DNA of 64,000 bases, from assembly GCA_009829735.1 (NCBI GenBank), contig CM020620.1, forward strand, positions 20,062,020-20,126,019, in the 5' to 3' direction. Position numbers and translations under genes: made by a program. This document shows, one piece after another, positions 1-64,000 of this stretch. Source of the DNA: Pyropia yezoensis. Lineage: Eukaryota; Rhodophyta; Bangiophyceae; Bangiales; Bangiaceae. Positions within the stretch are counted from its first letter, which is position 1. Each line of letters begins with the position of its first letter. The notes under the pieces were generated by a model that was given only the letters and a program-made list of their open reading frames with translations, was not told the DNA's origin and searched no databases.

Positions 1-446
1 CCGGACGCGCCAAAAAAACAAGCGCCCCCATCGAGGTCGCCAAAAAAAAGGCGCAAATCGTGGCCCTCACTCTCAGGGGGGGGGGGGGCATCCACGCCAT
101 GCCACCCCGCGTCGACGCCACCCCGCCCGCCCCCCATCCACCCCGCCCGCCGTCGTCGATCCTCCGCCTTCCGTCGTCGCCCCCCCGCCGACCCCCTGCC
201 GCCCCCCCCGGTCGGCCCCCTGTCGTCGCTCCCCTACTCGCCCCCTGAAGTGGTGACAGCGCCTGCTGTCGTCTATACCCCCGCCCCGGTCGTCACCACC
301 ACGCCCGTCCCCCCACTCGTTTCCCCTTCCTCGCCCTTCCGCCTCCTCTTTCTTGCGTGCGACCTACTATATTCAAGACGTGGTGCCGTCGTGGACGCCC
401 TTCGCTCGGCGACGGGCCCCCCCGACGTCATCTGGTACTGAGTAAT
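1..446. other. C-rich intergenic DNA, no gene seen
   Basis: Pyrimidine-rich, low-complexity sequence (runs of CCCC and CCGCC). All frames that stay open do so because of composition: the translations are Pro/Arg-rich and show no domain. Nothing else is supported here. Confidence 0.5.
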
Positions 447-746
447 ATGCCATCTGGGGCGGAGAGCGGGGAGGGAGCTGCAACGGCGTGTCAGTCGCCG
501 GCGCCGCGAGGGGCCAGCGCGGACGAGCTGCCACCTGATGGACTCGATGCCTCTCTTCTGCAGCTCCCCGTGCTTGAGGTGGGCCCTAGGAGAGCCAAAC
601 ACACCCAGACGGCGAAGAAAGTGATTGAGCGTCTCATGGTGCCATCCCACCCCCAGACGTCGAATTCGTCGACAAGCGGAGTTCTCACAATGGTTCCCGT
701 TGCTTCGGTCGAGAAGGACCTCAACCCCAATATGTTCGTGGCGTAA
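447..746 (+). CDS. hypothetical protein, short
   Basis: A 99-codon frame that starts at the ATG at 447 and ends in TAA. Its composition is balanced (Ser, Thr, Glu, Asp, hydrophobics) rather than the Pro/Arg bias of compositional frames nearby. It contains Ala/Gly-rich stretches followed by a Lys/Thr segment (AKHTQTAKKVIERL). I recognise no family. It could be a first exon of a multi-exon gene continuing at 861 and 2098, since all lie on the same strand, but no splice pair could be fixed with confidence. Confidence 0.35.
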   Translation: MPSGAESGEGAATACQSPAPRGASADELPPDGLDASLLQLPVLEVGPRRAKHTQTAKKVIERLMVPSHPQTSNSSTSGVLTMVPVASVEKDLNPNMFVA

Positions 747-860
747 AAGTCGCCAGGGGGTCTGAGCCGCAAGCTGGTCAGCCAACTATCTCTCAGCTTC
801 GGATTTTGCTCTTATGAGTGGACCGAATACCCGTGCTCTGGCATTGACGCTTGCGCCAAC

Positions 861-1412
861 ATGCCGCGCACTGTTTTGGATGTGCCCCACACGGCTCTCG
901 AGGCAAGGGACGCGGACCAGTACGGTGTCTACGAGAAGCTATTCGCGGAGGCCAGCTCCGAGACGGCTTCGGCGGACACTGAGCAGCAGGCGCTGGTACG
1001 GGAGTGGGACCGGTACACTTCTGTCGTGGTGCCCTTTGAGCACAAACAGTGCCCAAACGTACTGTATGCGCGCGTGGCAACTCCACCCACGGGCCAGGTT
1101 GTGACGATCCGGTCGTCGGGGAGAAAGTTTTTGGGGTGCGCAGCCTACTCGCGCGACAACCGCATCGGCCACAAAAACTCCTCCCTTGCTAACATCCAAA
1201 ACTTGACCAACATTGAGAGGTGGCTGAGCGAAGAACGGTACGTTTTTGAGGGCAAGGGTTGTGTAGCGAGCGGGGTGAGGGAGGGTGGTGTTGAGGGCGG
1301 TGGATGGAGGACCGGAAAGGGGAGTCGGCGCGTCATGTGTGGAGGGGGCATCGTGCGGGCAGCAAGAGTCCGCCTCAAGTCGCCCAACGTGGCCACTACC
1401 CACGGTGGCTAG
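861..1412 (+). CDS. hypothetical protein, possibly one exon of a longer gene
   Basis: The first ~130 residues look like real coding sequence: acidic and mixed composition, with a segment containing FEHKQCPNVLYARV and SGRKFLGCAAYSRDN. After about position 1255 the frame becomes Gly/Arg-rich and low complexity, so the true exon probably ends there; 'gggtgagg' near 1273 offers a possible GT donor. No domain is recognised. The following frame at 2098-4119 may belong to the same gene. The 1413-1936 stretch between them holds no supported feature. Confidence 0.35.
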   Translation: MPRTVLDVPHTALEARDADQYGVYEKLFAEASSETASADTEQQALVREWDRYTSVVVPFEHKQCPNVLYARVATPPTGQVVTIRSSGRKFLGCAAYSRDNRIGHKNSSLANIQNLTNIERWLSEERYVFEGKGCVASGVREGGVEGGGWRTGKGSRRVMCGGGIVRAARVRLKSPNVATTHGG

Positions 1413-1936
1413 CGCAGCAGTGGCGATGCCGCCATTGACGCAGGGCTCCCATGGCGCCCGCTTCCGTACTGGAGGGCCGGTAACAGCGGTCGTGTGGCGG
1501 CATGCTCGGAGGCGAATGCATCGCACCAGCAAACGATCACCATTGGGCCGTGCCTGACGGTGCCGTCCCCAGCCTCCAACGACCCACTCATTCATGGCGG
1601 ACCTGGAGCTGCAACCACCACGCTTCCACACTCAGTGGTCATGGATGCCCACGTGACGGAGGGACGGCGCCCTCGCCTCCGCCGCGATTTGCTGCGAATG
1701 TGGGTACACCTGCTAAAGAGATCGTCCTCGATGACGAGCACTGCGGCTGCGGCGCAATGCCGGGACCCTCAAAAATGGCGGCAACGACGAGCGGCGACGT
1801 GTCCATCATCTTTGGATATGGAAAGCGCAGGTCTGACATCCCGTGTTCATGTCTGCCGTCGAGGTACTTGTGTTATTGCTCTATTGTTTTCTCCTGTTTT
1901 TACCCATCGCAGAGAAGTGACGAATATCCCTCCAGG

Positions 1937-2034
1937 GGTCAACACAAACCACCCATGCATGACGATCCGTGCAGCAGGATCCCGGGGTCAGCACAAACCA
2001 CCCATGCATGACGATCCGTGCAGCAGGATCCCGG
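1937..2034. repeat. 49-bp tandem repeat, two copies
   Basis: Two head-to-tail copies of a 49-bp unit begin at 1937 and 1986. Each contains the palindrome-like ATGCATGA core and ends in GCAGCAGGATCCCGG. I see one difference (AACAC versus AGCAC). The repeat overlaps the 5' end of the next open frame. Confidence 0.85.
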
Positions 2035-4119
2035 GTTAAGTGCCGGTCCCATGCTGGGAAGGCGAAGGCGCTCACGTGCCGCGTGGTGTGCAACAGCATG
2101 CTCTATGTCGGCGTGCCGCTCACGGAAGGCGGTGGGCGCGACGTGCAGGGGAGCTTTTTCCTCTTCCCCGTCGGCGCCCACACCCATCCCCCTCCCCCCA
2201 TCACTACCGCAACCCGTGGGCTCCTCGTCACAGCCGCGGAGGAAAAGAAGCACCACCACGTATCGCTTGCAGCTGAGGAGGAGGACGTGCGCGCGAAGCT
2301 CGCGGAGGAGTATGGTCGGGTAGTGGCCGCTGTGCCGTTAGCGGCTCTGCGGTACGCCCGTCGACAGACGGCGGCGGAGCGCAATCCGTGGGGGCAGGGG
2401 CGTGACGCGGCTCCGCGCGTGGTGGCTCGAGCGTTCGTGGCGGGGGACCCCTACTTCCGTGCCCCAATAATGTCTGACTCGACCGCGTACATATTCCCGG
2501 CCTTCTTTGAGAGCAACTTGCGACGAGTTGCGAATGGTGTGCTGGCGCTTGAGACGGACGAGTACTACAAGGCCGTGGAGGCGGTCGGGCTTGTGCAGGA
2601 CGGTGATTTCTTTGTGTTCGCCATCTCTGCAACGATAAACAATAAGGGCGTGACTCTGGCGCGCTTCTTTATCCAGCGGGCGACGCCGCTGGTCGCGCGG
2701 GCCTGCTACCGGCTTTTTTTTCAGGAGATCCTGAAGATTAACCCTGGCTGGGCGCCCTTGCATGTGCACGTGCAGCGGCAGATGTCGGTCGTGAATCCCA
2801 CGCTGGACGAAGCGCCATCCTCCTCCGTAGTCCAGAAGGCCACGCACAATGTCCGGCAGATGAAGCGCGGTGTGCTCGTGGGGGTAACGCTTGCTTTTTC
2901 GGCGTCGCTCGCCGGGGGGCTCTGCGACGCCCTCGAAGACGTCGGGTTAGACAAGTCTTCCGTCGATGAGCACGCCCGCAGCATCCGCTTTGGTTGCAAC
3001 GCCCACGCTCATCGGGTGTGCGACCGGGCGCCGGTCACGGTGCGTGCTACGCTCCGAAAGCTGTTGCAGTACTACACCATTGAGGAGGCGGAGCGGCTGC
3101 GCGCGCTGGTTATTCGGCAGGAGCCGACTCGTGACTACGCGGGCCTTCTGGGAAACCGGCGCCTGTTGCCGGCGTCTTGTCCCGCTTTTTCCAACGCACA
3201 CCAGCTACAGAGGGAGGTCGCCCCATCCACAACTAATGCGGAGGAGTCCAAACACGAGCGGATCTACAAGCTCTGCCGGAGGCAGCAACCGCTAATGGTC
3301 GCTATGACGAGCAGCGAGTTCATGGACCAGCGGGACGCTGAGGAGCTGGACAGCCGCCGCGCCGGCGATGCGTACACTTCAATGGAGCGAGCCGACAGCT
3401 CCCAGCGACGCCGAGAGAAGCGGCGCCGGGAGAGCCAACAGCAAGAGATGCACCCTTCGGCGGGCAGTGGTGATGTTGGGGAAGTGGGGGCTGAGAATCC
3501 TACAGCCAGCCCTGACTGGGGAGCAGGCGATGAGGGCGGTGGGCAAGGGGAAAGTGATGGACGGATTCCGGCGGGCGGAGGTGACAATCCAACTCCACCG
3601 CCGTTGGCAGCCGCATCCAGCCAGCAGCCAAAGAGGCGTCCTCGGGCCGGCCGGGGAGCCACCCCGAGTACTGCCGCCGCCAATGTCCGCATCGCGGAGC
3701 TGGAGAGGCAGGTTCTGGGGCAACGCAACAAGGCTCTTGAGGCGGAGATCTCCGCCCTCCGGACGGTCTGTGCTCCTGCAAGCGGCGGCTCCGCGGGCAC
3801 CGGAGGACCTGCCGCTGGACCGGCGGGCAGTCAGGCAGGCGCCGCACCACCGGCCTGGTTTATTAACATAATGATGGCTGCGAGTCGGGTGCCAGGGGCG
3901 ACACCATCTGCTGGCAATGCTGGCTATGCTGGCCGCGAAGGCTCGGGCGCGGACGGTCTGTACGCTGGATTTTTTATTGTAATGGACATGTTTCTTGACA
4001 GCCTTGCCGTGTCCTGGTCCACCCCGGGCAGATCCCCCCGCTCCAGCTTGACCGAGACGACGGTTTCAACCCTACCACTGACCTCGCACACTCTGCACAT
4101 ACAGTGTGCCTCTTCTTGA
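1969..4119 (+). CDS. unrecognised 716-codon protein, possible MULE-like transposase relative
   Basis: Long frame ending in TGA at 4119. The first in-frame ATG (1969) lies inside the 49-bp repeat; the ATG at 2098 (MLYVGVPLTEGG) is a likelier start, or the 5' end is an exon junction. Residues ~150-420 have globular composition. They include a stretch with FFVFAISATINNKGVTLARF, and later GGLCDALEDVG followed by FGCNAHAHRVCDR. This spacing loosely recalls MULE-type transposases, where an Asp-containing helix precedes a C-x-H segment. The expected Asp is replaced by LAFSAS, so a nuclease role is doubtful. The C-terminal half is basic and Gly/Ala-rich, with a short coiled coil (RIAELERQVLGQRNKALEAE) near residue 575. 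The family assignment is a weak inference. Confidence 0.45.
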   Translation: MQQDPGVSTNHPCMTIRAAGSRVKCRSHAGKAKALTCRVVCNSMLYVGVPLTEGGGRDVQGSFFLFPVGAHTHPPPPITTATRGLLVTAAEEKKHHHVSLAAEEEDVRAKLAEEYGRVVAAVPLAALRYARRQTAAERNPWGQGRDAAPRVVARAFVAGDPYFRAPIMSDSTAYIFPAFFESNLRRVANGVLALETDEYYKAVEAVGLVQDGDFFVFAISATINNKGVTLARFFIQRATPLVARACYRLFFQEILKINPGWAPLHVHVQRQMSVVNPTLDEAPSSSVVQKATHNVRQMKRGVLVGVTLAFSASLAGGLCDALEDVGLDKSSVDEHARSIRFGCNAHAHRVCDRAPVTVRATLRKLLQYYTIEEAERLRALVIRQEPTRDYAGLLGNRRLLPASCPAFSNAHQLQREVAPSTTNAEESKHERIYKLCRRQQPLMVAMTSSEFMDQRDAEELDSRRAGDAYTSMERADSSQRRREKRRRESQQQEMHPSAGSGDVGEVGAENPTASPDWGAGDEGGGQGESDGRIPAGGGDNPTPPPLAAASSQQPKRRPRAGRGATPSTAAANVRIAELERQVLGQRNKALEAEISALRTVCAPASGGSAGTGGPAAGPAGSQAGAAPPAWFINIMMAASRVPGATPSAGNAGYAGREGSGADGLYAGFFIVMDMFLDSLAVSWSTPGRSPRSSLTETTVSTLPLTSHTLHIQCASS

Positions 4120-4790
4120 GTAGGCGTGAGAAGCTACGATAGGAAGAGGGGGCTTGAGTGGGAGAAGGGGGCAGCAACAGAGATCAAGAGCGATGAAGAC
4201 ACAGCGAGGAAGGGGCTAGGCCAGTGAGTGCGGGGGTGAGCACTGCGCCGCATCTGGTCGCGCGCGAGAGGACTTGCAGTGCTCTGACAATGACGGACGG
4301 TCGCACCACCAGGACCAGGCACAACGACACACAAAAAACGAGCGGTGAGGAACCCAATTTGGTTGCTGTGAGTAGGCAGGTGCAGGTTGCAGCGTGGCAG
4401 CGCTGCTGGAAACGCAGGCGGCCAGCTGTTTCCTTTGTCGTCGGCGGCCAGCGGACTCCACGCTCTGGGAAAATGGACAATACCCGAGTCGACAGCTCCC
4501 CCTCCACCCCCCCGCAGCATCTGCCCGTCAACGCACGGACGCGCCGCATCTGTCCCCTGCCCGTTCCCTTCCATCCACCACTTCCCCTCCCCCTGCCGCC
4601 AAGACGCAGCCCACTGACGTACCCCTCACTGACGCAGGCTTCCTTGATGAGAGAAAGGCAGTTGATGGGCGTGACGGCCGCAGGAGTCGGGCGGGGCCGG
4701 CCGCAATAGTCGGGCAGCGAGGCCCGTGGGAAGGGTGACAGCAGCACTTGCGGCGCCGCCAACAAAAGAAGTCGGTCGTCAGGTAGTAAA
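4120..4790. other. intergenic, no gene seen
   Basis: Mixed-composition DNA between the unknown protein gene and a G-rich minisatellite. Overlapping frames on both strands are short and lack recognisable domains, splice structure or RNA-gene features. Confidence 0.5.
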
Positions 4791-5894
4791 TCCGCCGCCG
4801 CAGCGGGGAGGTGGCCACGAAAGAGGGGGGGTAGATCTGCAGAGGGAGAGCGACTGCCACAGGGAGTGTGTTGACGCCGAGCGAGAGTCGCCGCCGCAAT
4901 GCGGAGATGACTGCAAAAGGCGGGGGGTTGGCTACCAAAGAGGGAGGGCGCCCGCCACAGGGGGGGTAGACCACAAAGGGAAGCGGTCGCCGCCCAAGAA
5001 AGAGGGGCACAACCGAAGGCAAGAGACGCATCAAGCAGAGCACCGCCGCGGAAAGAATTCGTCGCTGGAGGTGGGCGGGCGCCGCCGCAGAAGTGAGGTG
5101 GCGGAGGAAGAGGGGGCGGGGAAGCGGCAGAGGAGCAAGGACTGCCACAGGGAGCGTGCCACCGCCGGACAAGAATCGCCGCTGAAATGAGGGGGTGACA
5201 ACAATTCGCGGGGGGTTGGCTGCCAAAGAGGGAGAGCGACAGCCACAGGGGGGGTAGACCACAAAGGGAAGCGGTCGCCGCCCAAGAACGAGGGGCACAG
5301 CCGAAGGCAAGAGACGCATCAAGCAGGGCACCGCCGCGGAAAGAATTTGTCGCTGGAGGTGGGTGGGCGCCGCCGCAGAAGTGAGGTGGCGGAGGAAGAG
5401 GGGGCGGGGAAGCGGCAGAGGAGGAAGGGCTGCAACAGCGAGCGTGTCACCGCCGGACTAGAGTCGCCGCCGCAATGAGGGTGCGACCGCAGAAGGCGGA
5501 GAGTGGCAGCCAAGAGGTGGGGGGTGGCCGCCAGAAGGGGGGGGGTGGCCCGCGCAATGGCGGGCAGCAGCCAATAGAGGGAAGGGGGGGCGCAATGGCA
5601 GATGGCCGCCAAGGGGGTTGTGGTGGCCAAGGGGGTGGGTGGCCCCCGCAATGGCGGGCAGCGGCCATCAGAGGTGGGGGCGGGGGACGCGATGTCCGAT
5701 GGCCGCCAAGGGGGTGGGGGTGGCTGCCTAAAAAGGGGGGGGTGGCCGTCGAAAGGTGGGGCGTGGCCGCTAAGGGTGGTAGGCAGCCGACGAGGGGGAG
5801 GGCAGCCGCCAAGTAGGGTGGGTGGCCGCCACAGCGGGAGGATGGCCGGCAAAGCGGGGGGGTGGCCGCCAAAGGGGGGGCGTGACCGCCAAAG
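4790..5894. repeat. G-rich minisatellite with a ~290-bp higher-order duplication
   Basis: Degenerate units built on GGTGGCCGCCAAAGGGGG-like motifs. Two ~290-bp blocks (about 4900-5186 and 5190-5475) match closely: both hold GGGGTAGACCACAAAGGG followed by AAGCGGTCGCCGCCCAAGAA, CGAAGGCAAGAGACGCATCA and GCCGCCGCAGAAGTGAGG. The minisatellite resumes at 13353 after the gypsy-1 insertion, so it was one array before insertion. Open frames through it are artefacts of composition. Confidence 0.8.
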
Positions 5895-5899
5895 GCGCA

Positions 5900-6743
5900 T
5901 GTGAGGAACCACCCACACTTGGGCAGCCCTCAACGTACTCGTGATGGTGTCAGCGACCCGTGCCAGCCAATAGAGCGACAGGGTGCGGGGAAGAGGATGG
6001 AGGTGGTGACGGTGGTGGGTCTGGGGAAGAGGACGGCGCGACGTCGGTGGTGATCGAGAGGGTTCAAAGGGTGAAGGTCGTCTTTGGTCTGTGTCTGTGG
6101 TTGCCCTTCCGGTCTTCCCCGGTGGCGCCGACACTCACGCACTATATACTCGCGTCGGGGCACCCGAGGTGCCCCAAAGCATGCGTTTTCCCGTCGCTCC
6201 ACCGGTAGGCACAAAACGGCCCAAAAACAAAGCATGGCTTTCAGAACAAAGCATGGGCGGGCGTGCGCACTAAAGGAGTGCAGCCCCAGTTTGCCCCAAA
6301 CGAAGGGGTCCGGCGTGCGGCGCCTAGGGCGCCGCCCCAGCCGGCTCCAGACGCCAGTCGGCCCGAAGGTCCGAGAGGCGTGTAAGCACGATTCGATCGA
6401 GTCGGCCGAATCGGCCAGCCGGCTAGCCAGTCACATCGCTGCAATGCTGCAGCGAGGACATTTTAACGGAATCGCCAGCTGTGGCAGATGTGGCTCGTCA
6501 TGGGTGCTGACGGTGGCGCCTTTCGACAGGCCATGATGGGCTGTCGATGGCTGCTGTCGTGCGGCCGGCAGACACCGTGAGACAGCGGCTGACTCATCTT
6601 GCGTCTCGAAGGTACACCACGTCATGCCCCACAATACAAGGAGTTGATCCATGTTGCCAGGAGTTGATTCGGCAGGATCTGTAAGGAGAGGTCCCAGATA
6701 TCCCTTAAGTATTAGGCATGGGATTAGGGGGGAAATCCTTACA
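5900..6743 (-). repeat. gypsy-1 3' LTR (844 bp)
   Basis: Plus-strand ends are TGTGAGG...CTTACA, so in element orientation it begins TGTAAG and ends CTCACA. A TATA-like TATATAGTG (minus strand, complement of the cactatata near 6140) lies within it and is a candidate core promoter in the equivalent 5' LTR. The terminus abuts the polypurine tract at 6744. Confidence 0.95.
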
Positions 6744-6755
6744 CCTCCCCCCCCT
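6744..6755 (-). other. gypsy-1 polypurine tract
   Basis: On the minus strand the sequence is TAGGGGGGGGAGG directly before the 3' LTR start (TGTAAGG). A purine run in this position is the usual plus-strand primer of LTR retrotransposons. The pol stop codon (6754-6756) overlaps its upstream edge. Confidence 0.8.
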
Positions 6756-9700
6756 AGGACGTGCGTCGAAGGAAGGCGTCGAGAACCTCAGGTGCGTTGT
6801 CGAGGTCTTGCGTGGTTAGCCAGGTGTTCCCACTGACATCGCAGCCTTTCCACTTGACCAGGTACTGCAGTCGTCCACGGCGTTTTCGTGACCGAATAAT
6901 GGAGTCCACTTCGTACTCAACCGATCCGTCCGGAAATGCTACCGGAGCTGGAGCGGGAGGAAGTCGACCATACGGATCAGCGTTGTACGGCTTGAGTAGA
7001 CTGGCGTGAAAGGCGTTGTGCACCTTTCGATCAAGGACTGCTTGAGGCAGATCCAGACGGAACGTAACATCATTGATGTTTTCAGTGACTCGGTATGGTC
7101 CCGAAAACTTGGGCATCAACTTGCGAGCGCCCTGGAAGGCGTCCGGCATAAGGTTCTCGGTGCTCAGGAGCACGAGGTCGTCGACAGCGATCGTACATGG
7201 TCGGCGTCGACGGTTAGCGTACGCCGAGCGCGTCTCATTGGCCTTCTTGATAGCGGTGATGGCAGTCTCCTGAGCTTTTTGCAGACTGCTTAGCCAATCT
7301 GAGACTGCTGGTAGTTTCGATTCCTTGCTCTCGACGATGTCGACAGGTACTGTCCTTGGTTCAAAGCCGTAGTTCAGGAAGAACGGGGAGTACGTCGTGA
7401 CCGCATTGGGTGACCGGTTGTAAGCCACTTCTGCAGCAACAAGGAAGAGGTCCCAATCACCCTGATGATGGTTCACGAAGTTTCGCAGGACTTCTTCAAT
7501 CTTCTTGTTCATGATCTCGGTTTGTCCGTCCGTCTGGGGATGATAGGCTGAAGATGCCTTGATCTTGACCTTGAGAATTTCGGTGAGCGACTGCCAGAAG
7601 TTGGAGAAGAAGATACGGTCTCGGTCGCAGACGACGTCGGATGGTAGACCGTGATGACGGTAGACGTGATCATGGTAGAGTTGCGCTACGACTGGTGCAG
7701 TACAGTCGGGCTTCATTGGTGCTAGTCGAATCATCTTCGACAGTCTGTCCACAATGACGTAAATGCCATTGTGGCCCCTTTGGGTCAGTGGAAGAGGGGT
7801 GATAAAGTCCATGGAGACACTTGCCCATCGTTGGTTCGGTGGATCTAGTGGTTTGAGGTGACCCAGAGGTGAATGGGTGCCAGCTTTGTTCCGCTGGCAC
7901 AAATCACATGATTGTACGTATCTTTGGATGTCCTTCCGCATTGTCTTCCAGTAGTATTTGGAAGCAATAGCGTTGGTGGTTTTCTTAACTCCCATATGTC
8001 CTTGGCTTGGGATGTCGTGGTAGTCATGGAGTAGTCTTTGGCGTAGAGTACCAACGGGGATGCACGTACGGTCACCTCGTTTCAACAACCTCATGTGAAG
8101 CCGGTAGGGAGATACCGGGTCTTTGACTAGGTCGGCAAACTCGGGATCCGCGTTGTACTCTTGGTCTAGGGTGGCAAGGTCTTGATCACTTTGGCTTATG
8201 GTCATGAGGCTGTTGATTTCAGTTTTCTTGGGTAGGCTTTCGATGGTCTTGGTTAGCACGCGACTAAGGAGATCTTGATTGGGAGCGTGCTTATCGGGGG
8301 CGTCTTGTGGTTGCCTTGAAAGAGCATCAGCTACGGGGTTGGAAGTGCCCTTGATGGGGATGATCTTGAAATCGAATTGCTCCAACAGCTCTAGCCACTT
8401 GACTTGGCGGTCGTTGAGCTTCTCTTGGGTTTTCAAGTACCTTAGGGACTCATGGTCGGTGTGCACCTCGAACGACCTTCCATGGAGGTAGCAGCGCCAG
8501 TGTCGAATGGCTTGTACAACTGCGAGCAGTTCGCGCTCACGGATACTGTAGCGCTGTTCGTGGATGTTCAGCGTCAATGGGAAGTAGGCCACTGGGCGTC
8601 GTCCTTTTCCGTCATCTTGTTCAAGGACAGCGCCAACAGCATACCCACTGGCATCCGTGGAGACGAAGATTGGGTACCTCTTGTCGAATGGCTTCAGTAC
8701 TGGTGCACTTGTCGTCAGGGTTTGTAGTTGCTCAAAAGCCTTCTGGCCGTCAGAGTTCCATTCGAAGTCGACGTTTCCAGTAAGCCTTGTGAGGGGTGCA
8801 GCCACGGATGCCATTCCCTTAATAAATCGACGATAGAAGTTGACCATGCCGAGGAAAGATTGCACATCTTTTTTGCTCTGTGGCGTTGCCCATGATCGAA
8901 TGGCTTGGACCTTGTAGTCCTCCATAGAAAAGCCTTCGTTGGAAATGACATGGCCGAGGTAGTCCACAGTTGTTCGCGCAAATTGGCATTTGCTGAGTTT
9001 GGCGTAGAGCTTATGCTCTCGCAGCTTGTCCAGGGCTTGCCTTAGGTGCTTTAGATGATCTTCGTAAGCTTCACTGTAGACCAGGATGTCGTCGAGGTAG
9101 ACGCAGATAAACTCGTAGAGATAGGGTCGGAAGACGTCATTCATTAGGTTCATGAAGACCGCGGGGGCATTTGTTAGCCCAAAGGGTAGCACGGTAAATT
9201 CGTAGAACCAGTATTTTGTTCGGAACGCTGTCAGTGGGATAGTATCAGGGTCAAGCCGGATCTGGTGGTAACCTGATTGGAGGTCGATCTTCGTGAAGTA
9301 CTTGGCCTTTCGCAGTTGGTCGACGATGTCGTCAATTCTTGGTAAGGGATATGCGTTCTTGATAGTGGCTTTGTTCAATGCTCGATAATCGATGCACATT
9401 CGACAGCCACCGTCCTTCTTTGCGGCAAAGAGTACAGAAGAGCCCCACGGTGAGGCACTTGGTTGGATGAACCCCTTTCGTATGAGGGTTGCAAGTTGTG
9501 TCTTGAGTTCATCGCGTTCCCATTCAGATAGGCGATAAATGCCACTGCGACGTGGTTGAGCGTCCTCCGTAAGCTTGACGCTAAACTTGTGACTGCGTTC
9601 AGGAGGAAGTCCATCGGGAAGCTCTTCCGGGAAGACGTCGGCGTACTCGTTGAGAATCTCTTGGACGTCATTCTTGTCTTCAGCTTCTCCCATTTTGATC

Positions 9701-10245
9701 GCATTGATGTCAAAGGTGCTGGAAGGATCTTCGGATTGCAGGTAAATGGCGAAGACAGGAAGTTTTTGAATAAGGTCCTTGGCGAGGCGTTGCCTACTAA
9801 TCAGGCCATGGGGTTTCTTGAGGGAGGCAGTGATGGAGATGTTCTTTTGGTTAAACTTGAAGGAGATCTTGTTCTTCTTGTTGTTGATTTTGGCGTCCTT
9901 GTCGTCACGCCATTTCTTTCCGAGGATGATGTCGTACGCACTTAGGTCGCATACAGCAAACCGAAGACGTTCTTGGTATGGGCCGATGTGAATCTCTAAG
10001 GGTTCAATGGTCTCTGCGAGGACGTGGGAGCGACCATCGGGCATGTTAGCCGCGAAGTCCGTTTCTTTCGTGGTCACATTCAGGGTATTCACGAGGCGCC
10101 TTGATACGACGTTAATGGGAGATCCGTCGTCAAACAGCGCCTTAACAAGATGTCCATTGACAGAGGCAGTAGAAAGCAGAAGCCCGAGACGCGGGCCTTC
10201 AAATGGTGACGACATGTTTTCAGGAACCGAAGAAGCGTCTGGCAC
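6754..10245 (-). CDS. pol: gypsy-1 Pol polyprotein (PR-RT-RNase H-integrase-chromodomain), 1163 aa
   Basis: Intact frame. The protease motif at residues 39-42 is DDGS, where most retropepsins have D-S/T-G. Reverse transcriptase spans roughly residues 245-430, with the catalytic YLDD at 383-386. RNase H follows (TDASGYAVGAVLEQ, HTDHESLRYL). The integrase has an HHCC zinc finger (HMGVKKT... CDLCQ, near 740-785) and a DDE core (SMDFITPLP, CDRDRIFFSNFW, HPQTDGQTEIMNK). The last ~55 residues (VDSIIRSRKRRGRLQYLVKW then WKGCDVSGNTW) form a chromodomain, placing the element among chromoviruses, whose chromodomain steers integration to marked chromatin. The first ATG is 10245, 24 nt after the end of gag and in another frame, so expression probably needs frameshifting or reinitiation. 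Role: cDNA synthesis and integration of the element. Confidence 0.97.
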   Translation of the reverse strand: MPDASSVPENMSSPFEGPRLGLLLSTASVNGHLVKALFDDGSPINVVSRRLVNTLNVTTKETDFAANMPDGRSHVLAETIEPLEIHIGPYQERLRFAVCDLSAYDIILGKKWRDDKDAKINNKKNKISFKFNQKNISITASLKKPHGLISRQRLAKDLIQKLPVFAIYLQSEDPSSTFDINAIKMGEAEDKNDVQEILNEYADVFPEELPDGLPPERSHKFSVKLTEDAQPRRSGIYRLSEWERDELKTQLATLIRKGFIQPSASPWGSSVLFAAKKDGGCRMCIDYRALNKATIKNAYPLPRIDDIVDQLRKAKYFTKIDLQSGYHQIRLDPDTIPLTAFRTKYWFYEFTVLPFGLTNAPAVFMNLMNDVFRPYLYEFICVYLDDILVYSEAYEDHLKHLRQALDKLREHKLYAKLSKCQFARTTVDYLGHVISNEGFSMEDYKVQAIRSWATPQSKKDVQSFLGMVNFYRRFIKGMASVAAPLTRLTGNVDFEWNSDGQKAFEQLQTLTTSAPVLKPFDKRYPIFVSTDASGYAVGAVLEQDDGKGRRPVAYFPLTLNIHEQRYSIRERELLAVVQAIRHWRCYLHGRSFEVHTDHESLRYLKTQEKLNDRQVKWLELLEQFDFKIIPIKGTSNPVADALSRQPQDAPDKHAPNQDLLSRVLTKTIESLPKKTEINSLMTISQSDQDLATLDQEYNADPEFADLVKDPVSPYRLHMRLLKRGDRTCIPVGTLRQRLLHDYHDIPSQGHMGVKKTTNAIASKYYWKTMRKDIQRYVQSCDLCQRNKAGTHSPLGHLKPLDPPNQRWASVSMDFITPLPLTQRGHNGIYVIVDRLSKMIRLAPMKPDCTAPVVAQLYHDHVYRHHGLPSDVVCDRDRIFFSNFWQSLTEILKVKIKASSAYHPQTDGQTEIMNKKIEEVLRNFVNHHQGDWDLFLVAAEVAYNRSPNAVTTYSPFFLNYGFEPRTVPVDIVESKESKLPAVSDWLSSLQKAQETAITAIKKANETRSAYANRRRRPCTIAVDDLVLLSTENLMPDAFQGARKLMPKFSGPYRVTENINDVTFRLDLPQAVLDRKVHNAFHASLLKPYNADPYGRLPPAPAPVAFPDGSVEYEVDSIIRSRKRRGRLQYLVKWKGCDVSGNTWLTTQDLDNAPEVLDAFLRRTS

Positions 10246-10268
10246 CGGTTTTGATGACGGTTGCTGCT

Positions 10269-11138
10269 TCAGTTCCGCTGGCCTTTTGGGCAGTCCTTGG
10301 CCATATGTCCTTTCTCACGGCAGCGGAGGCAAAGGCCTTCACGCATGCAGCGCTGACGCTCTTCAGGCGTGAGTTTCTCGACTTTGATGCTGGAGATTTC
10401 CATGGGAATGACACCCGTCGTGGATGGCCTCGCAGATGTGCCGCCGAGGTGCGTCGAGGCACCAGCCTTGGCAGCCTCCACGCGCAGAGCGTCAGTCATG
10501 ACAGATTCAAGATCCGAGTAGGTCTTGAGACAAAGAGCCTGCCAGATGTCCCGCTTCAAGCCTCGGGTGTAGCGGTCAATCTTCTCGGCTTCCGTGATGT
10601 CAGGGATGTCCAAGAGGACGCTCAGAAACGTCCTGTTGAACGTTCCGACGTCTTTGATTTGGCGCCACGAGTGCAGCTTGTCTCGTGCCGCTTGTGTCTT
10701 GTTCAGTGGACTGAAGCGGCGAATTAGAGCAGAACGGAAGGATTCCCAGTTCGGGACAGCTGTAGTCTGACTGTAGACCTTCCACCAGTCGAACGCTTCG
10801 CCGTCGAGGAAGGTGCAAGCAATACTGCACGCATAGTCGGGGTCACTCAGTCGCACATAGAAATCCATATGCGAGCACCACGCTTCAACCGTCCCAGGTT
10901 TACCGGAGAAAGCCACGGGTTTGTTCGGCCTCGCGGATTTCATGCCACTAGTAGTGGCCCTGGCCTTGGCTTCGGACAGTTGCTGCTTTGCGTCGGCTAG
11001 TTCCATCTTATGAGCCTCGAGTTGTTCGCTCATTTGCGCGACAAACGCTGTAAGCTGGGTCCAGGCTTCCATGGTCGGTGCGTTCGAGCCCGAGCCCGGA
11101 TTGGCCGGGTTGACACCCCCTGGGATTGGTGCATCCAT
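10269..11138 (-). CDS. gag: gypsy-1 Gag, 289 aa
   Basis: Starts MDAPIPGGVNPANPG. A coiled-coil-like helix (residues ~28-60, QMSEQLEAHKMELADAKQQL) precedes a retrotransposon gag capsid region (AWCSHMDFYVRL, ALIRRFSPLNKTQAARDKL). It ends with one CCHC zinc knuckle, C270-x2-C273-x4-H278-x4-C283. The length fits a chromovirus Gag. It packages the element RNA into virus-like particles. The frame is open with no break, and pol begins 24 nt downstream in a different frame. Confidence 0.93.
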   Translation of the reverse strand: MDAPIPGGVNPANPGSGSNAPTMEAWTQLTAFVAQMSEQLEAHKMELADAKQQLSEAKARATTSGMKSARPNKPVAFSGKPGTVEAWCSHMDFYVRLSDPDYACSIACTFLDGEAFDWWKVYSQTTAVPNWESFRSALIRRFSPLNKTQAARDKLHSWRQIKDVGTFNRTFLSVLLDIPDITEAEKIDRYTRGLKRDIWQALCLKTYSDLESVMTDALRVEAAKAGASTHLGGTSARPSTTGVIPMEISSIKVEKLTPEERQRCMREGLCLRCREKGHMAKDCPKGQRN

Positions 11139-11562
11139 GGTGTCTTGGGTTCAAGTTCGAGGTAAACAAACTTACAACCCAGATTTCACAAGACTTGCTT
11201 GGGGAGGACCCCAAGGAAGATCTCGGAGATGTGGGATAGGAGTTTGTCTGCAGCAGTAGTGGTGTCCACGATTTGGATAAGTGCTGCGCTAGTTGCTGCA
11301 ACGTTCCAAATGATGTACAGCACTACTTCGAGAAGCACAAGAAATTCGGTTGAAATCACACAAACGGATTATTCAGAAGCGTCCGTGCACAGGCCCGAGT
11401 CGGGTCGTGTCGGATTTCCAAGCGGGGGGATCAATGGGGGAAAATCGGGCTCCTAGGCCAGATCCAGGGGCGTGTCAACAGGTGTCAATCGGTGCGGCGC
11501 GCCAGCGTGCGGTGATGATCCTTGCCACGTGTGTGCCGCTCGAAATGTTCCACCGACTCAAA

Positions 11563-12264
11563 TTAGCGACCGCAGGGTTCGCAACGGGGAAGGGTGTCCG
11601 GGCGGTTAATTACGTATCGGTGGCGACGGGATCCGCGGTGATCACGCAGCACAGTGAGGCTGTTGCACCGCACACCGCACGAATTGCAAAGGAATTTCCG
11701 TTGCGCCCCACGGTGGCTCTTGGCAATTCGGCGTTGCTCACGCTGCTCAACCGCGCGCGCGGTGGTTGGCTTGATGTGACCAATCACCGGTGGCGGCGGG
11801 GCGGTGTAACGGCGCCCCGATTCTTGGGGGGGCAGTAACAGGCGACGGTTGACGCGGGCTGCCGTGTCCTTGGTGGCAGGGCCCTTGCCCTTGCCCGAGA
11901 GGGGGGGCTTGGGTGCGGCCCGGCCCGCCGAGGCGAGGCGGACTGGGACCGCCGGGGTAGGAATCGAGTGGGCGCCCGCCGGGGGGTTGTGTGCCCTCGG
12001 GCGGGCGTGTGCCTGCGGGGAGCCGCGTGCCGACGGGGGGCCGCGTGCCGACGGGGGGCCGCGTGCCGACGGACCGTGGGCCGTGAAGGCGCCACGGGTC
12101 GTCGGGGGTGCGCGGACCGTCGGGGGTGCGCAGATCGTCGAGGGTGTGCGTACCGGGGGGGTGCCACGGGACGTGGACCCGGTATCGCGCGCCGAGGCCG
12201 CCGAGGATGTCGGGCCGGCCGCCAGTGCTGAGGAAGAGTATTCCGAATCTGATGTGGATCTCAC
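11563..12264 (-). CDS. gypsy-1 leader ORF with a C2H2 zinc finger, 233 aa
   Basis: Lies between the 5' LTR and gag, in the same direction as gag. The N-terminal two thirds are Pro/Ala/Arg/Thr-rich and encoded partly by an 18-bp tandem repeat. The C-terminal ~50 residues contain CNSCGVRCNSLTVLRDHRGS followed by RRHRY, i.e. C-x2-C-x12-H-x5-H. This is the spacing of single C2H2 or JAZ-type fingers, which bind DNA or double-stranded RNA. Standard chromoviruses have no such gene. The frame could be chance in GC-rich DNA, but the finger argues against that. Function is unknown. Confidence 0.6.
   Translation of the reverse strand: MRSTSDSEYSSSALAAGPTSSAASARDTGSTSRGTPPVRTPSTICAPPTVRAPPTTRGAFTAHGPSARGPPSARGPPSARGSPQAHARPRAHNPPAGAHSIPTPAVPVRLASAGRAAPKPPLSGKGKGPATKDTAARVNRRLLLPPQESGRRYTAPPPPVIGHIKPTTARAVEQREQRRIAKSHRGAQRKFLCNSCGVRCNSLTVLRDHRGSRRHRYVINRPDTLPRCEPCGR
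12019..12074. repeat. 18-bp tandem repeat, three copies
   Basis: Three consecutive units of GCCGCGTGCCGACGGGGG inside the gypsy-1 leader. On the minus strand they encode a repeated Ala-Arg-Gly-Pro-Pro-Ser motif in the leader ORF. Confidence 0.85.
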
Positions 12265-12483
12265 TGGGATTCAACAATCGGTTGACCAAAAGAAAAATTC
12301 CGTGAAAAAAAAACCACAAGGGTTGTGTCAGGAAATTGTTCGTTCGGTGTGATTCGTGGAACCCGCTACGTTCGTATTACAATGCCCGTGGCAAGCCGAA
12401 CGTAGGGGGCAACACGACTGCACAATCGCAGGGAGAGCCAAATCTAAAACGGAATCGCAAGTCACCGCCAGGTAGAAAAGCCA

Positions 12484-12501
12484 AACTATCTGAAGCTACC
12501 A
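12484..12501 (-). other. gypsy-1 putative primer binding site
   Basis: In element orientation the sequence two bases inside the 5' LTR is TGGTAGCTTCAGATAG. The TGG start and position fit a tRNA 3'-end (CCA) primer site. The tRNA was not identified from sequence alone. Confidence 0.6.
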
Positions 12502-12503
12502 CA

Positions 12504-13347
12504 TGTGAGGAACCACCCACACTTGGGCAGCCCTCAACGTACTCGTGATGGTGTCAGCGACCCGTGCCAGCCAATAGGGCGAAAGGGTGCGGGGAAGAGG
12601 ATGGAGGTGGTGACGGTGGTGGGTCTGGGGAAGAGGACGGCGCGACGTCGGTGGTGATCGAGAGGGTTCAAAGGGTGAAGGTCGTCTTTGGTCTGTGTCT
12701 GTGGTTGCCCTTCCGGTCTTCCCCGGTGGCGCCGACACTCACGCACTATATACTCGCGTCGGGGCACCCGAGGTGCCCCAAAGCATGCGTTTTCCCGTCG
12801 CTCCACCGGTAGGCACAAAACGGCCCAAAAACAAAGCATGGCTTTCAGAACAAAGCATGGGCGGGCGTGCGCACTAAAGGAGTGCAGCCCCAGTTTGCCC
12901 CAAACGAAGGGGTCCGGCGTGCGGCGCCTAGGGCGCCGCCCCAGCCGGCTCCAGACGCCAGTCGGCCCGAAGGTCCGAGAGGCGTGTAAGCACGATTCGA
13001 TCGAGTCGGCCGAATCGGCCAGCCGGCTAGCCAGTCACATCGCTGCAATGCTGCAGCGAGGACATTTTAACGGAATCGCCAGCTGTGGCAGATGTGGCTC
13101 GTCATGGGTGCTGACGGTGGCGCCTTTCGACAGGCCATGATGGGCTGTCGATGGCTGCTGTCGTGCGGCCGGCAGACACCGTGAGACAGCGGCTGACTCA
13201 TCTTGCGTCTCGAAGGTACACCACGTCATGCCCCACAATACAAGGAGTTGATCCATGTTGCCAGGAGTTGATTCGGCAGGATCTGTAAGGAGAGGTCCCA
13301 GATATCCCTTAAGTATTAGGCATGGGATTAGGGGGGAAATCCTTACA
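12504..13347 (-). repeat. gypsy-1 5' LTR (844 bp)
   Basis: Same length and near-identical sequence as the copy at 5900-6743. In element orientation it starts TGTAAG and ends CTCACA, followed by the primer site. The TATA-like element on the minus strand, complementary to the cactatata near 12745, is the likely promoter of the genomic RNA. Confidence 0.95.
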
Positions 13348-13352
13348 GCGCA

Positions 13353-13630
13353 GCGTGGCCGCTCAGGGGGTGTCGGCAGCCGCCAAAGGGCGGGGTAGCC
13401 GCCAAATGGGGGGTGCCCGCCATGGTATGGGAGGTGGTCGCCGAAGGGGGGGCAGGGTCGCCGAAGACGGGGCGGGGCCTCAAAAGTGGGGGGGTCGCGG
13501 CCAAAGAGCGGACGTGGCTGCCAAAGAGCAAGCGTGGCTGTCAAATGGGGGGGGTGGCCACCACAGCGGGGGGGTGGTCGGCACGGCGGGGGGGTGGCCG
13601 CCAAATGGAGTGCATGGCCAACGGCGAAGG
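13353..13630. repeat. G-rich minisatellite, continuation of the array before gypsy-1
   Basis: GGTGGCCGCCAAATGGGG-type units like those at 5500-5894. They resume immediately after the right target duplication. No gene is seen through about 13945, where the first MITE begins. Confidence 0.75.
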
Positions 13631-13949
13631 GCGCTACATGTTGGGCACCGCCACGAGTAGAAATTGGTCGCTGCAGGCCGAGGGTCGCGGCAGAAGACGG
13701 GAGGTGGTCGAGGAAACGAAGGGAGGTAAGTCTGCAGTGGGGGAGAGTTCACCGGTAGAGGGGAGAAGAGCCGGAGGGCAGCCAGAGAGCCACGGGGCAC
13801 GGGTCGGCGCTAGGGAAGAGCCGGCCCTAATGGGGGGGTTGGCCGCCGTGGGGCGCAGTTGCGAGCTGAGTCTGGGGAGATATTCTGCCACATGGTGCCA
13901 GCCGAAGGGGGGACAATACCTCATGACATTGTACTGTATTGTATGTTTG

Positions 13950-14403
13950 TATTGCAGTTCTCCCAATTTTGTCCCATGTGGACAAGAGCAAGAGCAAACT
14001 GTGTTTGACCAATGATATGACTCAGATGCTGCCTCTCTGGCCAATGACTGCTCTGCATGAGGGTCCCTTGTTGTACGAACAGTGTGATCGGGGGTTCTCT
14101 CGGGATTTCTGACCACTTCGAGGGCGGAACAAGCACCGGCTGAGCGCTTCGGACTGTTCTTGACAGAGTTGACCTGAGATAAAGGGCCAACCGGCGAGAT
14201 CCGATGAAAAACAAGAGTGTTTTGACCAACTAGCGTTCGTTGCGAGAGCAGTTGTGGCCACAGCCAATCATCAGGTTCTTCCGACAGACGTGTTGCAGCA
14301 CGCCATTGGTAAGCCCTCAGCTGCGAGCATGCGATTGGCCCTTGCTCTTGTACACTTGCTCTTGCTCTTGTCCTCATGGGACAAAATTCGGAAAACTGCA
14401 ATA
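13950..14403 (-). mobile_element. MITE copy 1, 454 bp with ~48-bp terminal inverted repeats
   Basis: The ends are TATTGCAGTTCTCCCAATTT and its near-perfect inverted partner; the repeats run inward through GTCCCATG-GGACAAGAGCAAGAGCAA. The interior reverse complement aligns with the interior of the element at 29810-30275, so this copy lies in the opposite direction. There is no coding capacity, hence non-autonomous. No clean target duplication was found. It contains several CCAAT/ATTGG motifs. Confidence 0.88.
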
Positions 14404-14489
14404 TATATTCTGTTTTAATTGCACCGATCCCCTCCCAGCACATGACATGCTGGGAGGGGATCCCTGCATAGAAAGCGAGGCCTGAACAT

Positions 14490-15720
14490 GGAAGGTGGCC
14501 GACGAAGAGGGAGTGTGCCCGCCGAAGAGGGGTGGTGGCTGTCGCAGAGAGGGTGTCGTCGCACAGGGGCGTCCGCCCGCAGGCGAGCGACAGCGGGCAG
14601 AAGGGCGGGAGACGGCATTGTGGCGGGCGCCGGGAAGCGGGCGGCCACCGGTGGCTGGGCGGCCTTCGGGGGGGGGGCGGCCGCCGGCAGCGGGGTCGCC
14701 GCCGGCAGCGGGGCCGCCCCGTGTTGGCCGACAGGGGGGCGGCCGCCGGCAGGGGAACTGTCGCCGACAGAGGGGCGGCCACCGGAAGAGAGGGCCGGAC
14801 GCCGGCTAGGAGGCGGCCAGCAGGGAGGCTGTCGACTGCTTGGGAGCGCCCAAGGTCGAGTGCCGGTCGCCGGCCGGGGGGCGGTCGCTAGCCAGGGGGC
14901 GGCCGCCGGCCGGAGTTGGCGGCTAGGGAGTTGGCCAGAAGGCAGCCGGTCGCGGCGGGGCCGCCAGCGGCAGCTGGGCCGCAGCCGGCAGCGGGGCCAC
15001 CCGATCATGGCCGGCAGGGGGGTGCCCGTCAGCAGGAGGGTGGCCGCCAGCAGCGGGGCGGCCGCCGGCAGGGGTTGGGCAGCACGGGGGCAGCCAGAGG
15101 GCGAACGCCGGCAGAGGGGCCACCGCCGTCAGCGGGGCGGCCCGGTGGTGGCCGGAAGGGCGGTGGACGCAAGAAGGAGGGCCGTCGCCGGCAGCGCAGC
15201 GGCCACCGGCAGCGGGTCGGCCACCAGAAGCGGGGCGGCCGCCGGCCGGGAGGTGTCCGGCAGGGGGTCGGGCATGGGGAGGCCGCCAGCCGAGGGCCGG
15301 CCGCCGGAGGGAGGGCGGCCACCAAAGGCGGAATGATCGGGCGGGCAGGGGGCGGTCAGCTGCAGGGGGGCGGTCGCCGGCAGCGGGGCGGCCGCCGGGA
15401 AGGCCGTGGCTGTCAGGGAGGTGAGCGGGGCGGCCACCGGCAGCGGGACAGCGGCCGGCAGCGGGACGGCCGCCGGCAGCGGGAAGGCCGGCCGCCGGAG
15501 GGAGGGCGGCCACCGAAAGCAGAATGATCGGGCGGGCAGGGGGCGGTCAGCTGCAGGGGGGCGGTCGCCGGCAGTGGGGCGGCCGCCGGGAGGGCCGTGG
15601 CTGTCAGGGAGGTGAGCGGGGCGGCCACCGGCAGCGGGACAGCGGCCGGCAGCGGGACGGCCGCCGGCAGCGGAACGGCCGCCGGCAGCGGGGCGGCTGC
15701 CGGCAGGGAAGTCGGATGCG
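14490..15720. repeat. GC-rich minisatellite, ~18-bp unit with a 191-bp higher-order repeat
   Basis: Units resemble CGGCCGCCGGCAGCGGGG. A 191-bp higher-order block starting at 15301 recurs at 15492, including CGGAATGATCGGGCGGGCAG versus CAGAATGATCGGGCGGGCAG. Frames on both strands stay open throughout, which shows that these Gly/Arg/Pro translations are not evidence of genes. Confidence 0.85.
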
Positions 15721-16201
15721 AATCGAACAGTTGACCCTTGCCGATAGTTGACCACTGCCCATCATGGGTGTATGCAGCGACCGGGAAGGAGTACTGTTTC
15801 CCGTGTGCATATCGCCCTTTAAAGAACGTTTGGCGGGTGTACGCGACGCCATGCGCTCGTCAGAATATGTATCCTATGCCGAACCCACTGTTCGCAGGCT
15901 GTCCAGCACTCGGCTCCGCCATTGTGCCGCGATTCCCAGTCGTTTGCGGCCGTCCCGTGCACGTCCGAGGCTCCCAAAGGCACCCGCCCATCGACGTGGT
16001 GGAGGAGCCGGCATTTCTTCCCCGTCCTATCCCCTCATGAGCCGACGTCGCTTCTCCGCCAGGCCACCTTGTTCTCAACACCCCCACATTCTCAACCACC
16101 CCCCGGTCCCGACCCCCCCCTTCCCTGGTAGCTCTCAAGAGTACCTCTTTTCTCTTCCCCCCTGCGGCAACCTATCTTGTTGAGGCAGTGGCCTCTGCAC
16201 G
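15721..16201. other. intergenic, upstream of the 16.2-kb gene
   Basis: Unique sequence with no supported gene. It may contain the promoter of the plus-strand gene that starts at 16202; a pyrimidine-rich stretch (16080-16170) precedes the ATG. Confidence 0.45.
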
Positions 16202-17763
16202 ATGCACATCCAGCCGCACCGCTGGTTGGGCGCCGTCGCAGCCGCGGTGGCAGCCGTGGCGGCAACGGCAGCTGCCCTGCCGGCGCGGCCGCTCGTCGCG
16301 GCCACTGTGAGCACCGCGCCGGCTGGTGGGCAGCTGGGTGACGTGGCAGGGGTCCCCGGGCTTGGCCGTCGCGGCAGTGACAGCAGCCCGCTTCGTGACC
16401 TGGTTCTCAGCGAACGGATTTCTGCAGATGACGTTCCGGGGGCCTACGAGGTGTCTGGGGATCAATCCACGCTCTGCCCTCGTCTATTGTACTGTACATC
16501 GGGTACCACGACATCCGGGAGTTCCCTCACATTTTTGACGCTAGCATGGAATACAGCGGTCCCCACCTTGACGGTCAAGACCTGCTACGCGAAGGCAACC
16601 TGGTTCGTGCCATCTGACCGTCTTGATGATACAGCGGCACTCGTTGGCGCTGGAGTCCCGTCATCATTTCAAGGTGCAGCTCTATCCCGCCGACACCATG
16701 TGGTTTTTCTTCCGTACGGGCGCCTCACCTGTGAGTTTCGAGCTGGAGCACAGCGATTTTCGCCCAAAGCGTCGCTGGAGCGTGCTACCGGACACCTCGG
16801 CGGTGGCCATCGCCAGTACGGCGGACATGTGCGTCATGGAGGTGTTGCCACCTCCATCACCATCGCCGTCTCCGACCGTGTACCCTGCACGTTCGCCGAC
16901 TCCGTCGCCGCCGCCGTCGTCGCCGCCACCGCCGTCGCCTACCCGCGCACCCTCCGCCGGGCGGAACCCATCTGGGGCCACGGGTGCAGGGGCCAGCGGC
17001 GACGGTGGCGGACGCAGCCGCGTTGTGGCAATTGCCGTCGGTCTTACCGTCGGCCTCACCGCGGGCTTGCTCGTGGGTGGCAGCCGTCGGCATTGGCATA
17101 CATCGCGCAGGCAAGGTTCGTCACGCCAGCGCACAGCAAGAGGCGGAAACGGACGATTCCGGCCAAGACGGGAACGTCGAGGGCGGCAGCAATGAAGGCC
17201 GCAACGACAACAACAGCAGAGGTGGCAACGACGGCGCCTGTGAGGACGGTGGGTCGGGGGGTGGGGTAAGCCGGCCACCGGGTGACGTCTCCGAGGCCGC
17301 CCCAGCTGCGGAGTAGTGGTTTGGCAGCGAGCCGATGCCACCAACTGCACCAGCAGAGGTAGTGGGCGGTGGCCATGGCGCTCCGCTGCCGCCCCCCCCT
17401 GCTGCCGCGGCGGCAGAGCCGTTGTGGGCGGTTGCAACAACCGCCGTCGCCGCCCTTCCTTTCCCCCCTCCCCCTTCGCTGCCCCCCGTCGAGACGGGCG
17501 GCTGGTCGGTGGGCGTCGAAGGCTCAATGGGCGACACCGCCCCGCCGTTGCCCCTCGAGCTTCTTGGCTCGTGGGCTCCGGGGGTATCTGCTGCCCCGCC
17601 TCATCCTCGGCACCCGGCGGTGGGCCACGGCGACGGCGCGGCGGGCGGTGTTGCCCCCATCGTCGCGGCGGACGAGCTGCCGCCCATGGCCATGGGCATG
17701 CCACTCAACCGGACGTCGAGCTTGTCCGATGACGTCAACGTCGACGCCCTGTTCCAGGAGTGA
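16202..17763 (+). CDS. probable secreted/type I membrane protein, exon structure unresolved
   Basis: The ATG at 16202 opens a frame with a convincing signal peptide (Arg-Trp, then AAVAAVAATAAALPARP). Downstream, in a different frame (about 16620-17075), comes a globular segment (HHFKVQLYPADTMWFFFRTG), a Pro/Ser linker (PPPSPSPSPTVYPARSPTPS) and a hydrophobic span (VVAIAVGLTVGLTAGLLVGG) that looks transmembrane. A third frame (17335-17763) ends in a tail-like sequence, NRTSSLSDDVNVDALFQE, then TGA. The frame changes point to introns or frameshifts; a GT near 17074 and AG sites near 17315-17330 could remove the stop between the membrane span and the tail. Model: extracellular domain, Pro-rich stalk, one membrane helix, Gly/Pro-rich cytoplasmic tail. 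No family is recognised. Confidence 0.4.
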
Positions 17764-18765
17764 CGAGAGGAGCGCGTGGGGAGTGGTCTTTTTCGGTTGT
17801 GGGGGCCGGGGAGGAGGTGGGGGGGGTGGGGGGCATGGACTGCTGCTGCTTCATTGACAGACGTCGCGCGCGTGGGCGCTATTGGGCCAGCGTATTGCTC
17901 TTTGTTCCGCGTGCCCTCCCGTCGTCTCCGAGAACCGCCTTTTCCCAGCGTCTGCTCTGCGGCGTGTGGTTTTTCCGACCTAGCTAGCTATAAGACCCAC
18001 GGACAGTTTGCAGTGAGCCGTAGCCCCAACGGACGCATGCGCTTCAAGCCGTAGCGGTCACCGTTTCATCGTTGGCGCAGACGGCAGTCGCCAGTTGTCG
18101 TCCTGTACTGTCCAGCGGAGTCCCCAACGGGGCGCTGTGTTTATTAATTTTGTTTTCACATTTAGCAATTGTACAATTCCGACTTATCTTGGCAAGCGGC
18201 CCCACTCTAGATGGCCGTGCGTGTCCCGAGGACCCAGGCACAGCGCCCAGGCCTCGAGCGACGGGGGCTGGTTGTCCACCCAGTGTCCTTGTGCACGGGG
18301 ACACGGAACGCCGCTACGTTCTGTGGCTCCTGCCTTCGAGCGGTCAATTCGGTCAGAAGAACTGCCCAGCACCCCACTTTCGAGTCACCAACACGTCCAC
18401 TTACCTACGTACGGGGTAGTACGTGTACAGTACATCAACTTCCGCACTTGCCAGAGATCTGAGTGTCTGATTGGACCGTCCAGGGAGAACAGAGCGGATG
18501 GCGACGGACACAAGGGCCAGCGAGAGAGAATAGCGGGGGAAAGGGGTAGCAGTAGAGCCGCAAGGCACCGTTGACGTTGACGACGGGCTTTCGTAGCCAG
18601 GAGAGGTCTGATGTGCTTCCCCCTTTTCCTCCCCAACCCGCACCGCTGACCATGAGATTCACTGTGGTTGTGGGGGGGGTGTTCAGCGCCAGTGCTGTGG
18701 GAAAGGGAGGAGAATCAGTACGCCCCAAGCATTCCTTGCGTTGCCAGTTGTGATGGCCACCCCTC
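17764..18765. other. intergenic, no gene seen
   Basis: About 1 kb with moderate GC. Frames on both strands are short and overlapping, without domains. A short AT-richer patch (18135-18185) is present. No RNA gene was recognised. Confidence 0.45.
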
Positions 18766-18989
18766 TTGCGGCTTTGGCCAAAGCAGCCGACTGCCCGACA
18801 TCTCTGTGACACCAGTACCATGGGTGGCAACCTCTGCGGGACCCTGAGCCTATCTGTGTATTTAGCACCGTGGGGACGTGCGGCCGCCCGTCCCCCAGAG
18901 GCAAGGCGGTGGTTGCCCGCATCTGGGGCTTGCCTTGCCTCGGCCTGCCCGCTGGATCGTTGCCCACCGGTGCGCAATCCGTTGGCTCC

Positions 18990-19597
18990 GTTGAGGGGGG
19001 GTGCTCGAATTTGGGGGCGGCCGACGGGCGGCGGCAGCCGCCCGCCCCCTCGTCGTCACGACGGTCGGGGGGACCGCTGGGCGGTGGCGCTCGCGACCGC
19101 GGCCGCGGGCGCGTGGCCCGGCAGCGAGGCGTGGCGCAGCAAGGCGCTCCGCCTAGGGCAGGGCCCCGCTCTGTCCGCGGCCGCAGAGCCCCCCGTTGGG
19201 TGGTTTGGCACATGCCCCCCAAGAGGGGCCTGGGCCCCCCGCTCTGGGCTGGGCTGGCGCTGCGGCGCCAGCGGACACTTCCCTCCCCACCCGCCCTCCC
19301 CCCCCCCCGCCCCCCCCCCCCCCCCCCCCCCCCCTCTCCGCTCTCCCCTCCCCTGGTGCGCCCCCTTGTGGTGGAGCGTTTTTATCTACGGCAGCTGGGT
19401 GGGGTGGGGGGGGGGGGGGGGGGGGGTGGTGGCACACCCCCCGTGGTGACCGTGACGGTCCCGCCCGCGGCCACGTCGCCGCGCGGGTAGGTGGGGCCAG
19501 CGTGGCGACGGCCGCGGTTGGTGCGGGGGGGTGGGGGGGGGGGCGCTGGGAGTGCGGGCGTGGCAGCGCGTCCTCCCCCCGCCAGACCATTGTCGCC

Positions 19598-19630
<33 letters not shown>

Positions 19631-20665
19631 CGCGGGGCTGCTGTGGCGGGACAACCCCCCCCCCCCCCCACCGGGGGGGGGGACGCCGCAACGCCCCCGT
19701 CTCGCGGCTCCCCCCCCCCCCGACATTGGGCACGACTGTCCCACCAGTGCGGCCTAGATTGCGCTGGTCCTTCCCCCACCGCCCTACCAACCCCCCACCC
19801 CCCCACTGTCCGCGGATGGGGGGAGGCTTGGCACGAGAGGGCACCGTGTCCCTGGAATGGGTCTGCGGGCCTTGGCGCAGCCGCCGGCGCCCCCAACGGT
19901 GGCCGCCCCGACGGCCGAGACGCGCACCGCTGTAGCTCACACTGTCAGGGGGGTTGGCCTGGCGGGCGGCTGGCGCCGCTGCGCAACGACGCTGGGGGGA
20001 GGGGGGAGGGGTGGGGGGGGGGGGGGGATTGAGAAGGGGGAGCGGTGGGGGGGGGGAGGGGAGGGGCGGGGAGTTGGCACGGACGTGGCTGTCGCACGAC
20101 GCGCAGCTGTGCAAATGAGGGGGACTGCGACAGACTGTTTGTGGTTGTGGTGCGGGGGGTGGGGGAAGGGGGGCGGGGGGGGGAGGAGGGTAGTAGACTG
20201 GGTGACAGCGCCCCTCCATCCTGGGAGGGGGGATGGGCGCCCGTGCCACGTCCGACGGCCAGTGAGCCGGCGGGGACGCTCATTGGAAGCGCTATGGACT
20301 GGGGGGGCGTGCCTACCTCGACTGGGGGCGTTTGCGGGGGCAAGGCCTGTCCCACGGGCCCCTTTTGTCTGGCGTGGCTGCGCTGCCGGCGCTGCGCTGT
20401 GCCTCCGGTCTTCCCCTTTCCGCCACCCGCCGCCTGGCGGACGTGCCTCTTTGGGAGGTGGGGCGCGGGGGAGGGGGAGGGGGGGGGGCGGACGGGGACT
20501 GCGGGCGCCACCCGGTCGTGACCGCCGGACGCCGACGCGGGCGCCCCCCCCCCACCGCCGGGGGTGCCTCAACCGACGCGGCCTCCCCGCCTCTGACGCG
20601 CTCGTCGCGCCCCCCACCCCCACCTGACCGCCGTCTCTGTGGTGGCGGCCGAGGCGACGGGCGGC

Positions 20666-20708
<43 letters not shown>

Positions 20709-21985
20709 GGCACAGCAGTGGCAGCGCGGGCGGCAGGAGGGGTCCACGGCGGTTGCGGCGGCCGCCACCCCCGGGGGTGGGCGGCCGGGTGGCGGTTTCC
20801 GGGGTGTCGGTCCCTGCGGCGGGGTGTGGCCAAGGGGCAGCGGCTGGGCAGGGAGCTGGCGCGGTGGCAGCTCCCCCCTCCTCTGGGTCAACCCCGTCCC
20901 TTGCCGACATTCGACCGTCCCCCCCCCCCCCCCCCCCCCACCCACCCCCTGCCACTCTCGTCCTTGCCTTCCCCCCCCCCCCCCCCCCCCCCCCGCGCGC
21001 CCCGCACCCCATGTGGTCGTTTCCCGCGCATGTGTGCCGGGGCTCTCTCTCCGCGACGCCATGTCAAGGGGGGGGACTCTCTGCTGGGGGTGTGGGGCGT
21101 GGGGGTGGCGCGGGGGGGTGGCGCCTCCCCCGGCAGCGGCGGCTGCGCAGCCACACGTCTGGGGGTGCGACGGAGGGGCGCCCTCTCTTTGTTGCACGAT
21201 GAACCCACAGGGGGTGGGGGGGGGGCGCCGGGGGCTGCGCGCGCCCCGGAGCCAGACCCGCCGGGCGGAAGAGGCGAAGCGCGTGCGTGGCAGGGCCATG
21301 TACATACACATGTACATACAAAGCGTCGCACAGGGCGGCGTGACGGTGGGACCAAAAACTCCCGCCGTCCACGTCCGCACCCCGCAGACACGGAGGTTGG
21401 TGGTGGTGGGGGGGCGGGGGGGGGGGGGGGGGGCGGTGGGGGGGTGGAGCTGCGACATTGCCATTGTTTGGGCGAGGGGTAACGCGGGGCGGGACGGGGA
21501 ACGCCGCGACGTGGGCGAGCCGCTTGTTCCAGTGCCACGCCGCGGGACACGACCGGGCGGCCGTGCCCCCAGCGACCGCTGGCCTGGCAGCCTGGCTCGC
21601 CCCTGCTGTGCTTGCCCCGCTTGCCTCTCCCGCCCAGTTATCTTTCTCACAGTTGCGCTGTGGGCAGCCACCTCCTTGCTGGCTACGTACGCCACACCTT
21701 CCCCCCCCCCCCCCCCAACTCCCTCCCCTTCCGTGCGTTCCTGGCGTAGGCTGCCCCGCACCGCCATTCCCAGTGCAGTGGCAGGACGCCTTGGTCGCTG
21801 CGGCCGCTGTCTGCTCCAGCCGCCGCGGGTGTATCGGTGACCCCGGCAGCGGCGGCGAGAGCGCACGCGTCACCACCGCCGACGGGACTTGACCCCGTTG
21901 CTGCGGTTTATAGCGGCCATCTCCCCCCCCCCCCCTCGCCCCCCCCCGCCCCCCCCCCTCGCTTTACTCACACCCGCTTTCATGC
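18990..21985. repeat. C/G homopolymer-rich low-complexity region
   Basis: Dense runs of 10-35 C or G alternating between strands, for example near 19297-19333 (C), 19410-19427 (G), 19598-19630 (C), 20920-20940 (C) and 20973-20994 (C). Every reading frame is open for long distances purely from composition, so the 200-500 codon frames here are not genes. The assembly length of each run is uncertain. Confidence 0.8.
20668..20706. repeat. (CAG)13 microsatellite
   Basis: Thirteen uninterrupted CAG units. Read on the plus strand they give poly-Ser, poly-Gln or poly-Ala depending on frame. No real gene is supported around it. Confidence 0.95.
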
Positions 21986-22098
21986 AGAGCGGTACCACCC
22001 CCCTCGGCGTCAACGGGGCGCACACCACGGCAACGGGACGGCGCAAGCACCCGCACTCTCCCGCGCTCCCCCCCCCCCACCCTGCGGGGTCTGGGGAG

Positions 22099-23340
22099 AT
22101 GAGCGGCTCAGGCAGTGGTGGCGGCGGCGGGTGGCCACGGCGGCTCAAGCCGCTGGCGCGGAGCCAGCTGGTGCTCACCTTCTTCACCGCCGTCGTGACG
22201 ATGGTGGCGACGATGGCGCTGATGACCTGGCGGGGGCCTGGCAGGGGGCCAGACGACCAGCTGGACCGTGACGCTGCGTACAGGAACCGCCGGGCGGAGA
22301 CGGCGGACCGGGTGGGCGCGCGGAGGGGGGACTACGGGGCCCCCGCGTCGGCCGCAGCGGCGGTGGCCGCCGCCGCCCCCGACGGGGGCCTCCGCCCCAC
22401 CATGGCTACTGCCCAGGTGGCGGCGGTCGCGCCCCCCCCCCCCGCCCCCCCTGTGGAGGCGGCGCCGGCCGCCCTCCCCCCCCCCACGGACGCCGCTGCG
22501 GCCGTCCATGACGCTGCGAGCGACACCCGCTACGGGGTGCTCCCCCCCCCCGGCCCCGACCGGGCGGCCTGGTGCGATGGCCCCCCGCGGTGCGTCATGG
22601 ATATGGGCTTCAACTCGGGGCAGGACACCCACTTTTACCTCGCCGACGGGTGGCGCGTCGTGGCGGTGGACGCCAACCCCGTGCTCATCGCGGCGGGGCG
22701 GCAGCGCTACGCGGACGCGCTGGCCAACGGCACGCTCGTGCTGGTGCCGTCGGGGCTCATCCCCGAGAGCGCCGTCGCGACAGCCGGCTCCAAGCTGACC
22801 TTCTTCAAGTCCAAGCTCGACAACGTGTGGTCCTCCTTTGACGCCCACTGGGGCTGCCGCCACCCCAACAACACGCCCCTCGAGGCGGGGGAGGCCATCA
22901 ACCCCGACTACTGCACGGAGATCCGGGTGCCGACGCGCACGTGCGCGGCGCTGGTGACCGAGTTTGGCACCCCCCTGTACCTCAAAATCGACATTGAGGG
23001 CCGCGACACGGCCTGCCTCGAGTCCCTGTGGACCCTCCCCGCCGAGCGCCGCCCCGACTACGTGTCGGTGGAGAACGTGACGCCCGCGCACATTGAGCTG
23101 CTGCGGGGGCTCGGCTACGGCCGCCAAAAGGTGGTGGACCAGCGCATCATCTACGACGCGTACGTGGGGCAGCCGTCCCTCCTCGGCAACAGCGGGCCGT
23201 TTGGCGACGCCGCCATTGACACGGTGCGGGGGCAGGGGTGGGCGAGCGCCGCCGAGCTGAACGCCCGCCTTCCCCTACCAGACAAGGTGGGGGGGGTGGG
23301 CCGGTGGTACGACCTCCACGGCAAGCGGGACGGGCTGTGA
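22099..23340 (+). CDS. membrane-anchored FkbM-type methyltransferase, 413 aa
   Basis: The frame is open further upstream, but only as low-complexity Pro/His sequence, so I choose the ATG at 22099 (MSGSGSGGGGGWPRRLKPLA). A basic N-terminus precedes one hydrophobic span (LVLTFFTAVVTMVATMALMTW, residues ~24-44): a type II signal anchor, typical of Golgi enzymes. A Pro/Ala/Gly linker (~60-155) leads to the FkbM fold: MDMGFNSGQDTHFYLADGW (SAM motif I), VVAVDANPVLI (acidic residue for SAM ribose), and YLKIDIEGRDTACLESL (the conserved D-x-E-G block). FkbM enzymes O-methylate sugars and polyketides. With this topology a luminal glycan methyltransferase is plausible, perhaps for sulfated cell-wall polysaccharide. 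Family: confident. Substrate: inference. Confidence 0.88.
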   Translation: MSGSGSGGGGGWPRRLKPLARSQLVLTFFTAVVTMVATMALMTWRGPGRGPDDQLDRDAAYRNRRAETADRVGARRGDYGAPASAAAAVAAAAPDGGLRPTMATAQVAAVAPPPPAPPVEAAPAALPPPTDAAAAVHDAASDTRYGVLPPPGPDRAAWCDGPPRCVMDMGFNSGQDTHFYLADGWRVVAVDANPVLIAAGRQRYADALANGTLVLVPSGLIPESAVATAGSKLTFFKSKLDNVWSSFDAHWGCRHPNNTPLEAGEAINPDYCTEIRVPTRTCAALVTEFGTPLYLKIDIEGRDTACLESLWTLPAERRPDYVSVENVTPAHIELLRGLGYGRQKVVDQRIIYDAYVGQPSLLGNSGPFGDAAIDTVRGQGWASAAELNARLPLPDKVGGVGRWYDLHGKRDGL

Positions 23341-24444
23341 AGGGGGGGGAGCACAGCCACCAACAGGGGGGTGGGCGGGGAGGGGGGGATCACAGCTCGA
23401 GCGTCACTCGTGTACAAATGATCAAGCAAGCAAAATGAATACAACGACAACGGTCACGGCAGCGGTTATCTACGACCCGCGGGTGTGATTTTTTTAGAGA
23501 GCAGCTGTCTGGGGGTGGTCGGGCACTCGGCGTGCAAAGAGGGTCGTGGGACGTCTAGGGAAGCGGAGAGGGGCGCCCCGGCTCCTCCTCTGGACGGCAG
23601 CCCGCTCACGGAGGTAGTGTAGAGTGGCGTCGAGGCCTCGGGGCTACACAACCCTGCCGCCGTGTATTCTGACTGCAAGCAGCCCCCCGCCCGCCGTGCC
23701 TTTCAAGGCGCTCACCGTTCCCCCGGCCGCCCGAGGATGCTCCCCCACCGCCGTGCCGACGCCGTCGCGGGGTGGCCTCCCATCCTTCCTCCCCACGCCC
23801 CCGCTCCGCTACTCTCGCCTGCGCCACGCGTGTTGGACGAAGCGCCGTGGAGGCGGGCAAGGGGTGGAGGGCTGTGGGTGATGGCCAGATACCGCCGTCA
23901 CAACCACCACGGTCCATCAGGACTGCAGCGGCTGTTACGACCTGACCGCCATCATCATGACAGGGCGGTGCTCCAGGTCGCGCAACTAAATAGGCAAGGC
24001 GGTCTGGGCGTCATCCTCCGTCCTCTACTGCCATTCAGGAATCGCAGCCTCCTGCTACTTTTGGCTCGGAACCTTCCTGCCACGTGGCTGGTTCGTCAAG
24101 TTTTTCAAACAATTAGTGGTATCTCGGCTGTGCCATTCCACTGGCGGGCGCACCATGAGGGACTGGTCACAGCCAGAGCTCGGACGCCCCGCCGTCGCGA
24201 CGACGTGTGCGGGCTGCCTCGCGTGCGCCCCACCGCCGCGCCAGGGTCATTGGCCTGGCCGCCTCGACGCCGGCGTTGCTTGTTCATTTGCCTTCCAAAC
24301 CTGGTCCTTTGGCGTGCTAGCCGCAAGCAGGAAGGGAGACCTCGTCGGCTGCCTTTCCCTGCCCGCCGCTTTGCCGCTGCGCAGACTCTTGTTGGAGCTC
24401 TGGCGGTGGCGTCCGCTTGCCCTTGACCAACCGCCGCTGGCCGG
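23341..24444. other. intergenic, no gene seen
   Basis: Spacer between the FkbM gene and citramalate synthase, both on the plus strand. Overlapping frames on both strands are Arg/Pro-rich. It should hold the 3' end signals of the first gene and the promoter of the second, but no single site can be pinned down. Confidence 0.5.
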
Positions 24445-24453
24445 GTGGCAGCC

Positions 24454-26823
24454 ATGGAGGCGTACGTTGCCCCCCCGGTGCGGGTGCACGCCGCTGTGGG
24501 CGCTGCCGCCGACTCGCGGGCAACGGCGGGGGCGTGGCCACCCTCGCGGGGGGTGGCTGCTGCTGCCGCCGCCCCGTTGGGCGTGGCCCGCCCGGCGCGG
24601 GCCGCCCGCGTCGGCGGCCAGTGGCCGCGGCGGCGGTGCTCGCTGGCAGCGGCTCACGGGCGGCGGGGGCGGCCGGCCGCCCAGCGGGGGGTGGTGGTCG
24701 CATCTGTAGGTGGAGAGGTGCCGTCGTCGACGACGGGTGGGTCGGGCGCCGCCGCCGCCACGGCCGCCACCAGCGGCCCCGCGGGCGCCGCCCTGGACGC
24801 CCCCTGCGACACGGAGGTGCTCCTGTACGACACAACACTGCGGGATGGCACGCAGCAAGAAGGCATCTCCCTGTCGGTGATGGACAAGCTGCGGGTGGTG
24901 GAAAAGCTGGACCACTTTGGAGTGGACTACATTGAAGGTATGGCCGCCGGCGCGGGTGCTTGCGGTGGCCATGTTGGGTGCCGAAGGGCGAGCAGGGGGG
25001 GGGGGCGGACGCCTAGAGTGACAGCGGCGGGCCTGACATTTGGTCGCGTGCCACTTGTGGGGTCAAGCTCTGCTGCGTGGGGTGTTGGCCGCTTGGGTCC
25101 AGAGACCTGGTGGGCCATGTATCGGCTGCTGACCTGAGCTTGTACTGTCGATTTTTCCTGTCATCCCTGACCCTGTTTATCTGATGGTATTCTCCTCTCC
25201 CCTCTAGGCGGCTGGCCAGGCTCTAATGCGAAGGACGCCGAGTTCTTTGACCGTGCCGCCACTCTTTCCCTTAGCAACGCTCGTCTCGTCGCGTTTGGGT
25301 CCACCCGTCACAAGTCAGCCACCCCCGACAGCGACGCCAACCTGGCGGCCCTGCTCGACTCGGGCGCCCCCGTCCTGACGCTCGTTGGCAAGGCTTGCGC
25401 CTATCAGGTGCGTGTTGTCTTGGGCGCCACCCCTCAAGAAAACCTGGATATGATTGGCTCGTCGGTGGCGCACCTCAAGGCCGCAGAGCGGGAGGTGATG
25501 CTCGACGCAGAGCACTTTTTTGATGGCTACAAGGCCGACCCCGCGTATGCACTTGAGTGCGTCGCCGCTGCCGTGGCAGCTGGCGTCGACGCTGTGGTGC
25601 TGTGTGACACCAACGGCGGGTGCACCCCGTGGGAGGTGGGCACCATCACCGCCGCCGTTGGCGCCGCGTTCCCGGGCCTCCGCCTTGGCATCCACTGTCA
25701 CAATGACTGTGGGATGGCGGTGGCGAATTCGGTGGCGGCCGTGCGCGCGCTGTCAGGTACGACCTGCGGGTGCGTGGTGCAGGGCACTATCAATGGATAT
25801 GGCGAGCGCACCGGAAATGCCAACCTCACCACTATCATCCCGGTGCTAGGCCTCAAACTGGGGGTCCCGCTTCGGGTGGCCATGGCGTCGCTGACGTCCG
25901 TGTCCCGGTTTGTCGACGAGGTGGCCAATGTGCCGCAGGTTGGGGGCGCCCCGTTTGTTGGCGCCTCGGCGTTTGCCCACAAGGGCGGCATTCACGTGGC
26001 GGCGGTGCTCAAGGACGCCGACACGTACCAGCACGTGGACCCGGGGGTGGTGGGAAACGCCACCCGGGTGCTCGTGTCGGAGCTGTCGGGGCGGGGAAAC
26101 CTGTTGTCAAAGGCGAGGGAGCTGGGGCTCCTCCGCGAGGACGCTTCGGTTGCCGAGGTGGACGCCTGGGGCGCCCGCGCGCGCAACGTGCTGGGACAGG
26201 TCAAGGCGCTGGAACACGCGGGCTGTACCTTTGAGGCGGCTGAGGCGTCGGTGGAGCTGATGCTTCGGCGGTCGGCCGACGGGTACCGCTCACCCTTTGC
26301 CATGCTGGACTTCTCCGTCCTGACTGGCCTGCGCAGCGGCGGTGGTCCTGGTGCCAGCGGCGAGGCGGACACGGTGACGCGGGCGACGATCAAATTGGAG
26401 CTCCTGGGCGGCGACGGTGCCAGCGGCGACGCCTGTCCCATCCGTGTGTGCTTGGAGGTGGGCGAAGGCAATGGCCCCGTCGACGCGGTCAATGCGGCAC
26501 TGCAGCGGGCACTCCGCGGCGCCTACGAGGTGCTGGGTGAGGTCTTCCTTAGCGACTATAAGGTGCGGATCCTCGACGCGGAGCGGGCGACCGCTGCCAC
26601 CACCCGGGTAATGGTGGAGATGCGCGACGGGCCGCGGTCGTGGACGACCGTCGGGGCGCACCCCAACATTATCGTGGCGAGCGTGCAGGCGCTGCTGGAT
26701 GGGTACGAGTACGTGCTCGCCCGGCGGATGCCCGAGTGCGCAGGCGGGTACGCGGACGTCCCAGAGGCAGATGAGGCCGTGTCCGAAGGGGCCGGGCTGG
26801 GCGTGCCCGTCTCGGCGCACTAG
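24454..26823 (+). CDS. cimA: citramalate synthase, plastid-type, two exons (24454-24937, 25208-26823)
   Basis: Joins pyruvate and acetyl-CoA to (R)-citramalate, the first step of the threonine-independent route to isoleucine. Spliced length is about 699 residues from the ATG at 24454 (24445 is an alternative). The N-terminal ~115 residues are Ala/Arg/Gly-rich and acid-poor, like a plastid transit peptide. The catalytic HMGL-like domain begins with [15 protein letters not shown], whose Asp binds the metal. The intron falls in the codon before [13 protein letters not shown], a signature of citramalate rather than isopropylmalate synthases. The HxH metal site is [12 protein letters not shown], then [14 protein letters not shown]-terminal LeuA-type regulatory dimer domain (~residues 560-680) implies feedback control, in known enzymes by isoleucine. 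The stop is TAG. Confidence 0.93.
24938..25207 (+). other. 270-bp GT-AG intron of citramalate synthase
   Basis: Donor GAAG|GTATGG and acceptor CCTCTAG|GCGGC. Removing it joins GAA-G to GC-GGC and restores the family signature Ile-Glu-Gly-Gly-Trp-Pro-Gly in frame. A pyrimidine-rich tract (TATTCTCCTCTCCCCTCTAG) precedes the acceptor. The intron is phase 1. Confidence 0.95.
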
Positions 26824-27597
26824 GCGACGACTGGTGAGCATGGGGGGGGGTGGTGGGGGGGCGTGGGCTCTGCCGGTGCGCAGGCCCCTGGGGGGGGGGA
26901 TGCCGTCCGCCTGTGGTGTAATATGGGTCATGGGGGTTTAAGTGGTCTGGGGGAGGGGGGGCGGGGCAGGGGAGGCGGGGTGGATGACTTTCGTTTCACG
27001 CCGTTCATGTCGGGTGCGCGCTTCCGCAGCCGGCGCCACGCCGTTCAGCCGGCGCCACGCCGTTCGTAACGGTCGCCACATGGCTGGCGCGGCGCCGTGT
27101 GGGTCGGCGACCTGTGGGCGTGGTGATGAGTACGCGTGCGACGTGCGTGGCCGCTGCCACCGACGGGGACCACGCTCCGCCGCCACTGCTCGGTAGTGGA
27201 GCGGCCACCCGCCGAGGCCGCGTGGTTTGGCGCCTGTGTGCGGGAGGGGAGGTGGCCGCGACAGCGCCCTGCCTGGCAAGACACCCCGCGAGCACCACAC
27301 TCATGCGCCTCGGCACGCAGCTCATCTCATGAGCGGCACAAAAAAAAAAGACTGATGTCGCACACACTCTTTGGTAGATAAGCTGTAGGCCAAGCCCACC
27401 AACTGTCGTGCCTTCCGCGGTGCTATTAAGGCGCCCCTCTCGCCCTCGCACACACCCACCCCCGCCCCCCCCCAATTCACAGAAGTCCGTTCATGTACTG
27501 GGGCACGTCCCGCACTCCCGCGTCGGCCACTTCCCACCGTCGCCGTCCCCCCCGGGATTCAAAGAGCGAGGATTGTATACCTCGCATCGACCATTCC
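26824..27597. other. intergenic, no gene seen
   Basis: Downstream of citramalate synthase. It contains G runs and a short A10 run near 27340. Frames are short and overlap on both strands. A possible minus-strand gene ends at 27598. Confidence 0.45.
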
Positions 27598-28110
27598 TCA
27601 CTCCGCAATCACGCGCAGGAGGGAGACGGCGCCCACGTCGCCCAGGTCCAGCACCAGCCCCCGATGGGAGTCTGCAGTGGTGCTCGACGCCAGGGCCGAG
27701 GCCCGCCATCAGCGGCTCCAGCCCCGCAACCCTGCCGGTCAGCTAGTACAGCGCCTTGCACGCGACGTGTTCTTATCTGCCGCGTCTTGCGCGTTGCGAG
27801 CGTCTGAGGCGCTTCCGCTACGTCGGCAGCAGCCGCGGCGGCGCCCGCATGACGGCCGCCGCCCCTGCTGCCCGCCCTCACGCCGTCCTATCCCCCCCCC
27901 CCCCCCCGCCGCCAGATGACAGAACGCCGTGCCCAACCAATCCACCGGCTGGTCCTGCCAGCCCCCCCCCACCACCCTCACGTCGAGGGGACCTCCCAGA
28001 CATCCACGGGCTGCAAAGGCCGCCTCGAGGCGGGCACGGACGTCGAGCGCGGGCGCGGACAGGTCAAAGAGGGACTCTTGGGCAGGCGCAGCCGCTCGCG
28101 GCTGCTGCGC
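27598..28110 (-). CDS. possible 3' part of a minus-strand gene, frame broken
   Basis: Two minus-strand segments look coding. One (about 28090-27920) reads SLFDLSAPALDVRARLEAAF then VRVVGGGWQDQPVDWLGTAF. The other (about 27690-27598) reads ADSHRGLVLDLGDVGAVSLL and ends Arg-Val-Ile-Ala-Glu-stop at 27598. They lie in different frames, separated by a 12-base G run (minus strand) at ~27893-27904 that could cause the shift, or by an intron. No family is recognised and the 5' end cannot be placed. Confidence 0.28.
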
Positions 28111-29809
28111 CCCTCGGTGGGCGCGCCGTTGGCCCGCCCCTTCCCCGCGGGCGCGGCCCGGCGGCCGGCCCACGGCGCGTCCGTGGCGGCGGCCGCCGCC
28201 ACCGCGGCGCGGCGCGGCAATGGGAGGCGGCCCGTCGAGGCCGATGCGCGCCCGTCGCGGCGGCGACCGCCTCGGCCGCGACGGTGTGCACGCGGCGGCC
28301 GCGGTGGCGTGCCGCGGCGCATGCGGGCCACGGCGGACGAGGTCCACGTAGCGGGCGGCCGCCGCCGGCGCGGGACCCCTGCGGACGCCGCCCCCCGCTG
28401 GTGGGCGCGTCCGAAGAGGAGTCGCCACCAGCCAACCCGCCCCGCCCGCCACGCCGCAGTCGTCCCGGGCGGGGTCTCGTCGCGGAGCGCCGCCGCGGCA
28501 AAGCTCCGCCCCACTGGCCCCTCACACTTCTTCCTCCCCCCCAGGGCCCTCCTCCCGGCCGTCCCCCGTCTGGGACTCTGCCTGTCTCGGACCCTCCCCG
28601 CTGGTGGAGGGTCCTCCCATCCCGCCGCCATGCACGCCAGTGTCCTCCCCGCAGGGCGCGCGGGCACGCTCAGCGCCGCAGCCACGCGGTGCGGCGCCCC
28701 TCCCCCCTTATCCCTTCACGCGTCGCTGGGCGTCGGCCGTGTGGCGGGCGGCGCCGACGCGCGGTTGGCGTTGTACGAAGGCGAGGGCAATGAAGCGTTT
28801 TTAGGGGGCAGTTGCTGTCGGCCGCGGGGGCACGCTGCCCGCCACGGGCAACAGCCACCCCCACCGGCCACCCCGCCCGTTACGCCCATCCGCCACGCCC
28901 TTCCCGTCTAGTGGCGTGTCAGGCCGTGTGTGGGAGGGAGACATAGGCTGCACCCCCCCCCGACCCCGGCCTGACCCTCTTTGTCCGTACTGACCCCCGA
29001 CCGTGACCACCCCGCCGCGCCGCCTCCCCGTCGAGCTCTGCTGCCGGCCAGGGACACGCCAGCGGCGGCCGCCGCCCGCGCCGAGGAGGCATTGGCAGGG
29101 CATGCACGCAGGTAGGCATGCAGGCAGTGGGCCACGGGCCGCCAACTACCCGCGATGAGGAGGAGACGGGAGCGACCCATGATAACCCTCTGTGGGGTCA
29201 ATCCGTGTGGGGTCGGTGGCTGCACTGCGGGCGGCCGCCACTCATCGTCTGCGCCCCACGGCCGATCGGCCCCGCCAACGGCTGCAAAGTTGGCCAGCGG
29301 AACTGGTTGGGTTTCTGCAGCTGGCCTGCAGGGGCAGATGGACACATTGCAGCTGGCTTGGGCCCTGCGCAGTGGGGTCTAAAGAGGGACCACCGATTTC
29401 TTGCATTCCGGGTGTTTTCCTCTTGCGCAAGATTTTGCAACCCCCACTCAGTGCTTGAAGAACGTCGATTTTGAGGACTAAATTTGCTTTACGCTTCCAG
29501 ATGCAAATTGCACAAGCCCGCATGGATGGTGCTTGTCTGCGCCGGAAGCGCACGACCCTCAGCTTCCTTGTGGTATCGAAAGAACAACTTGCGAGCTTGT
29601 GAAGCGCTCCCTGAAGAGGAAATGGAAAAAGTTACATCTGGGATCTGTTCTGCACAGCAAGCACTGCACACACAAGCAACGGACGATGCAGGTCTGTATC
29701 CCACTGCAGGGCGCCCCCAGAGCAGGAACAAAATTCTCCCAGCATTCCGTTTGGAACTGCGACCAGTCATATGTTCTCAATCGTGACAGCGGAGTCATCC
29801 GGGCCGTTC
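28111..29809. other. intergenic, no gene seen
   Basis: Arg/Pro/Gly-rich overlapping frames on both strands to about 29100, then more balanced DNA. No domain, tRNA or repeat was recognised. The sequence from ~29240 becomes AT-richer toward the MITE. Confidence 0.4.
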
Positions 29810-30275
29810 TATTGCTGTTCTCCCAATTTTGGCCGATCCGGACAAGAACAACACTGCATGAACAACTGTGTGAGCCAATCGCGTGCTGGCAGGTGAGGGC
29901 GAGCCAATCGCGTGCTCTAGGAGCCCGATCGCCCAGAGCAGACGATTGGCTGCAGCCACAGTGGGCCTGTTACCAATCGCTGATTGGTCGAAACACTGTT
30001 GTTCTCTCGGCTGAGATCGCCGAAGATTCCCCCCACATCGGCTCGTTCCTCTCCGGAACAGTTGTCCAGCTTGTCTTGGTGTCTGTTCCACTCAGGTTCT
30101 CCCCTCCATGTGCTCGGAGTCCCGGGAAAGTTGCAGATCTTACTGTTTGCACAACAATGGAGGCTGATTCGGAGCTCTCATTGGTCAGAAAGGCATCCTG
30201 TGAGGCATGTCATTGGTCAGTGGACTGTTGTTCTTGTTCTTGTCCGGATCGGCCAAAATTGGGAGAACTGCAATA
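29810..30275 (+). mobile_element. MITE copy 2, 466 bp with ~48-bp terminal inverted repeats
   Basis: The left end TATTGCTGTTCTCCCAATTT and the right end (inverse TATTGCAGTTCTCCCAATTT) continue through TTGGCCGATCCGGACAAGAA. The interior is homologous to MITE copy 1 (13950-14403) in opposite orientation; shared blocks include an AAACACTSTTGTT segment and CATTGGYCAGARAGGCA. It has no coding capacity and no clear target duplication. Confidence 0.88.
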
Positions 30276-30486
30276 CTGGACACTAGCGGAGAAAGAGTAA
30301 GGATCAGTCGCGGGAGATTTTTCGCTCGTGCCGAAGACCACGGCCGACCTGGGTTGTCCTCTTGTTGTGCCCTGCAAGAAGTTGCGCTGCGCAGCAATCT
30401 CAGGAATCTTTCTTGCGCCCGCGATGCAAACTCAGCGTCGCTAAAAGCAAGGTTTCGGGCCAGGACCCCGCTTGCTCGTGGTCCTG

Positions 30487-30983
30487 TGTTGTGAAGCCTT
30501 CGTAGATCCGCCGCACCGCCTAGAGCAGCAAGTATGAGGGGACCGGTATGGGGGCGGTCAGCGCACGGCAGGGACCAGCAGCCACGCGGCGAGTGGCTGT
30601 GAGGCCCAGCACCATACGGGGGCATATTGGCAGCGGGGTCCCGGCCACAGGATAAGCGGTGTGCCGACCTGGGGTGGGCGCTTTGGCACCACACAGAGGG
30701 AGAGCAGCCAACCTGCCTTTGTGGCAGGGAGGGGCCGAGCCTGGGAGGGCAGCGCGCGAGGGAAGCGCCGTGCGAGCGGGCGTGCCTGCGGGTGTGCGGG
30801 CGCCGCCTGGAGGGAGCGTGAGTATATCTAGTCGTGCCGTGGGGACTAGCCCCGCGGCCGCGTTGAGAGGACAAGCCTTTCTACCTTTTTTGGAGACAAC
30901 CCCCCCGACACTGACACCGCGGGGGTACTGAGCGCGCACACGCCAAGTCGGCGGTGCGGCGGATCTACGAAGGCTTCACAACA
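30487..30983 (+). repeat. copia 5' LTR, 497 bp
   Basis: Begins TGTTGTGAAGCC and ends GGCTTCACAACA. The two ends are perfect inverted copies of each other over 34 bp (30487-30520 and 30950-30983), unusually long for LTR termini. A primer site follows two bases later. A TATA-like TGAGTATATC lies near 30820. Confidence 0.8.
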
Positions 30984-30985
30984 GC

Positions 30986-30997
30986 TTATGGGCCCAG
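30986..30997 (+). other. copia primer binding site, half-tRNA-iMet type
   Basis: TTATGGGCCCAG is exactly complementary to the anticodon-stem region of eukaryotic initiator tRNA-Met (CTGGGCCCATAA). It sits two bases after the LTR end. Drosophila copia and related elements use this internal half-tRNA primer rather than the tRNA 3' end. Confidence 0.85.
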
Positions 30998-31355
30998 GCC
31001 AACCCTACGGTCTGAACGAGTCACCTGTTACCTGGACGACGCGTGCGCGGTCACGCGCGCGCAACGGGGAAGCGGGTCGGGAACGCTCCCCAGCGGTTGC
31101 TCACCTGTCTCCGGCAGGTGCAGACACGAGCGGCCAGTCAACGGTCGCTGTCGGCGTGGCATTGGACGGCCAGCTGATTATTACGGTGCGCGGCACGGAC
31201 GGCAGCAAGATCACCTGCTGGTTCGGTGCGGACGGATCTGTCACCGGAACGCTGCGGCACCTGGACTAAGTGTGCGGCAACTGACTCACCCTCGAGCAAG
31301 GCAGCAACGTCACCAAAGGGTGTGACGTCACCTCGCCCGACGGGCGGGTGCAGCC

Positions 31356-34300
31356 ATGCAGGGAGACGGGATTCCGCGCATTTCGAAGCTGGATGTTGAT
31401 AACTACCTCCATTGGAGTATCGAGATTGAGCACGTCCTTCGGCTGAAAGGGTGCTGGGACGCGGTTGCCCCGGTGGCTGGGGTCGGGATTGAGGGCGTCC
31501 AGGCAGGCGATATGGTGGAAGACGCGCTGAGTGCTGACCGAGAGCAGAGGGCCCTGTCGACCATGGCCCTAACGGTCAAACCGCATCACCTTGCCACATT
31601 CCGCCTTCACTCCACGGCGCGTGGGGTGTGGGAGGCGCTTGAGCGCGATTTCCGCTCTCGTGGACCCGCCCAGATGCTCAACCTGCGGCGGGAGCTAGCC
31701 AACCTGCGTATGGCGAAGGACGAGTCTATCCTCCGGTATTTTAACCGCGGGAAGACCCTTGCTTGGGAGATTTTCTCCCTTGGGGACCCTGCGGACGACG
31801 CGCACCTCGTGACGTCGCTGCTCATTGGTCTACCCAAGAAGTACGAGCTGACGGCGACAGTGCTGTCGGCCCAGCCCGAGCTGACGGTGCAGCGAGCGCA
31901 GGAGCAGCTGCAGGCGGCAGAGGCCCGCCTGGTTTTGGATGCTCGCGCGCACGATGGGCCGCGTGCCAAGGACAAGGGCAACGCGTTGGCGGCTGCAGAT
32001 GGCGGCCGTAAGGGGCGGCGTGGGGACCGTGGCCAGCCGTACAAGCGGCGGGACGCACGTTGCTATGGATGTAACAAAATGGGGCACATCCGCCGCAACT
32101 GCCCTGAGGAAGGCAAGAAGGATGATGATGGCGGGGAGGGGGCGGCCGGCCTGGCAATGATGGCCAGCGGCGCCAAGCCCCCGAATGGTATGTGGATCCT
32201 GGACAGCGGTGCAACGCATCACATGACGGGCAGCCGCGCTACAGTCAGCAACGTGATGGTTTGCGACCCCGTGGAGATCACCCTGGCGGACGGCAGGGTG
32301 TGCATGGCACAGGAGGCGGGGCGCGCCCGCCTGATGATCCAAGGCGACAAGGGACCTACCTCCCTGATGCTCAACCACGTGCTTGTGGTGCCCGGCCTGG
32401 CATCCAACCTCTTCTTCATCCGCAAGGCATCCTCACACGGCTACCATGTCGAATTCCATGCCAACCACGCACTTGTCAAGAAGGGTGGTAAGGTGCACGT
32501 ACGGGGCGAGGTGAACGGCAAATTGTACGTGCTGTCTACACCGACAACGACGGGAGCGGCCATGATCGCGGCAAGCCGAACCAAGGAGGAAACGTGGCAC
32601 CGCCGGTTTGCCCACCTCGGAGCGACAACGATGGCCAGCACAGCTGCAGCCGTCAAGGGGATGGATATAACCCCCGGAGGGATGGCTGAGTTGCGGCAGA
32701 AGACGTGCGGCCCCTGCATTGAGGGCAAGATGACACGTGCCCCCTTCCCCTCATCAGAGAGTCGCACCACGGCACCTCTCCAGTTTCTGCACACCGAGGT
32801 GTGCGGCCCAATGCGTGTCGTGTCATCCGGCGGCAATGCCTACTTTGTCACCATCATTGACAACGAGACTAAGTACAAGGCGTTCACCCCCATCCGTACG
32901 AAGGGGAAGGCCAAGCAGGCGGTCATCGCCACGGTCAACCGTTGGGAGACACTGACGGGTCTCAATGTCAAGGTCATCCGCTCCGACAACGGCAAGGAAT
33001 ATGAGGGAACCGACTTTGAGCGGTGGTTGTCGGACAAGGGCATCCAGCACCAGACAAGCGTGCCCTACACGCCCCAGCAGAATGGGGTGGCTGAGCGCTA
33101 CAACCGTGTCATCACCGAGCGCACAATGGCGCTCCAGGCGGACAGTGGTCTGCCTCCCAAATGGTGGGCCGAGGCCGGAGCTACCGTGAGCTACCTGGCC
33201 AACCGTGTGCCCCAGCGCAACCAGCATCTTACCCCCTACGAGCTACTCCATGGAGTGAAGCCGGACGTTGGCCACATTTGCATCTTTGGCTGCGCGGAGT
33301 GGGTGTACACACCCCACGATATCCGCACTAAGCTGCAGCCGCGCGCCGAGCGTGGTATCCTGCTTGGCTACGCGGAAAACCAGAAGGGCTACCGTGTGCT
33401 CGTCAAGAACAAGGTGGAAGTGTCCCGCGACGTGCGATTTGACAAGACGGTCGTCGGGCAGCAGACTCCACGAGACCCGTCGCCCGCGCACGCGACCATG
33501 CAACAGCCACCTGTCGCAGGGGCCCCCACGCCCAGCTCCACCGTAACGAACGATGGTGATTTCTACAGCGACATTGACGGCGCCGACGCGCCGGCACCGA
33601 CGACCGCCGTGCAGCCGCAACCCTCATCCATCGAAGAGGCGGTTGCTGCCTCACGCAACCTCGTCAACACGAGGAATTCAAGCAGCGCCACGGCCGCAGC
33701 CGATGGCACCGCGGGGAAGAAAGAGACGGGCGCATCGGGCGCTGAATCTGACACGTCGTCAGGTTTTGAGACGGCGGACGACAACGACGACAACCCGGGC
33801 GCAACAACTATGCCAGAAGTGGACGATGGCAACCCGCCCTCGCGCCACACTGCGCGACTACTCCGCGCAAACCCCAAGCCAGTCACTGGCCGCGGCAATG
33901 CCACCGCGGCATGGGCTGCCAACCGGCCAAGCATCCTGCATGGTGCCCACGCTGGACCTCGCCCCATGCGCCTGTCGGCGGCTGCCACCAGTGGGGCCCC
34001 TATTGTAGGGTGGGCTCTGGCGGCCAAGAGCGGTCGGTCACCGGACAAGATGCGGATCGACCAAGCCCGACACGAGCCGGACTGGCGAGACATTGACAAG
34101 GCGGTCAAGACGGAGGTCGATGCCCCGTGGGCTCAGGGCACGTGGAAGCTGACTGATCTTCCTCACGGCAAGCGCATCACTGACACCGAGACGCTCTGTG
34201 AGCGCAAGAGGGGCCCAATTGGGGAGGTGACGCGACACATGGGGCGATATGTTGTACGCGGGGACAAGCAGATCTTCCTTCTCGACTACATCGACGTGTG

Positions 34301-34835
34301 GGCACCGTTGGCCCGCTATGCCACTCTACGCACGCTGCTGGCCTTCTGCGCGGGGACGGGGCTGGTCATCGCCCTGCTGGACATTGAGACAGCCTTCCTG
34401 AATGGGCACATCGAGGAGGAGATCTATGTGCGACAGCCACGCGGCTATGAGCGCGGAAACAGGACCAAGGTCTGTCGCCTCATCAAGGCACTCTACGGCC
34501 TGAAACAGGCCGCGCGGGCGTGGTACCAGAAGCTAGGAGAGGTGCTGCGGGCATCGGGCTTTCAGCCCTGCCACGCCGACCCTTGCCTGTTCAAGAGCAC
34601 CACGAAGGGGATCACCACCTTTATCCTTGTCTACGTGGACGACCTACTCATCGCCGCCCCGTCCATGGCGGCGGTAAACAAGGTAAAGACGGCAGTCACG
34701 GGCGCCTTCAAGGCCCGCGACATGGGGAGCCGGAATACTTCCTCGGCCAGCATGTCACGCACAACCAGGAGCGGGGCACCCTTCACCTTGGTCAGCGGCA
34801 GTATGTCGCCAACATCCTGGAAAGGTTCAACATGA
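31356..34835 (+). pseudogene. copia Gag-Pol polyprotein, frameshifted (5' frame)
   Basis: Gag occupies residues ~1-270 and ends in a CCHC knuckle from residue 236 (CYGCNKMGHIRRNC). The protease motif is LDSGATHH with Asp at 283. Integrase has HRRFAHLG...CGPCIEGK and a DDE core including the acidic residue of SDNGKEYEG at 544 and PQQNGVAERYNR. RT has LDIETAFLNGHIEEEIYVRQ and the catalytic YVDD at 1093-1096. The frame diverges after FKARDMG at about 34724-34727 (a run of four G); the remainder of RT and RNase H continues in another frame. The upstream RT segment (about 34100-34300) is diverged from the usual copia pattern. Loss of one base in the G run would explain the break; an assembly error there is also possible. 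Confidence 0.92.
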
Positions 34836-35581
34836 CGAACGCCAACCCGGTGCGCCTGCCGATGGGGGTGGGGTGCAAACTCCGCAAGGCGGGGGAGCCC
34901 CTCCCCACGGATGCCATCAAGACCTACCAGGAGTTGATTGGGTCTTTGCTATACCTGTCAACTTGCAGCCGGCCTGACCTCTCTTTTGCGGTCGGCCGGC
35001 TGCCTAGGTACGTAGCCGCACCCACTGCAGATCACATGGCGGCGACCAAGACCGTGCTGCGCTACCTGTGCGGCACGCCCCACCTGTCTCTGATGTACCG
35101 AGGGTCGGGGGAGCTGATTGGGTACTGTGACGCAGACTACGCCGGCGACCTGGACACCCGTCGATCGACGACGGGGCACGTGTTCACGTACTTTGGGGCA
35201 GCAGTCAGCTGGGGGAGCAAGCAACAGGCCTCGGTCGCCAAGTCAACAACCGAGGCTGATAACGTGGCGGCGGCCACTGCGGCCAAGGAAGCTGTCTGGC
35301 TGCGTCGCCTTGTCGGGGACCTGACGGGCAAGATGCCCAAGCTCACCCTCCATTGCGACAACCAGGGGGCGGTAGCGATGATGCACAACGCGGTGAGATC
35401 GCCGCGCACAAAGCACATCGACATCGACCACCACTTCATCCGGGAGAAGATCGAGGAGGGCCTGCTGGTGGTCGTCTTCATCCCGTCGGCCAGCAACCTG
35501 GCAGATATCCTCACCAAGGCTCTACCAGTGCCTGCCCACTCCACTATCCGAAAGGGCATGGGAGTAGGCGACTCCCGCTGA
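34724..35581 (+). pseudogene. copia RT C-terminus and RNase H (3' frame)
   Basis: Continuation of the polyprotein in a shifted frame. EYFLGQHVTHNQERGTLHLG and QYVANILERFNM are RT thumb sequences. RNase H motifs are YCDADYAGDLDTRRSTTGHV, then STTEADNVAAATAAKEAVWL and KHIDIDHHFIREKIEEGLL. It ends in TGA at 35581. Without frame correction this part would not be made as part of the polyprotein. Confidence 0.9.
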
Positions 35582-35735
35582 TGGACGACGCCCGTGGGAG
35601 AGTGCTGAGAGGCGCACACCGGGGTAGGGCGGGCAAGTACTATGTGCCCCCCCCTCTGCTGTCCCCGGGTGGGACTTCCTGGATGGACTTGCAATCCAAG
35701 CAGAGGAGTGCAGCCCAGTCTCGCGTCTACCCGCG

Positions 35736-36620
35736 GTGCGAGCCACCCAGGCTGGGTATGCGGCGACGGAGCACCGCTACCGCAGCCTGGCTGACGGGTG
35801 GCCGGGGGAGGGGGCGGCGGTTATGCCGGCCGCCACCGCCTGGAGCAGCAAGTATGAGGGGACCGGTATTGGGGCGGTCAGCGCACGGCAGGGACCAGCA
35901 GTCACGCGGCGAGTGGCTGTGTTCATTGACGACGAAGATGACTGGAATGACGCAGAGAATGATGACGTGACTGTCGTCAGTGTGGCCCGGGTGGTCCGGG
36001 CCGGCCAACTGGTCGGGCAGCGGCGGACGTCCTCCGCCACTGGGGCGGCCGCCCGTGTGGCAGTGGCTCGGAGTGCTGCCACCTCCGTCGCGACGGTAGC
36101 TGCCACCTCCTCCGCGACTGCAGCCGTCCCAGGCGGGCCCTCTACGCCGGAGGTTGCTGTTACCGCTGCTGCTCCCGACGCTCCATCGGCGGCGGGTATG
36201 GCCACAGGCGCGGTGGATGCTGTGGCTGTGAGTGCTCCTGGCGTTGGTGGGGCTCCTGCGGGCACGGCGGCCGTGGCCGACGCGGGTGTTGGCGAAGGTG
36301 CACCTGCTGAACCTGGTACTGCTGCAGCAACCGACACGGCGGGGGTGGCTGCTGTGGGCACGGCAGTGGCTCGGGGGGAGCAGCCCTCTCCCGCTTCGCC
36401 TGCAGTTGCAGACGCGGGTGCGGCTGTTGTTGGAGGTGGGACTGCCGGCGTAGGAGGCGCTTGTATCGGTTCCCCGGGTGGTGGGGGGGACGCGTCTCCC
36501 ACTGCTGCACCTCTTCCCGCGGCGGGGGCGGCGGCGGGGGGTGATGCCAGCCAGGCCAGTCCTCCCACACAGTGTGGCGCGGATGGTGACCGGGTGGCGC
36601 TCGGTCAGTTGACGCTCTGA
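35736..36620 (+). CDS. hypothetical Ala/Gly/Val-rich protein upstream of the helicase
   Basis: 294-codon frame. Residues ~65-95 are acidic and credible (VFIDDEDDWNDAENDDVTVV); after that it becomes low-complexity Ala/Val/Gly/Pro. It ends in TGA at 36618-36620. The helicase frame continues in the same register right after the stop, so this may be the N-terminal part of that gene separated by an intron or nonsense change. Its early part overlaps the 88-bp copia LTR-like block. Confidence 0.35.
   Translation: MRATQAGYAATEHRYRSLADGWPGEGAAVMPAATAWSSKYEGTGIGAVSARQGPAVTRRVAVFIDDEDDWNDAENDDVTVVSVARVVRAGQLVGQRRTSSATGAAARVAVARSAATSVATVAATSSATAAVPGGPSTPEVAVTAAAPDAPSAAGMATGAVDAVAVSAPGVGGAPAGTAAVADAGVGEGAPAEPGTAAATDTAGVAAVGTAVARGEQPSPASPAVADAGAAVVGGGTAGVGGACIGSPGGGGDASPTAAPLPAAGAAAGGDASQASPPTQCGADGDRVALGQLTL
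35834..35921 (+). repeat. ~88-bp block shared with the copia 5' LTR
   Basis: Matches 30514-30601 with about three mismatches (ACCGCCTRGAGCAGCAAGTA start, GCGGCGAGTGGCTGTG end). Sequence on both sides is unlike the LTR. Either a remnant 3' LTR or sequence shared for another reason. Confidence 0.75.
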
Positions 36621-36671
36621 ACGTCCGAGTCTGGGTGGAAGGGTGTCCCAACCCACCTGTGCCCGTCCCCG

Positions 36672-39263
36672 TTGTACGCAAGAGCACCTGGGGGCCACTG
36701 GCAGGCCATCGTTGTCGCCACCTTGTGCCAGCTCGCCGCCCGCGGTACAGAGGCGGTGGCGCAGTCTATCGAAGGCAGCAACAAGGGCCATGGCGGCGGC
36801 GGCGGACGCATTGGGCGCGTGACCACATCGTCATTGTGCTCCCGCTTTGGCGTGGCTCGCATCGACGCGCCCATCACCCTGTCGTCGCCGCAGGTGGGGG
36901 GCTCCATCTTGGACGACCCGCAGGCGTGTCGCATGTGCAACGTGCTCGTGCTTATGCCCGCCCCCCGGGGTGGTCCCCCCGGTGAGGGCGGTCGCCCTAC
37001 CGGGGGATGCGCTGGGCGCCACCACCGCCGCCACAAGGACCGCGGGGGAGAGTGTCAAGTGGACCCCACAGACGCCACCCCGGGTGATTTGTGTGCCTTT
37101 TGGGTACCGGAACCCGTCGGCTCGGTGTGCAGCACCCCCGTGAACGCGGTGTTTTTTGGCCGCTGCGAGGGCAAGGAGGGGCAACCCGACGGGGGGGTTG
37201 GTGGCCCACCGCCCGCGGGGGCAGGCCAGTGGTCGGTGGACAAGACGCCTGGCCCGGGGCTGGACGAGCGGGACGACGACGCCGGCACGGCGCGCCACGG
37301 TGGCGCATCCGGTCCCCCCCGGCGGAGGTGGTTTGCGATGCGTCGTTCAGACATGCAGCGGATGCTCCATCGCCGGACGGCGAATGTGGTCGTCACCCTG
37401 TCTCATAGTGTCCTGTCGGACAGCCGCGAGTTTGGCGGCCTCGGCCACTGGGACCTTCTTCCGCCAGTCATGCGGAGGGCGCTCGCCATCCACGCAACGC
37501 ATCCGCACGGGGGACAGCAGGTGGTACCTGTACCGGCACCGGGGCCTCCCCCCCTGCAGAGTGCTCCTCCACGCTACGCCCACCTGGACGAGTTCCAGTG
37601 GCGCGCAGTCGATTGCATGCGCCGGGGGCTGTTGTCGGACGAGTGTGACGTGCAGCTGGTGACGGGCCCCCCCGGGACGGGCAAGACACGCGCCATTGTC
37701 TCAATGGTGGACATGGTACTTGGGACCCTGCCAGACAGGCGGGTGCTGCTGACGTCGCGCACCAACACGGCGTGCGACGAGCTGTTGCACGCTGTGCACG
37801 AGTTGTTCTGTCCGTCGGGGGCTGCCAGTCGACACGGCGTCGCGAAACCCGATGCCGTGACGCTCCTCCGTGTGGGTGAACCCCCTCCGGGTGGCCACCG
37901 TGCCAGGACAACGCACATTGACGCCGTGGTGGACGAGCGCCTTCCTGTCGCCTACCCGTCCGTGACAGCCGCTGTGGAACGGGCAAGGGCATGGGTGGCC
38001 GATGTGGGCGGTCGTGTGGATCGTTCACGCGCCCAGGGTGCAGAGCTGAGCGCAGGTGGGTCACACATCCTCCTCGAGGAATGTGCGGATGTGGAGCAAG
38101 CCCTGGAGGCTGCCTTGCGTCACCAGCAGCGTGCGGAACGGGAGCTCCGCAAGCGCATTGTGGGCGGCGCGTCCGTCATTGTCACAACGATGTCAACGTC
38201 GACGGGGGGGCTCGTGGGGGGTCAAGGTTTTGACGCCATTATCATTGACGAGGGTTCGGCAACAAGCGTCCCTGCGTCTGTCGCCGCCATTGTTCGCGCC
38301 AAGCGGGCAGGGCGTGCGGGTGGCTCGTCAGACGAAGAAGAGGACGGTTATCCGGCAGAGCGGACCAAGTGCATTGTCCTTGTTTGCGACAGTGCCCAGC
38401 TGAGGCCGTGCGCAGGCATGGAGTACAGAAGCGAGACACGGCCGATGGCATCCAGCGTTTTTGAGCGGCTCGCCAAGTTTCTGTCCGCTTGCGTCATCCT
38501 CTCCGTGCAGTACCGCATGCGGCCGCGGTTATGGTCCCTCCTCCGACAAGTCTTTTACCGGCACATTGGCATGTGGTCGGACGGGCGCGGGCCCAAGGCC
38601 CGCCATGAGAAGGGGTTTGGAACACCCGCGTGCCTAAACCATCCGAGACGGCGTTTTCGCTTCGGAGGGCTGCAAGTGACAGACACTTCCCGCCTGCCGG
38701 CCGACGATCGGGCGCACAAGTCGGGCTCCACCACCCCCAACAACAAGAGCCTGATTAACGTTGCAGAGCTTCGGTTGGTCGAGCTGACTCTTACGGATCT
38801 ACTGCTGGCGTGGGCGACGTCGTCGTCCACGTCCAGCGGGGCTACCGAGCTGAAGGTGATGCTCATCACCCCGCACAATGCGCAGCGGAACAAGCTGAAT
38901 GAAGTGGTGCAGTCGGTGAGAGAGAGCGGGCGGCTGCCCCGCAGACCATGTGCCCACGTCAGAATGTCCACCGTGGATGGCTGCCAAGGCGCTTCTGTGG
39001 ATTGTGTCATACTCTCCCTCGTGCGGTCAGAGCCTGGGGCGCCACCCGGCGGGAGCACCGACTTTTTGTCCGACGAGCGGCGCGTGAACGTCATGATGTC
39101 GCGGGCACAGAGCGATCTCCACGTGATTGATGACATGGACTACCTTTCAAGCTCTGGAGGTCTCTGGAAGAGCTGGTGTGACAACGTCCGCCGTAGGTGG
39201 AGGCAGCCAGATCTACCGGGCCGCGAGCACATCGACATTGTGGCTCCCGACAGGATGTACTAG
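36672..39263 (+). CDS. Upf1-like superfamily 1 helicase, up to 863 aa
   Basis: ATP-dependent nucleic-acid helicase of the SF1B Upf1/Sen1/SMUBP-2 group. Motifs in order: Q-like LDEFQWRAVDCM; Walker A GPPGTGKT (residues ~333-340); Ia LTSRTNTACDELL; Walker B IIIDEGSA (DEGS rather than the usual DEAA/DEAS); motif III VCDSAQLRP; motif IV QYRMRP; motif V STVDGCQGASVDCVILSLVR; motif VI RRVNVMMSRAQ. The helicase core runs from about residue 315 to 835. The N-terminal ~300 residues are Gly/Pro-rich and match nothing I know, so the start is uncertain. All catalytic motifs are intact. The stop is TAG. It lies directly downstream of the copia element. Confidence 0.85.
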   Translation: MYARAPGGHWQAIVVATLCQLAARGTEAVAQSIEGSNKGHGGGGGRIGRVTTSSLCSRFGVARIDAPITLSSPQVGGSILDDPQACRMCNVLVLMPAPRGGPPGEGGRPTGGCAGRHHRRHKDRGGECQVDPTDATPGDLCAFWVPEPVGSVCSTPVNAVFFGRCEGKEGQPDGGVGGPPPAGAGQWSVDKTPGPGLDERDDDAGTARHGGASGPPRRRWFAMRRSDMQRMLHRRTANVVVTLSHSVLSDSREFGGLGHWDLLPPVMRRALAIHATHPHGGQQVVPVPAPGPPPLQSAPPRYAHLDEFQWRAVDCMRRGLLSDECDVQLVTGPPGTGKTRAIVSMVDMVLGTLPDRRVLLTSRTNTACDELLHAVHELFCPSGAASRHGVAKPDAVTLLRVGEPPPGGHRARTTHIDAVVDERLPVAYPSVTAAVERARAWVADVGGRVDRSRAQGAELSAGGSHILLEECADVEQALEAALRHQQRAERELRKRIVGGASVIVTTMSTSTGGLVGGQGFDAIIIDEGSATSVPASVAAIVRAKRAGRAGGSSDEEEDGYPAERTKCIVLVCDSAQLRPCAGMEYRSETRPMASSVFERLAKFLSACVILSVQYRMRPRLWSLLRQVFYRHIGMWSDGRGPKARHEKGFGTPACLNHPRRRFRFGGLQVTDTSRLPADDRAHKSGSTTPNNKSLINVAELRLVELTLTDLLLAWATSSSTSSGATELKVMLITPHNAQRNKLNEVVQSVRESGRLPRRPCAHVRMSTVDGCQGASVDCVILSLVRSEPGAPPGGSTDFLSDERRVNVMMSRAQSDLHVIDDMDYLSSSGGLWKSWCDNVRRRWRQPDLPGREHIDIVAPDRMY

Positions 39264-39282
39264 TCGGGAGTATGTGGGGGGC

Positions 39283-39309
39283 GGGGGGGGGGGGGGGGGG
39301 GGGGGGGGG
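39283..39309. repeat. poly-G tract
   Basis: Uninterrupted G run just after the helicase stop. A second interrupted run lies at 39483-39518. Confidence 0.9.
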
Positions 39310-39638
39310 TGGGACTGTACGGCACCCCCTCTTTTTTATGCTTTGAAGGTGTCGCTTTTCATGTGGCGGCCGGTTGTTCCCCAGTGTAGTTGACAACTGG
39401 TATAGTTGACGTTTTGAGTTGCGTGACAGGTTGGTGGAGGTTCACATGGCAAGGCACTCTCGTTGGGCGATGGGGAGGGGGCGGGGGGGGGGGGGGGGGG
39501 TGGGGGGGGGGAGGGGGCGTGTGTGGCCCATGGTACCACCATCAGTCTTGGGTCACGCCATGTTGTGTGCATAACGCAACAGATGGGTACGTTCCATGGT
39601 CGCATGTTGGCCGAGACTTGGCCAAGGCAGACCGAGTC

Positions 39639-39936
39639 GCTTTATGTACATAACGCGTCTGGCGAGCACTTGGCATCGTCACGACAGATTACCGAGGCTG
39701 ACCGTGTCGCGTTATGTACATAACGCGTGAGGTGAGCCTTTTTGAGAATCTGGTAGTTGTGGTATGGTAGACAGACCGTGGCGCGTTATGTACATAGCGC
39801 TCTTCTGATGTTTGTCGTGATAGTTCGCCAGAGCTGACCGTGTCGCGTTATGTACATAACGCGACAGGTGAGCCATTGAAGAATCTGGGAGTTGTGGCTT
39901 GTCAGACCGACCGTAGATCGTTATGTACATAACGCT
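39639..39936. repeat. array of five 18-bp palindromes (GCGTTATGTACATAACGC)
   Basis: Five copies centred at about 39647, 39717, 39791, 39853 and 39926, with spacing 70, 74, 62 and 73 bp. Copies 2 and 4 are exact; copy 1 has GCTTTATG, copy 3 has TACATAGCGC, copy 5 starts ATCGTTATG. Each is preceded by a variant of GACCGTGTCGC. Copies 2 and 4 share right flanks (GTGAGCC...GAATCTGG.AGTTGTGG), as do 3 and 5 (GCTCTTC.GAT.TTTGTCG), giving a higher-order period of ~136 bp. No gene overlaps it. Confidence 0.92.
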
Positions 39937-39989
39937 CTTCGGATCTTTGTCGAGATTGTTATGTGTCGACGCGTGAATAAGTGTTTTCC

Positions 39990-40670
39990 GATTGCGTCAT
40001 GATTTTGATGCTTCGGTATTTGTTGATTTCTTTTCGGCAAATTGACTACTTTCATGAGGGAAGGAGGGGTCGTGGGGGGCGAGAAGTTGAACTTACCTGT
40101 TCACCACTCACGAGTCGGATGCGGTGCCGTTGCCAGACATGTGATGGCCTCGTCATCTAGTCGGTTTGATCGTTTGACCTCGTCGGCAATGGTGTGGGCT
40201 GCCGCCAAGCGACTTGGCCCCCCCCGCACCCTCCTGCCGCCAAGAGACTTGCACTCACGCCTCACTCGCGCCTCACTGCCCCTCAAACACTCACACACGC
40301 ACTCGTGCGTCACTGCCTGACAAACAGCCCACAAGGCACACAGCACCAGGGCGGTGACGCGCCACTGCTCAGCAGGTGGTGGCATGGTCTGCGATGAAAA
40401 TTAGGGTCATTAAACCCACCACTGAGTGTTACAAAAATGACTCGGACACACGCAGGACCCACCATTCGTTCATTAAAAGCTCCATAGGCCATTAGACATC
40501 TAATCGACCCCTCAATGGGCGCGCGCACCTCTAGTGATGAACGCCACGCGCTCTAGCCCGGGCATGGGCATTTCGCACGGTTCACATAATTTTCTTACCC
40601 TTTGGTGGACAGGAGGACATCCCTGGGGGCAGGCTCGAGTGCGCTTGAGCACGCTTACAGAAGAAAGTGA
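39990..40670. other. intergenic, no gene seen
   Basis: Balanced to AT-richer DNA by local standards. It contains CACTCACGCCTCACTCGCGC-type short repeats at 40250-40310. No gene or RNA feature is supported. Confidence 0.45.
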
Positions 40671-40921
40671 GGTGGGAGTGGGGGGGAAACCATAAAGAGA
40701 GGGCGACGGGCGGGGGAGGGGGCACGAATTGAATTTCGAATTCCGAGGAGCCCGATCACCGGCCGACGCCGACGCTAAATGGATAGGGTGGGAGGGCCGT
40801 CTTTGTCAAGAGGGGCAGGTGGGAGTGGGGGGGAAACCATAAAGAGAGGGCGACGGGCGGGGGAGGGGGGACGAATTGAATTTCGAATTCCGAGGAGCCC
40901 GATCACCGGCTGACACCGACG
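40671..40921. repeat. tandem duplication, 147-bp period
   Basis: The segment 40671-40774 recurs at 40818-40921. Both contain GAAACCATAAAGAGAGGGCG and CGAATTGAATTTCGAATTCC (itself partly palindromic: GAATT-GAATTTCGAATTC). A few single-base differences are seen. Confidence 0.9.
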
Positions 40922-41444
40922 CGGATCAAACGGGAGGGGAGGGGATTCGGGCGGCGGCGCGAGATGATGTTGAATTGGACGGTGACGGGGGTGTCCGGGG
41001 ATGGGTGCTCTCATCCGTCGGCCGCACGTTCAGCCACAGGCAGGTCAGGTCAGTCGCTTCCCTCGGCGCCCCCGTCTCTGACGAGAGCCGTAGGTCCACG
41101 CGGCCCGCGCGGTGTCGTGTGCTGGTGACAGGCCATTTGGATGCACCGCACGGTGAGCTCGCAGCACGGCAATGCCGTCTGTGGCGGTGGGTTTTCATTA
41201 CACGACTGCACCCCCCCCCCCCCCCACAACAAGACGTCCAGGATGACTTTTTTCCCAAACGGTGCTCGTAGTGCATTGCAAACGGACGGGGCCTACCGGA
41301 AGCACCAATAGGCTGGGTGCCCGCGTCCCGGCACGCCGCTCCACATGCACCGTGGCGAGCAGGCAGTGCCGAGGGTGGGTTCAATTGCAGTGTTGTTATT
41401 GCCCCGCAGCACGGTGGCGGTCACTCTCCCAATACGTGCCGGCA

Positions 41445-41467
41445 GGGGGGGGGGGGGGGGGGGGGGG

Positions 41468-41512
<45 letters not shown>

Positions 41513-41924
41513 CGCTCGCTCGCCATGGTTGGGCGAGCCGCACGGATGCTGGCGTGTCAGTCGGCTCAAATGCCACAGTGCATGCGGTGCACTCCGTCCC
41601 GCACCCACCGTCGTACTACTGGCGGCTGCCATGAGCACAGCGTCTGTGCGCGGTCTGCAATTGGGCCGCCAACCCTATCACCACCACCGCCGCCGCCACA
41701 CCACCACCGCCAGCCCCACCACCGCCACCGCCGCCGCGCCACAGAACACTCTCACGGCAGCCACCGTCGGCCACGGGTGCCGCGGAGATGAGAAGGACCT
41801 TTCATTTCCGGGGCGGCGAGCTAAGGCCACGCGACAGCCCACAGGGGCATGTGGCCGTGCGAGCATCCTCTGCTCTGCCCCCTGCCCGAGAGGTAGCGTC
41901 GGTTAGGGGGTGGCGGGGGGCGGG

Positions 41925-41978
<54 letters not shown>

Positions 41979-41985
41979 CGGGGGG
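41445..41985. repeat. two very long poly-G tracts (41445-41512 and 41926-41985)
   Basis: Each is over 50 bases of almost pure G on the plus strand; the first is broken by a C at 41468, the second by a C at 41979. The DNA between and around them (40922-42300) has no supported gene; a short poly-C tract is at 41211-41225 and a longer one at 42228-42255. Confidence 0.9.
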
Positions 41986-42225
41986 TTGTGAGGACCTGGA
42001 CCGACAGCCTCCTGACGGCCCGTGCAGCCCATCGCCAGCGTCAACAGCACGCGTGCGGCATCGAGCGAGGACGCCGGCCCGGGTGGTGCCTTGCCAGACG
42101 ATAAATAGGGCGGTAGGTGGTGCCCCGAGGTTCCCCATCTTTGCCGACCCCGTCAGCCACCGTCGACCATCCCACCCACCCTCCTCACAGTCGTTCCCGC
42201 ACACACAACCCGCTCATCCGCCTCC

Positions 42226-42258
<33 letters not shown>

Positions 42259-42300
42259 CCACGTTCCCCCCCTCCCCCGCCCTCCCGCCCCGGATTCACG

Positions 42301-42788
42301 ATGAACGATGATGACGACGGCAGCGACCAAGACGTTGGCGTCCACGGGCTGGACGGCGACACCACCTCAGACGAGGAGTAGGACCCGGCACAAGAGCAGG
42401 CCTACGTTCAAGACGCACGCAACGTGGTGACGCTCAAGCGGGCGGTGCTCGCCGCCAACCTGAGCCGCCTGCATGGCGTGTCTGCATCCCCAGGGGGCGA
42501 CGCGGCCTCGTCGGCCGGCTGGTCTGCCGCCGTCGCGCAGTTGCAGCAGGCGGCCAAGGATGAGGAGGCGGCGGGCCCCCTCGACGGCGCCGGCAAGGAC
42601 CTCGTCGCGGCCATCACAGACGCGGCACAGGCGGTCAGCTTGTACTGTGTTGGCCGGGCGGCGGCACGCGAGGCCGAGGTGGAGCTCGCCGCACGCGCCA
42701 GGACGGCCGCAGGTCTGATTGGCGTGGCCGCCGCGGGCTTGCCCCGGCGCAAGGCTGCCACTGACGCACCGCCCGCCCGCAAGGAGCG
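42301..42788 (+). pseudogene. Fanzor gene, N-terminal segment (cut by gypsy-2)
   Basis: ATG at 42301 starts an acidic peptide (MNDDDDGSDQDVGVHG). An in-frame TAG follows at 42379; the same frame then runs to the gypsy-2 insertion through an Ala-rich helical region (VTLKRAVLAANLSRLHG, LVAAITDAAQAVSLYCVGRA). At 42784-42788 the target duplication gagcg begins. The frame continues without a shift at 52444 once the element and one duplication copy are discounted. This is why it is assigned to the Fanzor gene; the segment itself has no signature motif. Confidence 0.6.
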
Positions 42789-43359
42789 TGTGGTATAAAA
42801 CTCGATCCTCTCAGACACGTGTCAATATCCCTCGGGGGAAAGGGACAGGTAACACAGAAAGGGGAACTACGAGAATGGTATGCCTGTTGCCTCACGTGCC
42901 TGCTCGCAGAGCAAACAGATACGCACGGTAGTGCACACGGGGAAGAGGAAAGCAAACGCGCAGTTGTCTTTTTCCTGAGGGCGCGGGCCAAGGGCGCCTC
43001 GCTGTCCCTCTTAACGTGCATCTGGGGGAGCCTCGGCACGTTGGCCAGGTAGCCCCCCCATAACCCCGAGTGGCCCCGACCCGAGTCTAACCTCGTCAGG
43101 TCGGGGGCCACTATCACTACTAATTCTATTCCCACTCACTAATCTCACACTCAAATTCTCTCAAATCAAGTCCCTCACAAGTATGCAAAAACCCATCAGC
43201 AATCCCTCTCTCACGTGTGGATAGCGGAGTCCATCGCATCCCAGTGCCGGGCACGGGCCACGGCCGCCAATCATCACCACACGGCGGGCGTGTTCTGGCA
43301 CCTGGTGCCCCCTGGTTGTAGTCCCGGGTCGGCGCCAAGTCGGGGCCAGGGATGCTACA
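42789..43359 (-). repeat. gypsy-2 3' LTR (571 bp)
   Basis: Plus-strand ends TGTGGTATAAAAC and GGATGCTACA. A TATAAAA on the plus strand at 42794-42800 points toward the antisense ORF, a possible antisense promoter. The purine tract AGGGAGGGAGCTA (minus strand, 43360-43372) abuts it and is the likely polypurine tract. Confidence 0.95.
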
Positions 43360-43543
43360 TAGCTCCCTCCCTAGTCCGGCACGTCCTCGGGCCGAACCAG
43401 GTGCCACCGTGCACAGCCTCGAGCACGTCCACACCGGTGCCGAGGTCGAGCGTCTTCACCCTGGTCACGATCACCTGCTCCGGTTCTCTGCCCCCCTTCT
43501 CTCCTTCACCTTGGCCCTCGCGTTCCCCCGGAGTCTGGACGTC

Positions 43544-45661
43544 ATGTCCAGTTCCGAGATCCAAGCTGGGCCCGTGGTTCCGGCGGCGAGTGTTGCGGAG
43601 GAGAACTCGGGTAGTCGCGCCCCTCTCCTGCCTCCGGTTCCTCGGGTGTCGATGTCGGCGCCGGTCGCCACGGCGAGGACGGATCGGGTTCCCCCGGCTT
43701 CTGTGATGCACCCGGTCGAGACCCCCCCGGTGGGTCTCCCGGAGATGCTTCTTGGGCAGGACCCTCTGGCGGCCCGGCGTTACTCCACGGTGGTCGGCAA
43801 CGCCGGCGCGGCCCAGTGCCAGCAGGATTGCTTGGACCTCTGGCGCAAGGAACTCCAGCGCGGGGTCTTGACAGAGATGGATAAGGCTCGTCTTCACACG
43901 GCGGACCAGATGCGCCTGGCACAAGACCGCTTCCAGAGCTTCTCGGGTTCCTCCTGGGTTGCTCGTCTGGAGGATCTCCCCTTCGCGCTGGTGCTGGATC
44001 TGCCCTTGACCGAGCGTCGCGTGTCCGCGTCCGTTCTCCGGTGGCCGGAGTAGGAAGGGTACGTCCACCGGGCGCTCAAGGTCTGGGACGAGGCGCTCAA
44101 GGGGTCGGGGAGCCTGAACTGCGACCCCCGTCCGAGCATAGTCGCTCTGGAGCCGCCTTTCCTGACCCGGAAGTACTCCAAGTTGTCACCGGCACGGGAG
44201 CAAGGCGAGCGACGCGGCCGCCAGCGTGACTTCCTCGTGAGCTGCAGCCATCAGGAGTTCTGGAAGCTGGATAAGGCTAACCGGGCGGCGTACTACCCCA
44301 AGGTCATCCCGCAGCAGCAGGAAGTCGAGATCCCGGTCGGGTTTGCTCCTTCCAGCATCCCCTTCACCTGGTACTTCTTGGACGCCTTGACTCAAGCGTC
44401 GATCAAGGGCTTCTTCCACTCGATCCCGTACATGATGTACACGTCCGAGATGACAGTCTTGGCGGCCAACCACTGGCTTCACGAGGTCTTAGTGTCCAAC
44501 CGGCTTTGGTTTCTCCCGGACCTCCTGATGGTCTGGATTGTCGACAAGTTGACCGTCGACTTCCTGTGCAGCCAGGACGAAGAGTACAAGGGGCTCTTCC
44601 AGGCGATGATTGACTTCCGGCGTCTGGTGCCGGTGCATGACCGGAACTTCTTGAACGCGATTGCCGACCAGAACCGCCCGCGTCGGGATGGCTTCGGTTG
44701 GGCGCAGGTGGTCTACCAGTCTTCTCCGGCCAAGGTGCAGCTGGCGACGCCGCTTCCGGCGTGGCCGCAGCTAGGTAGCTTTCCTGCCCCGGCCGCCATT
44801 GATCATCTGCCAGTTGGGCCGCCGGTGCAGGAGTCGGGATGGGCCGCGGCGGTCAGTCAGGCGTCTGCGGCGGCTCCGCTTCCTCCTGTTGCACCTGTCG
44901 CCCCGGTGGCCTCGCCTGAATCGTCGCCGGCGCGTTCACGCCCTGTTCCGGCTGTGCCGGTACTTCAAGCTCCTCCGGCACCGCGCCTGTCTGCGGCGAG
45001 TCTGGGGGTGACCGTGCGGTCGCCTACCACTCCGGCCGCTCCGCCTCGGACGCCTTCCTCCAACGCCGGCGGCGCTGTGCCTCCGCTGGAGTTGGGTACT
45101 CCGGTTTCGGGGGCCGTTGTGGACCGTCCGGTGGTGTCATCCTCGGGGCGGTTCGAGATTCCGGCGCCGACTCTGCGCCTTACCCGCTTCCGGGTGCCTG
45201 ACTGGTACCTGATCCAAGGTGGTCCGACATGCGACCAGTACGACGTCGGTATGATTGAAGACCAGCTGGGTCGTCTTCCGGTGCAGGTTGAAGGCGTTGG
45301 GTCCTCCCTGGTGCTGGGTACCTACGCCAGCGTCTTGAACAACGTGGTCGACCGGGTGTTTGCTTGCGCGGACAGCGGCCAGATGTCGAACAGCCCGGTG
45401 GTTGGCGACCTTCTGGCGACCTTGACGCGGCATGGCTTGGCCCAGCAGTGGTCAGAAACCTTCACTGGCTTCCAGGGGCGCCGACGGGCATATCTGGATG
45501 AGCGGGAGCCCCCGGCAACTACCGGTACTACTCCGATGGCGTCATACCGGGATGAACCGCGTCCACCGCACTACGTCATCCCGTCTTCCTCCGGTTCCCG
45601 TCGTGCCGCGGAGGCAGCGCTGGAGGACACTCCCGCGGCTCAGCGTCCGCGCCGGGAGTAG
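43544..45661 (+). CDS. antisense ORF inside gypsy-2, 705 codons with one in-frame TAG
   Basis: Runs opposite to gag-pol, between pol and the 3' LTR. From the ATG at 43544 (MSSSEIQAGPVVPAASVAEE) one frame extends to a double TAG at 45659-45664, broken only by TAG at 44051-44053. After that it reads through EGYVHRALKVWDEALKGSGS into CSHQEFWKLDKANRAAYYPK, TWYFLDALTQASIKGFFHS and LWFLPDLLMVWIVDKLTVDF. A Pro/Ala linker (~residues 400-520) leads to a second globular block (RFRVPDWYLIQGGPTCDQYD). Aromatic-rich, balanced composition supports a real protein. No family is recognised. Some plant gypsy elements (Grande, Retand and others) carry antisense genes at this position. Confidence 0.7.
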
Positions 45662-45806
45662 TAGTTGGAGGCAAGGAGGGTGAGGGTCTCGGGAGAAAAG
45701 AGGAGGGAAGAGGCGGAGAGAAGAGTTGCCCGAGCGGGTGCTTGTTTTCCTTGATTGTTCCATGCTTGTATTGCGTGTTCTCCTTGATATACCCGTTCCC
45801 TTCTTC

Positions 45807-48800
45807 TCAATCCTCTTGTCCCGCATCCGTTGCGGATGAACTCGGCTCGTCCCGAGGGTCTTGGTTGGCCCCATCCTCTTGGTCCTCCTCCGAGTCCGAC
45901 TCCAGAATCTTGCCGGCTCTGGCCACTGGAGTGCCCTCTATCCCTTTCCGTCGCGTGTAGGCACAGACATCCGCGATGGGTAGCCGGTTTGAGGGTTCCC
46001 AGGTATCATCTGCCGGGTTAAAACCGAACCAGCGTACTCGCAGGTACAGGTGTCCGTCTCTCCAGGCATGGTCCACAAACTTGACGTAGACATATTCCCG
46101 ACCTTCTTCTTGGGATAGCCAGGGTACTGCGGCCCGCTTGCGCCGGGTCAAGTCCCGTTGGCTTGGCGGTGGAGCTCGGGTGACATGGTCGCTGCTCACG
46201 CGGTACGGGGAGCCATCCACGTCTAGAAGAAAGGTCCAACCGTCCGTATTCAGGATCTCATAAGGTCCATCCGTCTTCGAGTCCAGCTTCCCCCGGGTCT
46301 TGCTATGGTTGTCCACAAAAACCCAGTCGCCACCACCCAGTTCCTTGTTCTTTTCCCGAACGCCCTTGTCATAGCCCCGCTTGTATCGCTCCTGGGTCTT
46401 CGAGATTGACGCCTTGACTCTTGGGAGCAGGAGCTTCAGTTGTTCCAGGAACTCATCCTTTGCCTTGGGACCTGACTTCAGTGCAGGCCGGAGACCGTCT
46501 GGTATTCTTTCCAGGGAGAAGTTGGTCCGCCGCCTTGGGGTGACAAAGTCGAGTGGAGCGACCCCCGTTGTCCGGTGAACTCGGGAGTTGTAGGCTAGAG
46601 TGAGGACAGCCAGGAGCTCGTCCCAGTCTTCTTGGTGCTCCTCCACGTAGTGCCGTAGCATGTCTACTAGGGTCCGGTTGAATCGTTCCACCTGGCCGTT
46701 CGTTTGAGGGTGGTACGTCGTAGTGTACAAGTTCTTGATGCCCATCAGGTCACAGACTCCTTGGAAGAACAGGGATGCAAACTGGGGACCGTTGTCGGTT
46801 AAGACGGAGTCTGGAGGGCCGTAGGCAGCTATCCAGTACTCGCAGAAGGCTGACGTGACATCCAGAGCCGTGATGGTCCTCAGCGGGATTGCTCGAGTGA
46901 ACTCGAAGAACCGGTCACATATGATGAGCAGGTATATGTTGCCACTGGATGTTTCAGGTAGGGGCCCCAGGATGTCCATGCTTAAGCTTGCAAAGGGCTC
47001 CGCCGCAGGGAATAGACGTAGCTTAGAAGTCTTCTTCCTCTGGGACAACCGGTTCCTTGCACACGAAACACAAGCCTCCAGGTACTTATGGACGTCACTG
47101 GCCATGGTTTCCCAGTAATAGTGTCGTCTCATGGAAGCATACATCCGATTGATACCAGGATGTCCGGCCTGGGGAGACGAGTGCTCCAGGCGTAGGATGT
47201 CAGCTCGTAGGCCCCGGGGTACGTAGACTTGAGTGGCCCCATCGAAGGGTGACACCCGTACTAGGAGTCCGTCCGTAGACTCGGAGAAACGACTGTTCCG
47301 GTTCAGGTCCATTTGGTGGCGAAGCTCCAAGCATTGAGGATCCGTCAGTTGTGCCTCCAGCATCCGGTGAATGGTCACCGGTTGATGAGCTTCAGGTGTC
47401 TCATACAGGGGAGCGTGCCAGCCACGTCCGACATTCGGGAGGATGAAGCAAGGTATTTCCTCCGGTATAGGACCGGTATCGGCTGCAGGAGTCTCCAGCC
47501 GGGACATGGTGTCGGCGCAGTGGTGCTCCCTCCCTGCTCTGGTGCACACCTTGTACTTGAACTCCGAAAGGCGTAGGCGCCACCGGGCGACCCTTCCTTG
47601 ACTGCTGTCCATACATAGCAGCCACCTTAGGCTGGCGTGGTCCGTCCGGATGAGGAACTCTTGTCCTTCAAGATATGGCCGTAACAGGAAGCAAGCCCAG
47701 ACGACTGCCAAGCACTCGCGCTCGGGCGTGGAATAGTTCTTCTCAGCTGGAGTCAAGACGCGACTGTAGTAGCCTATCGGGAGAAAGTGCCCATCAGGTT
47801 GCTGCTGGAGTAGTGAGCACCCCACCTGGACGCCACAGACATCCGTCTCCAGAACAAACTGGCCCTCCCGCTTGGGTAACGCCAGTACTGGAGTGGTGGT
47901 CAGGCGCTTCTTGAGCTCTTCGAAGGCCGCGGTCTGCTTCTCGTCGAACACCGGAAGTTGTGCGGGAAGCTTCTTGCTGGTCAGCTTGGTCAGTGGCCGG
48001 GCAATCAGAGCATAGTCCCGTACGAACCGGCGATAGACGTTGCACATACCCAGGAAGCTCTTGAGTTCCGTCTGGGTTTTGGGTTGCCGTGCATGCCGGA
48101 GGGCCTTGATGTTCTTCTCATTGACTCGGAGCTCCCCCGGACTCAGCACGTGCCCCAGATACTCCACCTCAGTCTCAAACAGGTGGCACTTCTCGGCCTT
48201 GAGGGTAACTCCAGCCTTGGACAGGAGGGCCAGGACCTCCCGAAGGTGCTCCAGGTGTTCCGCTGGGGTCTTGGAGAAAACGATAATGTCATCCAGGTAG
48301 ACCAAACATGTTCTCCACCTTAGCCCGGACAGAATGATGTCGATGGCTCTTTGGAAGGTCGCCGGAGCATTGGTGAGACCAAAATGAAGACGCTTGCACC
48401 GGAATAGTCCCAGGTGGCACGTGAAGGTGGTCTTGTCCTTGTCCTCGTCAGCCAGAGGGATCTGCCAGTAACCGGCATTACAATCCAGCGTCGAGAAGAG
48501 GGTGGCATCACCAAGAAAGTCGAGGCAATCATCCATCCGGGGTATCGGGTATACGTCCTTGACTGTCATCTCGTTCAGGCGCCGGTAGTCAACGCAGAAA
48601 CGGAAGTGACCGCCGGTTTTCGGGACGACTACCACCGGGAAAGCCCACTCGCCATCAGACGGCTCGATAACATCCATCTTGAGCATCTTGTTAACCTGCT
48701 TCTCAATCTCATCCCGGCGATGAGGTCCGGCCCGATATGGTTGCATGTGCACTGGCTTAGCTTCCGGCTTGAGTTGAATCCGGTGTAGAGTGGCGTCCAT

Positions 48801-49766
48801 CTTGCCCAGCTCTCCCGACCACAGGTGCCGATATTCCTGGAGAAGCTTCTCCAGTGCCTCCTTCAAGTCGGGAGGGACATTTTCTTGCTTGACCTTCGGC
48901 ATCCCGGGTGGTGCTTGTTCGGGTTTCGGAGTAGCGCTGCCAGCCTGCTCTTGCTTCGGAGGTACGTCTAAGGCCGTCAAGTTGGATGCCAGTTCTTGTT
49001 GCAGGTTCAGGAGGTCTTCCTTGCTCATAGCACGGGCGGATCCCCGGTAAGGCTCTGCTGTACCAACTCGGGTGCCCTTGGCGAGGGTTATTGGCTTCCG
49101 GCTCACGTTGACGATTAGCACCGAGAACAGGGTGTGCCTATCTACCTTCTTGTGATGTCCGTGGGCCAAGTATAACCGGTGTTTCGCCAGAAATTCCTTA
49201 CGTCCGTAGATCAGGCATTGACCTGCAATCCGGGTCGTTACTTGAACCTTGGTCTCCGAGCGAGGAGGTAGGAGCACCGGTTTGAAGAGAGTCAAGGTAG
49301 AGGGTGGGATGCGTTCCCTCTTGCTCTTGGCTACACGAACCTTGGCGTCCAGATGTTCCAATACCAGTGACACAAACCCATGGGTGAACTGGACCTTCCC
49401 TTCTCCGGGTAGGATGCTCTTGACATGCTGCTTCTGGAAGTCCCAGCCTAGGATGAGGGCGACTGATAGGGTCTTGACTACTAGAAAGGGAAAAAGCATT
49501 GGTTCATTGTTGACATAGATGGCGACAGGAAGACGGCCAAGCGGTCGTAGGGTTTGACCCGAAGCGTCGACGATATGGGTCCGGGTAGGCGCTCTCCAGG
49601 CATGTCGACGCCAGCCCGGAGGTAACAGGTTCTCAGTGATGACGCTTGGTCCGGCTCCCGTGTCAACCACCGGCGTAACAGCTTGGGGGAGGCTATCCCC
49701 CACACGCATACGAGCATTAATCTTGAGGTTTTCTTTACGCAGGACGAGCAATGTCCCCTTGAACAC
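45807..49766 (-). CDS. pol: gypsy-2 Pol polyprotein, 1319 aa
   Basis: Intact. The retropepsin motif is VVDTGAGPSVI with D35-T36-G37. RT has KTGGHFRFCVDYRRLNEMTV and catalytic YLDD at residues 490-493. RNase H has LETDVCGVQVGCSLLQQ and RTDHASLRWLL. The integrase zinc finger is HSSPQAGHPGINRMY...CVSCARNR; its DDE core has SMDILGPLPE, LTDNGPQFASLF and HPQTNGQVERFNRTL. Near the C-terminus YVYVKFVDHAWRDGHLYLRV then RWFGFNPADDTWEP is a chromodomain-like module, followed by an acidic tail. In a different frame from gag, about 130 nt downstream. A much larger N-terminal protease region and C-terminal tail than gypsy-1 show that the two elements belong to different families. Confidence 0.97.
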   Translation of the reverse strand: MFKGTLLVLRKENLKINARMRVGDSLPQAVTPVVDTGAGPSVITENLLPPGWRRHAWRAPTRTHIVDASGQTLRPLGRLPVAIYVNNEPMLFPFLVVKTLSVALILGWDFQKQHVKSILPGEGKVQFTHGFVSLVLEHLDAKVRVAKSKRERIPPSTLTLFKPVLLPPRSETKVQVTTRIAGQCLIYGRKEFLAKHRLYLAHGHHKKVDRHTLFSVLIVNVSRKPITLAKGTRVGTAEPYRGSARAMSKEDLLNLQQELASNLTALDVPPKQEQAGSATPKPEQAPPGMPKVKQENVPPDLKEALEKLLQEYRHLWSGELGKMDATLHRIQLKPEAKPVHMQPYRAGPHRRDEIEKQVNKMLKMDVIEPSDGEWAFPVVVVPKTGGHFRFCVDYRRLNEMTVKDVYPIPRMDDCLDFLGDATLFSTLDCNAGYWQIPLADEDKDKTTFTCHLGLFRCKRLHFGLTNAPATFQRAIDIILSGLRWRTCLVYLDDIIVFSKTPAEHLEHLREVLALLSKAGVTLKAEKCHLFETEVEYLGHVLSPGELRVNEKNIKALRHARQPKTQTELKSFLGMCNVYRRFVRDYALIARPLTKLTSKKLPAQLPVFDEKQTAAFEELKKRLTTTPVLALPKREGQFVLETDVCGVQVGCSLLQQQPDGHFLPIGYYSRVLTPAEKNYSTPERECLAVVWACFLLRPYLEGQEFLIRTDHASLRWLLCMDSSQGRVARWRLRLSEFKYKVCTRAGREHHCADTMSRLETPAADTGPIPEEIPCFILPNVGRGWHAPLYETPEAHQPVTIHRMLEAQLTDPQCLELRHQMDLNRNSRFSESTDGLLVRVSPFDGATQVYVPRGLRADILRLEHSSPQAGHPGINRMYASMRRHYYWETMASDVHKYLEACVSCARNRLSQRKKTSKLRLFPAAEPFASLSMDILGPLPETSSGNIYLLIICDRFFEFTRAIPLRTITALDVTSAFCEYWIAAYGPPDSVLTDNGPQFASLFFQGVCDLMGIKNLYTTTYHPQTNGQVERFNRTLVDMLRHYVEEHQEDWDELLAVLTLAYNSRVHRTTGVAPLDFVTPRRRTNFSLERIPDGLRPALKSGPKAKDEFLEQLKLLLPRVKASISKTQERYKRGYDKGVREKNKELGGGDWVFVDNHSKTRGKLDSKTDGPYEILNTDGWTFLLDVDGSPYRVSSDHVTRAPPPSQRDLTRRKRAAVPWLSQEEGREYVYVKFVDHAWRDGHLYLRVRWFGFNPADDTWEPSNRLPIADVCAYTRRKGIEGTPVARAGKILESDSEEDQEDGANQDPRDEPSSSATDAGQED

Positions 49767-49894
49767 ACAGGGTGTCCAGGCGGCTACCGGTTGAGCAGGT
49801 AACCGCCGTCCTTTCTCCCGGCACGCAAGGGGGGAACAGGTAGAAGTACCCTGCCGTTGGAGGTTCGGGAAGACGCTTGGGTAGAGCGCCTGCC

Positions 49895-51715
49895 CTACTC
49901 GTTTCCCGGGTCCGAGGAGTCCTTAGAGGTTTCGGTCTCCAGGTCGAAGTCTGTAGGAGCTTCCCTTGCCAGAGCCTCCGTGATGCTCTGTAAGGTTGCC
50001 ACTCGGATTGCATGTACCTGTGCCTTATCCATCTTGGAGGGTGCCCGCCGGTCAGCCCAGTTGACCACCTTTGCAAGCACCAGTCCTTGACGCTTGAGTT
50101 TCTCCTGGAGGTCCTTGGGAATGGTTGGGCACTGGTAGGACATGTGATCCTCCTTCTGGCACAGCCAACAAGACCGGAACCGCTGGTTCTTGACTTGCTT
50201 GGGGGCGACCAGGGATGGTTGCTCCTTAGAAACAAAGCCGCCCCACTTGTCCCCTGACCCCATGGGTGAGGCCTCGCCAACTGCGAGTACTGGTACAGGG
50301 CTATCACCTCCCTTATACTTGTCGGGTCCGGGTCGAACTCGCGACAACGGCTTGGGAGTTGATACCATGGGAGCTTGGAGGGCCCTGGCTTGCCGGTACT
50401 TGCCCTGGGTGTAGGCCATCAACTGCTGGAAGGTATGTTCTTGATGTTCCTGGTTGTAGTTCTCCGCATCCACTTGAAGATATTCAGGAAGCCCTTCCGA
50501 GAAGATCATCTTGAGCCTGTCCTCAGGGTAAACGTTGCCACAAGCATCGCTCATCTCCCGGACACGACGGGCGAACGCCTCTGGAGTCTCTTGTCTTTCC
50601 ATGGTTGCCCGGTTCAGCCTGCCGACTGCTTTACGCAGAGAGTCCGCGTCAGCGTAGTTGGACAGGAGCCAGTTGACCGCCTCCGGATAACTCGCGACGG
50701 TACGTCCGACAATGTGTCCGGCAAAGTCTGGTAGAACCTGTGCAAACCGCTGTTCCGCTTCTCCGGTCATGAAATTAACCAGGAGGTAGAGAGCCTTGCC
50801 TTCGGACACATCGTTGTCATTGCATGCCTTGACAAACCGGCGCAGGAAGGCAAAGATAAGCGCCGGTCTCTTCCCGGAAAACTTAGGATGTCCCCCGAAG
50901 CTCGGCTGCATTCGCCGGTTCAGGGACGCCATCTTCTTGGCCATCTTCCGGGTGTAACCTTGGTCTTGGTTCTCCAGCCGGTAGTTACCCCAATACGTGA
51001 CCTTGTTCAGGGTGGCATCTCCCACTTGGTGGGCAGGGAAGTCAAACTCGACTAGCCTGCGCCGGGTGGGACCGGGAGATGCATCCCAATCATATCCCTC
51101 CTCAGAGCTGGAGGAACTGGTCTCGCTGGTGCTAGAGCGACGGCGATGACGCCGACGCCTTCGGCTGCTCCGGTTACCGGTCTTGGAGCCCCCCGCCCCA
51201 TAGGATGCAAGGGGAGGAAAAGCTTGGCCGGTCCCAGGAGTCGAAGTCTCAGGAAGACCCGTGGAACCAGTCGTAGCGGTGCCTCTGGCACTGCTAGTGC
51301 CCACAGGAAGAGGTGTATACACCCAGCTGCCATGTGTGGGTCCAGGAGTAAACACACCAGGGGCTATCCCTGGAGGTTGAGGAGTAGAACCGACAGGAGG
51401 GAGACATCTGCTGCGAGCGGACTCAAACGCCGTTGACCCCGGGGTGGCTCCCACAGGAGGAACAGCCGGAGGAACGGGAGCAGGTGGTACTTGGCCGCCT
51501 GTGGACTCCAGTCCGCTACCGGATGTCACGCCCAGGTCTGCTTCACCCGTAGGGAGAACGCCGGGTTGGGCACCGTCCCCCGCGGTGACCAGGGATGCGT
51601 CAAGGGACGCGGGGTCTACCCCTTCGGACACGGTCGTGCCAGGGAGGGTAGCCAGGTTGGTCTCTTGACAGCCACAGTCCAGTTGCCTGCGTGTCCAAAG
51701 ATCGCCAGACCACAA
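49895..51715 (-). CDS. gag: gypsy-2 Gag, 606 aa
   Basis: Residues ~50-180 are Pro/Gly/Thr-rich; an Arg/Ser-rich patch (SSRRRRRHRRRSSTSETSSS) follows near 190-210. The capsid-like core includes KFSGKRPALIFAFLRRFVKA, FMTGEAEQRFAQVLPDFAGH and NRATMERQETPEAFARRVRE. A single CCHC knuckle is at C516-x2-C519-x4-H524-x4-C529 (CWLCQKEDHMSYQC). It ends in an acidic tail. Longer than gypsy-1 Gag because of the N-terminal disordered region. Frame intact. Confidence 0.93.
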   Translation of the reverse strand: MWSGDLWTRRQLDCGCQETNLATLPGTTVSEGVDPASLDASLVTAGDGAQPGVLPTGEADLGVTSGSGLESTGGQVPPAPVPPAVPPVGATPGSTAFESARSRCLPPVGSTPQPPGIAPGVFTPGPTHGSWVYTPLPVGTSSARGTATTGSTGLPETSTPGTGQAFPPLASYGAGGSKTGNRSSRRRRRHRRRSSTSETSSSSSEEGYDWDASPGPTRRRLVEFDFPAHQVGDATLNKVTYWGNYRLENQDQGYTRKMAKKMASLNRRMQPSFGGHPKFSGKRPALIFAFLRRFVKACNDNDVSEGKALYLLVNFMTGEAEQRFAQVLPDFAGHIVGRTVASYPEAVNWLLSNYADADSLRKAVGRLNRATMERQETPEAFARRVREMSDACGNVYPEDRLKMIFSEGLPEYLQVDAENYNQEHQEHTFQQLMAYTQGKYRQARALQAPMVSTPKPLSRVRPGPDKYKGGDSPVPVLAVGEASPMGSGDKWGGFVSKEQPSLVAPKQVKNQRFRSCWLCQKEDHMSYQCPTIPKDLQEKLKRQGLVLAKVVNWADRRAPSKMDKAQVHAIRVATLQSITEALAREAPTDFDLETETSKDSSDPGNE

Positions 51716-51848
51716 GAGAGGGGTTGGAGAGCCAGGAATGGGATTCCCGTGAACGGGTGCAAATAATTCTCAAACCACAGAAAAAGACAGAACAGGAACA
51801 ACCCAACCGCTGCTCCCAAATGTCTCTTCTCAAACACTCCAATCATCC

Positions 51849-51863
51849 CCTGCTGCTCCACCA
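51849..51863 (-). other. gypsy-2 primer binding site
   Basis: In element orientation TGGTGGAGCAGCAGG lies four bases inside the 5' LTR. It is complementary to a tRNA ending CCTGCTGCTCCACCA. The same 15 bases form the primer site of the small LTR element at 55682-55696. Confidence 0.8.
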
Positions 51864-51867
51864 AGTA

Positions 51868-52438
51868 TGTGGTATAAAACTCGATCATCTCAGACACGTG
51901 TCAATATCCCTCGGGGGAAAGGGACAGGTAACACAGAAAGGGGAACTACGAGAATGGTATGCCTGTTGCCTCACGTGCCTGCTCGCAGAGCAAACAGATA
52001 CGCACGGTAGTGCACACGGGGAAGAGGAAAGCAAACGCGCAGTTGTCTTTTTCCTGAGGGCGCGGGCCAAGGGCGCCTCGCTGTCCCTCTTAACGTGCAT
52101 CTGGGGGAGCCTCGCCACGTTGGCCAGGTAGCCCCCCCATAACCCCGAGTGGCCCCAACCCGAGTCTAACCTCGTCAGGTCGGGGGCCACTATCACTACT
52201 AATTCTATTCCCACTCACTAATCTCACACTCAAATTCTCTCAAATCAAGTCCCTCACAAGTATGCAAAAACCCATCAGCAATCCCTCTCTCACGTGTGGA
52301 TAGCGTAATCCACCGCATCCCAGTGCCGCGCACGGGCCACGGCCGCCAACCATCACCACAAGGCGGGCGTGTTCTGGCACCTGGTGCCCTCTGGTTGTAG
52401 TCCCGGGTCGGCGCCAAGTCGGGGCCAGGGATGCTACA
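51868..52438 (-). repeat. gypsy-2 5' LTR (571 bp)
   Basis: Copy of 42789-43359 with about ten substitutions and equal length. It ends at the gagcg target duplication, immediately before the Fanzor frame resumes. Confidence 0.95.
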
Positions 52439-52443
52439 GAGCG

Positions 52444-55209
52444 GACGCAAAAGTGTAGCGGATGTGGCCAGCCCGGGCACAAGGTCACCTCTTGCAAGGT
52501 CCCGGCTGGTGTATGGCCGGCAGCCGCTGCCGCCGCCGCTGCCGCCGTCCCGGCTGCGGCGGCGGCGGCCGCGTCCAAGTAACGCGACTGCCAGGGAGGG
52601 GGCCACTGCAGCGGAGACGCCGCCTGCCCGGTGCAGCGGCACTGTGGGGGCGTGTCAGCGGCCTACGACCGCGGCGTCGACTCCGACTGCAAGGACCCGC
52701 TTCAGAGCACTGGACGGTAGACGCGGGCGTGTACCGCGCCGGTGGGCGTCCTCGCGAGGGCGGTGTTTGGGGACGACAAGGACGACACCGACACGCGCGC
52801 GGCGGTGGAGACGGCGCTGCAACCAGAGCTCGAGGACCTCTCTGGGGCGGCTACCAAGCTCCGCTTCCTCATGCTCCGCGTCCTCGACGTGGCATTGCGG
52901 CGCCTGGTGTCGACCGTCGCGGACGCAGCCGCCGACGACGCCGACTGGACGGGGGCCGTGCCCACAATCAGGGGGCCCGTCTGGCTGTGGTTGGCCTACG
53001 GCTGCGGCTGCGAGGGTGTGTCTGGCAGTCCCCTGCAGGCGGACACCGTGTGTGCGGGGTGTGGCAAGGGGCGGGCCAACACGCCGATGGCGCGCGCCCG
53101 CTCTGTGGTGACAACGAGCCACCCGCTGCTGGCAGAGGCGCTCTCCTACGCCCTGACGCAGGTGATGGCCGTCACGGCAGCTGCGTGCGACCGGTATCTT
53201 CCGGCGAGCAAGAACACGGCACGATGGGAGCCCGTCACCACCATCGTGGCCACCCACGCCGGGCGGTGTGTGGACGCGGCGTGTCGCAAGCTGGGCGCCA
53301 AGGCGGCCAAGGACGCGCTGGCCACCCCCCCCGCTGCCACGGCTGCTCCAGCGGGCGACTCTGCCTGGGACACGGAGGGGCGGCTGACGCGGTGGGCGGC
53401 CGCGCGCTTCCGCGCGGGTACCGCGGACAAGGCAACGCCGGGCCGGCGGGGCCTCGACGGCGTCCCCCAGCACCTGGTCCAGGCGCTGGCGCAACGGGTG
53501 GCCGTCATGCGGGCGGCAATGCCTCCCTCTGTGGCGGGCCTCTTTCCAGCAACGCCTGTGAAGAAGCGCCGCTGGTGGGCGTACGTGCCGTTTCTCCTCC
53601 ACGTCCTGAAATTAGGTGTGGAGAGCCCGTACGCCCTCATCCCTGGCGCCCGAGCGGTGCTCCACGGTCACGGCACTCTGGTGCGGGACAGGATGCTCGC
53701 CCTGTTGCGGGCAGTTTCGGCCGCCACTGGCGTGGGGGTGCGTGGCCACCCCAGTCTTTGGGCATGGCCAGAGCTGCAAGCGGGCGGTGAAGCGGTACTG
53801 GTCGCCATGGCTGGTGTCGGTGGCCGCGCCAACCGGGCCTCCTCCTAGCTGTCTACCGACGGCGTGGCGGTGACGTTTTTTCTGTCTCGACCCGACACGG
53901 ACGCAGAAGCCGAGGCGCGGGCGGTGGCCTAGGCCAAGAAGCTGGACGGCGGTGGACGTGTACGGGACCGCAGCGGCACAGGCTTTGCGTCCCGGGTGGG
54001 GGTACTGACGCAGCTCGAGCGGGCTGGCCTGCCGTTGGCGCGCATCCGGTGGCTCCAGATGTTCGGCGGAGACCCGGGACGGTTAGCCGTACTGTCGGCA
54101 GCACCGGGTGAGCGCGTGGCGACGGCAGACCTCCCAGCCAGCCCCGCTGTAGCCGCGATGCGCGGCACGTGGTCCCGCTACATGGGCTTGGACGCGCTCA
54201 ACCGGGCGGCCGTGGCGCTCCTGCGTGGGGCGGGCGTCCAAGAAGGGGTGGTGGCAGCCGCAACCACGCCCTAGGGCCACCCACCCAGGGGGTCTAGGAA
54301 GCGGGCGGCGGCGGGCGCCCCGGCTGCAGGGGCGGGGACAGGGGAGGGCCGCTCCAAGCGACAAGCGCGGCGGTCGTCACCCGAGGGGAGCGACGATGGT
54401 ACGGCGGCGGTGGCCTCGGCGGCGGCGAGTGCGACGACGCCCCCCGAGGCAAAAACCTACCAGACGGCGAGCCCTGGCGGTGGCCACGGGCGCGTGCGGC
54501 GTGGGCCGCAGGCGTCCATCCGACGGGCCCGCCGCACCTAGCTCGCCACTTCGGGGCGGCATGTGCTGCGTCGCACGCGCCTGTCCCGGTGGACTGTGCC
54601 CCGTCACGAGGCGGAAAAGGTGGCACGGTGGCTGGTGGACCCCACTGCCGCGGCGGGCAACAGTGCCAGACACACCACCCCAGACGCGCCGCTGCAGGAC
54701 CGGGTGGACGCGCTGCCCCGGCGCAAGGGGTGTCGTCGACTGGCACCCGTCCCCGGCCTTCGCTACAGCCTGAGTGCCGCCCACTTTCGCGGGGCCAGCG
54801 GCGGTAACTTTTCGGCCCATGCGTGGAAGCAGTGGCGGGCCCGCAGCGGTACTGAAGCGGGACCGGTGGCGGCAGCGGTGGCGGGACAGGTGGCGGCGGC
54901 GGGTGACGTAGGCGGCGTCGCTTGCCACCTACCGCCCGTCGACTTGGCAGCAGCACACGGCACGACGCGTACCGGCGACGACGGGAAACGCCTGCAGGCA
55001 ACGCTCGAGTGGGCCGCCCGTCGCGACACAGCCGCCTACAGCCAGCGATTAGGCGCCCAAGCCACTCGACACCTGCGCGCGGCGCGTGTGCGCAAGGCCA
55101 GCCAACGCGGCCGCCTCGGTGGCGCGGGACCTGACCGGCGGCCTCCTTCGCCAAATCCGTGACGGCGGCGCGGTCGTCGCGGCCATGGGCACCGCGCGCG
55201 TGCGCGGGG
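52444..55209 (+). pseudogene. Fanzor (eukaryotic TnpB-like) gene, central segment with RuvC-I
   Basis: Resumes the frame of the 42301 segment. It begins with a CCHC zinc knuckle (CSGCGQPGHKVTSC, 52451-52492) and a Cys/His-rich stretch (RDCQGGGHCSGDAACPVQRH). Helical Fanzor-like sequence follows (KLRFLMLRVLDVALRRLVST; KKRRWWAYVPFLLHVLKLGV). RuvC-I is GGDPGRLAVLSAA with the catalytic Asp at 54071. YSLSAAHFRGASGGNFSAHA and a Trp/Arg helix (LEWAARRDTAAYSQRLGAQA) follow. In-frame stops: TAA 52580, TAG 52718, 53846, 53930, 54272 and 54539. A frameshift near 55095-55130 leads to VARDLTGGLLRQIRDGGAVV and AAMGTARVRG, where the small LTR element interrupts it. Fanzors are RNA-guided endonucleases of mobile-element origin; this copy is broken. 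Confidence 0.82.
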
Positions 55210-57075
55210 TGTGTGGCAGTGTTGAGCCCAGGTAGGGGGGCAACACGTGCCATGCAAGGAGCGGCAGGCCACTTGCCTGATCCGTTCCTCCCCCTGCATT
55301 TGGGTCCATATTCCCTAAGTTTGGGATAGTCAGCTTAGTAGTAAATCCAACTTGGATTTGAGGGTTTTCTGCATTTATCGTCTTGAATTTTCGTGTGGCC
55401 CGGTGGGCAGGTGCTGGGGTGGGAGATTCTGAGTGGCGAGATTCTGAGGGGACCCAGGGGGGGATAAGGGGAGGGACAGCGGGGCTTGGCCCTGCGTCCC
55501 CGTCCCGACCAAGAAACTGTTGGACCACACACCATCCTCTTGTTTGTCAGTGGGGGATTGCCCCACAACAGGGATAGAGTGTGTGCGACTTGCACCTCTT
55601 CCGGTTCCCCCGACACGGGAGGCAGCCCTTGTGCACCGCCCCAACTTGGGTGTCGTGTGTGCGAGAGGTTTTTGCCACATTTGGTGGAGCAGCAGGTGAC
55701 AGAGGTAAACTTTACCTCCGGGTGCACCCGGGAGTAGGGGGCCCTCTGTCTCAGAGGAACGGTGGACTTGGACCGTGTCATACGGATTGTCAGCCAACAT
55801 GGCTAGTTCGGACCCCCGGTCGTCCGGGGAGTACACGGGTGACGCACGTACTTCAGTGCCTTTGAATACTGGTGAGACACAGGTGGGTTTACCTGGGGTC
55901 GCAGAGGGACTATAGGTCCCTCAAGCCAGCAGGACTGGAAGTGCGGGCGGGCAACAGGCCACCCCGACTCAGTCGGGAGTTCACTCGGGTGACACTTCTG
56001 ATGCGGGTGGGCCGAAGTCTGGCCACCGTGTGGTAAGCTCAACGGGAACGTCCCAAGGGGTGAGGACTGTCCCCGCGGGTTCCACTCGGGTTGGAGCCAA
56101 CTTTGGCTTGGAGCCGTCGCCAACTAGGCTTTCGCAGGACGGCGGACCTCCGTTGGTCGGCGATGGGCTCGCGCCCATGCCCCCGGTTGAGACCCCTGAG
56201 GATCGTGGTTGCCCCTCAGGTGGACTCCCGGAGGCGGACCGAGACTCAACCGGAGTCGTCAATCCACTCCTCGCGGAAACTGTCCGTCGGGAGGCGACCA
56301 ATGTGCTGCGGCAGACTTTGCCGGACCTGGTGGTCACGATGACGAATACTATTCTGAATCAGATTGTGGCGAGTTTGCCAGATGGTCTTAATGCCCAGAC
56401 CGGATTGGGGCTTTCGAGCCCGCAGGCGCAGGGGGAATCCCCCCTCACGCCTATCTCGGGTCGCCCCAAACAGAGGGCGACACCTGTGACTCCCAACAAG
56501 GGAGCCACACCATACTCGGTGGGGCGTACGCCCTTCATGGGGGAGTTTCCCCGGAAACGCCGGCGGCTACACCAAAGGCGCCGCGCCAGACTATAGGCAC
56601 TGAGGGTCAACTTACCCCAGTGCCACAGCGGCTGTTCCCTCAACGAGAGAGGCCGCCCAAGATCCAGGTAGGCAACCCGGTCTACCATAGGATCTTTGAT
56701 TGTGAGACCTACGCCCTCCACAACAAGTCGGTGGCGTATGGTCCTGTCCAGGCCCGAGCCATGGGCCGTGCCAAGAAGAATGCACTTCACTCTTTTGGGC
56801 ACAAAGCGGAGTGGGGTGGGAGATTCTGAGTGGCGAGATTCTGAGGGGACCCTGGGGGGATAAGGGGAGGGACAGGCGGCTTGGCCATGCGTCCCCGTCC
56901 CGACCAAGAAACTGTTGGACCACACACCATCTTCTTGTTTGTCAGTGGGGGGATTGCCCCACAACAGGGATAGAGTGTGTGCGACTTGCACTTCTTCCGG
57001 TTCTTCCGACACGGGAGGCAGCCCTTGTACACCGCCCCAACTTGGGTGCCGCGTGTGCGAGAGGTTTTTGCCACA
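55210..57075 (+). mobile_element. small, internally deleted LTR retroelement inside the Fanzor gene
   Basis: The left LTR (55210-55679, 470 bp) starts TGTG and ends CACA. A primer site (TGGTGGAGCAGCAGG) lies two bases later at 55682. The right LTR keeps only the last 264 bp (56812-57075), matching 55415-55679 with several substitutions. The interior holds a short gag-like frame and no pol. A G-run target site is consistent on both sides (GGGG at 55206-55209 and 57076-57079). Deletion of the internal 3' part and the first ~205 bp of the 3' LTR explains the structure. Sharing the primer site with gypsy-2 suggests that it depends on a related element. Confidence 0.8.
55799..56596 (+). pseudogene. 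gag-like remnant in the small LTR element
   Basis: From the ATG at 55799 (MASSDPRSSGEYTGDARTSV) one frame runs 265 codons, interrupted only by TAG at 55913. It is Ser/Thr/Gly/Pro-rich, with a helical segment (LLAETVRREATNVLRQTLPD) and a basic end (RKRRRLHQRRRARL). Position after the primer site suggests the N-terminal part of Gag. No zinc knuckle or enzyme domain remains. Confidence 0.5.
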
Positions 57076-57644
57076 GGGGGGACGCCTGCCTCCGCCGCCA
57101 CCTCCGACGGCTGTGCTGGTTTGTCGACCAGGACGAGTTCAACACAAGCCAGGCGTGCTCCGAGTGTCACGACAAGATGGTGCTCATCTACTCGACGGGC
57201 AACTCCCCCCCCAAGATTCCAGGAGAACTGTACGGGCCGCCGGCCGGCCCTCTGCCGTCGGCACGGCGTGTGCGGATGGCGGCGGGTTCGCGTCGGGGGC
57301 GTCCAAAGCGGGCCCTCCCCTCTGCTACCCACGTGACGCGCCGAGGGCCAGACCCCGACGCCTACCGGGCGGCCGTCCGTGCCACTGCCCGTGCTGCTGC
57401 TGTGGCGCGGCGTGCGGCCGCGCTGGCCGCCTGTGCCGTCGAGGACCGCGCCGTCTATGCCGACCCAAGGCGGCTGAGCGAGTGGGCGGCCAAGGGCTGC
57501 TACACGTGCTCTCTCGCGGCCCCACAAGGCCCCGGTCATCCAGCGCCACACCCGCCCGTGATTCGCAATCGGGACGACGTTGCGGCCCGCAACATGGCGT
57601 GGGTGGCCGCTCGTCGTCTCACGGGTACCCACATGTGGCCTTGA
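57076..57644 (+). pseudogene. Fanzor gene, C-terminal segment (RuvC-II, zinc ribbon, RuvC-III)
   Basis: Resumes directly after the small LTR element with GDACLRRHLRRLCWFVDQDE. DEFNTSQACSECHDKM matches the Fanzor/TnpB signature DEf-TS-C-x2-C (RuvC-II acid plus the first zinc-ribbon cysteines, 57156-57167). A ~100-residue Arg/Ala-rich insert separates it from the second pair, C-x2-C (CYTC, 57498-57509). RuvC-III is NRDDVAARNMAWVAARRL with the catalytic Asp at 57573, in agreement with the NRD-NAARN consensus. It ends HMWP-TGA at 57644. All RuvC acids are present, but the gene is separated from its other parts by insertions. The order of motifs and spacing make a Fanzor the best call. Confidence 0.85.
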
Positions 57645-57787
57645 GAGCGCCCGTTTGGTATGACGTGGGCCTGGACGACCAAGCGTCCTCCAAGTGGTGT
57701 TCCCGTCCCGCCTGCACGTCGCACCCGTGCGACTCAGCGGGTCGATGTATGGCCCGTACTGGCTGCAGTGGACACTGTCGTCGACGG

Positions 57788-57850
57788 TGGTGGTGGTGGT
57801 GGTGGTGGTGGTGGTGGTGGCGCTGGCGGTGGTGGTGGCGGTGGCGGTAG
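57788..57850. repeat. (TGG)n-rich microsatellite
   Basis: Imperfect TGG/GGC triplet run just downstream of the Fanzor stop. The frame after the TGA stop stays open across it but is Gly- or Val-rich low complexity. Confidence 0.85.
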
Positions 57851-58029
57851 GAGGGTTGTCGACGGCGACGCGACGGCGGCGTCCTGTACGACGCGACGCG
57901 GTGCTCCTGGTGGGGAACGGGTGGCGGCGGCCGGCAGTTCCATGGACGGGGTACGTCGGGCGGAGACGGGGGCGACAGACGCGCCCCGTGGTCAGGTGGA
58001 CACTGCAAGACGCTGAGACAGCGCACATC

Positions 58030-59848
58030 TTGCCCGTGACCCTCACCTACCACGGGGTGCGTCAGCCGCCCCCTTTACGCCGACGAGCCAATTATGGGTA
58101 ATTGTCGGCCGTTCACTAGCAGGTGAGACGCCGGCTTTTCCCGGGGACCTTTCCCAGGATGAGTCGGATGTTTCCCGGAGGGGTTTAACCGATAGTTCCG
58201 ATGCTATCGGGCGATTTACAACTATTGATAACGTTATATTTTGATACGTGAGTCGTACTTGTGGTTCGTCGAATTTCTGGAAATGTAACAGCCAATCAGA
58301 GCGCGTTCTCGGTGGCCTGGGATAGCTCAAGAGCCATCGCCCGACCAAAAGGCTCTGCTTCGCCTCGGCGATAGCTCAGAGCTATCGGGGGTCAATTTCG
58401 TACAGGTCTCTGATTGGATGATCTTTGATTACATAGACCTGGCATTTTTCCATGTCACGGTTCATACGGAATAGTCATGGCTTCTCCCGATAGCTCACGT
58501 TGGTGGATGTGCCCTGAGAGAACGTTTTGGGTGTGCATTGTTTCTCGTGACAGAGACCGAAAGAAGCTCTGGCTTGGGCGGCGGCGGCGGCGGCGGCGGC
58601 AGTTGAGGCGGCCGTGCGGCTGCCCCGTCCCGGTCAGGGGCGGCCTGTGTGTGCGTATGGGCATGGACGCGTACGGGTCGCGGTGCATCTTGGTGGGCGG
58701 TGCTCGTCCCGGAAGGCCGCGCGCCCAGCCGGAGGCGGGCATGCGGTGTGTGGCGTTCCAGGTCGGCCCCCTATCGCGGCGGCCAAGGTGGCGTCGGTCG
58801 TGGCCACGCGCGCGGGAGGGGCTGCCGTTCCGTGCTGTGGGTCGTCGCCGCGCTGTTGTCAGTCGCGACAGCTGCGCACTGCTCGACGGGCCGGGGCGGG
58901 TGTGGTCGGCGCGTCCAGTTTGGGCGTTTCGAGGCAGTTTAAGTCAGTTTGAGTCAGTTTGAGTGGTGTCCCAGACGGCATCCTCTACCCAATGCACCAC
59001 CGATCGACCACGATTGCGAGGACATATGTGGTACCCCCCCAGGTATTCCCTGAATAATACCGAGAACAAGCCAACTCATGCCGACACTGCTGCCGATCGC
59101 ACAAATGGAAAATGTGACAGCCGCCATACGACATGAATCTCTTGCTGTGGATGGCCGACTGCCGCGCTATCAGATCTCACGCCGGCGTCGATCGCCGCCG
59201 TTTTCCTGCTCGGAGGGCGCCGACGCGGGCAACGTGGGCGTACAAGCCCCGTTTTTTTTGCGCGCGCTTTACCGCGCGTGGCGCCACAACTATCACTCGG
59301 CTGTCCGCGCGCCACCACTCTGCCACCACGCGGCCCGACACTTGGCGTGCGCACGCGCCGTCTCTGTCACGCCTCCCAGCCGCTGCGCCTCCACCACCAC
59401 CACCGCTGCGCCACCACCACCACCCCGTCCTGTCCGCAGCACACCGTCACCACCTTCGCGTGCAATGCTGTCCTACCCCGCTGCTCCCCTTACCACTACT
59501 CCTCCCCTTCCCACTACACCCCTTCCCAATGCACCTCCCTGCCCCTCTCCGGCTCCCTCCCGCTGTTCACTCGCCCCCCCCTTCTTCCGGCTGATCCCAC
59601 CCTGCCCCGACACGCCCCCCGCTGTTGACCTGCTCCCCTAATCACCGCTGGCCGCCCCACCCGCTTCTTATCTCCTACCCGGTGCTGTGCGCCTCTTCCC
59701 AGCCGCCCCGGCCTCCCCCCCCCCGTGTCGGCGTCCCGGGTCGCGGCAGAACTCGTCGCCGTGTCTGCCGCTTATTCTTTTTCGGCCGCCGTCTCGTCGC
59801 GCTTGCGGGATGCGACGCCTACCTCCGGACGCCGCTGGTCCACCTGGT
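58030..59848. other. intergenic, with an AT-richer hairpin and CCAAT cluster
   Basis: 58180-58500 is AT-richer than its surroundings and carries repeated CGATAGCTC motifs and inverted CCAAT boxes. The rest to 59848 has overlapping low-complexity frames on both strands (Pro/His/Thr-rich on plus, 59340-59640) with no supported gene. GAGTCAGTTT is repeated near 58945-58960. Confidence 0.5.
58190..58500. repeat. cluster of CGATAGCTC hairpins and an inverted CCAATCAGAG pair
   Basis: Perfect stem CGATAGCTC-A-GAGCTATCG at 58369-58387. A related stem CCGATAG...CTATCGG is at about 58190-58210, an imperfect GGGATAGCTC-AA-GAGCCATCGCCC at about 58319-58342, and a half-site CCCGATAGCTC at about 58486-58496. 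CCAATCAGAG (58292-58301) and its exact inverse CTCTGATTGG (58408-58417) bracket the middle hairpins. Confidence 0.75.
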
Positions 59849-61841
59849 ATGGACCCGCGCCACCTCTACGTCGCCACGCGCCACGCGGACAACGCGGCGG
59901 CGTCCGGGGTGTTTTTGGTCGCTGGTCCAGGTGCTCTGAAAGCAGCTGACCTACGGACCCATCTCATGCGACGTTGGACTCTCTTCCTGCGGGCCTTCAC
60001 TTCGAAGGACCGTGCTCGCCGTGGGTCTGTTGGTGCGTGCGATGACGATGCGACGACGTCCCTCCCTCCGCTGATGACGGCGTCCGCAAGCTGCACCCTG
60101 CATGCGGCCTTTCCCGACTGCGTGCGACAGGTGGACCTCGGCAGCCAGGCCAGTGTTAGCAGCTTCATCAAGCACCTTTGCAACTGAAAGGTCTTACTGG
60201 GTGTCGAGGTCATTGCGCGTAGCGGTGGTAATCCTCGTGGGGTTGCGGCCTCCGCACCTGACGACGTCCGCAACTCCAAGGCTTTGGGCAGCAGTCGCAA
60301 ACGCCGGCTAGGTGCAGATGGGCCGACGGGTTTGCAAGAAGCGGCACGACGTGCGCCTTGGCTGCCGCAAGCTCTACCTGTTTCGCGATTGCTTCCAGCC
60401 CTACCTGCGCGTCCGGTGCAACCATCCCTAGCTGTCGCTCGGCTGCCACCACCGCTACCTGCACATCCACTGCAGCCATCTTTTCCACGCCGTGTAGCCT
60501 GGTCTCGGACAACTAAGGCTGTATTAACAAGCGGCGTGAGCAGACGCGGGCAGGTGTCGGCAATGCCCGCTGGAACGGTACTCCCCAAGGGTCTGTCTGG
60601 CGAGACCTTACGAGTGTGCCGGAAAGTGTGTGACAAGAAGGGCGTGTTCGCGACGGGGCCGCCCGGATCTGGCAAGACGTTCCTGCTCAGGAAGATCATC
60701 CGAGCCCTGCGTGACGCCGGCCTCACCGTGGCCGTTTGCGGCACATCCGGTGTGGCTGCCAACATGGTCGGAGGTATCACGGCGCACTCGTGGGCGGGCT
60801 TCATCCATGGCCACGCAGACGTCTCCCTTCCTCTTGATCACGTCGTGCATGAGGTGATACCTCGAGCTGCTAAGGGACGCATGCGCGACGCCATGGTTCT
60901 CGTTATTGACGAGATTGGCACCATGTCCGCCGAGTTCCTGGAGCGCCTCGACGAGGTGCTGCGCTCATCGCGTACCTGCTCGACGCCGTTTGGTGGGGTG
61001 GTTGTCATCTTTGCTGGAGACTTCTTGCAGCTGGCTCCTCCTGTGGGCTCGTTCGCGTTTTGCTCGCACGTTTGGCGTGAAGTCTTTGGCAACCGAGCAA
61101 CCGAGTTATCTACAACGTGGCGTCATGTCAACGACGCTGTGCTGCTCTGTCTATTGCTGCGTCTTCGAGTAGGGGCTCAAACTGATGACGACCTCGCCCT
61201 GTTGGCATCTCGCCGCACTGATGCTCTCCCGGCGTCGGCAGTGTGGCTCACTACGCACACTGCACTGGCTACCGCTAAGAGCGACACGGAGCTCGACAAG
61301 CTGGAGGGGCAGGCCGTTACCTTTTCAGCCGTCGACGTCATCATTGCTCCGTACATCTCAATGGCGCAGGCGTCGGAGTTGCTCGACGACGGGACGGACA
61401 TCGTGCGCCGCCCTATTCTCCGAGTCGGTGCTGTTGTGGCTGTGCACTCCAACTACTTCCTCTCCCGTGGTATTCCAGCGGGCTCCCGTGGTGTGGTTGA
61501 GAGGTTCCTATCGGCAGGGCCGGCTCAGATTCCCGTTGTACGCTTCTTTCTCGCGGGGGGGTGGCTTTCAGACCGTACGTGTCCCGCCGATCACGACTGC
61601 TGTTCATGCGTTGGATGGAGATTCAAGAGCGGCATCCAGAACGCAGATTTCCCTCGTATTGGGCTGGGCGTTGACCGTCCATAGCGCCCAAGGGTGGACG
61701 CTGCCGTCTGTGGCTGTTGACCTCGAGGACGCCTTTGCCCCTGGACAAGTTCTCTCTGCTCTTTCGCGCACTCCTTGCTTGTCTGGTATACACCTCGTGA
61801 GCTTCGACTCGGGAAGATTATTGTTGACGGTGTTGCCGTAG
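59849..61841 (+). pseudogene. Pif1-like SF1 helicase, in-frame TGA and one frameshift
   Basis: The frame begins at ATG 59849 (MDPRHLYVATRHADNAA). A TGA at 60185 interrupts it, then the same frame continues to the helicase core. Walker A GPPGSGKT is at 60656-60679; motif Ia is VCGTSGVAANMVGG; Walker B is VIDEIGTM; motif III is FAGDFLQLAPP. After VVRFFLAGG the frame is lost at a run of seven G (61555-61561). The remaining motifs continue in another frame (LVLGWALTVHSAQGWTL, then FAPGQVLSALSRT) to the stop at 61841. Pif1 helicases unwind DNA and G-quadruplexes; many algal copies come from mobile elements. No Rep/HUH nuclease is seen nearby, so a Helitron is not supported. The G-run break could be an assembly error. 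Confidence 0.82.
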
Positions 61842-62030
61842 CTTTCCATGCCTCTCTTGTACCCGAATGAACTATCGCATCCGCACATACATTAGTTTAC
61901 TTTCGTTTCCTTCCAATAGTCTCACTCGCACCACGCGCGAGGGAAGCCTGGGACAAAACCGGAACGACATCGTGCGGACGAGCCCCACGTTAAAACGTCA
62001 TCCGTACCATTGTCTCTCCCACCTCCCTTG
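61842..62030. other. convergent 3' intergenic spacer
   Basis: 190 bp between the Pif1-like gene (plus) and the repeat protein gene (minus), which converge. It likely holds both 3' ends. No site was pinned down. Confidence 0.5.
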
Positions 62031-63661
62031 CTAGTCCACGAGGATGTGCGTGCTGCCGCTCTTCTTCATTGGGTCCAAGCAATGCTCAGCGCACGTTTCG
62101 TACTTCTCTTTCGCGTTCTTCTCCCAGCAGGTGTCCCAGAACTGACAGGCTCTGTGGGGTACCATCTTCCTGAACAGCAACAGAGAAGGTGGTGACTCGG
62201 GGTCCCCGTCTCGAAACCGAAACGCATCCACCGCGAAGTCACGGAGCCCACGTAGGGTGAAGCACGCGTACCCGAGCCGCTTGCATATGTACTGCACTTG
62301 CGGAGCGAAGAATCGAGGCGACACTGGACAGGCAGCGAGCAGCTGCTTGCAAAAGCCCGACAGCTGTCCATAGTCAATGAGCACGGCGGGGTCACGACGA
62401 GGCGCCCCCACATCAGAACCACCGGAAGAACTTGAAGGCTGCTCTTTGTCTATTGACATCGCATCGTCCGTGTCCGAGTCAGACGCAGAACCGCCGGGCG
62501 GCAAGGCGGCGTCACGACGACCTTGGGCTGCCGCGGTGTTCGGTGCCGGGGCAGAAAGTGAGGCCGGAGGAGCGATAGGAAGACCAGCCGGAGCGGTGGC
62601 AGGATGAGCGGCGCGCGCAGCGGCAGGAAGAGCGGCCGGAACGGCGGCAGGAAGAGCGGCGGGCGCAGCGGCAGGCGGACCGGCCGGAGCGGTGGCAGGA
62701 AGAGCGGCGCGCGCAGCGGCAGGAAGAGCGGCCGGAGCGGCGGCAGGAAGAGCGGCGGGCGCAGCGGCAGGCGGACCGGCCGGAGCGGTGGCAGGAAGAG
62801 CGGCGCGCGTAGCGGCAGGAAGAGTGGCCAGAGCGGCGGCAGGAAGAGCGACGGGCGCGGCGGCAGGCGGACCGGCCGGAGCGGTGGCAGGAAGAGCGTC
62901 GCGCGCAGCGGCAGGAAGAGTGGCCGGAGCGGCGGCAGGAAGAGCGGCGGGCGCAGCGGCAGGCGGACCAGCCGGAGCGGTGGCAGGAAGAGCGGCGCGC
63001 GCAGCGGCAGGAAGAGTGGCCAGAGCGGCGGCAGGAAGACCGACCGGTGCGGCGGCAGGCGGACCGACCGGAGCGGTGGCAGAAAGAGCGGCGCGCGCAG
63101 CGGCAGGAAGAGCGGTCGGAGCGGTGGCAGGGAAAGCGGCGGGCGCAGCGGCAGCAAGTGCGGCCGGAGCGGTGGCAGGAAGAGGTTTCAGAGCAGCGAC
63201 ACAAAGAGTGGCGGGGGCTGTGGCAGAAAGTGTGGCCGGAGCAGCGACGGGAAGATCGGCCGTCGGTGTGGCAGGCAGTACTGCGGGATCTGTCGCACTC
63301 GGTTTCCTTGCGCCGGAACCCGAGGGAGGCGGGGAAGCGGCCGGCTGCACCAGCTCCACGGGGCACGCATGTTGCGTGCCCTCGGCAGGTAGGCGCTCAA
63401 TGCGTGGCTCAAGAAACGAGCTGAAGGCCACGATCCTCACGCGGACTGGAGCGTACTGCGGCACATCGTACTCGTCCATCTGGAGAAGGCCGAACGGGCG
63501 TGCGTGCGTCGCCAGTGCCCCAGTGCCTGCGGGGGTAAGATGGCACACGCCTGCGATCGGGGGAGACGGCGTGCACGCGCGCGCAGGGAGTTAAGGAGCA
63601 AGATCTGAAAGAGAACGGCTTGCCCGTCAGTCATGCGTAGTGCATAGGACTTCTCGATCAT
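62031..63661 (-). CDS. Ala/Pro repeat protein with conserved ends; possible OB-fold at the N-terminus
   Basis: The main frame (63548-62031, 505 codons) starts at CHLTPAGTGALATHARPFGL. An upstream segment in another frame, from ATG 63661 (MIEKSYALRMTDGQAVLFQI), probably joins it by a small intron or frameshift near 63570-63600. Read together, MTDGQAVLFQ...ARPFGLLQMDEYDVPQYAPV resembles an RPA1-N-like OB-fold; this is a weak inference. The middle (~residues 110-310) is an Ala/Pro tandem repeat (ALPAAAPAALPAAARAALPA). An acidic Ser patch (SDSDTDDAMSIDKEQPSSSS) follows. The C-terminal ~120 residues are globular with several Cys (FFAPQVQYICKRLGYACFTL; CQFWDTCWEKNAKEKYETCA). Confidence 0.65.
62632..63150. 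repeat. 96-bp tandem repeat, five clear copies
   Basis: The motif GCAGGCGGACC recurs at 62671, 62767, 62863, 62959 and 63055, exactly 96 bp apart each time. The unit equals 32 codons in the minus-strand protein. The period is preserved despite substitutions, so the coding frame is kept. Confidence 0.92.
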
Positions 63662-64000
63662 GAAATTAGGATTTAGCGACGTTCGAAGTCACGGGTACAA
63701 GTCATGACTTATCTGACTAAGTTCGCATCTGTTCTCGAGCTGCTCTCATATACTTGCAGCAGGCAAGCTCCCTCGCGCGCCTGTCAAAAGAGACGCACTG
63801 CACAGTCCGCTGCAGTGGTGCGGTGTCCTCCCCCTTCCGCCTCAGGCATTCATTGATGACCAGCCCATGCCATGAAGCCGAGCACGTTCATGCGCATAGC
63901 AGTATGGGCCGCACTCCCGCCACATCCATCAAACTTTACGCCCCGGCACCAAACGCTGCGGCCAGAGAGGGCACCCCGTCAGCAGGCCGGGCCGTGGTAC
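63662..64000. other. intergenic, upstream of the minus-strand repeat protein
   Basis: AT-richer by local standards. It should contain the promoter of the gene that starts at 63661. No gene or RNA feature was recognised up to the window end. Confidence 0.45.

Follow-up and report, generated by a model that had tools for sequence, protein, structure and literature searches.

A probable giant mobile element with a Fanzor-type nuclease gene at its right end in Pyropia yezoensis

We identified, in a 64,000-nucleotide window of the Pyropia yezoensis (nori) assembly, what we take with a probability of roughly 80% to be the remains of a giant DNA mobile element, a decayed copy that has lost its left part and whose last (right-end) gene encodes a Fanzor-type nuclease. 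The Fanzor gene immediately precedes a terminus common to its copies, and the tens of kilobases ahead of it contain an Upf1-like helicase gene and further markers whose order and orientation are kept. Fanzors have mostly been described from small transposons, and their role for hosts or elements is still open.

An interrupted Fanzor gene and its siblings

A preliminary description of this DNA had recognised a Fanzor gene split by two LTR retrotransposons. The four motifs on which it relied (GGDPGR, the DEFNTS region, CYTC and NRDDVAARNM) are all on the forward strand in the order claimed, and they belong to one Fanzor-like gene in three pieces (Table 1). Siblings without the interruptions join the pieces in one frame of about 1,400 codons. 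This single ORF bears out the claim that removing both insertions gives one Fanzor locus, and it rules out an origin of the pieces from different genes, for which the intact relatives were inspected.

The first insertion is a gypsy element of the length described, sitting between perfect GAGCG copies. Its LTRs agree at 561 of 571 positions (98.2%). Reverse transcriptase, RNase H and integrase score above the profile cut-off; protease, chromodomain and a gag zinc knuckle match below it only. The second, described as a small LTR element at a G run, is indeed an insertion there, but its repeated part covers about 265 bp rather than a full-length LTR pair. No clean target duplication of this element is readable in the G run.

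Relative to sibling L021, the window copy carries 8 nonsense codons and one frameshift (an 8-bp deletion). Piece 1 has one nonsense codon (at 42379), piece 2 has six together with the deletion (at 55113), and piece 3 has a premature stop (at 57642). The insertions are thus not the whole cause of its silencing, and of the earlier phrase "fossil or recently silenced" only the first term is supported. The window copy is a fossil, dead by point changes as well as by insertions.

We found the C-terminal Fanzor piece in at least 71 places in the assembly, the window included, and in 17 of these copies a frame of at least 1,440 aa is free of stops, as the prediction of intact siblings had it. Copy counts are lower bounds, and most searches score only the best candidates. 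This count uses 71 of 127 scored matches; the 56 left out comprise 51 to the terminal repeat of the small LTR-like element alone, two to that repeat plus Fanzor and three to Fanzor only (two apparently second pieces of counted copies, one a further decayed place). A full-length relative, 61% identical, comes from a contig of different origin. Given the 71 places and this outside relative, a chance match of motifs is untenable. Identity between copies is roughly 94–98% pairwise over the Fanzor part among the pairs listed, and DPG, Glu and RD are jointly present in 17 of 20 fetched copies. Across 15 copies that retain a long open frame, dN/dS is 0.50; this value may overstate purifying selection, since the comparison took in open frames only.

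Table 1. Features of the element copy and of the insertions within it (positions in the window).
Feature	Position	Strand	Remarks
Helicase part, left surviving part of the element copy	35918..39263	+	Upf1-like SF1 helicase, C-terminal part; ORF 36621-39263
Intergenic region, helicase to Fanzor	39264..42300	+	Largely common to siblings; blastn pieces about 90-96% identity, five siblings shown
Fanzor gene piece 1	42301..42788	+	Codons 1-163 of sibling L021; 94.3% identity to L021 CDS 1-491
Target-site duplication GAGCG, left copy	42784..42788	+	
Gypsy LTR retrotransposon	42789..52438	-	9,650 bp, TG...CA; splits pieces 1 and 2
Gypsy LTRs	42789-43359 and 51868-52438		571 bp each
Gypsy pol ORF	45807-49922	-	
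Gypsy gag-like ORF	49895-51769	-	
Target-site duplication GAGCG, right copy	52439..52443	+	Perfect match to left copy
Fanzor gene piece 2	52441..55209	+	CCHC knuckle, middle domain, RuvC-I; 93.8% identity to L021 CDS 489-3280
GGDPGR	54065-54082	+	RuvC-I motif; catalytic Asp 54071-54073
Small LTR-like element	55210..57075	+	1,866 bp, TGTGTGG...GCCACA, in G run; splits pieces 2 and 3
Fanzor gene piece 3	57076..57644	+	RuvC-II/zinc-ribbon region and RuvC-III; 95.6% identity to L021 CDS 3278-4208
DEFNTSQACSEC (DEFNTS region)	from 57132	+	RuvC-II/zinc-ribbon motif; Glu 57135-57137
NRDDVAARNM	from 57567	+	RuvC-III (NRD); Asp 57573-57575
Gly-rich C-terminal tail (coding in siblings)	57645..58016	+	Past stop of window copy
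3' noncoding strip to element end	58017..58197	+	Putative guide-RNA scaffold site
Right terminus GGGGTTTAACCGATAGTT	58180..58197	+	Sibling similarity ends here

Relationship to Fanzor1 nucleases

In Fanzors, an alternative catalytic Glu stands six residues before the first CxxC (PMC10711439), and the available part of a second paper places [TS][TS]xx ahead of the Fanzor1 zinc finger and RD behind it (PMC3627910). DPG stands at RuvC-I in 18 of the 20 nori copies fetched, and P0004, a relative beyond the nori copies, has it too. The Glu-to-CxxC gap is six residues in both L021 and P0004, and the Glu is kept in 19 of 20 fetched copies (Lys replaces it in the relative P0005). TSQA/TSKA and RD occur in all 20. 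Of the two CxxC pairs that make up the C4 zinc finger of Fanzor1, the first is invariant in 7 family sequences. All 20 fetched nori copies have CYTC, about 110 residues from the first CxxC, but P0004 lacks it. The D-to-E spacing is 403 in L021 and 364 in P0004, against 270 in PpFz1, and falls outside the pattern D-X(125,275)-[TS][TS]; we thus file the protein as a divergent variant rather than a typical Fanzor1.

Single-profile searches of the Fanzor-like protein gave no significant match, and ordinary sequence searches reached close relatives only. Pfam matches were weak and found in five of seven family members; PF07282 matched piece 3 (E=0.0028, 18.2 bits) below its cut-off of 26.3. PADLOC and NCBIfam gave no match for the Fanzor core of L021, PHROGs gave two chance-level matches for P0004, and when solved structures were searched with the whole protein, matches to the glycine tail drowned out the rest.

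While Pfam thus stayed below threshold, profile-profile comparison (hhalign) with 15 Fanzor1 proteins was clear against shuffles and upheld the proposed Fanzor identity: the score was 45.2 and the maximum of 200 shuffles 25.7 (0/200 as good), with P values of 1.4e-4 and 3.7e-4 and moderate probabilities (52.6% and 36.3%). Tested apart, the three catalytic segments align in order to PpFz1 481-494, 739-769 and 811-828, which contain its D485, E755 and D818; the RuvC-I segment alone scored 19.3, within the shuffle range (maximum 20.2). By profile, the RuvC-II/zinc region is homologous to Fanzor1, and the RuvC-I and RuvC-III segments fall on matching places.

Judged from its sequence, the protein is a divergent Fanzor-type variant: it is about twice as long as Fanzor1 proteins usually are, its motifs are spaced more widely and it has a CCHC knuckle. 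It shares with Fanzor1 proteins (PpFz1 of Parasitella, SpuFz1 and GtFz1) DPG, the Glu six residues before CxxC, TS-x-x-C and RD, and with the PpFz1-led set the profile match and the order of segments. It differs in the knuckle, in a second CxxC that is far off or missing, and in size: family members have 1,347–1,407 aa, whereas PpFz1 has 849 and Fanzor1 proteins mostly have 600–700 aa, according to the available part of PMC11423790.

The right terminus and the DNA upstream

The preliminary description had overlooked that a much larger repeated element contains the gene and ends shortly after it. We identified 76 genomic sites of the right terminus with at most one mismatch, against none for a backward control. 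Similarity ends at this terminus in all 20 fetched copies, some of which have small variants of its 18 bases. The last bases are AGTT in 19 of the 20 and in the window, and TGTT in L027. Flanks beyond the right end differ among the 20 copies, and 24 distinct right-end flanks are without mutual similarity. At 27 of the 76 termini, no counted Fanzor place lies within 3 kb.

Among 16 siblings whose frame exceeds 1,100 aa, 13 have 182 nt between stop codon and right end. Mean identity over this 3' strip is 95.7–98.4%, against about 90–92% over most of the upstream noncoding part. An early impression that the last 400 bp exceed the coding part in conservation gave way, once measured, to a strip about equal to the gene. 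The 182-nt strip folds weakly better than its 200 shuffles (z -1.51), 19 of which do equally well.

This weak fold at the right end, like the long extra regions, the N-terminal CCHC knuckle and the altered zinc ribbon, would suit a RuvC-like transposon nuclease that has a Fanzor fold and works without guide RNA. We hold such a protein to be quite improbable: the catalytic arrangement is that published for Fanzors, and right up to the terminus the strip shows about the same conservation as the gene.

The helicase ORF matches AAA_11/AAA_12, and its best solved relative is UPF1. Of 39 other scored genomic matches to the helicase region, 38 start at 35918-35920; part of the intergenic region behind it differs in L026. 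The median distance upstream of the right terminus is 10.9 kb for the helicase (all 40 helicase-region matches and all 76 terminus matches were used) and 46–55 kb for three further markers, the order being conserved. A Fanzor or terminus follows marker B downstream on the same strand within 8–70 kb at 27 of 39 places (controls: 1 upstream, 3 on the opposite strand), and follows marker C at 18 of 25 (controls: 0 and 0). For marker B, 39 of 85 matches were used, one per place, with second pieces and short weak matches omitted. Another marker search used 25 of 48, omitting short repeat pieces and two places of 75–78% identity (three matches). From one more search, 17 places containing the first 500 bases of the query were counted, leaving out matches to an unrelated repeat and to the query's right end.

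These distances also bear on an alternative in which the unit of tens of kilobases is not a single transposon, and a smaller element of some 11 kb or more, such as Fanzor and helicase together, repeatedly lands or is embedded in larger segmental repeats. Consistent with it, marker B varies in distance from 17.8 to 113.5 kb, the upstream regions fall into two subfamilies with other repeats within, and the left end was not reached in a walk of 13.7 kb in one locus (L045, L046 and L047). We nevertheless consider this arrangement unlikely, as the upstream markers keep their order and strand and are seldom reversed, and the helicase region and a stretch upstream of it are common to the compared copies.

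Nested insertions inflate the marker distances. We did not find the upstream flanks of L042–L044, or L045, in the window; a copia element there occupies the place of the next leftward stretch of the giant element. No transposase was found in the sequence read, outside which lies a middle stretch of about 20 kb.

Proposed activity and comparison with known elements

By analogy with TnpB and Fanzor, an RNA over the gene's 3' strip and the right end (...CCGATAGTT) may carry a guide from flanking host DNA. The nuclease would then cut a target site that lacks the element, and repair templated by the chromosome that bears it would keep or copy the element. Some enzyme other than those found would mobilise the element, with the helicase as a possible helper. 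Point mutations together with insertions of copia, gypsy and LTR-like elements, in whatever order, probably killed the window copy. More tentatively, the elements might form a new superfamily: giant, without long inverted repeats or a recognised transposase, in which an enlarged nuclease at the right terminus would take its guide from the insertion site and so enforce the element at occupied loci, and the Upf1-like helicase would be its partner in replication.

The copies are many and near-identical, include open frames and have one terminus in common, and their host is a cultivated seaweed whose assembly is at chromosome scale. This makes it testable whether the RNA of a given copy contains a guide derived from the DNA next to it and whether the unoccupied site is cut. 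The family would also enlarge the small set of known giant transposons by one that bears a Fanzor, and would provide a Fanzor scaffold of double size to compare with others.

Several known element classes were compared. At the 76 sites, no inverted partner of the 18-bp terminus occurs 5–150 kb upstream when one mismatch is allowed (a test blind to repeats that are shorter or have diverged further), and terminal inverted repeats of this kind, as in Polintons and other long-TIR elements, were rejected. Serine recombinase PF00239 has no genome match at E up to 1 and was found in 10 of 14 control genomes; serine-recombinase machinery of the IS607 type was rejected.

Tyrosine recombinase PF00589 has 28 genome matches, none within 90 kb upstream of right ends, and over that distance tyrosine-recombinase machinery of this model, as looked for in a Crypton or Starship, was rejected. 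The captain of Starships is modelled by DUF3435. The nori element resembles the Starship giant transposons of fungi, as far as the available part of their description goes, in being giant and cargo-carrying, and differs in having no PF00589 match over that distance.

Of the 22 genome matches to Helitron Rep PF14214, not one falls in the 90 kb upstream of a right end or of a Fanzor match. Helitrons carrying Fanzor1 likewise have no long inverted repeats, and a 3' terminal hairpin is possible in the nori element; the latter differs in this missing Rep match and in having no CTRR 3' end of the Helitron1 type, and Helitron machinery beside the element was rejected.

A published parallel in a red alga is CMe-1A of Cyanidioschyzon merolae. 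In the available part of its description (Bao and Jurka, 2013; PMC3627910), it is a high-copy element of about 3 kb that encodes a Fanzor1 protein, has no TIRs found and is about 80% identical to its consensus. With such elements known, and with short derivatives possibly represented by the 27 termini lacking a nearby counted Fanzor, the window gene could be an ordinary pseudogene of a small Fanzor1 transposon. This is highly improbable, since upstream of the nori gene lie a helicase gene and repeated DNA extending over tens of kilobases, and its protein is about twice the usual size. The nori family differs from CMe-1A in its probable span of tens of kilobases, in its Upf1-like helicase and in copies that, among the pairs listed, are roughly 94–98% identical over the Fanzor part.

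The interrupted gene in the window

The window (C3:20062020-20126019) belongs to a 107.5-Mb assembly of nori (Pyropia yezoensis, a red alga) that comprises 11 contigs, three of them large. The preliminary description had proposed a single Fanzor gene split by two LTR elements. Its four motifs (GGDPGR of RuvC-I, DEFNTS-x-x-CSEC, CYTC and NRDDVAARNM) occur in that order, all on the + strand. When aligned to L021, a sibling copy in the same genome, the three gene pieces are consecutive within one coding sequence, and both insertions are present, with GAGCG on each side of the gypsy element.

Features of the window
Feature	Position	Strand	Detail
Long ORF	25171-26823	+	resembles host 2-isopropylmalate synthase by eye; DNA to the left of copia looks host-like
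Copia element	31326-35917		RVT_2, gag, integrase; directly left of 35918
SF1 helicase ORF	36621-39263	+	AAA_11/AAA_12
Fanzor piece 1	42301-42788	+	94.3% identity to L021
Gypsy element	42789-52438	gag-pol on -	9,650 bp; between pieces 1 and 2
Two adjacent ORFs in gypsy interior	43322-45661	+	243 and 535 aa; beside LTR
Fanzor piece 2	52441-55209	+	93.8% identity to L021
LTR-like element	55210-57075		1,866 bp; between pieces 2 and 3; internal repeat ~265 bp
Fanzor piece 3 with tail	57076-58000	+	95.6% identity to L021
Terminus	58180-58197	+	18 bases

The gypsy LTRs (571 bp) are identical at 561 of 571 positions. The pol ORF on the - strand matches reverse transcriptase, RNase H and integrase above curated cut-offs; matches to protease, chromodomain and the zinc knuckle of a gag-like ORF fall below them. 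The two long ORFs opposite gag-pol are possibly an extra antisense gene, and the 535-aa ORF has no Pfam match.

Relative to L021, the window copy carries eight nonsense codons and one 8-bp deletion. It is a fossil, as had been suggested; the insertions need not be what silenced it, because these other lesions are also present. Similarity to siblings starts at 35918. The element's neighbouring left portion is absent, which makes the copy truncated as well as interrupted.

Sibling copies and relationship to Fanzor

We identified at least 71 genomic places with the Fanzor part, window included, among the best 127 of 7,287 candidates scored in a search with the C-terminal ORF. This count leaves out five rows and the 51 of 127 whose sole match was the terminal repeat of the small LTR-like element, a repeat that is abundant. 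The query's Fanzor part is matched along its entire length at 63 of the 71 places, and at 17 an uninterrupted open frame extends over at least 1,440 aa, bearing out the expectation of intact siblings elsewhere in the genome. We fetched 20 of the 71 copies, mainly for long open frames and thus a biased sample. DPG, Glu and the RD motif are all kept in 17 of these, and seven fit a strict pattern that requires an acidic start, the knuckle and every motif within a single frame, in fixed spelling. Median dN is 0.024 and dS 0.049 (ratio 0.50) in the 15 fetched copies with a long frame, which shows coding constraint only moderately because open frames were chosen. P0004, a full-length relative from another source, is 1,347 aa long, 61% identical and laid out in the same way.

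The profile search that the preliminary description had proposed came out short of significance: the PF07282 match in the window copy (E=0.0028) is below its cut-off. Matches in five of seven family members are weak, and across the whole genome PF07282 has no match over the cut-off. Protein searches retrieved no known Fanzor, and a solved-structure search with the Fanzor-like protein returned no solved Fanzor among its matches. As these ordinary tests were weak, real Fanzor proteins were collected for comparison. A consensus run against solved structures ranked PpFz1 (Fanzor1 of Parasitella), GtFz1 and SpuFz1 at the top, and a search with a PpFz1 stretch yielded 32 proteins, 15 of which were aligned as a Fanzor1 set.

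Profile comparisons with this set gave P 1.4e-4 (probability 52.6%) and P 3.7e-4 (probability 36.3%). The score of 45.2 compares with a mean of 15.6 and a maximum of 25.7 for 200 column shuffles. Tested apart, each RuvC segment aligned to the corresponding place in PpFz1. RuvC-II/zinc scored 43.4 (shuffle maximum 22.9), RuvC-III 19.7 (19.3) and RuvC-I 19.3 (20.2), the last within the shuffle range on score. Judged by its sequence, the nori protein is a divergent, enlarged Fanzor1-like variant that would most likely function as Fanzors do.

The right end and the probable large unit

Similarity among the 20 fetched copies ends just past ...GGGGTTTAACCGATAGTT or a close variant. In 13 of the 16 copies measured, the terminus, at the right end of the proposed mobile element, lies 182 nt downstream of the stop codon. 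It occurs at 76 genomic sites with at most one mismatch; the same search with its backward control found no genomic site. A terminus lies within 3 kb downstream of 49 of the 71 Fanzor places, and at 27 of the 76 termini none of the Fanzor places counted falls within that distance. The 24 distinct right flanks share no similarity, and their first base is A (13), C (7) or G (4), never T, perhaps reflecting a target preference. The 3' strip is more conserved than upstream noncoding DNA; the folding signal of the strip does not reach significance (z -1.51). By analogy with TnpB/Fanzor biology (available text of PMC10432273), a guide-RNA model may apply to this end.

The helicase ORF is closest to UPF1 among structure records and also matches MkoA models. 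We counted upstream markers on the same strand within 120 kb of each of the 76 termini. The helicase probe lies upstream of 36 termini (median 10.9 kb), and three repeated stretches further upstream, B, C and D, precede 28 (46 kb), 19 (49 kb) and 10 (55 kb). These counts are lower bounds because the helicase, B and D searches scored only the best 40 of 63, 237 and 153 candidates. Conversely, a Fanzor or terminus lies downstream on marker B's own strand at 27 of 39 places (the other way at 1, the other strand at 3) and on marker C's at 18 of 25 (0 and 0). Without its two inserts, window 35918-58197 spans ~10.8 kb, in agreement with the usual helicase-to-end distance. Given the terminus, the fixed upstream markers and this distance, the most likely position of the Fanzor is the right end of a unit spanning tens of kilobases.

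The left end was not reached in 13.7 kb read further left at one locus. At L045, a fetched locus, the left portion of the proposed giant element contains two opposite ORFs (1283-2119, +; 3069-3899, -) that look related by eye and have no Pfam match of note. L045 is also ~20 kb shorter than other copies between marker B and the helicase, where a run of N lies; this may be a deletion or an assembly gap.

We found no inverted partner of the terminus 5-150 kb upstream of the 76 sites (at most one mismatch) and no serine recombinase in the genome. None of 28 genomic tyrosine-recombinase matches and 22 Helitron Rep matches lies within 90 kb upstream of element ends. The stretch between probes, ~20-23 kb in several copies, is the obvious candidate location for a mover gene. 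Separately, tyrosine-recombinase matches, most in long ORFs, recur at C1:39063250-39078480 (spacing 4,959 bp) and C1:28368919-28402006 (~4,681 bp), which suggests that an unrelated YR element is arrayed there in tandem.

Comparison with known Fanzors

In the literature searched, which left most subscription papers outside, we found no report of Fanzor in Pyropia, and the sole match for a giant transposon in Neopyropia yezoensis was, by title, a natural-products review; earlier accounts may nonetheless exist in print. A red alga is already known to carry Fanzor1: the available text of PMC3627910 describes CMe-1A of Cyanidioschyzon (~150 copies, ~3 kb, no TIRs). Like published Fanzors (PMC10711439, available text), the nori protein carries DPG and, six residues ahead of the first CxxC, a Glu. 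Of the zinc pairs, the first is invariant in seven family sequences; the second, CYTC, is present in all 20 fetched nori copies at a distance of about 110 residues and absent from P0004. In contrast to the Fanzor1 spacing D-X(125,275)-[TS][TS] of Bao and Jurka (PMC3627910), the distance from the Asp to the Glu is 403 in L021 and 364 in P0004. Most Fz1 proteins are 600-700 aa (PMC11423790, available text). What is new is the carrier's size, the helicase partner and a nuclease of double length.
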